35,048 bases of DNA from Mycobacteriales bacterium (GTDB lineage Bacteria > Actinomycetota > Actinomycetes > Mycobacteriales > SCTD01), in assembly GCA_040902655.1 (NCBI GenBank), contig JBBDWV010000017.1, forward strand, positions 126,509 to 161,556, given 5' to 3'. Made by a program: the position numbers and the translations under genes. Position 1 is the stretch's first letter. The number at the start of each line of letters is the position of its first letter. The notes below the pieces were generated by a model that had not been told where the DNA came from, searched no databases, and was given only the letters and a program-made list of their open reading frames with translations. This document shows positions 1 through 35,048 of the stretch, one piece after another.

Positions 1-363
1 TGGGAGCAGCTGCCCGCGCACTACGACGCCGGCGACGTCTTCGCGATGCCCTGCCGCACCCGCCGCGCCGGGCTGGACGTCGAGGGGCTGGGCATCGTCT
101 TCCTCGAGGCGGCCGCGACCGGGCTGCCCGTGGTGGCCGGTCGCTCCGGCGGCTCGCCCGACGCCGTCCTGGACGGCGAGACCGGCCAGCTCGTCGACGG
201 CCGCTCGGTGCCGGCGGTGGCCTGCACCGTCACCGACCTGCTGCAGGATCCGGTACGCGCCCGCGCGATGGGGCAGGCCGGCCGCGAGTGGGTCGAGCGC
301 GAGTGGCGCTGGGACGTGCTGGCCGGCCGGCTGCGTGCCCTGCTGGCCGGCAGCGCCGCCTGA
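1..363 (+). CDS. pimB: GDP-mannose-dependent PI mannosyltransferase, C-terminal part (PimB'-like)
   Basis: The frame is open from base 1, so only the last 120 residues of a GT-B (family GT4) glycosyltransferase are present. The segment holds the nucleotide-sugar-binding half. It has a G-L-D-V-E-G-L-G-I-V-F-L-E stretch, with the E-x7-E pattern of retaining GT4 enzymes, then GLPVVAGRSGGSPDAV and a helical C-terminus. PRT/CRT-R-x-G-L-D-V-E-G-L-G is typical of actinobacterial PimB', which adds the second mannose to phosphatidylinositol mannoside on the inner membrane face. This is family knowledge, and another GT4 mannosyltransferase is possible. It converges on the small gene at 368-586 with a gap of only 4 bases. 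Confidence 0.8.
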   Translation, partial: WEQLPAHYDAGDVFAMPCRTRRAGLDVEGLGIVFLEAAATGLPVVAGRSGGSPDAVLDGETGQLVDGRSVPAVACTVTDLLQDPVRARAMGQAGREWVEREWRWDVLAGRLRALLAGSAA

Positions 364-367
364 CGTC

Positions 368-586
368 TCACCCCGCGGCGGTGTCCTTGCGGTAGCGGGC
401 GATGCGGTCGCGCAACCCGTCGGGCACCGGCCGGCCGGCGCGCTCGAGATCGTCGGCCCACAGCTCGGCGGCGTCGGCCCAGTGCGCCTCGGCGCTGGCG
501 ATCCGGGGGTCGTCCCCGCTGCCCTGCGCCCGGGTGAGCTCGGCGTCGGCTGCGCGGAAAGCGTCTTCGCTGCTGGTCTGCGACAT
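368..586 (-). CDS. small charged hypothetical protein (72 aa)
   Basis: A 72-residue protein rich in Ala, Asp, Glu and Arg, with no signal peptide and no cysteine. It looks mostly helical (AEAHWADAAELWADDLERAG, then a basic C-terminus). I do not recognise the family. The start is the ATG at 584-586, and there is no clear ribosome site. A CATACT hexamer lies at 594-599 on the minus strand, so the message may be leaderless. A much longer minus frame runs on upstream through the regulator genes, but it has no protein-like character there and is rejected as a shadow. The gene is divergent from the response regulator at 683. Confidence 0.6.
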   Translation of the reverse strand: MSQTSSEDAFRAADAELTRAQGSGDDPRIASAEAHWADAAELWADDLERAGRPVPDGLRDRIARYRKDTAAG

Positions 587-682
587 GCCGTGCAGTATGC
601 GCGTCGGCGGGCGAAGCCGTCGCGCCCGACCTGACGCGGCGGTGAGTAGGTGTCGTGAGCCTTTAGATTCGTCCGCCGTTTC

Positions 683-1375
683 GTGCAGACTCGGCGCGTG
701 CCACCTGCTCCCGCCCGGATCCTGCTCGTGGAGGACGACGCGCCCATCCGGCAGGCGCTGGAGGCGGTGCTGCGGGCCGAGGGGTACGAGGTCGAGGCCC
801 AGCCGGACGGCTCCCGGGCCGAGAGGGTCGCGTCGAGCTTCTGCCCGGACCTGGCCCTGCTCGACGTGCGGCTGCAGCCCGGGCCCGACGGCTTCACGGT
901 CTGCCGGCAGCTGCGCCGCAGCCGCGACCTGCCGGTCATCTTCCTGACTGCCGCCGAGTCCATCGACGACCGGCTGGAGGGATTCCGGGTGGGCGGCGAC
1001 GACTACCTGGTCAAGCCGTACGAAGCCCGCGAGCTGCTGGCCCGCGTCGAGGCGCTGCTGCGCCGGTCCGGTCTGCCCGGTTCCGCGGTGCTGACCGTCG
1101 GGGCGGTGACCATCGACCCCCGCGCGGAAGCGGTCGCCGTCGACGGTGAGCCGGTCGAGCTGACCCGGATCGAGTTCGACCTGCTGCTCGCGCTGGCGCA
1201 GCGCCGCGGGCAGGTGATGTCCAAGGTGCAGCTGCTGACCCGGGTCTGGGGCTTCGACCGCATCGACACCAACCTCGTCGAGGTGCACGTCAGCTCGCTG
1301 CGGCGCAAGCTCGAGGCGGTCGGGCCGCGGGTGGTGCATACGGCGCGTGGTATCGGCTATGTGCTGCGCGGCTGA
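683..1375 (+). CDS. OmpR/PhoP-family response regulator
   Basis: A 230-residue two-component DNA-binding regulator. The receiver domain spans about residues 12-125, with the acidic pair E17/D18-D19, phospho-acceptor D61 (in LALLDVRLQ), T89 and K111 (in DYLVKPYEA). A winged-helix domain follows at about 135-230, with the usual ELTRIEFDLL and VHVSSLRRKLE stretches and a terminal GIGYVLRG. The start is GTG 683, and GTG 698 is an alternative. No ATG is available. The kinase at 1359 overlaps its 3' end, so the two are co-transcribed. I infer that this is the protein that binds the 11-bp CTTCAG direct repeats found upstream of the surface-protein genes. Members of this family commonly bind such repeats, but the link is not proven here. 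A TAGATT element at 665-670 could be its -10. No CTTCAG pair precedes the gene, so it is probably not autoregulated through that motif. Confidence 0.93.
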   Translation: MQTRRVPPAPARILLVEDDAPIRQALEAVLRAEGYEVEAQPDGSRAERVASSFCPDLALLDVRLQPGPDGFTVCRQLRRSRDLPVIFLTAAESIDDRLEGFRVGGDDYLVKPYEARELLARVEALLRRSGLPGSAVLTVGAVTIDPRAEAVAVDGEPVELTRIEFDLLLALAQRRGQVMSKVQLLTRVWGFDRIDTNLVEVHVSSLRRKLEAVGPRVVHTARGIGYVLRG

Positions 1376-2135
1376 TCGCCGGGGCACGCCGCCGACTGCG
1401 GGCGGCGGCCACTCCCTGCAGCCAGAGCTGACGGAGACCGTCGCCGCCCTGCAGAAGGCATTGGACGAGGCCACCGCCGCGGAGGCAGGTGGGAAGCAGT
1501 TCCTCGCCGACGCCGCCCGGCACCTGCACGCGCCGGTGAGCAGCATCCAAGACGGCGTGCAGGCGCTGCTGTACGGGTCGGTGGGGGAGGAGCGCGAACG
1601 GCTGTTGGCCGGCCTGGTCCGGGAGGCCGCCCGCGGCGCGCGGCTGGTGACCTCGTTGCTGCGGCTGGCCCGGCTCGATGCCGGCGAGCAGCTCGCGCCG
1701 GCGCCGTGCGACCTGGTCGGCGTCTGCACCACCCAGGCCGACCGGATCCGCCTGCGCTCCCCGCACCTGCTCGTCCACTTCCTCGCCCAGCCGCCGCTTC
1801 CGGCCGCGCCGCACCTGGACGGGCAGGCGGTACGGGAGATCCTGACCGAGCTGCTCGACAACGCCCGGCGGCATGCCACCAGCCGGATCATCGTCAACGT
1901 CGCGGCACCCGACGACCGGGTCGAGATCCGGGTGTGCGACGACGGCCCCGGCCTGCCGGCCGGCACGGCCGAGCGGGCCTTCGACCGCTTCACCAGCTTC
2001 GACGGACTGGAGGGCCCCGGGCTGGGGCTGTCCATCGCGCGGGAGCTGGCCCGCCTGCATGGGGGAGACCTCCACTACGAGGACGGGGCCTTCGTCCTGC
2101 GCCTGCCGGTCCAGCTCGAGGCGCCACCGGGCTGA
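1359..2135 (+). CDS. soluble sensor histidine kinase with degenerate H-box
   Basis: About 258 residues without any membrane segment or sensor domain: a short coiled N-terminus, a DHp region (about 45-110) and an HATPase domain (about 140-250). The ATP-binding boxes are complete: N-box (REILTELLDNARRH), G1 (CDDGPGLPAG), F-box (FDRFTSF) and G2 (GPGLGLSIA). The H-box is abnormal. It reads FLADAARHLHAPV, where the paralogue at 17453 and the family have FLADAAHQLRTPL. The canonical His position is therefore Arg54, with His55 and His57 nearby, and the Thr is Ala. It may be a poor autokinase, a phosphatase, or a heterodimer partner of the second kinase. The ATG at 1359 lies inside the regulator gene (17-base overlap), and GTG 1347 is an alternative start. 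It converges with the cupredoxin gene. Confidence 0.85.
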   Translation: MCCAADRRGTPPTAGGGHSLQPELTETVAALQKALDEATAAEAGGKQFLADAARHLHAPVSSIQDGVQALLYGSVGEERERLLAGLVREAARGARLVTSLLRLARLDAGEQLAPAPCDLVGVCTTQADRIRLRSPHLLVHFLAQPPLPAAPHLDGQAVREILTELLDNARRHATSRIIVNVAAPDDRVEIRVCDDGPGLPAGTAERAFDRFTSFDGLEGPGLGLSIARELARLHGGDLHYEDGAFVLRLPVQLEAPPG

Positions 2136-2180
2136 GCGACCGTGCGGGCACCCGCGCTCGCAGGTCGGTCACCTGCCAGC

Positions 2181-2672
2181 TCAGGTGGGGGCCGCCTCGG
2201 GGGTGCGGAACTCCGTGGCCATCCCCTTCTTGGAGTGCGGCTCGCCGTCGGCGTCGACGACGGTGCAGATCATCGCGTACCGCTGTCCGGGCAGCAGGTT
2301 GACGGCGAACGTTCCGGTGTCACCGGGCGGCCGGTCGTAGATGCCGGCGTAGGGCTCGACCAGCCGGCGTTTGGTCCCGCGGATCTGTTCCTGGATCGGT
2401 GGGAGGTCCTCGGGCAGCGGGATCAGGACCAGGTTGTGCGGGGACCGGCCGGCGTTGGTGAGCCGGAAGACCACCCGGCCGGCCGGGACCGGGGTGGCGA
2501 ACTCGAAGCGATGGTCCACCATCTGCACCTCGACCACCGCGGCCGCCGCCGGGGCGGCTGGCCGGCTTGCGGCGGCGGTCCCCCCGGTGCCGGGGGCGCA
2601 GCCGGTCAGGGTCAGAGCCAGGAGCCCGAGCAGCCCGAACGGCCAGCGCCCTCGGAGGGGCTGCCGGTTCAT
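2181..2672 (-). CDS. cupredoxin-like lipoprotein 1
   Basis: A 163-residue exported protein. Residues 1-25 form a lipoprotein signal with lipobox LTGC (Cys25), followed by an Ala/Pro linker and a cupredoxin-like beta-sandwich (about 45-158). Possible type 1 copper ligands are His in SPHNLVLI, Cys in AMICTVV, His in GEPHSKKGM and the Met of the same stretch, giving H...C-x9-H-x4-M. The same four residues and spacings occur in the paralogue at 7285. Copper binding is inferred from this pattern, and the long C-x9-H loop differs from plastocyanin (C-x2-H) and azurin (C-x4-H). The start ATG overlaps the stop of BNR protein 1 (ATGA, 2669-2672), so the two are translationally coupled. A membrane-anchored electron carrier or copper chaperone working with the propeller is plausible. 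Confidence 0.85.
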   Translation of the reverse strand: MNRQPLRGRWPFGLLGLLALTLTGCAPGTGGTAAASRPAAPAAAAVVEVQMVDHRFEFATPVPAGRVVFRLTNAGRSPHNLVLIPLPEDLPPIQEQIRGTKRRLVEPYAGIYDRPPGDTGTFAVNLLPGQRYAMICTVVDADGEPHSKKGMATEFRTPEAAPT

Positions 2673-4237
2673 GTCGCCACGACCGGCTGCCCGGCGGTGT
2701 CGGGTCGGCGGCGCCGGCCGGCGATCAGCCCGAGTGCCCCGGCGCCGACCAGCACGGCCCCCGCGGGTACGGCGTAGGAACGGCCGGTACGGGGCAGCTC
2801 GACAGTCGCGGTGAACACGTCCTGCCCGGTGCTGTCCGGCCGGGAGTTGCGGGTGTCGCCCCAGGCGGCCAGTGCGCCGCCCGGGCCGGACAGCAGCCCC
2901 AGCCGGGAGCCGAACTCGGCCCGGCCCATCGCCGAGGGATTGGCGTAGTGCTGGCCCACCAGCGAGCTGGAGGCGTGCCGGCTCAACTTCACGTTCGGCG
3001 CCCAGCTGCGGCCACCGTCGGTGGAGAAGGTGAGGTAGGCGTAGTTCAGGCCGTTGGAGGGGTGCCCGCGCCGGTCGTGGAACACCGCGTCCAGGCGGCC
3101 CTGCGGTGAGAAGTCCAGCTGCGGGGTGAACTGGCTCAGCCCGTTCCCGACCTCGTCGTCATTGAGCCGCTGCGCCTTTAGCCAGCTGCGGCCACGGTCG
3201 TCGGAGCAGCGGGCCAGCACGTCGGCGTCGCCGGAGCGGCCGTCGGCCCAGGCGACGCAGACCTGCTCGCCGTGCACGGCCAGCGCCGGTGGCGTCATGG
3301 TGAAGATGAGCAGCACCCGCTCATACGGCACCACCGCGTCCTCGACCACCGATGCCTCATCGAAACGCTCGCCGCCGTCGGTGGAACTGGCCAGCACCAC
3401 CGACCAGGGCTCCTGCCACACCGGCCCTTCCAGGCCCTGGTAGTCCACCGCGTCACGGCCCAGGTCGTAATAGCCGACGTGCACGCTGTGGTCCGGACCC
3501 AGCGCCAGCGCCGGGGCCACCACCCGGTCCCGCTGCGCGTCGCTGACCTGCACTGGCTCGGAGAAGCTCTGGCCGCCGTCGTCGGAGTGCGCCGACATGA
3601 TCGGGTTCGGCGGCGCCGGGAAGCCGCCCAGCGGCGGGTCCGCGGTGACCGCGATCCACACCAGATGCATCCGCCCCGCCTCGCCCAGATCAGGGTCGAT
3701 CGCCATCCGGACGGCGAAGCTCAGCGGACCGAGCACCCGGCGCGGTGGGCTGAACGTGCGTCCACGGTCCTCCGAGCTGGTCAGGAACGCCCCCATCGGC
3801 TCGTTGCCCCGCCCGGCCAGCCCCACGAACAGGTAGTACAGCCGGCCGTCGCGGTCGAACGCGACCTCCGGCGCATAGCACTTCTCCGCCCCCTCCGGCA
3901 GCACCCGCACCGGCACGACCGGCGCCCAGCTGCGCCCGCCGTCCCCCGAGACGTGCAGCGCGCAGCTGAAGTCCGGCGCGTCCAGCCGGTTCGCCAACGC
4001 CACGAACTGCCGGTCACCCGGGTCCGCGACGAGCACCGGAGAGTTGTTCGCCGGCGCGACGCTGCGGTCCATCGCCGTGACCGGAACCTCCTGGCCCACC
4101 CGGGCACCTGGTGCGCTGGCCGCCGAATCTCTCGGCAGCAATCCGCTGGTCAGCAGCACCACCCCGGCGAGCACCGCCACGGCACTGGCGAGAGCGAGCA
4201 CCCGGCGGCTGCGGCGAGCTACCGCACGTGCACCCAT
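2669..4237 (-). CDS. BNR/Asp-box beta-propeller surface protein 1 with LPRTG sorting signal
   Basis: A 522-residue protein: basic N-terminus plus a signal segment (about 12-32), a propeller (about 50-475) and a cell-wall-sorting-like C-terminus. Six Asp-boxes of the form S-x-D-x-G-x-[ST]-[WF] are visible, including SGDGGRSW, SEDRGRTF, SDDGGQSF, STDGGERF, SDDRGRSW and STDGGRSW, which fits a six-bladed fold. LPRTG at residues 481-485 (2783-2797) is followed by a hydrophobic helix and RRRR, as in sortase substrates. No sialidase FRIP motif is seen, so glycosidase activity is not claimed. Conserved Cys in DAPDFSCA and EKCYAPE recur in the two paralogues (5711 and 25135 genes). The start is the ATG at 4235-4237, since upstream codons run into the hairpin leader. 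It is coupled to the cupredoxin gene downstream. Confidence 0.88.
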   Translation of the reverse strand: MGARAVARRSRRVLALASAVAVLAGVVLLTSGLLPRDSAASAPGARVGQEVPVTAMDRSVAPANNSPVLVADPGDRQFVALANRLDAPDFSCALHVSGDGGRSWAPVVPVRVLPEGAEKCYAPEVAFDRDGRLYYLFVGLAGRGNEPMGAFLTSSEDRGRTFSPPRRVLGPLSFAVRMAIDPDLGEAGRMHLVWIAVTADPPLGGFPAPPNPIMSAHSDDGGQSFSEPVQVSDAQRDRVVAPALALGPDHSVHVGYYDLGRDAVDYQGLEGPVWQEPWSVVLASSTDGGERFDEASVVEDAVVPYERVLLIFTMTPPALAVHGEQVCVAWADGRSGDADVLARCSDDRGRSWLKAQRLNDDEVGNGLSQFTPQLDFSPQGRLDAVFHDRRGHPSNGLNYAYLTFSTDGGRSWAPNVKLSRHASSSLVGQHYANPSAMGRAEFGSRLGLLSGPGGALAAWGDTRNSRPDSTGQDVFTATVELPRTGRSYAVPAGAVLVGAGALGLIAGRRRRPDTAGQPVVAT

Positions 4238-4292
4238 ATATTTCAGCCTGTCAGTCTTGGTCAAGCGGAAGAAGCGCAAGAGCGGAAAAGCA

Positions 4293-4334
4293 GCAGTTGA
4301 CGGCCCGGCGGGGACCCGCCAGGCCGTCAACTGC
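4293..4334 (-). terminator. strong intrinsic terminator/attenuator hairpin
   Basis: A perfect 13-bp inverted repeat (GCAGTTGACGGCC at 4293-4305 and its complement at 4322-4334) encloses a further 5-bp GC stem with a GGAC loop. On the minus strand the stem is followed by TGCTTTTCC. It lies 15 bases past the stop of the five-Cys gene (4350) and about 55 bases before the BNR1 start. It would end or reduce transcription between them, giving high expression of the first gene and lower read-through into BNR1-cupredoxin. Confidence 0.75.
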
Positions 4335-4349
4335 GGAGCTGTGGTGTCT

Positions 4350-4895
4350 CTAGAGCGACAGCAGCCGGTACGGGGCGAGCATGCCCTTTCCATCGGCCCC
4401 GACGCAGAAGTTGGCAGCCTCACCCGTCGGTGGGTAGTAGTCCGTCCCGGCGGGGTCCCCCAGAGTTCCGGTCCAGGAGCCAGACCCGTCCACGACAGTC
4501 ATGGCGCCCAGGATCGTCGTCGTATCGGAGTTGTCGCTGAGGAAGCACCCGGTGCCGGAGATCATGGTCCACTGGGTGCCGTCGAAGGTGTAGGACTTCT
4601 CGTTGTTGTAGCGGACCTCGTACAGGCCGTCCGGCAACTGGTGGGGCTTGTTGTTGCACGTCGCCGGGGCGACGGAGGCGGTGATCGAGTCGGCCAGGTG
4701 GCCGGCGGCGGCCGTGGTCGGCTGCGTACAGTAGGCATGGGAGTTGCCAGTGCCCACAACGGTGACGTCGCCGTCGTGACCGTCCACCGTCATCTGCCCG
4801 ATGAACGTCACGCACGCAAACGCTGTGCCGCCCATCGCCATCAGTGCCGCTCCCACGGCGGACGCGAACAGCGTCCCTCTGCGGTAGTTCTTCAA
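4350..4895 (-). CDS. small secreted five-cysteine protein 1 (mature N-terminal Cys)
   Basis: A 181-residue protein with a signal peptide (1-27, ending TAFA) and a mature chain predicted to begin with Cys28 (ACVTFIGQMTV). The mature protein has five cysteines, at the N-terminus and in HAYC, PATC, GTGC and ANFC. The same five, in the same order, occur in the paralogue at 7910. The -3/-2/-1 residues A-F-A fit signal peptidase I better than a lipobox. There is no membrane segment, and I do not recognise the family. The start is TTG 4893-4895, 4 bases after a strong GGAGG. No in-frame ATG exists. An overlapping mini-frame (ATG GAG GAA CCT TGA) ends on this TTG. The gene is driven by the minus-strand CTTCAGG promoter (4951-4983) and ended by the hairpin at 4293-4334. 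Confidence 0.78.
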   Translation of the reverse strand: MKNYRRGTLFASAVGAALMAMGGTAFACVTFIGQMTVDGHDGDVTVVGTGNSHAYCTQPTTAAAGHLADSITASVAPATCNNKPHQLPDGLYEVRYNNEKSYTFDGTQWTMISGTGCFLSDNSDTTTILGAMTVVDGSGSWTGTLGDPAGTDYYPPTGEAANFCVGADGKGMLAPYRLLSL

Positions 4896-4950
4896 GGTTC
4901 CTCCATCAGATCAGATCTGGGATGGACCGACCGATCCAGCCTCATTTCTG

Positions 4951-4983
4951 ACCGTACGGGCGTTTCCTGAAGATAGCCTGAAG
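4951..4983 (-). promoter_or_regulatory. CTTCAGG direct-repeat promoter for five-Cys gene 1
   Basis: On the minus strand, CTTCAGG copies lie at 4977-4983 and 4966-4972 (11-bp period, spacer CTAT). They are followed by 9 nt and the -10-like TACGGT (4951-4956). The expected transcript start is near 4944, about 49 bases before the TTG start. This is one half of the large palindrome shared with the plus-strand promoter. The repeat occupies the -35 position, as expected for activation by an OmpR-type regulator. Confidence 0.72.
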
Positions 4984-5012
4984 ATCCAACATCTTCAGGC
5001 TATCTTCAGGAA
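4964..5012. repeat. perfect 22-bp inverted repeat, divergent operator
   Basis: Arms 4964-4985 and 4991-5012 are exact reverse complements around a CCAAC centre. Each arm contains two CTTCAGG copies 11 bp apart, so four regulator half-sites lie symmetrically between two divergent genes (4895 minus, 5071 plus). I read it as a shared activator site. No T-run follows either side, so a terminator is unlikely. Confidence 0.85.
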
Positions 5013-5025
5013 CCGGCTCTAAGTT
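4993..5025 (+). promoter_or_regulatory. CTTCAGG direct-repeat promoter for the 5071 gene set
   Basis: CTTCAGG copies lie at 4993-4999 and 5004-5010 (spacer CTAT), then 9 nt and TAAGTT at 5020-5025. The expected transcript start is near 5032, leaving a 39-base leader with a GGGAG ribosome site before ATG 5071. Confidence 0.75.
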
Positions 5026-5070
5026 CGTCTCAGAAGCAGCAGCGGGCTGCCGGTCAGGACAGGGAGCACC

Positions 5071-5619
5071 ATGAACATGCGGCGCATGAGCTTTGGGGTT
5101 GTGGGGATCAGCGTGGCTGGTCTGATGTGGGTGAGCGCGGCCTTCGCGTGCAGCCCGTTGCCGAAGGTGTCCTCGGTGTCCCCGGAGTCCGGCGCGCCGG
5201 GTGAGACTGTGCAGGTGGAGGGTGAGGTGCGCACGGGTGCACCGGTCGAGATCCGCTGGAACGGTGTGGGCGGTGAGTTGCTGGCGGTGAGCCGGGTCGG
5301 CGGTGACGGCATGTTGTCGGTGCCGGTGAGGATCCCTGACGTGAGCCCAGGTATCTACTCCCTGACGCTGGTCACCAGCGACGTCGGGGTAGCTCGCACG
5401 GCGGTGGAGGTCACCGCACCGGGCGGTTCGCTGCCCGTGGCGGCCCCGCAGCTGTGGCCGACGAGCCTGGCCGCTCAGCCGCTGGACGCGGCGTCAGCAT
5501 CTAACGGGGTCAGCTCACTGGGGGTGGCGTTGCTCGGGGTGGGCCTGGTCGGTTTGTTCGCCGGCACGACCGTGGCGGTCGCCCGTACCCGCCGGGTCCC
5601 CGCCGGCCCGCGCTCGTAA
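5071..5619 (+). CDS. small IPT/TIG-like membrane-anchored surface protein 1
   Basis: A 182-residue protein with a signal peptide (1-26, ending AAFA), a mature chain from Cys27 (ACSPLPKVSSV), one Ig-like IPT/TIG-type domain (about 30-118, with GAPGETVQVEG and APVEIRWNG), a linker, and a C-terminal membrane helix (about 147-170) with a basic tail. The paralogue at 16900 shares the A-x-A-C processing site, the APVEIRWNG stretch and the same C-terminal layout. IPT domains usually mediate binding or scaffolding, and no enzyme motif is visible. The start ATG follows a GGGAG site. It is the first gene after the plus-strand CTTCAGG promoter, and BNR2 follows after 91 bases, probably in the same transcript. 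Confidence 0.8.
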   Translation: MNMRRMSFGVVGISVAGLMWVSAAFACSPLPKVSSVSPESGAPGETVQVEGEVRTGAPVEIRWNGVGGELLAVSRVGGDGMLSVPVRIPDVSPGIYSLTLVTSDVGVARTAVEVTAPGGSLPVAAPQLWPTSLAAQPLDAASASNGVSSLGVALLGVGLVGLFAGTTVAVARTRRVPAGPRS

Positions 5620-5710
5620 GCCGACAGCCGGGCCGGACGTGCGCCGCCGCTGACGTGCTCACCCAGGAGCTTTCCTGTCCAGCGCCACCAGGCACGTCGA
5701 GGGTGCGGAG

Positions 5711-7288
5711 GTGAGCCGTGACCTCCTCCCGGCCAGAGTTCCGTCCCGCCGGTCGCTCCTGCTGACACTGGCCGCGGCAGCCGCACTCATCGGCGCCGTG
5801 CTCGCCGGCGGTGAGCTCCCGCCCCAAGACCCCGGCGCTGCCGGCCAGCCGCAAGTTCTTGATGAGGTGGCGGTCACGGCGATGAACCAGATCGTCGGGG
5901 TGTCGAACAACTCCCCGATGATCCTTGCCGACCCGGCCGAGCCGCGTTTCGTGGTGATGGCGAACCGCCTGGACGCGCCGGACTTCAGTTGCGCGCTTCA
6001 GGTGTCGGGCGACGCCGGGCGCAGCTGGGTGTCGGCGCGCCCCGTTCCGGTTCTGCCTGCGGGGGCGCAGAAGTGCTACGCCCCGGAGGTCGCCTTCGAC
6101 CGTGCTGGCCGGTTGCATTACCTGTTCGTCGGGTTGGCCGGCGCGGGTAACGAGCCGGTCGGGGTGTTCCTGACCACCTCCGAGGACCGCGGCCGGACGT
6201 TCACCGAGCCGCGGCAGGTGCTCGGGGCGCGTAACTACGCCGTCCGGATGGCGGTCGACCCTGAGCTCGGTGAGACCGGGCGTCTGCACCTGGTGTGGCT
6301 CGCCGCGACGTCCGAGCCGTCGCTGGGTGGTTTCGGTCCGCCACCGAACCCGATCCTGACCGCCTACTCCGACGACGGTGGCCGGACGTTCACCGACCCT
6401 GTGCAGGTCAGTGATCCGGCTCGGGAGCGGGTGGTCGCTCCGGCGCTGGCGTTGGGTCCGGACTCGAGTGTGCACGTCGGCTTCTACGACCTGGGCCGGG
6501 ACGCGATCGACTATCAGGGCCTGGAGGGGGCGGTGTGGGAGCAACCTTGGACGTTGCTGCTGTCGACCTCCCGCGACGGCGGTCGCCGCTTCGAGCCCGC
6601 GCGGGTGGTGGATGCGCAGATTGCCCCCCCCGAACGGGTGATGCTGATCTTCACGATGGCCCCGGCCGCGCTGGTCGCCGGCTCCGGTGGGCTGGTGTGC
6701 GCGGCCTGGACCGACGCCCGCAACGGCGACGCCGACAGCCTCGCGCGCTGTTCCCCCGACCACGGCCGGACCTGGCAGGACATCACACGGCTCAACGACG
6801 ACCCGCTGGGCAACGGCGCCCGGCAGTACCTGCCCCGGCTCTCGCTGTCCCCACAAGGACGCTTGGACGCGGTCTTCTTCGACCGACGGGACGACCCGGC
6901 GAACGTGCTCAACCACCTCTACCTGACCTGGTCGGCTGACGGCGGGCGCAGCTTCACACCGAACGCGCAGATCTCCCGCGCACCGTCGGACACCCAGATC
7001 GGTCAGCAGTACGTACACGCCTCAGCCCGCGGCCAGTACGAGATCGGAGCCCGCCTGGGTCTGCTTTCCCAGCGCGTCGGGGCCGTCGCGGTCTGGCCCG
7101 ACACCCGCCACTCCGAGTCCGGCGGCACCGGCCAGGACCTGTTCGCCGCCACCGTCGGCCTGCCCGACGCAGGTCGGCGGTTCGGGACGGTCGAGATCGT
7201 CGGAACTGCCCTGATCCTGGCAGTACTGATCGCTGTAGCGACCCTCGGCCGGCGCCACCGGCGGCAGCGTTCCCAGGCTGCCGCGTGA
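5711..7288 (+). CDS. BNR/Asp-box beta-propeller surface protein 2 with LPDAG sorting-like signal
   Basis: A 525-residue paralogue of the 2669-4237 product. It has an N-terminal signal (about 12-36), six Asp-boxes (SGDAGRSW, SEDRGRTF, SDDGGRTF, SRDGGRRF, SPDHGRTW, SADGGRSF), the conserved NRLDAPDFSCA and QKCYAPEVAFD stretches, and a C-terminal hydrophobic helix with a GRRHRRQR tail. LPDAG stands at 484-488, exactly 42 residues from the end, as LPRTG does in paralogue 1, so it is probably a variant sortase signal. No sialidase FRIP motif is seen. GTG 5711 is the apparent start but has GGAG directly against it, so the start is uncertain. The stop overlaps the next start (GTGA, 7285-7288). Confidence 0.87.
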   Translation: MSRDLLPARVPSRRSLLLTLAAAAALIGAVLAGGELPPQDPGAAGQPQVLDEVAVTAMNQIVGVSNNSPMILADPAEPRFVVMANRLDAPDFSCALQVSGDAGRSWVSARPVPVLPAGAQKCYAPEVAFDRAGRLHYLFVGLAGAGNEPVGVFLTTSEDRGRTFTEPRQVLGARNYAVRMAVDPELGETGRLHLVWLAATSEPSLGGFGPPPNPILTAYSDDGGRTFTDPVQVSDPARERVVAPALALGPDSSVHVGFYDLGRDAIDYQGLEGAVWEQPWTLLLSTSRDGGRRFEPARVVDAQIAPPERVMLIFTMAPAALVAGSGGLVCAAWTDARNGDADSLARCSPDHGRTWQDITRLNDDPLGNGARQYLPRLSLSPQGRLDAVFFDRRDDPANVLNHLYLTWSADGGRSFTPNAQISRAPSDTQIGQQYVHASARGQYEIGARLGLLSQRVGAVAVWPDTRHSESGGTGQDLFAATVGLPDAGRRFGTVEIVGTALILAVLIAVATLGRRHRRQRSQAAA

Positions 7289-7848
7289 GGACCAGGCCGG
7301 TTCTGCCCGTCGCCGTCCTCAGCGCGGCGCTGCTGTCAGCCTGCCAGTCACCCACCGGAGCGCCCGTCGCGGCTCTGCCACCGGGCCCGCAGGTAGTGCA
7401 GGTCACGATGACCGAGTACGGCTTCAGCTACGACCCGACGATCACCGCCGGCCGGGTGCTGTTCCGGGTTCGCAACACCGGCACTGTCGTGCACAGCCTG
7501 AACATGCTGCCCTTGACCGAGGACATCCCCCCGATCGACGAGCAGATCCGCGGTGACCGGCGGCTGGCTGTGCGCCCCTTCGCCGGCTTCGAAAGCCTTC
7601 GGCCAGGAGCCGACACGACGTTCGCCGTCGATCTGGCACCCAACACCCGGTACGCCTTGCTGTGCTTCGAGGCCGACGATGAGGGAGTGTCACACCTGTT
7701 GCGTGGGATGAACTCCGAGTTCCGGACGGCGCGCGCGGGCCCCCCACCCCCACCCCCACAGCCACCCCAGCAGCGACAGCGGCACATCGAGCCCGTAGAA
7801 AGCCGAACGCTGACTTCAGAGTTTCTTCAGGTTCGGCTGCCACACTGA
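7285..7848 (+). CDS. cupredoxin-like lipoprotein 2
   Basis: A 187-residue protein. The lipoprotein signal ends in LLSAC (Cys20), followed by a cupredoxin-like domain (about 35-152) and a Pro/Gln-rich C-terminal extension (about 153-187) absent from paralogue 1. The candidate metal ligands match the paralogue: His in VVHSLNML, Cys in ALLCFEAD, His in GVSHLLRGM and the following Met (C-x9-H-x4-M). The stretches EDIPPIDEQIRG and FAVDL are also shared. Its GTG start overlaps the BNR2 stop, the same coupling as in the inverted copy. The last codons overlap the CTTCAG promoter of the next gene, so the C-terminal extension partly encodes a regulatory site. Confidence 0.84.
   Translation: MRTRPVLPVAVLSAALLSACQSPTGAPVAALPPGPQVVQVTMTEYGFSYDPTITAGRVLFRVRNTGTVVHSLNMLPLTEDIPPIDEQIRGDRRLAVRPFAGFESLRPGADTTFAVDLAPNTRYALLCFEADDEGVSHLLRGMNSEFRTARAGPPPPPPQPPQQRQRHIEPVESRTLTSEFLQVRLPH
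7814..7846 (+). promoter_or_regulatory. CTTCAG direct-repeat promoter for five-Cys gene 2
   Basis: CTTCAGA 7814-7820 and CTTCAGG 7825-7831 (11-bp period, spacer GTTT), then 9 nt and CACACT at 7841-7846. It lies inside the 3' end of the cupredoxin gene. The -10 is the weakest of the set. The expected start is near 7853. Confidence 0.68.
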
Positions 7849-7909
7849 CCGGGCCACCAGCCGGTGAGGCGCAACTTACTCGGGGGCACCCCCAGAAGAG
7901 GACATGGAC

Positions 7910-8536
7910 ATGACATGCAGATCTCTGACGCGCAAGGCATCGTTGCTCGGCTTCACAGCCGGCACGCTCGTGCTGTCGATGACAGGCAGCGCCTACGCCT
8001 GCACCTACTTCTACGGCAAGCTCACGGTGACAGCGACAAGCCCAACCGATCCGCTCCTGACCAGTAGCGCGTTCACCGACGGAGCAGGGGGCTATTCACC
8101 TAACGCGCTGGAAGAGGGCGGAGTACACGGGTACTGCCCCATACCGGCACCCGTAGACAACCGCACTGGTTCGGCGGCCTCCGCAGCTTATCCCGCGCAA
8201 GGCATGTATAAGGCAGAAACCTTCGGTCTGCAGGTCGGGCCCACCACGACATGCGTGACGCAGAACCAATTGACGGGTGAGCTAGGGGGGAACGCGACCC
8301 ATGATGTGCGCTGGCTGAACATGAAGAACGCGGTCAGTCAGTACTGCGTGTCTCCGAATAACGATGCTGTGATTGAAAGCAAGGGCTCGATTACGCTGAC
8401 GGATGGAGTGGGCTCTGGAGTCTTCCCACAGGGGACAGCGGCCGCTGGCGAAGTAGTCAAGGTCTGCATCAGGAACGATGAGTCATTGTCAAGCACCGGA
8501 GCCTCGGCCCCGGATGTGAAGCTCCTCATGATCTGA
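7910..8536 (+). CDS. small secreted five-cysteine protein 2 (mature N-terminal Cys)
   Basis: About 208 residues: a signal peptide (1-30, ending SAYA) and a mature chain from Cys31 (ACTYFYGKLTV). Five mature cysteines match those of the 4350-4895 protein (N-terminal Cys, HGYC, TTTC, QYC, VKVC), along with an F-x-G-x-[LM]-T-V start and a T-[LV]-x-DG-x-GS stretch near the C-terminus. An odd cysteine number leaves one residue free for a mixed disulfide, a dimer or lipidation. ATG 7904 is also in frame, but GAGG (7898-7901) is better spaced from ATG 7910. There is no membrane segment and no known family recognised. Codon use is less GC-rich than in its neighbours (for example around 8290-8400). 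Confidence 0.75.
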   Translation: MTCRSLTRKASLLGFTAGTLVLSMTGSAYACTYFYGKLTVTATSPTDPLLTSSAFTDGAGGYSPNALEEGGVHGYCPIPAPVDNRTGSAASAAYPAQGMYKAETFGLQVGPTTTCVTQNQLTGELGGNATHDVRWLNMKNAVSQYCVSPNNDAVIESKGSITLTDGVGSGVFPQGTAAAGEVVKVCIRNDESLSSTGASAPDVKLLMI

Positions 8537-9029
8537 GATGCTGAAGATCACCTGTGAGTCGCAGGGTGCAGTCCTCGGATCTTCAGGGTGTCGCTGATCC
8601 TGTGAGCGGGACCGCGGGCAGTAGACGGATTGGGGACCGCCCTGCTCGGGACCGTCCTTTTGCCTCGTTGCGGGGCACGCCATGCATGGTGACCTGTCCC
8701 ACATCACCAAGCGCGCGTGTCCCGCTGCGACTCGAAGGATCCCATCGTGCGTCGTCCCCTGCTCGCCCTGTGAGGCTGGAGCGTCGCGGTGAAGGCTACT
8801 GCACGCGCCGTTGTGGTTGGCGGCGGCGCCCGCAGGTGTGGCCGAGGATAGTCGGCCGCTGCAGGCCACTTCAGCCGTCACCGGCGTGAGCCGGTTGCGC
8901 AGTGACTGGACAGCGTTGCTGGGCAGGCGTCTGGTCGGGTGGTCGCCGACTCGGCTGTCGCGGTTGCCGACAACCGCCGGATCTCTGCGTGGCAACGGGC
9001 CTAGGCACGTGCGGGAGACCGGGGCGTCG
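8537..9029. other. gene-poor 493-base stretch with inverted CTTCAG half-sites and a possible gene relic
   Basis: No convincing gene is seen. CTGAAGATC (8541-8549) and GATCTTCAG (8578-8586) form a 9-bp inverted repeat around 28 bases. This may be a weak terminator of the five-Cys gene or a single-copy inverted version of the regulator half-site. A GTG at 8789 opens the short peptide KATARAVVVGGG, which resembles the N-terminus of FAD-dependent oxidoreductases of the dimethylglycine/sarcosine dehydrogenase type, but it ends after 20 codons. The frame leading into the NHL gene from 8811 shows no protein-like pattern. Confidence 0.4.
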
Positions 9030-11528
9030 ATGCAGATGAGCCTGCGCGCCGGCAGGGCGGGCTTGGTGGTCGCGCTGTGCCTGTTGGTCACCTTGGCGGC
9101 GCCGGCGCCGGCGGCTTCACCGGGGTTGCTGCGGGCTCCGGGCCCGGTGGCCACGGTGGACACCGTGGCCGGACCCGGTTTCTGTGCAGGAACCTCAACC
9201 GCGGATCCGGCTTCGTCCGCGGTGGGCGCGGTCGCTGCCGATAATGCTGGTGCCTTGTGGTTCAAGTCTGATGCTGCGGATGACGGCTTGGTGACCACGG
9301 TGTTGAACAGCGGGTACGTCGTGGTGAACCGGGTGGGTCCAGCGAGGTCTACCGGCCCGGCTGCGAAGGGAGCGGATGCTCGCCCGAGGTCGGCGTCCTC
9401 GCTGACGGCTGACGGCACCGGCGGGGTGCTTGTGGCGACCTCGAGCGCGATCCTGCAACTCGACAAGGGACTGATGACTGTGGCCGGGGCCAGCTCGCCG
9501 ACGACGGCCCCGGCGGGACTACCAGGCTCAGCCAGCGTCGGGGATGGTGGTCCGCTGCGGGCGGCCCGGTTCACCCGGATCACTGCTGTCACCGCCGACC
9601 GCGCGGGCAACGTGTACGTCGCGGACGAGATCGAGCCCGCAGCAGCCAGGATCAGCCTGCGTTTTTTGAACCGCAGCAACCAGCCGGTGACTTTCTATCC
9701 CGGCACCCCCGACGCGCTCACAGTCCCTGCGGGGATGATCGACACGATCGCGGGTTCCGTCGGGAGCACGGCCGGCTCGGGGCCTGTGGGTTCATCGGTG
9801 GAGGCGGTCGCGCCGGCGCTGGCGGTCGCACAGAGGCGGTTGTATCTAACGGCCGCGCTTGGCGGGCCGCGTCCCCGGGCGCAGGTGCGGATGCTGAACC
9901 TGGCCGGAACGGAGCTGTCGGCTCACGGCGTGACGCTCGCCGCTGGCGCGTGGGAGGTTCTCACCGAGGTGGTCGGCGGCGCCGGGGCCTTTGCCGTTGG
10001 CGTGCGGCCGGTGTCAGCGCTGTCGGGTATCGCCGCGGATCGGGAGGGGAACCTGTTCCTGGCCGAGCAGGCCAATCATCGGATCAGCCGACTGGACCCG
10101 GCCGGAACCGTGGCGACGGTGGCCGGGACGGGTGTGGCCGGGTTCGACGGCAACGACCTGCCGGCTGTGCAGGCCCGTCTTGATCGGCCGGTGGGGGTGG
10201 CGATCGGGTCGGGTGGACGGCTGTTCATCTCCGATGCCGGCAACGCCCAGGTCCGGGTAGTGGACCGGGCCGGGACGATCCGGGCCGCGCTGGGCAACGG
10301 TGCGGCGCTGCGCTGGACCTGTGCGGCGGGGGCGGGGGCAGGGTCGGCGGGGGCAGTGCAGCCGGAGACGGCACGGGTCGGCAAACCCGACAGTCTCACT
10401 GCCGATGCGAGCGGCAATGCCTATTTCGCGAGCGCACTGCTCGGCCGGGTGTACGGCATCGCGTCGTCGGGCGAAGTGCGCACTGTCATCGACGCTGGAA
10501 CTGCCGGTGCTGCGCCACCGCCGGACGGTCTTGGCCAGGTGAGCAAGATGACGGCGGGCCCATCCGGGGCGCTGTACCTCGGGGACCAGGCCGGGGTTCA
10601 TGTGCTGAACCTGGGTAGCGCACCGCTGAGCGCGCACGGCCAGCTCATCGCCCCGGGTGCGCTCGCCGCTGTCGCCGGCGGTGCCAGGGCCTCCACGTTC
10701 GTGCTCGACGGGAAGGGGAACCTGCTGCTGGCTGACGACGACGACACGCCGGAGAGTTCCTACCGCGGCCGGGTGCGCCAGGTCGATCCGCAGGGCACGA
10801 TCACAACAGTGCTTCAGGGTGCCGGGCGCCCTGCGGATCGCGGCATGGACCTCACCCGGTGCTGCGGCTACATCAGGGGCCTGACCGCCGACCTCGCCGG
10901 CAACCTCTACCTCGCCGACGTCGGGGTGGAGCCCCCCCCGCGTGTGGATGGGCGGATTGTCGCAGCCAGCCCCTCGGTACACCGGGTGTGGTTCGTCAAT
11001 CGGAGCGACGTGCCAGTGGTAGCGCATGGTGTGCCGGTGCCGCCGGGCGAGACCGCGTTGATCGCCGGCACGGGTAGCGCCGGCACCGATCAGATCGGTG
11101 CTGCGGCGCTGCAGACACGCCTCCCCTCGGTGGGGCCGCTGGCCCTGGACCGGTCGGGCAACCTGTACATCGTCAGCCGCGCCGACCACACCATCCGTCA
11201 GCTCGACCCCCGCGGCCTGCTCACGACCGCTGTCGGTACTGGGCAGGGGAGCTTCAACGGCGATGAGCGCAAAGGCCCGCTGACGGCGCTGAGCGCGCCC
11301 ACCGACGTGGTGCTCGACGCCTGCGGCAACCTGCTCATCGCCGACGCCAACAACGACCGGGTCCGTCGGTTGAACCTGGTGACGTCCTGCCCAGCTGCTC
11401 TGGCCGTAGCGCCACCCCCTGCCGGCAGCCGGTCGCTGCCGGTTCCGGCCGCTGCGGCTGCCGCGCTCGTACTGATCGGGACGGCCACGGTGCTGAGCAC
11501 GCGCCTGCTGCGAAGGCGCCGCCGCTGA
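9030..11528 (+). CDS. NHL-repeat beta-propeller surface protein
   Basis: About 832 residues: a signal peptide (about 1-30, ending APAPAAS), a long extracellular region built of NHL-type repeats, and a C-terminal membrane helix ending in RRRRR. Clear repeats include NLFLAEQANHRISRLDPAG, RLFISDAGNAQVRVVD, NLYIVSRADHTIRQLDP and NLLIADANNDRVRRLN, each followed by a T-V-A-G-T-G or similar turn. NHL propellers bind proteins or glycans, and no catalytic motif is visible. Related inserts (FLNRSNQPVTFYPGTP, WFVNRSDVPVVAHGVPVPPG) appear twice. The start is ATG 9030 (ATG 9036 is an alternative), which gives a normal signal peptide, and the upstream extension is rejected. No CTTCAG pair precedes it, so it may rely on read-through or another promoter. 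Confidence 0.83.
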   Translation: MQMSLRAGRAGLVVALCLLVTLAAPAPAASPGLLRAPGPVATVDTVAGPGFCAGTSTADPASSAVGAVAADNAGALWFKSDAADDGLVTTVLNSGYVVVNRVGPARSTGPAAKGADARPRSASSLTADGTGGVLVATSSAILQLDKGLMTVAGASSPTTAPAGLPGSASVGDGGPLRAARFTRITAVTADRAGNVYVADEIEPAAARISLRFLNRSNQPVTFYPGTPDALTVPAGMIDTIAGSVGSTAGSGPVGSSVEAVAPALAVAQRRLYLTAALGGPRPRAQVRMLNLAGTELSAHGVTLAAGAWEVLTEVVGGAGAFAVGVRPVSALSGIAADREGNLFLAEQANHRISRLDPAGTVATVAGTGVAGFDGNDLPAVQARLDRPVGVAIGSGGRLFISDAGNAQVRVVDRAGTIRAALGNGAALRWTCAAGAGAGSAGAVQPETARVGKPDSLTADASGNAYFASALLGRVYGIASSGEVRTVIDAGTAGAAPPPDGLGQVSKMTAGPSGALYLGDQAGVHVLNLGSAPLSAHGQLIAPGALAAVAGGARASTFVLDGKGNLLLADDDDTPESSYRGRVRQVDPQGTITTVLQGAGRPADRGMDLTRCCGYIRGLTADLAGNLYLADVGVEPPPRVDGRIVAASPSVHRVWFVNRSDVPVVAHGVPVPPGETALIAGTGSAGTDQIGAAALQTRLPSVGPLALDRSGNLYIVSRADHTIRQLDPRGLLTTAVGTGQGSFNGDERKGPLTALSAPTDVVLDACGNLLIADANNDRVRRLNLVTSCPAALAVAPPPAGSRSLPVPAAAAAALVLIGTATVLSTRLLRRRRR

Positions 11529-11536
11529 CTCGATAA

Positions 11537-11552
11537 GCGCGCTCCGGCGCGC
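11537..11552 (+). terminator. short GC hairpin after the NHL gene
   Basis: GCGCGC-TCCG-GCGCGC, a 6-bp stem with a tetraloop, lies 8 bases after the NHL stop. There is no T-run, so it is at best a weak terminator or a 3'-stabilising hairpin. Confidence 0.35.
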
Positions 11553-11587
11553 CGTCCACCTTGAACGGCGTGACGATCCCCGCCCGG

Positions 11588-11620
11588 CTTCAGGGATTCT
11601 TCAGGAAGCTGCGTCAGCAT
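11588..11620 (+). promoter_or_regulatory. CTTCAGG direct-repeat promoter for the Kelch/IPT-FtsH operon
   Basis: CTTCAGG 11588-11594 and 11599-11605 (spacer GATT), then 9 nt and CAGCAT at 11615-11620. The predicted start near 11627 excludes the upstream in-frame codons from 11561 and supports ATG 11672, which has GAGGAG at 11654-11659. Confidence 0.73.
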
Positions 11621-11671
11621 ATCTGTCAGGCCCGCGCCACCCGTGCATCAGCTGAGGAGCACACCCGCCCG

Positions 11672-14600
11672 ATGACCGACCCGTTCCTTCCCACCGCCGA
11701 GGGCCGCTCTGGCTGGACCGGCCACCGACCGCGCCACCATCGTCGCGGTGTCCGCCGGCTCGCGGCGCTGACTGCCGTCGCGGCTCTGGCAGCCTCCGCG
11801 CTGGCGCTGCCCGCTGCGTCCGCTGCAGCTTTGCCTTCAGCGGCGGCCGGTGCCGGGTCGTGGTCAGCTGCCGCTCCACCAGCGAAGCCGGTGTTCTATC
11901 CGCGCTCAACGCGGTTGGCTGACGGGCGGGTGCTCGCCGCCCACCGCGAGCCCGCGGAAACAGATGTGGACGGTTGCGGATCTTTCCCCCTGCCAAGGTG
12001 CCTCACGCAGTTCGCGATCTATGACCCCAGCACAGACCGGTGGACCCCAACAAGCAATCCCGGCATCCGCAAGTCGATCGCCTTGATGACCGCGTTGCGG
12101 GATGGAGGTGCTCTTGTCGCCTTTGTAAGCAGCGGGACTAGCGACTACGTACCGCCACAGCATTTCCGGCCGAGTCCGGCCGGGGGAACCTGGACAGCCG
12201 CGAAGAACTCGAGTTATTACCGGGCTAACTTCTCCTCCCACACGTTGGTCGAAGGCACGCAGGAGCAGTGCGGTCCCCACTGCGGCAAGGTGCTGATCGC
12301 CGGCGGCGAAAATGATAGCCCTAACCCGCATCCCAATGACCGTGATGTATCGCGCAGCGCCGAGCTGTTCGATCCGGTTACGGACAGCCTCACGGTGACG
12401 GCACCCATGCCCGACAGGCACAATACGGGTAGCGGGACCTCACTACCCGACGGCCGCATCCTCACCACGTGCGGCACCTACCTTTTTGATCCGAAGAATG
12501 AATCGTGGACGCTTGCGGGGGACCCCCCCCTCGGTGGTGACTCACCTTGCGGCTCCCCCGGGTCCTCGCGGTCGCTGCGTTTGCTCGACGGCAAGGTGCT
12601 CGCTTTTTCCTCCAACTCGGCTGGCGTGTTTGATCCGGCTGCGGGAGAAGTGGATCCGTTGTCAGGTCGCCCGAGAGGCAGGTGGAGCGCGATTGCTACC
12701 TGTCCGCAAAACTGTTTTGCTCCGGTGTTGTTGCCCGACGGCACGGTCCTGGCGATCAACCGGCTCAAAGTCGCCCACGTCTTCGATCCGGCCAGCCTCG
12801 AGAATTCGTCCGTTCCGCTGTGGACGCGGGCACCGGATCCGGCACCCGACGATTCTACCGCGAAGTTTGTCACGCTGGATGGCCTCGGTGGGGGGGTTGG
12901 CAACAAGGTTCTGGCCGCTGGGGAGAGCGGCCCGAAGGACGCTCGGGTGGGGGTGGCGCGGCTGTTCACGCCTGCCGGTCCGGTGTTGGAGCTGCTGGGG
13001 GCTTCGGCGGCGGCCGGGTTCAGCTGTGGTGGCACAGAAGTGACGCTGTCAGGACGTGGCCTGGCTGAAGCGTCGGAGGTGCGGTTCGGGAAGGTCTCGA
13101 TCCCCAGAAAGGACTTTGTGCGCCTGACGGACACCTCGGTCACGGTGAACAGCCCGGCGCATGTTCCGGGTGAGGTGGGGGTGTCGGTGATCGTGCAGGG
13201 GCGGGGGGTGGCCGGGCCGGCGTTCCCGACCTTCACCTTCACCCGCCCCGGCCCGGGGCGAATCGATTTGCTGGACCCGAACCGGGGCCGCGCGGCGGGT
13301 GGTACCGGCGTGAACATCAGGGGTCAATTCGCCGGTGAGTGCGTGCGGTCGGTCTCCTTCGGCGACGCGCCTGTGTCTTTCACAGTGGGTCCTGCCGTCG
13401 GGGAGCAGGGGACGGCGAAGGTCATCGAGGTGATCAGTCCGCCGCACGCTCCGGGTGAGGTTCGGGTGGGGGTGCAGATCGACCCCGGCCCTGTTGCTGA
13501 GGACCCTGCTGTTCCAGGTGCTGTGGGGCCGCTGGTTCCCGCGCCCCCCACGTCGCCGCCGCGGCCGGCATCACCGACCGTGCCGGCCCTGCCCGCCTCA
13601 CCCGGCGCCGATGTCTTCACCTACCTGAGCCTGCCGCAGGTCAGCGGGATCGAGCCGTCGTCCGGGTCGGGCTTGGGGGGTGGTGAGGTGCAGATCAGTG
13701 GCAGTGGTTTCCGGGATCCTGAGCAGGATCCGGAGCAGGAGGTGCCCGCGGATGCGGCCGCACCGAAGGTGACCATCGACGGGCAGCCGGCGACGGTGGT
13801 GAGTTATTCGGACACGAAGGTGACGGTGCAGGTGCCGCCGCTGGCTGCCGGCAGGCCGTCCGGGGAGAAGGTGCCGGTCGCGGTCAGCACCGACCCGCGG
13901 GGGGACTCGAAGCCGTCCCCGTTGTTCACCTACCGCCCGGGGGTATCCGGGCTCACTCCGCCGTCGGGGCCGATGGAGGGCGGCACGGCCGTACGCCTTG
14001 CCGGTAGAGGGCTGGCGCAGGTGAGCGAGGTGCAGCTGCGCGGGCAGCCGGCGACGATCACAGCCCGCTCCGAGAGCGAGTTGGTGGTGACCACCCCGCC
14101 GCATTCGGTGGCCGAGGCGGTGCCGGTCCAGGCGCTGGTCGGGGAGTTGCCGTCGTTGGAGAAGGTGCTGTTCTCCTACGACGCGCCGCCGCCGCCTCCG
14201 CCGGGTGCGCAGGCCAATGAGGGTGCGCCGCCGCCGCAGCAGAACGCTTCGGGAGGTCAGCCGGCGCCGCCGGCTGGCACCGGTGGTGCTCCGGCACCGG
14301 CGCCTGGGCCGGCTCCTGCGCCGGCTCCCGCGCCAGGGCAGGCACCCGCGCCGGCGTCCGGTCAGGCTCCGGCTCCGCAGCCGGGTCAGGCTCCGCAGCC
14401 GGGTCAGGCTCCGCAGCCGGGTCAGGCTCCGGCGCCCGGTCAGGCTCCGGCGGGTGCGCAGGCGCCCGCGGCCGGTCAGGCTCCGGCGCCGGGTCAGGCT
14501 GCTGGGCAGGTGCTGTCGGCGGGGCAGGCGCCGGTGCCGGGGCAGGCGGGAGTGCAGGCGCCGGCGGTGGCGCAGGCGCCGGGTCCGGTGTCGGCTGGCG

Positions 14601-14869
14601 CGCCGGCGGCTCCGGCGGCGCCGGCTGGTCCAGCGGCGGCTCCGGCCCAGGGCAGTACCGGGGTGGGGCAGCAGGGGGTCGCGGCCGGCGAGGAGGACGA
14701 CGGGCCGGCTGGGAGTCATTCGACCCGGTATGCGATGTCGGCGGCGCAGACCGGCCTGGGGTTGGGCGGGGCGCTTGCGGCGGGCTGTTTCTCCTTGCTG
14801 GTGCTGTCCAATCGCGCGTCGCGCCGGCGGAGTCCGGCGGGTCGGCCGCGGCCGCGGGTCGCCTACTGA
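11672..14869 (+). CDS. Kelch-propeller / IPT-repeat surface protein with Pro-rich stalk
   Basis: About 1065 residues. An Arg-rich N-terminus and hydrophobic signal (about 27-51) lead into a Kelch-like propeller (about 60-430, with TRLADGRVLAAH, VLIAGGEN, SLPDGRILTTCG and LLPDGTVLAINR). Four IPT/TIG Ig-like domains begin near residues 435, 528, 654 and 756. A Pro/Ala/Gln-Gly stalk (about 838-1010) is made of Q-A-P-x-P-G repeats. A membrane helix (about 1025-1046) with a basic tail ends the protein. The Kelch part resembles galactose-oxidase-type propellers, but no copper-radical site is claimed. The stalk probably spans the cell wall. ATG 11672 is chosen because the promoter lies over the earlier in-frame codons. 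It heads the operon with FtsH1 (75-base gap), small IPT protein 2 and kinase 2. Confidence 0.85.
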   Translation: MTDPFLPTAEGRSGWTGHRPRHHRRGVRRLAALTAVAALAASALALPAASAAALPSAAAGAGSWSAAAPPAKPVFYPRSTRLADGRVLAAHREPAETDVDGCGSFPLPRCLTQFAIYDPSTDRWTPTSNPGIRKSIALMTALRDGGALVAFVSSGTSDYVPPQHFRPSPAGGTWTAAKNSSYYRANFSSHTLVEGTQEQCGPHCGKVLIAGGENDSPNPHPNDRDVSRSAELFDPVTDSLTVTAPMPDRHNTGSGTSLPDGRILTTCGTYLFDPKNESWTLAGDPPLGGDSPCGSPGSSRSLRLLDGKVLAFSSNSAGVFDPAAGEVDPLSGRPRGRWSAIATCPQNCFAPVLLPDGTVLAINRLKVAHVFDPASLENSSVPLWTRAPDPAPDDSTAKFVTLDGLGGGVGNKVLAAGESGPKDARVGVARLFTPAGPVLELLGASAAAGFSCGGTEVTLSGRGLAEASEVRFGKVSIPRKDFVRLTDTSVTVNSPAHVPGEVGVSVIVQGRGVAGPAFPTFTFTRPGPGRIDLLDPNRGRAAGGTGVNIRGQFAGECVRSVSFGDAPVSFTVGPAVGEQGTAKVIEVISPPHAPGEVRVGVQIDPGPVAEDPAVPGAVGPLVPAPPTSPPRPASPTVPALPASPGADVFTYLSLPQVSGIEPSSGSGLGGGEVQISGSGFRDPEQDPEQEVPADAAAPKVTIDGQPATVVSYSDTKVTVQVPPLAAGRPSGEKVPVAVSTDPRGDSKPSPLFTYRPGVSGLTPPSGPMEGGTAVRLAGRGLAQVSEVQLRGQPATITARSESELVVTTPPHSVAEAVPVQALVGELPSLEKVLFSYDAPPPPPPGAQANEGAPPPQQNASGGQPAPPAGTGGAPAPAPGPAPAPAPAPGQAPAPASGQAPAPQPGQAPQPGQAPQPGQAPAPGQAPAGAQAPAAGQAPAPGQAAGQVLSAGQAPVPGQAGVQAPAVAQAPGPVSAGAPAAPAAPAGPAAAPAQGSTGVGQQGVAAGEEDDGPAGSHSTRYAMSAAQTGLGLGGALAAGCFSLLVLSNRASRRRSPAGRPRPRVAY
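14371..14422 (+). repeat. 18-bp in-frame tandem repeat in the Pro-rich stalk
   Basis: The block GGCTCCGCAGCCGGGT recurs at 14371, 14389 and 14407 with an 18-bp period, encoding Q-A-P-Q-P-G units. Degenerate units continue on both sides. Such repeats change in copy number easily and would alter the stalk length. Confidence 0.8.
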
Positions 14870-14944
14870 GGCGGCTGTATCCACGCACGATCTGCTGTTG
14901 CCTACCGAGTGTTGTTGTGCACGTTCACTGACCGGAGATCTCTG

Positions 14945-16897
14945 ATGCGACTGCGATCCAAGACGGCTGACCCTGTGGTGCCCGAGACCGCTGACGGTGG
15001 TGCGGCGCCGCCGCGGGTGAGTCGGGGGGTGCGGTGGCTCAGTGGGACGTTGGCGTTGCTGCTGGTGGTGTATGCGTTGGCGTTGGTGGTGCTGCGTCCG
15101 CCGTCGCCGGGTAGTGAGTTGGCGTTCGGGGATCTGCAGCGCAAGGTGCTGGCCGGTGAGGTGGCTTCGGCCCGGTTGCTGGACGAGGACGCCCGGGTGG
15201 TCGGGACGCTGGCGGATGGCGCTCAGTTCTGGACGTCCTATCCGCGCTCGGACACCGCGACCAACGATCTGCTCCGGAGCCTGTTCAATGCCGAGACGCC
15301 GGTGAGTGTGCAGACCCAGACCGGTAAGGCGATGGTGCGGTTCGTGGCGCAGTTCCTGCTGCCGCTGGTGATCTTGGCGAATCTGTTCGCGTTGCTGTTC
15401 TATGCCACCCGCTCCAGTGGGGACGGCGCGTCGGAGTTCTTGCTGTTCGGCAAGCTGGGGGACAAGCGGGTCGGTAAGGCCCGCACCGCGACGACGTTCG
15501 CTGATGTGGCCGGGGCGCGGGAGTCGATCATCGAGTTGGCGGAGGTGCGGGACTACCTGGCTGATCCGAAGGCGTTCGAGGTGATGGGTGCGTTGCCGCC
15601 CAAGGGGGTGTTGCTGGTCGGTCCGCCCGGGTGCGGGAAGACGTTGCTGGCCCGGGCGGTGGCCGGGGAGGCCAACGCGAGTTTCTACTCCATCAGCGGC
15701 TCGGAGTTCGTCGAGTCGCTGGTCGGGGTCGGCGCGGCCCGGGTGCGCAGCTTGTTCGCCCAGGCCCGGGCGCATGCCCCGTCGATCATTTTCATCGACG
15801 AGTTGGACGGCGCCGGCCGGCAGCGCGGCGCCGGGCTGGGTGGTGGGCATGATGAGCGGGAGCAGACGCTGAACGAGTTGCTGGTCCAGATGGACGGTTT
15901 CAGCCCGTCTGAAGGGGTGGTGGTGTTGGGGGCGACGAACCGGCCGGACATCCTGGATTCGGCGTTGCTGCGGGCCGGCCGGTTCGACCGGCACATCACG
16001 ATCGAACGCCCCGATGCGGCCGGCCGCCTGGAGATCCTGCGGTTGCATGCGCACAAACGCCGGTTGGCCGATCCGGAGGCTGATCTGCCGCACATCGCCC
16101 GCCGCACGGCCGGGTTCACCGGCGCGGACCTGGCGAACGTGGTGAACGAGGCGGCGCTGCTGACGGTGCGGGCCAAGGCCAGCAGCATCGACCGGCGGGC
16201 CCTGGAGGAGGCTGTGGAGCGGGTGCTGTCCGGGCCGCGCCGGGCGGCCCGGCTGATCCCACCGGCGGAGAAGTCACGGATCGCGGTGCACGAGGCCGGC
16301 CATGCCGTGGTCGCCGCGGCGTTGGGCAAGGCCGCTGAGGTCGACAAACTGTCGGTGATCGCCCGCGGGAACGGCGTCGGGCACCTGGCGATGCTCGAGG
16401 AGGACAAGGCGGTGTTCACCCGCGATGAGATGGCCGGGCGGATCACCATCGCGATGGCCGGGATCGCCGCCGAGGAGATGATCCTCGGGCAGCCCTCCAC
16501 CGGCTCGGAGGCCGATCTGGAACGGGCCACCAACACCGCCCGGGACATGGCCGGCCGGTTCGGGATGAGCCGGCTCGGCCGGGTCCGGGTGCTGCGCGAG
16601 CAGGGCGAGATCTTCCTGGGCCGGGACTACCTGGCCTCCCACGACGTCTCCCAACCCACCCTCGAGCAGCTCGACAGTGAGATCCGCCGGATCCTGGACG
16701 AGGAAGAAACCGCCGCCCGCAACATCCTGGACCAGCACCGCACCGTGCTGGACAACCTCACCGCCGCCCTGGTCGAGCAGGAGACGCTGTCCGGCATCGA
16801 ACTCGAACGCCACCTCAACGCCGTCGCCGGCTACACCCGCCCCACACCCACCCCGGCGGCCGGCAGCGGCGGCACCCGCAAGACCCCGCTGCGCTAG
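14945..16897 (+). CDS. FtsH-like membrane AAA+ zinc metalloprotease 1
   Basis: A 650-residue protein with the full FtsH layout: membrane helix 1 (about 32-50), a small extracytoplasmic domain (about 55-125), membrane helix 2 (about 131-153), AAA+ module (about 183-430) and M41 peptidase (about 440-630). Walker A GPPGCGKT is at 226-233, Walker B IIFIDE at 281-286, the second region of homology TNRPDILDSALLRAGRFDR at 331-349, zinc motif HEAGH at 449-453, and third ligand Asp524 (GSEADLERA). The start is ATG 14945 with GGAG 7 bases upstream. It is probably an accessory FtsH specialised for the surface proteins encoded beside it, because it sits in the middle of a regulated operon of exported proteins. 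It is not the housekeeping copy by context (inference). Confidence 0.93.
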   Translation: MRLRSKTADPVVPETADGGAAPPRVSRGVRWLSGTLALLLVVYALALVVLRPPSPGSELAFGDLQRKVLAGEVASARLLDEDARVVGTLADGAQFWTSYPRSDTATNDLLRSLFNAETPVSVQTQTGKAMVRFVAQFLLPLVILANLFALLFYATRSSGDGASEFLLFGKLGDKRVGKARTATTFADVAGARESIIELAEVRDYLADPKAFEVMGALPPKGVLLVGPPGCGKTLLARAVAGEANASFYSISGSEFVESLVGVGAARVRSLFAQARAHAPSIIFIDELDGAGRQRGAGLGGGHDEREQTLNELLVQMDGFSPSEGVVVLGATNRPDILDSALLRAGRFDRHITIERPDAAGRLEILRLHAHKRRLADPEADLPHIARRTAGFTGADLANVVNEAALLTVRAKASSIDRRALEEAVERVLSGPRRAARLIPPAEKSRIAVHEAGHAVVAAALGKAAEVDKLSVIARGNGVGHLAMLEEDKAVFTRDEMAGRITIAMAGIAAEEMILGQPSTGSEADLERATNTARDMAGRFGMSRLGRVRVLREQGEIFLGRDYLASHDVSQPTLEQLDSEIRRILDEEETAARNILDQHRTVLDNLTAALVEQETLSGIELERHLNAVAGYTRPTPTPAAGSGGTRKTPLR

Positions 16898-16899
16898 CC

Positions 16900-17460
16900 A
16901 TGCTGCTGCCGATCACGACGCCGTTGACCCGGGCGATGGCGGCCGTGGGGCTGTTGCTGTCGATGGCGGTGGCGGCCACCGCGTGGGCGTGTGTGCCGCA
17001 GCCGACGATCGTGGCGGTGCAGCCGCGGGCGTCCGGCCCGGCCGGCGGGCAGGTCACCGTGCTGGGGGACAACTTCGACGGCGCTCCGGTGGAGATCCGC
17101 TGGAACGGCCTGCAGGGCGCGCTGCTCGGTACGGGCAACGGTCCGAGCTTCTCCATCCCGATCACCGTCCCGGACGGCGAGCCGGGGCTGTATGTGCTGA
17201 CCGCGCTGTCCCGCCAGCCCGGTGGCGGGGTCGGTGGCACCGCCCGGGCCTCCTTCCAGATCGAAGCCGGCGACGGTGCCGGCGGCGCGGCCGCAACACC
17301 CGGCTCGCACGAAGAGGACGGGCCGGCTGCGGCGGCGGGCCCGGCGGCCAGCAGCCTGGTCGCCGGCGCCGCGGTCGGGGTGTTCGCCGCCGGAGCGCTG
17401 ACGATGTGGCTGGGCACCCGGCTGGGCCGCCGGTCGGCCGGCCGGGGCGGGAGTGGCTGA
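16900..17460 (+). CDS. small IPT/TIG-like membrane-anchored surface protein 2
   Basis: A 186-residue paralogue of the 5071-5619 product. The signal peptide ends in TAWA with mature Cys31 (ACVPQPTIVAV). One IPT-like domain follows (about 35-122, with GGQVTVLGDNF and APVEIRWNG), then an Ala-rich linker and a C-terminal helix (about 147-170) with a RRSAGRGG tail. It begins 2 bases after the FtsH1 stop, and its end overlaps the kinase start by 8 bases, so it is firmly part of the operon. ATG 16936 is a possible later start, but ATG 16900 gives a better n-region. Being encoded beside a kinase without a sensor domain, it could be the extracellular sensor or a protease target that feeds the signal (inference). 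Confidence 0.82.
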   Translation: MLLPITTPLTRAMAAVGLLLSMAVAATAWACVPQPTIVAVQPRASGPAGGQVTVLGDNFDGAPVEIRWNGLQGALLGTGNGPSFSIPITVPDGEPGLYVLTALSRQPGGGVGGTARASFQIEAGDGAGGAAATPGSHEEDGPAAAAGPAASSLVAGAAVGVFAAGALTMWLGTRLGRRSAGRGGSG

Positions 17461-18208
17461 GCGGGGTGGAGCCCCGGCCGGCGGTGCCGCCGACCGGGAG
17501 CTCGAGCTGCGCCTGCTGGCCGCGACCGTCGATGAGCTGGAGGCGGCGCTGGCGCACACCGTGGCGGTGCATCGGGCGCACCGGCAGTTCCTGGCCGATG
17601 CCGCGCATCAGCTGCGCACCCCGTTGGCGGCGGTGCAGGCGTGCGCGGAGGCGCTGCTGCGCGGGGCGGCCGGTCAGGAGGAGTTGTCCGACAGTCTGCT
17701 GCAGGAGGCCTCCCGGCTGACCCGGCTCGAGGCCGACCTGCGGACGTTGTCCCGGCTGGGGGCCGGGACCGTGCTGCGGCCGGCCGAGATCGACCTGGTC
17801 GCGCTCTGCCGGGAGGAGATCAACCGGCTGTGGAGCCTGGCCCCGCAGCTGGACGTCGTGCTACGTGCCCCCGCACTGAGCTGGAACGTCGTGGCCGACG
17901 ACAGCGCCGTCCGGGAGATCGTGGCCAACCTGCTCGACAACGCCCGCCGGCACGCCCACGCGCGGATCGACGTGGCGATCCAGCCCGGCCGGGCCTGCGT
18001 GGACGTACGGGTCGCCGACGACGGGCCGGGCGTACCGGAAGGCATGCAGGACCGCATCTTCGAGCGCTTCGTCAGCCTGGACGGCGAAGGCGGCAGCGGC
18101 CTGGGCCTGCCGATCGGGCGCGACCTGGCCCACGTCCTGGGCGGGAAGCTGGTCCACCGCGACGGCGCCTTCGTGCTCTGCCTGCCAGTGAGTGTAGAAA
18201 ACATCTAG
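17453..18208 (+). CDS. soluble sensor histidine kinase with intact H-box
   Basis: A 251-residue kinase with no membrane segment. A coiled N-terminus (about 14-42) is followed by a DHp with H52 in FLADAAHQLRTPLAAVQ and an HATPase domain (about 135-248) with N-box REIVANLLDNARRH, G1 VADDGPGVPEG, F-box IFERFVSL and G2 GSGLGLPIG. It is clearly a paralogue of the 1359-2135 kinase but keeps the phospho-accepting His. It overlaps the IPT gene (17453-17460) and has no neighbouring full response regulator, so the regulator at 683 is its likely partner. It lies in an operon with the CTTCAGG promoter, which would make a positive feedback loop. The start is GTG 17453. Confidence 0.9.
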   Translation: MAERGGAPAGGAADRELELRLLAATVDELEAALAHTVAVHRAHRQFLADAAHQLRTPLAAVQACAEALLRGAAGQEELSDSLLQEASRLTRLEADLRTLSRLGAGTVLRPAEIDLVALCREEINRLWSLAPQLDVVLRAPALSWNVVADDSAVREIVANLLDNARRHAHARIDVAIQPGRACVDVRVADDGPGVPEGMQDRIFERFVSLDGEGGSGLGLPIGRDLAHVLGGKLVHRDGAFVLCLPVSVENI

Positions 18209-18210
18209 TT

Positions 18211-18243
18211 CTTCAGGTCATCTTCAGGAACGGCTGGGACTGT
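18211..18243 (+). promoter_or_regulatory. CTTCAGG direct-repeat promoter for the receiver-like gene
   Basis: CTTCAGG 18211-18217 and 18222-18228 (spacer TCAT), then 9 nt and GACTGT at 18238-18243. It starts 2 bases after the kinase stop. The predicted start falls at about 18250, the A of the next ATG, so the transcript would be leaderless. Confidence 0.74.
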
Positions 18244-18249
18244 GAGCAC

Positions 18250-18690
18250 ATGGTGACCGACGGGGCGGGGCTGGTGGCGGTGATCTGCGAGAGTCAACCG
18301 GCGGTGGCCGCGGCGATGGTGCACACCCTCGCCGACCTGTACGGGCTGCGGATCGCCGCGACCGTACGCACCGGCACCCAGGTGCTGGCCGCCGCCGCGG
18401 CCGCCCGGCCCGACCTGGCCGTGGTCGACCTGGCCTCGGCCGCAACGTACGGGCTGCGGATCGTCGGCGAGCTGCACCAGATCGTCCCCGACTGCGCCGT
18501 CATCCTGGCCGCGCCACCGGAATTCGGCGGCCTGCGGCTGGACGCCGTCGCCGCCGGCGCCATCACCCTGGTGGTCACCAGCGACCTGCGGCCGTTGCAG
18601 TGCGGCATCGAGCGACTCATCCACACCCACGGCGAGAACTGCCCCAGCTGCGCCGCCCGCGAACGCGAGACCTACTTCCGCAACGCCTAG
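18250..18690 (+). CDS. stand-alone receiver-like protein with C-terminal CxxC
   Basis: A 146-residue protein resembling a response-regulator receiver domain. It has an alternating beta/alpha pattern, a candidate phospho-acceptor D60 in LAVVDLAS and an acidic residue E14 in VAVICESQP. The usual second acidic residue is Cys13, and the conserved Lys near the fifth strand is missing (TLVVTSDLRPL). There is no DNA-binding domain. The C-terminus holds NCPSCAARERE, a possible zinc or redox pair. It may be a phosphate sink, an adaptor for the kinases, or a pseudo-receiver. ATG 18250 has no ribosome site, consistent with a leaderless start from its own CTTCAGG promoter. Confidence 0.75.
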   Translation: MVTDGAGLVAVICESQPAVAAAMVHTLADLYGLRIAATVRTGTQVLAAAAAARPDLAVVDLASAATYGLRIVGELHQIVPDCAVILAAPPEFGGLRLDAVAAGAITLVVTSDLRPLQCGIERLIHTHGENCPSCAARERETYFRNA

Positions 18691-18851
18691 GCCGGCGCGC
18701 TCTTGCCGGACGAGGAGCTGCTGGCAGGTGCCGGGGGAGGGTGGCGGCGGGCGGTCACCCGACCTACCGGCCAACCTGGTCAACCTGCGAGTACGTCCCT
18801 GACCCAGGCGTGCACGGTCGTGCAGGGGCCGGCGTCGACAGGACGACGGTG

Positions 18852-19115
18852 TCAGCGGGACTGGTAGACCTCGCGCCGGTGCCCGAGCCGCAGGACGAGG
18901 ACCAGCAGCTGGTCGTCCTCGATCTCGTACACGATCCGGTAGTCGCCGGTGCGGACCCGCCACTCTCCTGCGCCCCCGACGAGCTGCGTCGCAGAGGGTG
19001 GCCGGGGTTGCTCGGCAAGAAGTTCGAGAGCGGCCTGAATGCGGCGCCGCGCCGCAGCGTCGAGCGTGCGCAGCTGCCGCGTCGCCATCGGCGACAGGGT
19101 GACGAGGTAGGTCAT
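18852..19115 (-). CDS. RelE/ParE-family toxin
   Basis: An 87-residue protein with the RelE fold pattern: MTYLVTLSPMATRQLRTLDAA-like N-terminus, a helix pair, then GEWRVRTGDYRIVYEIEDD and LRLGHRREVYQS. In RelE relatives this is a ribosome-associated mRNA endonuclease, with Arg, Tyr and His residues of the C-terminal strands acting on RNA. Its ATG overlaps the antitoxin stop (ATGA, 19112-19115), the usual coupling for such pairs. Length and motifs are complete, so it looks intact. Confidence 0.9.
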   Translation of the reverse strand: MTYLVTLSPMATRQLRTLDAAARRRIQAALELLAEQPRPPSATQLVGGAGEWRVRTGDYRIVYEIEDDQLLVLVLRLGHRREVYQSR

Positions 19116-19390
19116 GCCAGCCCGAGGTCTGCCTTGACCTGCTCCCAGGGGATCGGCGACTCGCCCGTCGCTCGCATCTCTGCACGTGCCGCCTCAGCGG
19201 CCCGGATGTCGGCCATGTCCTCAGCGAGTTCGAGGAGGCGCTCGAGGTCCTCGGCATCGATGACCGCGGCCACCCGCTTGCCCCGCCGAGCCAGGTAGAC
19301 CGGGGCGTGCTCGGCGCGTGCACGGTCGATGATCGCCGCCAGCTGCTGACGGGCGTCGGAGACGGCGAGATCTGGCACCGAGGAGTTCAC
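19112..19390 (-). CDS. Phd/YefM-family antitoxin
   Basis: About 92 residues. The N-terminus is of Phd/YefM type (VPDLAVSDARQQLAAIIDRA, then YLARRGKRVAAVIDAEDLERL), binding operator DNA. The acidic C-terminus (about 55-92) would wrap the toxin. GTG 19390 is preferred because a TACATT -10 at 19397-19402 places the transcript start at about this base. TTG 19396 is the alternative. The GTACAAAATGTAC palindrome overlapping the start is its probable autoregulatory operator. Confidence 0.86.
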   Translation of the reverse strand: MNSSVPDLAVSDARQQLAAIIDRARAEHAPVYLARRGKRVAAVIDAEDLERLLELAEDMADIRAAEAARAEMRATGESPIPWEQVKADLGLA

Positions 19391-19403
19391 GTACAAAATG
19401 TAC
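19391..19403 (-). promoter_or_regulatory. antitoxin operator / -10 region
   Basis: GTACAAAATGTAC has GTACA/TGTAC arms like the TGTACA cores bound by YefM-type antitoxins. On the minus strand it contains TACATT (19397-19402), which fits a -10 and a leaderless start at 19390. A further TTGTAC half-site lies at 19418-19423. Confidence 0.6.
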
Positions 19404-19759
19404 TTCAGCCTACCGAGTTGTACCAGTCAGGCTGGCGGTACACGTCAGCGCGCTCGAGCTGTGGGTAGTCCCGTGCTGCCCATGATCGGCTGTGTCGCCC
19501 GCGCGCCCGGGCTGAGCGCGCGGCTCCCCACAGCCGATCAACGGCGCCCGGCACACAAGATCAGCTGTGGGGCTCTGCCGCCGAAGCTGAGCTTGCCCAG
19601 CGCCACAGCCGATCAGCGGCTTCGGCCCGTCCGCGGCTCGTGCGCCCTCGTCCGCAGCAGGTCGGTCAACCTCGTCATGCCGGACAGTGCACGGTGACGC
19701 TATGTGGTGGCCGGGCGACTGCCGCCGTGCGCTGCCGCCAGCGGGCTGTGTGCTGCTGG
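19404..19759. other. non-coding stretch between toxin-antitoxin modules
   Basis: No convincing gene is seen on either strand. Its main content is the pair of palindromic units at 19484-19614. The remainder (19615-19759) shows nothing I can assign. Confidence 0.6.
19484..19614. repeat. REP-like tandem pair of palindromic units
   Basis: Unit 1 has GATCGGCTGTG at 19484-19494 and its exact complement at 19529-19539. Unit 2 has GATCAGCTGTGG at 19559-19570 and CCACAGCCGATC at 19603-19614 (one mismatch). The units are 75 bases apart in the same orientation. Each could fold into a long stem around a GC-rich loop. This resembles repetitive extragenic palindromes, and no partner transposase is in the window. 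Confidence 0.7.
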
Positions 19760-20107
19760 TCAGGCTGAGGCGAGTTTCTTCACAACGTACTGGTTGAGGC
19801 TCATGCTTTCCTCTGCCGCGTGCATGGCGAGGTTACGGTGGAGGTGCTCTCCGATGCGGACGTTGAAGGTTCCGGAGAACTTGCGCTCGGCCAGCGGCAC
19901 AGGCGCCTTCTCGCCGTTGTTGTGCATGTCTTCGACGACTTCTGTGATCAGGCACTCCAGGCCGTCCATCGCCTCGGCGCGGGAACTGTCGAGCCAGGAC
20001 AGGGACGGGAACTCCAGGCAGGTGGCGAGGTACTCGCCGTCTTCTGCCGACCACGTCACGCGGTAGGTGTAGTGCCGCGCGTCGATCGGGTTCTGGGTTT
20101 CGGTCAC
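19760..20107 (-). CDS. hicB: HicB-family antitoxin with ribbon-helix-helix
   Basis: A 115-residue protein. The partial RNase H-like HicB fold (YRVTWSAEDGEYLATCLEFPS, then an A-M-D-G-L-E-C helix) is at about 14-60. A C-terminal ribbon-helix-helix-type segment (FNVRIGEHLHRNLAMHAAEE and SLNQYVVKKL) would bind the operator. The GTG start (20105-20107) overlaps the HicA stop by four bases (GTGA), so toxin and antitoxin are coupled with the toxin first, as is common for hicAB. Confidence 0.9.
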   Translation of the reverse strand: MTETQNPIDARHYTYRVTWSAEDGEYLATCLEFPSLSWLDSSRAEAMDGLECLITEVVEDMHNNGEKAPVPLAERKFSGTFNVRIGEHLHRNLAMHAAEESMSLNQYVVKKLASA

Positions 20108-20349
20108 TTCGCGTCCTTCTTGTCGATCGCGGCGAGAACCTGGCGGACCTGGTAGGTCTTCGCCTTGCCCCTGTCGTTTTGGATGTTCACGCGCGGGTCG
20201 CCTGCCCATGGCGTCTTGAACACGGCGTGGGACGACCGGCTCTGCCGGGGTGGCCCGAAGTGGTGCTCGCACACTTTGAGGAGATCGATGTAGGGCACAT
20301 TCCGAGGGTTGCTCCTCATCGCCGTCACGATCTTCGGTACCGACGCCAT
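20104..20349 (-). CDS. hicA: HicA-family mRNA interferase toxin
   Basis: An 81-residue protein with the double-stranded-RNA-binding-like HicA fold. H41 in SRSSHAVFKTPW corresponds to the catalytic His (usual pattern G-S-H-x-x-[FY]). Two further features, NIQNDRGKAKTYQVRQVLAAI, match the family C-terminus. It cleaves mRNA in studied members. The start is ATG 20347-20349, with a TACCAT -10 at 20358-20363, so the leader is almost absent. Confidence 0.88.
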   Translation of the reverse strand: MASVPKIVTAMRSNPRNVPYIDLLKVCEHHFGPPRQSRSSHAVFKTPWAGDPRVNIQNDRGKAKTYQVRQVLAAIDKKDAK

Positions 20350-20357
20350 CCCACGCT

Positions 20358-20378
20358 ATGGTACTACGGGCGGTACCA
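20358..20378 (-). promoter_or_regulatory. hicAB operator/promoter
   Basis: TGGTAC (20359-20364) and GTACCA (20373-20378) form an inverted repeat with 8 bases between, overlapping the TACCAT -10 (20358-20363). This is a likely HicB binding site. Confidence 0.55.
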
Positions 20379-20525
20379 CGACGGCAAGTGCTAACGGGCC
20401 TTACCTGCCCGCCAGCGCGGGCGTTGTGATGCTCGGACGGGGTCTCCTTGGCGGAGTGCGTCCTCGCCAGCCTCATGGTGAGGTCGGCTTCGCTCATGCC
20501 GTTCTGCAGGTGGCGGCGAGGATGC

Positions 20526-20687
20526 GACGGACGAGTTGCCGGCTTCCATCAACACGGTCCGGTAGGCCAGCTCGCGCCACTGCTCGTCGGCGAAGTCGTA
20601 CAGGTGGCGCGCGGAGGCGTCCAGGTGGTGGGGAAGCCGGTGGCGGCCGGTCAGCGGCCCACGCAGCTCGTCCAGGTCGTCGGCCAC
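20526..20687 (-). pseudogene. truncated fragment of an AbiE-associated-type hypothetical protein
   Basis: From GTG 20687 the frame reads ADDLDELRGPLTGRHRLPHH, then LDASARHLYDF and ELAYRTVLMEAGNS. This resembles the start of an actinobacterial protein family (DL-x-EL-x-GP...LP-x-L-W, YRTVL-x-EA) that often precedes a nucleotidyltransferase toxin of the AbiEii type. After about residue 54 the similarity ends, and a plausible continuation (RRILAATCRTA) lies in another frame before a stop. No nucleotidyltransferase follows. I read it as a decayed remnant of a fourth defence or toxin locus. Confidence 0.5.
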
Positions 20688-20765
20688 GACGACGGTGCGC
20701 AGCGCGGGGCCCGGGGACCGCGGCGCAAGACGCCGACCGCCGCGGACACCCGCCTGGGCGGATAA

Positions 20766-20794
20766 TTGCACAACCGCACCGAAGAACATACTGT
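20766..20794 (+). promoter_or_regulatory. probable hipBA promoter
   Basis: TTGCAC (20766-20771), 17 bases, TACTGT (20789-20794). GCACA and TGTGC (20768-20772, 20792-20796) form an inverted repeat that could be the HipB operator. The leader to ATG 20858 is about 57 bases and includes AGGAGG at 20846-20851. Confidence 0.55.
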
Positions 20795-20857
20795 GCCGAA
20801 AAACGCACATCCCTTTTCCAGGCTGGCATGTGCCGGACTACGCACAGGAGGCCGGCG

Positions 20858-21130
20858 ATGGGCAAGCAGGTCACGGTACGCACGGCTGCGGAGCTCGGGA
20901 TCGCCGTCGCGGAGGCTCGACGCCGGTGCGGGCTCAGCCAGGTGGAGCTGGCCGAGCAGACGGGCATCGCCCGCACCTATCTGGCGCGGATGGAGACCGG
21001 GCTGACCGTGGTCCTGCTCGACCGGGTGCTGCTGGTCCTGCGCCGGCTCGGCGCGCAGATGGTAGTGACCTTGCCCGATCCGGACCAGACCCCGTCGGCG
21101 GCATCGTCGGCTGCCGCGCAGTCGCCCTGA
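20858..21130 (+). CDS. hipB: HipB-like XRE-family antitoxin/repressor
   Basis: A 90-residue protein with a helix-turn-helix of the Cro/CI (XRE) type: RRRCGLSQVELAEQTGIA, then RTYLARMETGLTVV (about 25-58), followed by a short beta segment and an Ala/Ser-rich tail. The start is ATG 20858 with AGGAGG 6 bases upstream. It overlaps the hipA start by one base (TGATG). In known systems HipB neutralises HipA and represses the operon. Confidence 0.9.
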   Translation: MGKQVTVRTAAELGIAVAEARRRCGLSQVELAEQTGIARTYLARMETGLTVVLLDRVLLVLRRLGAQMVVTLPDPDQTPSAASSAAAQSP

Positions 21131-22377
21131 TGGTTCGGGTGCGGCAGCTCGAGGTGTGGCTTCACGACCAGCACGTGGCGTTTCTCAGAGCGCCGGGCAT
21201 CGGCAAGATCCGCGTGCACTACACCGCTGAAGCACTCGCCAGCCACGATCTGGGGATCCCGCTGCTGTCGTGCTCGCTCCCGCTGCGCACCGCAGCCCTG
21301 GACGGGTGGGCCTTCGCCACCGGCCTGCTGCCCGAGGGGCGGCACAGGCAGGCCATGGCGGGCCTGGCCGGTGTACCGACCCACGACGTGCTCGGCATGC
21401 TTGCGCGCTTCGGGCGGGACGTGGCCGGCGCGCTGGTCGTCTCGGAGGTTCCGGCGCCGGCCAGTGACCCCATCGTCGAGCCGTACGGCACCGCCGGCCT
21501 CGAACAGGCAGTCGGGGAACTCGGCGACCATCCGCTGGGGCTGTTCGACGACTCCGAACTTTCCGTGGCCGGGCTGCAGGACAAGATGCTGCTGGTTGCG
21601 CTTCCGGGCGGCGGCTGGGGACGGCCGGTGCACGGCTGGCCATCCACCCACATACTCAAGCTCGACGACCGGCTGCGCCCAGGACTCGTGCGCGCCGAGC
21701 ACGCCTGCCTCGAGCTCGCCCGGGCCGCAGGACTGCCCGCTGCGGCTTCTGAGTTCGTGACGATCGGCGAGGCCGAATGCCTCATCGTGACACGCTTCGA
21801 CCGTCTCGAGCTGCCGGCCGGTGTGGATCCGATTGCGCTCGCACCCGCCGTACGCGTGCACCAGGAAGATGCCTGTCAGGCGACAGGAACCGACCCGGAC
21901 GGGGCCAGGGGCCGAGCCAAGTACGAGCAGCACGGCGGACCCACCCTGAAGACCATCGCCGGGCTTCTCGATGCCTGGGGTGGGAACGAGCAGATGTGGG
22001 CTCTGCTCGACCAGGTCGTCCTCACAGTGGTGATCGGCAACGCTGACGCACACGCGAAGAACATCGCCCTGCTGCACCGCGCCCCTGGCCAGGTGGAGCT
22101 CTCGCCGGCGTACGACACCGTTCCGACGGTGCTGTGGCCGAGAATCGGCACCCGTGCCGCTCTGAGCATCGGCGGCTGCGTGGACCTGCCCGCGGTCACC
22201 GTGGACGACCTCGTCGGCGAGGCGTCGCGGTGGGGGCTGAGCGCGACGACGGCTCGAGCGCGCGTCCGGAGGGTGCTGGACGCTCTTCGAACGGCCGGAA
22301 CCGTCCTGGGCGACGAGATTGACAGCGCAGTGCTCGCAGCCGCCACAGCAAGGGTCGATGCTCTGATCGGACGCTGA
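21130..22377 (+). CDS. hipA: HipA-family serine/threonine kinase toxin
   Basis: A 415-residue protein, close to the 440 of E. coli HipA. Visible motifs are the Gly-rich Ser loop SVAGLQDKM, STHILKL (ATP Lys), the HQEDACQATG loop, the catalytic GNADAHAKN and the metal-binding LSPAYDTVPT. E. coli HipA phosphorylates glutamyl-tRNA synthetase, and the target here is unknown. All key residues are present and the frame is intact, so activity is likely. It is coupled to hipB by overlap. Confidence 0.92.
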   Translation: MVRVRQLEVWLHDQHVAFLRAPGIGKIRVHYTAEALASHDLGIPLLSCSLPLRTAALDGWAFATGLLPEGRHRQAMAGLAGVPTHDVLGMLARFGRDVAGALVVSEVPAPASDPIVEPYGTAGLEQAVGELGDHPLGLFDDSELSVAGLQDKMLLVALPGGGWGRPVHGWPSTHILKLDDRLRPGLVRAEHACLELARAAGLPAAASEFVTIGEAECLIVTRFDRLELPAGVDPIALAPAVRVHQEDACQATGTDPDGARGRAKYEQHGGPTLKTIAGLLDAWGGNEQMWALLDQVVLTVVIGNADAHAKNIALLHRAPGQVELSPAYDTVPTVLWPRIGTRAALSIGGCVDLPAVTVDDLVGEASRWGLSATTARARVRRVLDALRTAGTVLGDEIDSAVLAAATARVDALIGR

Positions 22378-22455
22378 AACAGTTGTGAAGCCGGGGCTTC
22401 TCACGGTCATCGCGGGAAGGGAGGGAATGTCCTCGTCGAGGGCTGGACCGGGGAC

Positions 22456-22515
22456 CGGATCGACTGCTACCGGGTCGATCTCTATCGGGTCGATCTCTAC
22501 CAGGTCGCCTGCTCC
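22456..22515. repeat. 15-bp tandem repeat across the FtsH2 stop codon
   Basis: Four 15-bp units, CGGATCGACTGCTAC, CGGGTCGATCTCTAT, CGGGTCGATCTCTAC and the diverged CAGGTCGCCTGCTCC, run from 22456 to 22515. The middle two differ by one base. The TAG stop of the minus-strand FtsH2 gene (22497-22499) lies within unit 3, so the repeat probably arose by slippage at the gene end. Confidence 0.75.
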
Positions 22516-25145
22516 CGGAGCGTCAGCAGGTCGGCGAGGTCGGCGCCGGTGAGCGTCTCGCGCTCCAGCAGTGCGGCGGCGAGGGCGTCCAGCTGCGGGC
22601 GGGCGTGGGTGAGCAGGACGGTCGCCTGCCGGCCGGCCTCCTCGACCAGCCGGCGGGTCTCGGCGTCGACGAGGCGGGCGACCTCGGGGGAGCGGCCGCC
22701 GGTGTCGCGGTAGTCCAGCGGGCCGAGGGCCTCGCTCATGCCGAATTCGCGGACCATCCGCCCGGCCAGCTCGGTGACCCGCTGGAGGTCGCTGGCGACG
22801 CCGGAGGCGTTGGAGTCGAAGACGAGGCGTTCGGCGGCCCAGCCGCCGAGCAGGGTCGCCATCTGGTCGAGCATCATCGGCCGGGAGAACATCACCCGGT
22901 CGTGGCTGTCGATGGTCACGCAGCGGCCGAGCGAGCCGCCGGAGGCCAGGATCGACAGCCGGTGCGGGCGGGCGCCGGTCAGCAATGAGGCGACGAGGGC
23001 GTGCCCCGCCTCGTGGTGGGCGACGACGGCGCGTTCGTGCTCGGACAGCACGGTGCCGCGGGAGGCGACGCCGCCGTGTGCCCGCTCGACGGCCTCCTCG
23101 ACCAGCGGCAGCGAGATCTCCGGACTACCCCGCCGGGCGGCCAGCAGGGCCGCCTCGTTCAGCACGTTGTCCAGGTCGGCGCCGGAGAAGCCGAGGGTGA
23201 TGCCGGCGACCTTGTCCAGGTCGACGTCGGGTCCGAGCGGCTTGCCCGCGGCGTGCAGCGCGAGGATCGCGGACCGGCCGGCCCGGTCGGGCAGCTGGAT
23301 CGCGACGTGCCGGTCGAAGCGGCCGGGGCGCACCAGCGCGGAATCCAGGATGTCCGGCCGGTTCGTCGCCGCCATCACGATCACCCCGGCGCGGCCGGCG
23401 AAACCGTCGAGCTCGACGAGGATCTGGTTGAGGGTCTGCTCACGCTCCCGGTGGCCGTCGGCGGCGCCGGTCGAGCGGCGGGCCCCGATCGCGTCGATCT
23501 CGTCGATGAAGACGATGGCCGGCGCGATCGCGGCGGCCTCGGCGAACAGCTCCCGCACCCGGGAGGCGCCCTCGCCGGCGAAGACCTCGACGAACTCGCT
23601 GCCGGCCACCGACAGGAAGGCGGCGTTGGCCTCCCCGGCCACCGCCCGCGCGAGCAACGTCTTGCCGCAGCCGGGCGGGCCGGACAGCAGGATCCCGCGC
23701 GGCACCCGGGCGCCGACCGCGGCGAACCGGGCCGGATCGGCGAGGTAGTCGCGGACCTCGGCCAGCTCGGCGATCGCGTCGTCGACCCCGGCCACCTCGG
23801 CGAAGGTCAGCCGCTCCTCCGCACCGGACCGCCGGCCGATGCCCTTGTCCCGCAGCGACAACCGGCGCTGCCGCTCCGGGGCCTCCAGGATCCGCTGCAC
23901 CGCGGCGTCCAGGTCGGCCTGCGCCACGCTGGTCCGCTCGGCCCGCAGCGCCAGCAGCGCGGCGTCGTTGACCACCGCGGCCAGGTCGGCGCCGGTCAGC
24001 CCGATCGCGCGGTTCGCCACCGCGTCCAGGTCGACGTCCACCCCGAGGGACGTACGGCGGGCGTGCACCTGCAGGATCGCCCGCCGGGCGGTCTCGTCGG
24101 GGCGTTCGAGGCCGATCGTGCGGTCGAAGCGCCCAGGCCGCAGCAGCGCCTGGTCCAGGATGTCCGGGCGGTTGGTCGCACCCAGCACGATGACCCGCTC
24201 GCCGGTGGAGAAGCCGTCCATCTCGGCCAGCACCTGGTTCAGCGCCTGCTCCTGCTCTCCGTGCGAGGACGCCGCGCCCGGCCCGCCGCCGCCGCGGGCC
24301 CGCCCGACCGAGTCCAGCTCGTCGACGAAGATCAGCGCGGGGGCGTTGGCCCGCGCCTCCTTGAACAGCTCGCGGACGCGCGCGGCGCCGACCCCGGCGT
24401 ACAGCTCGACGAAGTCCGACCCGGAGATGGAGTAGAAGGCGGCGCCGGCCTCGCTCGCCAGCGCCTTGGCCAGCAGCGTCTTGCCGCAGCCGGGCGGGCC
24501 GTAGAGCAGCACGCCCTTGGGCACCGCCACCCCCATCCCGGTGAACCGCTCCGGGTCGGACAGGAACTCCTTGAGCTCCCGCAGCTCGGCGACCGCGGCG
24601 TCCTGCCCGGCGACGTCGGCGAAGGTCACCCCGCCGTCCTCGGCCTCGAACCGGGTGGCGACGCTGCGGATCCCGAACAGCCCGGTCCCGCGGCGGTAGG
24701 ACAGGATCAGGTAGACGAACAGCGTGACCAGCATCAGGCTCGGCAGCAGGATGCTGGCCAGCGACACGACCCGCTTGCCGACCTGCTGGTCGACGGTGAC
24801 CGGGACGCGGCTCTCGATGAACAGGTTCAGCAGATCGCGCTGGGTCCCGCGGATCAGCGGGGCGTTGTAGGCCTTCGGGGTCGCCTCGGCGCCGAACTCC
24901 GGCGTCTCGGCGATGTAGGACCCGACGACGTAGGCGTCCTCGTCCAGGACGTGCGCGTTGACCAGCATGCCCGACTGGGCCAGCTCGACCAGCTGGTCGT
25001 AGCGCAGCTCATCGCCGCTGACGTGCGGCCGGGACATCTCCAGGACCCCGATGTAGCAGAGGACCAGCGCGCCGAGGGCCAGCCCGATCCACAGGCCGAG
25101 CCGGTCCTTGCCGCCCTTCTCGGGCGTGCGGGTGCTAGCTGCCAT
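22497..25145 (-). CDS. FtsH-like membrane metalloprotease with two AAA modules
   Basis: An 882-residue protein, about 230 residues longer than usual FtsH. It has membrane helices at about 16-36 and 126-150, an extracytoplasmic domain (40-120), AAA module 1 (about 173-425) and AAA module 2 (about 445-690), then the M41 peptidase. Module 1 has Walker A GPPGCGKT at 216-223, Walker B LIFVDE and RPGRFDR. Module 2 has GPPGCGKT at 489-496, Walker B IVFIDE and RPGRFDR. Zinc motif HEAGH is at 711-715 with third ligand Asp786 (VASDLQRV). Both modules keep all ATPase motifs, and the second is closer to the FtsH1 AAA. The extracytoplasmic domain shares LDEDAxVVG with FtsH1. The start is ATG 25145 with AGGAGGG 5 bases upstream, overlapping the BNR3 stop by 11 bases. 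It may be a two-ring unfoldase-protease. Confidence 0.92.
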   Translation of the reverse strand: MAASTRTPEKGGKDRLGLWIGLALGALVLCYIGVLEMSRPHVSGDELRYDQLVELAQSGMLVNAHVLDEDAYVVGSYIAETPEFGAEATPKAYNAPLIRGTQRDLLNLFIESRVPVTVDQQVGKRVVSLASILLPSLMLVTLFVYLILSYRRGTGLFGIRSVATRFEAEDGGVTFADVAGQDAAVAELRELKEFLSDPERFTGMGVAVPKGVLLYGPPGCGKTLLAKALASEAGAAFYSISGSDFVELYAGVGAARVRELFKEARANAPALIFVDELDSVGRARGGGGPGAASSHGEQEQALNQVLAEMDGFSTGERVIVLGATNRPDILDQALLRPGRFDRTIGLERPDETARRAILQVHARRTSLGVDVDLDAVANRAIGLTGADLAAVVNDAALLALRAERTSVAQADLDAAVQRILEAPERQRRLSLRDKGIGRRSGAEERLTFAEVAGVDDAIAELAEVRDYLADPARFAAVGARVPRGILLSGPPGCGKTLLARAVAGEANAAFLSVAGSEFVEVFAGEGASRVRELFAEAAAIAPAIVFIDEIDAIGARRSTGAADGHREREQTLNQILVELDGFAGRAGVIVMAATNRPDILDSALVRPGRFDRHVAIQLPDRAGRSAILALHAAGKPLGPDVDLDKVAGITLGFSGADLDNVLNEAALLAARRGSPEISLPLVEEAVERAHGGVASRGTVLSEHERAVVAHHEAGHALVASLLTGARPHRLSILASGGSLGRCVTIDSHDRVMFSRPMMLDQMATLLGGWAAERLVFDSNASGVASDLQRVTELAGRMVREFGMSEALGPLDYRDTGGRSPEVARLVDAETRRLVEEAGRQATVLLTHARPQLDALAAALLERETLTGADLADLLTLREQATW

Positions 25146-26709
25146 CTCGCCCTCCTGCGTGCGATGCCGCCTGCAGCGTGACCCTGTCACGTCCGGCCGG
25201 CCGTCCGGCCGTCCGGCGCCGCGGTCGTACGGACAACAGCCCCACAGCCGCGACGGCCACCAGCCCGGCCAGCCACGGCAGTGCACCGCGCAGCGCCGAC
25301 GGCGGCTGGAAGACCACGACCGCACGGGCCAGGTCCTGCTTGCCGGAGGCCTCGGTGCCGGCGCGGGTGTCGGTCCACACCGCCAGTGCCCGCTCGTCGC
25401 CGGAGACCAGGCCCAGCCCGCTGCCGAGGTCGGTCAGGCCGCGTTCGCTGCCCGGGCCGATCCGGGCGTCGAAGGACCGGTCGGACAGCAGCATCCGCGG
25501 GCCGAAGCTCGCGCCGCCGTCGGTCGAGGACTGCAGCGACACCTCGTTGTTCGCGTCGTCGGGGTCAACCCGCCGGTCGTAGTAGACGACGTCCAGCCTG
25601 CCGTCCGGGGCGAGCCCGAGCCGCGGCAGGTACTGCGCGGTGCCGTCCCCTTCGGGGGTGTCGTTGACCCGCCGGCCGGGACCGAAGCTCGCGCCGCCGT
25701 CGGTGGAGGTCCAGACCCGCACGTCCGGGTCACCCAGCCGGGCGTCGCTGAACGCGACGTGCACCCGCTCGCCGCCCACCGCCAGCGACGGCGCGGGCGG
25801 GATGAACACCACGAACCGCTGCGCCGGCACGACCGCGTCCTCGACCACCGTCTGCGACCAGGTGGCGCCGGCATCGGCCGAGCGGGCGAGCATCAGGGAC
25901 CAGGGACCGGGGTAGGGCTCGCCACCGCGGCCTTCGTGGGCGCCTGCGTAGTCCAGCGAGTCCCGGCCGATGTCGAGGTAGAGCACGGACAGCCGGTCGC
26001 CGGCGACCGCGACCGACGGGGCCAGCACCCGCTCGCGTGAGGGCGGGCTGACCTGCTCGGGCGGGCTCCAGGTGGCGCCGCCGTCGTCGGAGCGGGCGGC
26101 CAGGATCGGATTGCCCGGCTGGGGGAAGGCGAAGGTGCCGACCTGCCCGACCTGCAGCCAGGTCAGCCACAGCCGGCCGGCCTGCTCCGGATCCGCGGCC
26201 AGTCGGGCCTGGAACGCCAACGGCCCCAGCGCCTTTCGCGGCACCGAGAACGTCTGCCCCAGGTCGGTGGAGGAGACCGTCCAGCCGGCGTTCGGGGTGT
26301 TGCCGAAGCCCTTCAGCGTGACGAAGAAGAGGTAGAGCGTCCCGTCCGGGCCGAAGCCGGCGTCCGGGGCGTAGCAGCGCTCGGGCTGCTCCTCCCCTGC
26401 CGGGAAGGGGATCGGCCGGGCCTGCCAGCTCGCGCCGCCGTCTGCCGAGGTGTGCATCGCGCAGGAGAAGACCGGCGCGTCCACCCGGTTGACCAGCGCG
26501 AGCATCCGCGGGTCGGTCGGGTGGCGCGTGACGACCGGCGAGTTGTGCGCGGAGAAGTCCTTGGCGTCCGCCGCCGACGCGTTCACCGGCAGGCCGCGGG
26601 TGACCACGGTCGCACCGGCCGCCGGGGCCGTCCCGCCGATCAGCGCCAGGCCCGCCGCGACCGTCAGCAGCCCCGCGGCCAGCATGGCGCGGACGGCGCT
26701 GGACGTCAT
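25135..26709 (-). CDS. BNR/Asp-box beta-propeller surface protein 3
   Basis: A 524-residue third member of the propeller family. It has a signal peptide (about 8-35), six Asp-boxes (SADGGASW, STDLGQTF, SDDGGATW, SADAGATW, STDGGASF twice) and the family stretches NRVDAPVFSCAMHTS and ERCYAPDAGFG. A C-terminal membrane helix (about 470-490) precedes a long Arg-rich tail of about 30 residues. It lacks an LPxTG-like motif, so it stays membrane-anchored, unlike paralogue 1. The start is the ATG at 26707-26709, 40 bases after the -10 of its CTTCAGC promoter. It is the first gene of an operon with FtsH2. No FRIP sialidase motif is seen. Confidence 0.87.
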   Translation of the reverse strand: MTSSAVRAMLAAGLLTVAAGLALIGGTAPAAGATVVTRGLPVNASAADAKDFSAHNSPVVTRHPTDPRMLALVNRVDAPVFSCAMHTSADGGASWQARPIPFPAGEEQPERCYAPDAGFGPDGTLYLFFVTLKGFGNTPNAGWTVSSTDLGQTFSVPRKALGPLAFQARLAADPEQAGRLWLTWLQVGQVGTFAFPQPGNPILAARSDDGGATWSPPEQVSPPSRERVLAPSVAVAGDRLSVLYLDIGRDSLDYAGAHEGRGGEPYPGPWSLMLARSADAGATWSQTVVEDAVVPAQRFVVFIPPAPSLAVGGERVHVAFSDARLGDPDVRVWTSTDGGASFGPGRRVNDTPEGDGTAQYLPRLGLAPDGRLDVVYYDRRVDPDDANNEVSLQSSTDGGASFGPRMLLSDRSFDARIGPGSERGLTDLGSGLGLVSGDERALAVWTDTRAGTEASGKQDLARAVVVFQPPSALRGALPWLAGLVAVAAVGLLSVRPRRRTAGRPAGRDRVTLQAASHAGGRDGS

Positions 26710-26748
26710 CGGCACCCGCGGGGCAGGCAGCAGCAGCGCATGGGCCCG

Positions 26749-26781
26749 ACGGTAGGGCCCGAAGCTGAAGATTGGCTGAAG
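26749..26781 (-). promoter_or_regulatory. CTTCAGC direct-repeat promoter for BNR3-FtsH2
   Basis: On the minus strand, CTTCAGC begins at 26781 and again at 26770 (spacer CAAT, 11-bp period), then 9 nt and TACCGT at 26749-26754. The expected start is near 26742. It is the only site with C as the seventh base in both copies, but the spacing is identical to the others. Confidence 0.7.
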
Positions 26782-26815
26782 AACGCTGACACCCGGCGCC
26801 GGGCCTGCCCCGCTG

Positions 26816-28321
26816 TCAGCCGTGCGCGACCGCCTGCACGATGCCGGCGCGGGCCGTCGGGTCGGCGTAGCGGCGCAGGCTGCGCAGCACGGACAGGCCG
26901 GCCAGCAGCAGTACCGGCAGGGCCAGCAACGGCGGCCACCACCAGATCCCGGCCTGGCTGGCGGCGCCGAGCAGGACGCCGACGACCGCCACCGGCACCG
27001 CCAGCCGGGCGCTGGCGACGGCCAGCGCGCCGGGTGGGGCGACGGCGTCACGGGGGCCGCGCAGCTCGGCCCGGTGCGGACGGCGTACCGACATCTTCAG
27101 CGCGCCGGCCACCACGACCGCGGTGCAGGCCAGCCCCGAGGCGACGATGGCGGCGAGTTGACTGCCGGTGGGGGAGCCCGGGCTGCGCAGCGAGCCGGCG
27201 AGGGCGGCGACGACGGTCGCGGCCAGCACCGTCTCGGCCAGCACCAGAGCCTTCGCGCGGGCGACCAGCCTCGGGTCGTGGGGGAGCGAGGCCAGCCACA
27301 CCGCACCGGAACCGTCCAGGCAGAAGGCGTTCACCCCGAACAGCAGCCCGGCGCCGGCAGCCACCAGCCCCGGCAGCACGATCATCGACTCCCACGGGAC
27401 CGCCGTGCCGGCCGCGATCAGCCCCGGCAGGATCGCCAGGACCAGGCCGCCCCGGCGCAGCGCCGGAGCCCGCCAGACCGAGGCCCGGTCGACCGCGACG
27501 AGCTCGCGCAGCGCGCCGGCCTTGGCGGCCCGGCGTCGTACCGGCTGGCTGTGCCGGACGTGGCCGGCGTCACCGGGACGGCGCAGCGCCCAGGCGCAGG
27601 TCCGCACCCCGGCACCCAGGCCGATCGCGGTGCCTGCGAGCAGCACCCCCGTGACCACGCCCCAGTGCACCAGCTGGCCGCCCCCGCCGGCGACGACGCC
27701 GGCCACCACGCTGCGGGTCGGGCTGGCGTCGAGCAGGTCGCGGCCGTGGCCGGTGCGGATCACCAGCACGGCGGTGCCGAGCAGGGTGATCCCGAGACCG
27801 CCGACCACCCGGCGGCCGGCCTGCGTGTGCCGCAGCCCGACGACCAGCCAGGCGAGGGTCTGCCCGGCGACGGTGAGACCGGCGACGTACGCGCCGGTGG
27901 TCACCCCGCCGCGCAGTGCGCTGCCGTCGAGGGTGAGATAGGAGGTGAGGGCGACCAGGACCAGCAGCTGGATGACCCAGACCAGGTTGAGGGGGGCCAG
28001 CAGCAGGCCACCGAGGAACTGGGTCGCCGGCCGGACCGGCAGGGCGACCAGCTGGTCGGGCGGCACCACCTCGTTGCCACCGCCGGCGGTGAGCGGCGCG
28101 ATGACCGCGAGCGCTCCGAAGCCGAGGTAGGCCACCGGAGCCAGCTCGACGGCGGTGGCCAGCGCGGCCGGGTCGAGGGCGTCGCCGCTGCCGGCGACCA
28201 GGATGACCAGCCAGCCCACCACCAGCGCGGCGAGCACGATGCCGACCCGCAGCCCGGGCGAGCGGCTCATCTGCCAGCGCAGCACCAGCAACGCCTGCAG
28301 CTGGTCGAGTGCACCGGTCAC
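26816..28321 (-). CDS. ABC-2-type exporter permease, multi-spanning
   Basis: A 501-residue hydrophobic protein with about ten to twelve predicted membrane segments and a central cytoplasmic loop ([20 protein letters not shown] region). No family signature is strong enough to name a substrate. The GTG start (28319-28321) overlaps the ATPase stop (GTGA), so the two form an exporter operon. It begins the chromosomal block that shows no CTTCAG promoter. Confidence 0.8.
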
Positions 28322-29022
28322 GAGATGAGCGCGCGGTAGCGCGCGTCGCCGTCGGGGCCGGTGAGCTCCGCGGCCGGGGCGGCGCCCACGACCCGGCCGC
28401 CCGTGAGGACCACCGCCTCCTGGCACCCCTGCACCGCGAGCTCGAGCAGGTGCGTGCTGATCAGGACGGCCGCGCCCTGCGCGCGCGCCTCCCGCACGAC
28501 CTCGAGCGTCGCGTCCACCCCCAGCGGGTCGACGCCGTCGAACGGCTCGTCGAGCAGCAGCAGTGGCGGCTCGTGGAAAGCTGCGAGGACGACCGACAGC
28601 CGGCGGCTCATGCCGTGCGAGAAGCCGGCGGTCACCCGGTCGGCGGCGTCCGCGAGGTCGAACCGGTCGAGCAGGTCACTCGCCCGGGCCCGCCAGTGGT
28701 ACATGCCGCGCAGCCGGGCGGCCAGCTGCAGGTGCTCCCACGGCGTCGCCCGCGGGATGAGCCCGCCGACGTCCGGGCAGTAGCCGACCGCTGCGCGTAC
28801 GCCCGCCGGGTCGTCGGCCGCCTCGATGCCGGTGACGCGCACGGTGCCGGCGCTCGGCGGCAGCACACCGGCGAGCACCCGCATCGTCGTGGACTTGCCC
28901 GCACCGTTGCGGCCGACCAGCGCGACGGAGGCGCCGGCGGCGACGGAGAGGTCGAAGCCGCCCACGGCGCGCACGGCACCGAAGTCGACGACGAGGCCGG
29001 AGGCCAGTAGGACGGGGGCCAC
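28318..29022 (-). CDS. ABC transporter ATP-binding protein
   Basis: A 234-residue ATPase. Walker A is GRNGAGKST (about 37-45), the signature is [11 protein letters not shown] (a divergent LSGGQ), Walker B is [13 protein letters not shown], and the switch His is in ISTHLL. It is of the drug/lipid/ABC-2 exporter type (CcmA/YhaQ-like). The SHGMSRR signature is the common variant of the ABC-2 group. GTG 29022 is the only good start. It is coupled to the permease at 26816-28321 and lies 40 bases from fadD on the same strand. Confidence 0.92.
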
Positions 29023-29062
29023 GGTCGTCCTTTCGGGGAGCGGACCTCCAGGAGAACCCGAC

Positions 29063-30856
29063 CTAGCCGTTACCGCCAGCGTAGAGCTCCTCGACCGCGC
29101 TGTGGTACTGCTTCATCACCACCGACCGCTTCAGCTTGAGCGACGGCGTCAACTGGCCGCCCTCCTCCGTCCAGTCCTCCGGCAGGACGGCGAACTTGCG
29201 GATCGCCTCCGCCTGCGACACCGCCTTGTTCGCCTCGTCGACCGCGCGCTGGAGCTCGGCCAGCAGGTCGGCGTCCTGGGCGAGCGTCGCCACGTCCGCG
29301 GGCTTGCCCTTGGCCGCGGCCCAGCCCGGCACCGCCTCGGCGTCGAGCGTGACCAGGCAGCCGATGAACGGGCGCTGATCGCCGACGACCATGCACTGGC
29401 TGATCAGCGGGTGGGCCCGCAGCCGGTCCTCCAGCACGGCCGGCGCGACGTTCTTGCCGGCGGCGGTGACGATCAGCTCCTTCTTGCGGCCGGTGATGCG
29501 CAGGAAGCCGTCGGCGTCCAGCTCGCCGATGTCGCCGGTGTGGAACCAGCCGTCGACGACCGTCTCGCCGGTGGCGGAGGGGTTGTGCCAGTAGCCCTGG
29601 TAGACGTTCTCGCCCGACATGAGGATCTCGCCGTCCTCGGCGATGCGGATCGTGACGCCGGGGGAGGGCCGGCCGACGGAGCCGATCCGCAGCTGGGCCG
29701 GGGTGTTCACGGTGCCGGCGGCGGTCGTCTCGGTCAGCCCCCAGCCCTCGAGGATGGTGATGCCGATGCCCCGGTAGAAGTGGCCCAGCCGGGCGCCCAG
29801 CGGCGCCCCGCCGGACACCGCCCAGGCGACCTGCCCGCCCAGCGCGGCCCGCAGCTTGGAGTAGACGAGCTTGTCGAACAGCGTGTGCTTCAGGCTCAGC
29901 GCCAGCCCCGGCCGGCCCGCGTCCAGCGCCTCGGAGTAGGCGATGGCGGTGGCCTCGGCCTTGTCGAAGATGGCGCCCTTGCCGTCGCCGTGCGCCTTCT
30001 GCTTGGCGCCGTTGTAGACCTTCTCGAAGACCCGCGGCACCGACAGGATGAACGTCGGCTGGAAGGTGGCGAAGTCGGGCAGCAGCGCCTTGAGGTCGGC
30101 GGTGTGGCCCATCCGGGCGCCGCTCTCCACGCAGGCGACCTGGATCAGCCGGGCGAAGACGTGGGCCAGCGGGAGGAAGAGCAGCGTCGAGCCGGTCGGG
30201 TGGAACAGCTCGGGCAGGACCACCGACGCGCTGCGGCAGGTGCCGAGCAGGTTGCCGTGCGTCAGCTCGCAGCCCTTGGGTCGCCCGGTCGTGCCGGAGG
30301 TGTAGATGATGGTGGCCAGGCTGTCCGTGGTCAGGGTGGCGCGGCGGGCCTCCAGCTCGCTGTCGGGCACGTCGCGCCCCGAGGCGGCCAGCTCCTCCAG
30401 GCCGCCCGCGTCGATCTGCCAGGAGGAGGCGAGATCGGGCAGTGAGCCGCGGACCTGCTCCAGCGTCTGCTGGTGACCGGCGCTCTCGACGATGACGGCG
30501 ACCGCACCGGAGTCGCCGAGGTTCCACTGCACCTGCTCGGCCGAGGACGTCTCGTAGATGGGGACCGTGACGGCGCCGGCGGTCCAGATCGCGTAGTCGC
30601 AGAGCGTCCATTCGTACCGCGTCTTGCTCATCAGCCCGACCCGGTCGCCGGGCTGCACGCCACTGGCGGCCAGCCCGGCCGCGACGGCGCCGACCTCGGT
30701 GGCGAACTCCCGCGCCGTGACCGGCGTCCAGCGGCCGTCGACCTTGCGGGTGAAGACCACCTGGTCGGGCGCTGTCCGGGCGCGCTCGAGAACGATGTCC
30801 GTCAGCGCCGCGGACGGCGCGACCTCGACTGCTGGGGGGGTGGCGAACTCCTGCAC
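29063..30856 (-). CDS. fadD: long-chain acyl-CoA synthetase (FadD15-type)
   Basis: A 597-residue AMP-forming ligase that activates fatty acids to acyl-CoA. The phosphate-binding loop [13 protein letters not shown], the GWGLTET adenine motif, the [20 protein letters not shown] hinge region and [17 protein letters not shown] are all intact, with a C-terminal lid ending [12 protein letters not shown]. Length matches actinobacterial FadD15-like enzymes. The start is GTG 30856. It is divergent from the zinc-ribbon gene. It belongs to the ordinary chromosomal block. Confidence 0.93.
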
Positions 30857-30975
30857 CTGAACTCCTCGTCGAGTCGCGGCGGACGGCCCAGATGATCGAG
30901 CGCGTCCTGACGTGCGACCTTAGCGTGCAGCCCTTTGTGCTACAGGCACGTTGCGGATCTGCCGACCACGACCCC

Positions 30976-31497
30976 GTGGAAGACCTGCTGGAGAACGCCA
31001 CCCGCTGCCCGCACTGCCGGGCCGCCGCCCGCCCCGGCGCGCCCTGGTGCACGCTGTGCCACGCGGACCTGCGCCCGCCGCCGCCCGAGCCGTTCCCGCC
31101 GGTGCTCGACCCCGTGCCGGTGCTGCGCCAGCCGATGCTGCGCCCGCTGGTGCTCGATCCGCTGACGGCGCCCGCCCACGAGCTCGGGCTGGCGCCCGCG
31201 CCGCACGCCCTCGGGCCGGCGCCCGCGCCGCACGCCCTCGGACCGACGCCGCACCCGGTCGAACCGACCTGGCCCTGCGTCACCTGCGGCGCCGCGAACC
31301 CGCTCAGCGGCGATGCCTGCAGCGCCTGCGGGGCCGGCTTCCTGGCCGGGCTGCGCGAGTCCGACGGCCCGCTGCTCGAGCTTCCGGGTCTCGGGGACCT
31401 CACCCGGATGAGCCGCAGTCAGCGACTGATGCTCGCGGGCGCCGTCGTGTTCGCCGTGGTCGCCCTCACCGCGCTGCTCGGGCTGCTGGTCGGCTGA
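30976..31497 (+). CDS. double zinc-ribbon protein with C-terminal membrane helix
   Basis: About 173 residues. Ribbon 1 has CPHC (C11, C14) and CTLC (C25, C28). A Pro-rich linker with a duplicated APAPHALGP unit follows. Ribbon 2 has CVTCG and CSACG. The C-terminal membrane helix (LMLAGAVVFAVVALTALLGL) ends the protein without a tail, so it is tail-anchored with the ribbons in the cytoplasm. GTG 30976 is preferred, because the earlier in-frame ATG 30892 would leave only 35 bases for two divergent promoters. Function unknown. Confidence 0.72.
   Translation: MEDLLENATRCPHCRAAARPGAPWCTLCHADLRPPPPEPFPPVLDPVPVLRQPMLRPLVLDPLTAPAHELGLAPAPHALGPAPAPHALGPTPHPVEPTWPCVTCGAANPLSGDACSACGAGFLAGLRESDGPLLELPGLGDLTRMSRSQRLMLAGAVVFAVVALTALLGLLVG
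31192..31245 (+). repeat. 27-bp in-frame duplication
   Basis: Two copies of a 27-bp unit (31192-31218 and 31219-31245), differing by one base, encode APAPHALGP twice in the linker of the zinc-ribbon protein. Confidence 0.85.
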
Positions 31498-31583
31498 CCT
31501 CCTGGCTGGCTGGGCCTGTCCCCGGCCGACCCCCGCTCCCCGGCCGCCGCCGCTCTCCCGCCGGAGTACTAGCCTCGGGGCCC

Positions 31584-32021
31584 ATGGCGGATGTCGCGAG
31601 CTCCACGATCACCATCAGCATGCCGCCGGAGCAGGTGCTGGAGGTCATCGCGGACGTCGCCCGCTACCCCGAGTGGACCGGCCAGATCAAGAGCGCCGAG
31701 GTGCTCGAGGCCGGAGCGGACGGCCGGCCGCGGCAGGCCCGCTTCGTCATGGACGCCGGTGTGCTCAAGGACGAGTACGTCCTGCAGTACGACTGGACCG
31801 CCACCGGCGTGAGCTGGGAGCTGGTCGGCCGGAGCTCGGTGCAGAAGTCGCAGGTCGGGTCGTACTCCCTGGTGCCGACGGGTGAGGGCACCGAGGTCAC
31901 CTATCAGCTCTCCGTCGACATCGCGATGCCGATGCTGGGGATGTTCAAGCGCAAGGCCGAGAAGATGATCATGGATTCGGCGCTGAAGGAGCTCAAGAAG
32001 CGCGTCGAGTCGCGGGCCTGA
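31584..32021 (+). CDS. SRPBCC (START-like) family protein
   Basis: A 145-residue helix-grip-fold protein. It begins with a strand (SSTITISMPPEQVLEVIADV), then YPEWTGQIKSAEV, and ends with a long basic helix (MIMDSALKELKKRVES). The family binds lipids or other hydrophobic ligands. The same order SRPBCC-ArsA-small-ROK is usual in actinobacteria from general knowledge. ATG 31584 has GGGG upstream. Only 2 bases separate it from the ArsA gene, so they are co-transcribed. Confidence 0.88.
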   Translation: MADVASSTITISMPPEQVLEVIADVARYPEWTGQIKSAEVLEAGADGRPRQARFVMDAGVLKDEYVLQYDWTATGVSWELVGRSSVQKSQVGSYSLVPTGEGTEVTYQLSVDIAMPMLGMFKRKAEKMIMDSALKELKKRVESRA

Positions 32022-32023
32022 CG

Positions 32024-33223
32024 GTGGGGCCGGCGACAGCGCGCGTCCTGCTGTTCACTGGCAAGGGCGGTGTCGGCAAGACCACCGCGGCGGCGGCCAC
32101 CGCCGCAGCGGCGGCCGCCCGCGGTACCAAGGTCCTCGTGCTGTCGACCGACTCCGCGCACTCGCTCGCCGACGCCTTCGCCGTGCCGCTCGGCGCCACC
32201 CCGATCGAGGTCGACACCGGGCTCTACGCGATGCAGGTCGATGCCCAGCGGGCCTTCGAGCAGACCTGGCGGCAGATCCAGTCCTACCTCGCCGGGCTGC
32301 TCGAGCGGGCCGGCGTCGACGCGCTGCAGGCCGAGGAACTGACCGTCCTGCCGGGTGCCGAGGAGGTGCTCGCGCTGCTCGAGGTCACCCGCCAGGTCAC
32401 CACCGGCCCGTGGGACCTCGTCGTCGTCGACTGCGCCCCGACCGGCGAGACGCTGCGGCTGCTCGCCCTGCCCGAGGCCCTGACCTGGTACGTCGAGAAG
32501 GTCTTCCCGGCCCAGCGCCGAGCCCTGCGGGCCGTACGACCGCTGCTGTCCCGGGTCTCCGGGCCGTCGGTGCCGCACGAGGACGTCTTCGACACCGTCG
32601 AGCGGCTGCACCGCGAGCTGCTGCAGGTGCGTGCGGTGCTGACGGCCGACTCCACCTCTGTCCGGCTGGTCCTGACGCCCGAGGCCGTCGTCGTCGCCGA
32701 GGCCCGGCGCACCCTGACTTCCCTTGCCCTGTACGGATACCGCGTCGACGCGCTGCTCGCGAACCGGGTGTTCCCGCCGTCGCAGGACCCCTTCGTCGCC
32801 GGCTGGGCCGCGGCGCAGGCCGCGCAGCTCGAGGCGGTCCGCACCGACGCCGGCGGGCTGCCGGTGCTGGTCTCGCCCTACCGGCCGGTCGAGCCGGTCG
32901 GGCTGGCGGCGCTCACCGCGCTCGGTCAGGAGCTGTACGACGGGGCCGATCCGGGCGCGCCCTGCCCTGACCTGCCGCAGCTACTGGACGTCCGCCGCAG
33001 CGCGGAGGGCTTCGAGCTGTCGCTGGCCCTGCCGCTGGCCCGCCGGGAAAACCTCGAGGTGACCCGCAGCGGCGACGAGCTCGCGGTCACCGTCGGGGGG
33101 CACCGCAGGGTGCTCGCGCTGCCGAGCGCGCTGCGCCGCTGCACGATCGCCGGGGCGGTCCTGACCGGCGGGCGGCTGGTCGTGCGCTTCGAGCCGGACC
33201 CGGCCGTCTGGATGCGCCCGTGA
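32024..33223 (+). CDS. ArsA/GET3-family ATPase with C-terminal HSP20-like domain
   Basis: A 399-residue ATPase. The deviant Walker A is GKGGVGKTT (about 13-21), the A-loop is TDSAHSLADAF, and switch II is VVVDCAPTGETLRLL. The C-terminal about 80 residues (from about 318) form the HSP20-like beta domain found in bacterial ArsA proteins of this type. In GET3/TRC40 relatives the protein targets tail-anchored membrane proteins, but an arsenite role is unlikely because the CxxxxC metal cysteines are absent. It is GTG-started and coupled to the next gene (GTGA). The zinc-ribbon tail-anchored protein nearby might be a client (inference). Confidence 0.88.
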   Translation: MGPATARVLLFTGKGGVGKTTAAAATAAAAAARGTKVLVLSTDSAHSLADAFAVPLGATPIEVDTGLYAMQVDAQRAFEQTWRQIQSYLAGLLERAGVDALQAEELTVLPGAEEVLALLEVTRQVTTGPWDLVVVDCAPTGETLRLLALPEALTWYVEKVFPAQRRALRAVRPLLSRVSGPSVPHEDVFDTVERLHRELLQVRAVLTADSTSVRLVLTPEAVVVAEARRTLTSLALYGYRVDALLANRVFPPSQDPFVAGWAAAQAAQLEAVRTDAGGLPVLVSPYRPVEPVGLAALTALGQELYDGADPGAPCPDLPQLLDVRRSAEGFELSLALPLARRENLEVTRSGDELAVTVGGHRRVLALPSALRRCTIAGAVLTGGRLVVRFEPDPAVWMRP

Positions 33224-33558
33224 CTGCCGGCCCGCCGCCGGTCGGCTCGGCCGCCGAGGAGGCCGCGCGGCTGTTCGCGGTGGCGCAGGAGTGGGTGTGC
33301 TCGCGCGGCGGCGCCCACCTCGACGGGCTTGCGACGGGGGCGCCCGAGTGCTCGGCCTGCCCAGTCTGTCAGGGCATCGCGGCGATCCGTTCGGTGCAGC
33401 CGGAGACCGTGGAGCACCTGCTGGATGCCGCCGCGTCCTTCGTGGCCGCGGTGCGTACCGCCGCCGGCAGTACCGGCGCCGCCAGTACTGCCGCCGCTCC
33501 ACGGGAACCGGGCTCGTCGCGGCCCGGCGTGCAGCGCATCGACGTACGGGAGGACTGA
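33220..33558 (+). CDS. conserved small protein with HLDGLATG...CSACPVCQ motif
   Basis: A 112-residue protein. The core AEEAARLFAVAQEWVCSRGG is followed by HLDGLATGAPECSACPVCQG (about 38-57), which has three Cys near each other for metal binding (C-x2-C-x2-C). The C-terminus is disordered. I recognise the pattern from actinobacterial ArsA-ROK neighbourhoods, but no function is known to me. It overlaps the ArsA stop and lies 1 base before the ROK start. Confidence 0.82.
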   Translation: MTAGPPPVGSAAEEAARLFAVAQEWVCSRGGAHLDGLATGAPECSACPVCQGIAAIRSVQPETVEHLLDAAASFVAAVRTAAGSTGAASTAAAPREPGSSRPGVQRIDVRED

Positions 33559-33559
33559 C

Positions 33560-34516
33560 GTGCTGACCATCGGCGTCGACGTCGGCGGGACGAAGGTCGC
33601 CGCGGGGGTCGTGGACGAGGCCGGCACGATCCTCACCCGTGTCCTCAGGCCGACGCCGTCCGCCGGCCCGGCCGACGTCGAGGACGTCATCGCCGGGTGT
33701 GTGCAGGAGTTGCGCCGGGACCGGGAGATCGAGGCGGTCGGGGTGGGCGCCGCCGGGTTCGTCGACGCGGACCGCGCGAGGGTGCTGCTGGCGCCCAACC
33801 TGACGTGGCGGGACGAGCCGCTGCGCGATGCCGTGCAGGCCAGGACCGGGCTGCCGGTCGTCGTGGAGAACGACGCGAACGCCGCCGCCTGGGCGGAGTA
33901 CCGCTTCGGCGCGGGGCGCGGCGAGTCGCACCTGGTGCTCGTCGCCGTCGGCACGGGCATCGGCGGCGGCATCGTGCTGGACGGCCGGCTCTACCGCGGG
34001 AGGTACGGCATCGGGGCGGAGTTCGGGCACCTGCAGGTGGTGCCGGGCGGTCGGCGCTGCGGGTGCGGCCAGTCCGGCTGCTGGGAGCAGTACTGCTCGG
34101 GCCGCGCGTTGCTGCGGGAGGCCCGGGAGATCGCCGACGTACGGCCGGGCTGGGGCGCGCGCCTGCTCGAGCTCGGCGAGGGTCGGCCCGAAGGCATTGC
34201 GTCCGTCGAGGTCACCCAGGCCGCACGGGAGGGCGACGCCGCGGCGCTGGCCTGCTTCGAGGTGGTCGGCGGCTGGTTGGGCCAGGGGCTGGCCGACCTC
34301 GCCGCGGTGCTGGATCCCAGTGCGTTCGTCGTCGGCGGCGGGGTGGCCGACGCCGGGGAGCTCCTGCTGGGGCCCGCGCGGCGGGTCTTCGCCGAGCGGC
34401 TGACCGGGACGGGCTCCCGGCCGCGTGCCGAGATCCGGCTGGCCTCGCTCGGCAACGACGCCGGCCTGGTCGGCGCGGCCGATCTGGCCCGGCGGAGTGG
34501 GGGATGTCCGAAGTAG
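33560..34516 (+). CDS. ROK-family glucokinase
   Basis: A 318-residue sugar kinase. The ATP-binding DVGGTKVAAGVVDEAG is at the N-terminus, the catalytic region ENDANAAAWAEYRFGAG and the GTGIGGGIV phosphate loop follow, and the ROK zinc motif is G-H-L with C-x-C-x4-C (GCGQSGC). It phosphorylates glucose with ATP. GTG 33560 has GGGAGG (33548-33553) 6 bases upstream. It is the last gene of the SRPBCC-ArsA-small-ROK operon. Confidence 0.92.
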   Translation: MLTIGVDVGGTKVAAGVVDEAGTILTRVLRPTPSAGPADVEDVIAGCVQELRRDREIEAVGVGAAGFVDADRARVLLAPNLTWRDEPLRDAVQARTGLPVVVENDANAAAWAEYRFGAGRGESHLVLVAVGTGIGGGIVLDGRLYRGRYGIGAEFGHLQVVPGGRRCGCGQSGCWEQYCSGRALLREAREIADVRPGWGARLLELGEGRPEGIASVEVTQAAREGDAAALACFEVVGGWLGQGLADLAAVLDPSAFVVGGGVADAGELLLGPARRVFAERLTGTGSRPRAEIRLASLGNDAGLVGAADLARRSGGCPK

Positions 34517-34564
34517 CCCTTCTGGTCATGGTGCAGGAGCGGCTCCGGTGGGAAGGTGAGGTCC

Positions 34565-34828
34565 ATGACCTCGCCTCAGCCGACCACCACCACTGCCACT
34601 GCCGCCACCATCGCCCCGCAGAGCTGCTGCCGCCGGCCGATGTCGAGCATCGAGGTGACCACCCGGGGGAGCACGCTCGTGCTGCACAGCTGCACCGCGT
34701 GCGGCCGGCACCTCTGGGAGAAGGACGGGCAGCTGGCCGACCGGGCCGAGCTGCTCGACGGCGTCAAGACCTTCCTCGAGCAGCCACGCGTCGCGACGCC
34801 GCGGAGGTCGAGGAAGCGCACCGCCTGA
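34565..34828 (+). CDS. small CxxC protein
   Basis: An 87-residue protein. The conserved-looking core is SSIEVTTRGSTLVLHSCTAC, then GRHLWEKDGQLADRAEL and LLDGVKTFLEQ, with one CxxC. The N-terminal Thr/Ala-rich part is low complexity. A second in-frame ATG at 34640 would remove that part. GGTGAGG lies just upstream of ATG 34565. Function unknown. Confidence 0.65.
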   Translation: MTSPQPTTTTATAATIAPQSCCRRPMSSIEVTTRGSTLVLHSCTACGRHLWEKDGQLADRAELLDGVKTFLEQPRVATPRRSRKRTA

Positions 34829-34842
34829 ACCGACCTGGCGAC

Positions 34843-34892
34843 TGACCCGCTGCCGGCCGACCCGCTGCCGGCCGACCCGCTGCCGGCCGACC
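34843..34892. repeat. 15-bp tandem repeat downstream of the small CxxC gene
   Basis: GACCCGCTGCCGGC-type units begin at 34843, 34858 and 34873 (15-bp period, first base varies) plus a partial fourth. It is non-coding and lies 15 bases after a stop codon. The unit includes GCCGGC, so the array can form small hairpins. No further gene is seen to 35048. Confidence 0.75.
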
Positions 34893-35048
34893 CGCCCTGC
34901 CCTGCCGCACGTGGACATGATCCGGCCATGAGGCGGCAGCGGACCCGGCGGGGATGGTTGTCCGCACCGGGGGGTGTACAGGAGAGGTCAACTTTTCCCG
35001 TTTCATGACCTCTGCTGCACAACCCGCTGCAGAAGGCCATCCCCCCCC

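Follow-up and report, generated by a model that had tools for sequence, protein, structure and literature searches.

Far-diverged secreted proteins with five cysteines and a predicted N-terminal cysteine in a putative OmpR-type regulon of a Mycobacteriales bacterium

Two small genes in a 35,048-nucleotide stretch of a Mycobacteriales bacterium (the window) encode secreted proteins, CysA and CysB, whose predicted mature forms both begin with cysteine, and this raises the question of whether they form a family and what role such a cysteine could play. The first-pass annotation had proposed a new-looking family with A-x-A-C processing, and the two open reading frames that it had placed at 4350-4895 and 7910-8536 are present.

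4350..4895, minus strand: CysA gene, for a five-Cys secreted protein with its signal peptide at 4815-4895 and its mature part at 4353-4814
7904..8536, plus strand: CysB gene, five-Cys secreted protein; ATG at 7904 or 7910, mature part 8000-8533

CysA starts with TTG, with GGAGG located 5' of it. A-x-A is the cleavage motif of signal peptidase I, and both proteins show predicted signal peptidase I features, namely an n-region with K/R, a hydrophobic core and an A-x-A motif. Predicted cleavage (at ^) falls at ...GGTAFA^CVTFIGQMTV in CysA and at ...TGSAYA^CTYFYGKLTV in CysB, so the proposed signal end reads A-F-A^C and A-Y-A^C, respectively. The mature parts comprise 154 aa in CysA (Cys at 1, 29, 53, 90 and 137) and 178 aa in CysB (Cys at 1, 46, 85, 116 and 156), with one additional Cys in the signal peptide of CysB. 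Both likewise have the F-x-G-x-[ML]-T-V start and, in matching order, five mature cysteines, as annotated. No match above noise was obtained for CysA or CysB in Pfam, NCBIfam, PHROGs or PDB sequences; weak Pfam, PHROG and PDB matches at E 0.15 to 5.3 were set aside as noise. AlphaFold2 models of mature CysA and CysB were both unusable (pLDDT 31 and 32). In the literature, the five-Cys family, its gene module and its upstream box were not found in titles and abstract starts among the matches listed.

The window contains two modules in opposite orientation, each composed of a five-Cys gene, a BNR propeller gene and a gene for a cupredoxin-like lipoprotein, and one module was found in each of two further genomes, G171 and G197, which belong to two classes other than that of the window.

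2181..2672, minus strand: cupredoxin-like lipoprotein of module 1, LTG^C; Pfam Cupredoxin_1 E 0.0022, below cut-off
2669..4423, minus strand: BNR propeller protein of module 1; BNR_2 2.5e-12, true start probably further in
5711..7288, plus strand: BNR propeller protein of module 2; BNR_2 3.3e-14
7285..7848, plus strand: cupredoxin-like lipoprotein of module 2, LLSA^C; no Pfam match above cut-off
G171 module (L097): BNR 10441-11937, cupredoxin-like 10000-10422, five-Cys 9386-9874, then an IPT gene
G197 module (L130): five-Cys 10403-11023, BNR 8627-10390, cupredoxin-like 8073-8864

In all four modules found (three genomes), a single five-Cys secreted gene adjoins the BNR/cupredoxin-like pair, and its mature product has exactly five Cys and begins with one of them. 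The signal ends are AFAC, AYAC, AWAC and AWTC, one each, with A-W-T in G197. There is no CxxC in these proteins, and their Cys spacings vary widely. A motif scan of 150 overlapping stretches (1,062,239 bases) returned 10 candidates, among which only the four module genes encode five-Cys proteins with a coding-like GC profile in the right frame. An apparent five-Cys protein at L148:6565-7251 was rejected as a single-Cys IPT gene running over masked bases into an apparent wrong frame; the other five extra rows comprised four that appear to be read out of frame (0.76-0.84 GC at position 2) and a four-Cys lipoprotein (TAAC). A BNR relative on contig C46 of G197 (E 4e-216) was also discarded, having FtsH-/NHL-like neighbors (by eye) and no lipoprotein or five-Cys gene. 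With no characterized family matched and two more five-Cys genes in modules of this kind from other classes, the five-Cys family is well supported, and the description as new-looking stands.

The N-terminal Cys is shared with two IPT-family proteins of the window, which have an A-[FW]-A^C start and a single Cys in the mature part, as had been noted from the sequence.

5071..5619, plus strand: IPT1, single-Cys IPT-family protein, AFA^C, with a C-terminal hydrophobic segment
16900..17460, plus strand: IPT2, single-Cys IPT-family protein, AWA^C

The motif A-[FWY]-A-C occurred in 39 of 44 strong matches of IPT profile A5, a proportion biased upward because all 17 members of the profile carry it, with many matches coming from few related assemblies; at looser cut-offs it was present in 43 of 59 (E 1e-10) and 44 of 65 (1e-5). 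The five exceptions were AMAC (L073), LASGC (L080), a Cys-less AFAP (L055), and L037 and L050, both long proteins with weak single domains. The suggestion of a common N-terminal Cys is supported as a conserved motif at the predicted cleavage site; the common processing or thiol chemistry proposed with it is hypothetical.

A Sec signal peptide with a conserved Cys immediately after it is also what substrates of Lgt and LspA have, and CysA, CysB and the IPT proteins could be lipoproteins with an atypical lipobox, to which Lgt adds diacylglycerol before LspA cuts in front of the Cys. The +1 Cys is kept in 41 of the 44 strong IPT matches (39 A[FWY]AC plus AMAC and LASGC), a single Cys at +1 is what lipoproteins have, the L080 homolog (LASG^C) comes near a real lipobox, and CysA and CysB have no other obvious membrane anchor. 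Nevertheless, the lipobox consensus [LV]-[ASTVI]-[GAS]-C, as worded in an excerpt of PMC8689077, is violated at both -3 and -2 by all four five-Cys proteins, whose signal ends read A-[FWY]-[AT]-C instead. Among 89 signal-plus-Cys candidates (list read by eye), an aromatic residue at -2 was found in 41, of which 39 were IPT-family and two five-Cys proteins, whereas the cupredoxin-like lipoproteins listed have A, T, S, P or V at this position; those of the window modules end in LTGC and LSAC, unlike their five-Cys neighbors. Furthermore, the IPT proteins already carry a C-terminal hydrophobic segment (alignment). We consider lipid modification somewhat unlikely and favor cleavage by signal peptidase I.

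As another possibility, the five-Cys proteins could be paralogues of the IPT proteins, with diverged IPT/Ig-like domains that lost the anchor and gained cysteines. They resemble the single-Cys actinomycete IPT/TIG subfamily (PF01833) in the A-[FWY]-A-C signal end, a similar C-T-x-x start and a similar box upstream of IPT1, but they have four additional Cys and lack an evident C-terminal anchor, and CysA and CysB gave no IPT/TIG Pfam match at E 1. Against 37 IPT sequences, 2 of 400 shuffles scored as high as CysA on average, and 0 of 500 attained its score with the best-matching sequence (uncorrected for choosing the best). When the choice of the best was included, however, the maxima were reached by 36, 278 and 308 of 400 shuffles for CysA, CysB and the G171 protein, respectively, and the mean scores for the latter two by 195 and 131 of 400. 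Profile-profile comparison (hhalign, 37 IPT sequences) was negative as well, with a probability of 0.1 to 0.4%. Kinship with IPT proteins, tested in these two ways, was not supported, and we regard this origin as unlikely.

A functional alternative is that Cys1 or the other cysteines take part in copper or redox chemistry with the neighboring cupredoxin-like lipoprotein (metal transfer or thiol oxidation). A five-Cys gene lies beside four of the four BNR genes that directly adjoin a cupredoxin-like lipoprotein gene; there are 22 other distinct BNR genes, one of which is the second BNR gene of G171, 2 kb from the module, and no five-Cys gene was found beside the other 21, in flanks ranging from 2 bases to 16 kb. 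Three aligned lipoproteins share invariant His, Cys, His and Met, in the order of type-1 copper sites, and the four residues are, by eye, present in that of G197 as well. On the other hand, the cupredoxin label is weak, with one Pfam match below cut-off and the others none; strong matches of the lipoprotein profile in L105, L125 and L128 have no BNR or five-Cys gene in their short flanks; and the Cys spacings differ widely, with no CxxC. We regard a role in copper or redox chemistry with this lipoprotein as improbable.

As to the relationship between CysA and CysB, the low overall identity noticed at first reading amounts to 25% (BLASTP of the precursors, 200 aligned columns, E = 3e-7). None of 1000 shuffles attained the global alignment score of the mature proteins (z 6.3), and none of 1000 did so with Cys scored zero (z 3.8); an alignment anchored on the five Cys gave z 5.9 (0 of 500), with the signal located in C1-C2, C4-C5 and C5 to the end and none between C2 and C4. 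The local alignment was weaker (2 of 1000 shuffles, or 62 of 1000 with Cys scored zero). That the two proteins are unrelated and share cysteines and signal peptide by convergence finds a foothold in this last figure, yet the Cys-masked global and Cys-anchored scores and the duplication of the flanking genes (the two BNR proteins are 61% identical) already disfavor it and make it highly improbable. Judged by their alignments, CysA and CysB are homologous, far diverged paralogues. For the proteins of the other classes, the Cys-anchored scores against CysA and CysB were reached by 35 to 123 of 500 shuffles, that between G171 and G197 by 12 of 500, and the plain global alignments of the G171 protein with CysA and CysB by 31 and 103 of 1000. 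The similarity of CysA and CysB is significant by sequence. The cross-class members do not resemble either of them significantly in sequence, so their kinship rests on gene position and architecture.

Homology searches returned few further candidates. Against 61 genomes, nothing convincing beyond CysA and CysB was found with CysA (one extra match, E 0.007, 44 residues) or CysB (one extra match, E 0.005, 83 residues), nor did a two-row profile from both proteins yield anything convincing beyond them in 396 genomes of the phylum. In 24 genomes of the family (E up to 10), three extra matches at E 0.19-0.79 were not convincing; plasmids searched with CysA and phages searched with CysB gave nothing convincing. 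For A1, 20 pattern stretches in genome contigs and 26 in viral contigs were obtained, with 0 confirmed in either, and viral contigs gave no pattern match to the BNR protein. The G171 five-Cys protein found itself and one weak part-match in 16 genomes of its family; the part-match, in G105, has E 1.2e-4 and one internal stop.

Six genes of the window are further connected by a tandem box, CTTCAG-N5-CTTCAG, which has seven sites in the 3,558,883-base genome, six of them in the window, ahead of CysA, CysB and four other genes; the reversed pattern has 0.

4967..4983, minus strand: tandem box CTTCAGGCTATCTTCAG, preceding CysA by 71 bases
4993..5009, plus strand: tandem box, 61 bases upstream of IPT1
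7814..7830, plus strand: tandem box CTTCAGAGTTTCTTCAG, 73 (79) bases upstream of CysB, within the 3' end of the cupredoxin-like ORF of module 2
11588..11604, plus strand: tandem box preceding a kelch/IPT gene, 67 bases from its ATG
18211..18227, plus strand: tandem box preceding a receiver-only gene, 22 bases from its ATG
26765..26781, minus strand: tandem box preceding the third BNR gene by 49 or 55 bases
683..1375, plus strand: OmpR-type response regulator (Response_reg and Trans_reg_C), probable box reader
1347..2135, plus strand: histidine kinase (HATPase_c, HisKA)
18250..18690, plus strand: receiver-only protein behind the box; Response_reg E 1.8e-5, below Pfam cut-off

The seventh box, on contig C56, lies 23 bases before the ATG of a receiver gene (22 in the window), whose product is 59% identical to the receiver-only protein of the window. 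The box recurs in G292, a genome of a different class, where one copy precedes a receiver gene and another, with a single mismatch, stands 78 bases ahead of an IPT gene; the regulator at 683-1375 is 60% identical to its G292 counterpart, and no five-Cys gene was seen in the G292 stretches read. Outside the genome of the window the box is known only for G292, because L097 and L130 contain none within one mismatch. In the window, an OmpR-type regulator gene lies beside genes with tandem boxes of 11-bp period, the arrangement of an OmpR/PhoB-type regulon. M. tuberculosis PhoP, according to an excerpt of PMC4832192, has direct repeats of 7-bp motifs with a 4-bp spacer, and the likeness to such regulons extends to the Trans_reg_C response regulator and the 11-bp period of the repeats; the half-sites of the window differ (CTTCAG), and binding is only predicted. 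The common box is well supported, and the boxed genes of the window are probably one OmpR-type regulon, in line with the earlier proposal of a single regulon.

Taken together, we tentatively propose the following scenario, which as a whole is plausible but somewhat short of probable. CysA and CysB would be paralogues in a fast-evolving family of small secreted proteins, acting in a surface module with a membrane-anchored BNR propeller and a cupredoxin-like lipoprotein. An OmpR-type two-component system would bind CTTCAG-N5-CTTCAG, 22 to 79 bases ahead of the start codon. After Sec export, signal peptidase I would cut at A-[FWY]-A^C and expose the N-terminal Cys. Four Cys may pair into two disulfides within a domain that is rich in Gly/Ser/Thr/Asn, probably beta-rich and devoid of an obvious membrane anchor, and the odd N-terminal Cys, unpaired within the chain, may join the protein to a surface partner. 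Assigning the unpaired role to Cys1 is our inference, as an odd Cys count alone does not single it out. The best partner candidates would be the IPT proteins of this regulon, which are single-Cys and membrane-anchored and share the N-terminal Cys.

A bolder idea, to which we give little credence, is that A-[FWY]-A-C serves Actinomycetota as a dedicated signal for export and attachment, distinct from the lipobox, with the exposed thiol as a covalent handle (for a disulfide or another modification). If so, signal peptidase I would expose an N-terminal Cys on two unrelated families, single-Cys IPT and five-Cys, and the thiol would assemble both with BNR and copper-protein partners within one two-component regulon. 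The conserved aromatic-Ala-Cys signal end raises a directly testable question, namely the fate of a Cys that comes to stand at the N-terminus in the absence of a lipobox. Should the cross-class members prove to be true relatives, the family would have retained its gene position, its cysteines and its export signal but lost detectable sequence similarity, and profile searches alone would therefore label such members orphans. The five-Cys proteins represent an uncatalogued secreted family whose gene partners are defined and whose shared regulatory boxes form a compact, genome-specific set, and their function is therefore approachable by way of regulator and module instead of sequence.

The first-pass annotation had proposed a new-looking family of secreted proteins with five conserved cysteines and a mature N-terminal Cys (Cys1), encoded in the window by two genes:

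4350-4895, reverse strand: CysA
7904 or 7910-8536, forward strand: CysB

Both open reading frames and signal peptides were confirmed from the sequence, with the five mature cysteines, Cys1 and the shared F-x-G-x-[ML]-T-V start as described. The precursors are 25% identical (BLASTP, E 3e-7). Global alignment of the mature parts gave z 6.3, and z 3.8 when Cys was scored zero (0 of 1000 shuffles as high in either case), and an alignment anchored on the cysteines gave z 5.9 (0 of 500). Local alignment was weaker: 2 of 1000 shuffles scored as high, rising to 62 of 1000 when Cys counted zero. Judged against shuffles, the similarity of the mature parts is low but real. Searches of both proteins against Pfam, NCBIfam, PHROGs and PDB sequences returned nothing above noise. 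The reading of CysA and CysB as a new family is well supported. Third-position GC is lower in the mature part of CysB (0.70) than in that of CysA (0.90), which may reflect recent import or relaxed codon use at 7904-8536.

Downstream of CysA, on its own strand, come a BNR propeller gene and then a cupredoxin-like lipoprotein gene. CysB lies on the other strand, where a BNR and a cupredoxin-like gene precede it; the five-Cys gene comes first in one copy and last in the other. Given identities between copies of 61% (BNR), 42% (lipoproteins) and 25% (CysA-CysB), the window holds two divergent copies of one module, with the fastest change in the five-Cys gene.

Direct sequence searches for further five-Cys relatives (genomes, phylum profile, contigs and viral contigs) found none; two distant genes came to light among the genes flanking IPT, BNR and cupredoxin-like matches, in genomes G171 and G197, which represent two classes, neither the window's. 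The G171 order is BNR, cupredoxin-like, five-Cys (AWA^C, ^ marking predicted cleavage) and IPT, the first three as in the CysB copy; its mature protein has 136 aa, with Cys at 1, 24, 30, 67 and 118. The five-Cys gene of G197 (AWT^C; mature 180 aa; Cys 1, 41, 54, 80 and 146) precedes the BNR and cupredoxin-like genes, as in the CysA copy. A hydrophobic-Cys-hydrophobic triplet, its Cys 17 to 34 residues ahead of a hydrophobic C-terminus, occurs in all four proteins. Similarity across classes was not significant, either for CysA or CysB against the G171 and G197 proteins (totals reached by 35, 58, 93 and 123 of 500 shuffles) or between the latter two (12 of 500), whose C-terminal segments alone gave z 3.8. 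In a survey of 26 distinct BNR genes (our own count from 30 rows, four repeating one gene), a five-Cys gene was present at all four directly adjoined by a lipoprotein gene, as called by the cupredoxin-like lipoprotein profile at E up to 1e-20. None was seen beside the other 22 in the stretches examined, whose flanks are uneven; one of these is a second BNR gene of G171, 2 kb from its module. Further, a scan of 150 stretches for proteins having an N-terminal Cys and 4 to 6 Cys gave 10 candidates, and only CysA, CysB and the G171 and G197 proteins were both coding-like and five-Cys. The latter two probably belong to the new family.

FtsH-like, BNR and single-Cys IPT genes occur together in stretches L015, L017, L054, L056 and others (gene lists judged by eye; Pfam for L015), some loci adding ParA/MinD-like ATPases and family-5 solute-binding proteins; a literature search on this grouping gave no match. 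The window (22497-25325, reverse strand) and L059 (7862-10468, reverse strand) encode FtsH-type proteases that combine two AAA domains and a single M41 domain in each chain, and in genome G235 a long FtsH-like ORF (868 aa, by eye) adjoins BNR and IPT genes. Two IPT genes on one congener contig (L015:853-1449 and 5650-6240), identical at their N-terminal ends, are probably a recent duplication. A second copy of the FtsH/BNR/IPT cluster, in genome G008 (L016), looks decayed, with BNR split over frames, one IPT shortened to 88 aa and FtsH spread over two frames. The window's locus also contains a toxin-antitoxin cluster (18852-22377):

18852-19396: ParE/Phd-YefM
19760-20497: HicB
20104-20349: small HicB neighbour, without Pfam match
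20309-22377: HipA and HTH protein

The window's two small IPT proteins, IPT1 (5071) and IPT2 (16900), were likewise found to share the N-terminal Cys, as had been claimed. When 17 small IPT proteins, each with A-x-A-C (x aromatic), were aligned, the A, A and C of this motif were among eight invariant columns. Searched with a seven-member profile, 29 of 396 phylum genomes proved to contain IPT relatives. Of the 30 loci returned, the nine with the best scores (E up to 1e-20) carry A-[FWY]-A-C, and the 21 weaker lack it. With a 17-member profile, 39 of 44 matches at E up to 1e-20 in all stretches examined carried the motif, a proportion biased upward by building the profile wholly from motif-bearing proteins, with many of the matches coming from a small number of related assemblies. 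Among 89 signal-plus-Cys candidates, from a filter that left out CysB and the G197 five-Cys protein, position -2 is aromatic in 41, all of them, by our reading, of the IPT or five-Cys family.

The signal peptide, the conserved Cys at its end, the five cysteines and the module are facts of sequence. We suggest that signal peptidase I would cut ahead of Cys1, that two disulfides would form within the five-Cys chain and that Cys1 would act between chains. Five is an odd number, and Cys1 is the only mature Cys in most IPT proteins, including the window's two, where its role therefore needs no intramolecular partner. The main rival is lipidation of Cys1, and the A-[FWY]-A-C signal end fails the lipobox consensus given in PMC8689077. 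The conserved His-Cys-His-Met set of the module lipoprotein hints at a redox or copper role, but the label cupredoxin is weak. An inter-chain link would be the simplest common role of Cys1, and a chemistry common to the five-Cys and IPT proteins is plausible.

Six genes of the window share a tandem box, CTTCAG-N5-CTTCAG (half-sites at an 11-base period), found without mismatch seven times in the 3,558,883-base genome, six of them in the window; its backwards reading does not occur in that genome. Allowing up to two mismatches, the window holds seven against 1.62 expected. All six window boxes are oriented as their downstream gene, at these distances before the start codon:

71 bases: CysA
61 bases: IPT1
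73 or 79 bases: CysB
67 bases: kelch/IPT gene
22 bases: receiver-only gene
49 or 55 bases: third BNR gene

The seventh (contig C56) stands 23 bases 5' of a receiver gene's ATG; the encoded protein and the window's receiver are 59% identical. An OmpR-type regulator and a kinase are encoded within the window, and G292, a genome of another class, has a regulator 60% identical to the window's. Near that regulator, a run of four CTTCAG half-sites lies 5' of a receiver gene (42% over 69 residues against the window's receiver). The IPT gene of G292 has a box with one mismatch 78 bases ahead of it. Co-occurrence of regulator and box in the window and G292 suggests that the OmpR-type regulator reads the box. 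Three receiver-only proteins, all behind a tandem box, occur in two classes (18250-18690; L069:9171-9719; L057:7110-7628), two with a Cys-containing tail (NCPSC, DCPSC); they are possibly a feedback part of the circuit. It is this probable regulon, together with the aromatic-Ala-Cys signal end, that a specialist would find noteworthy.
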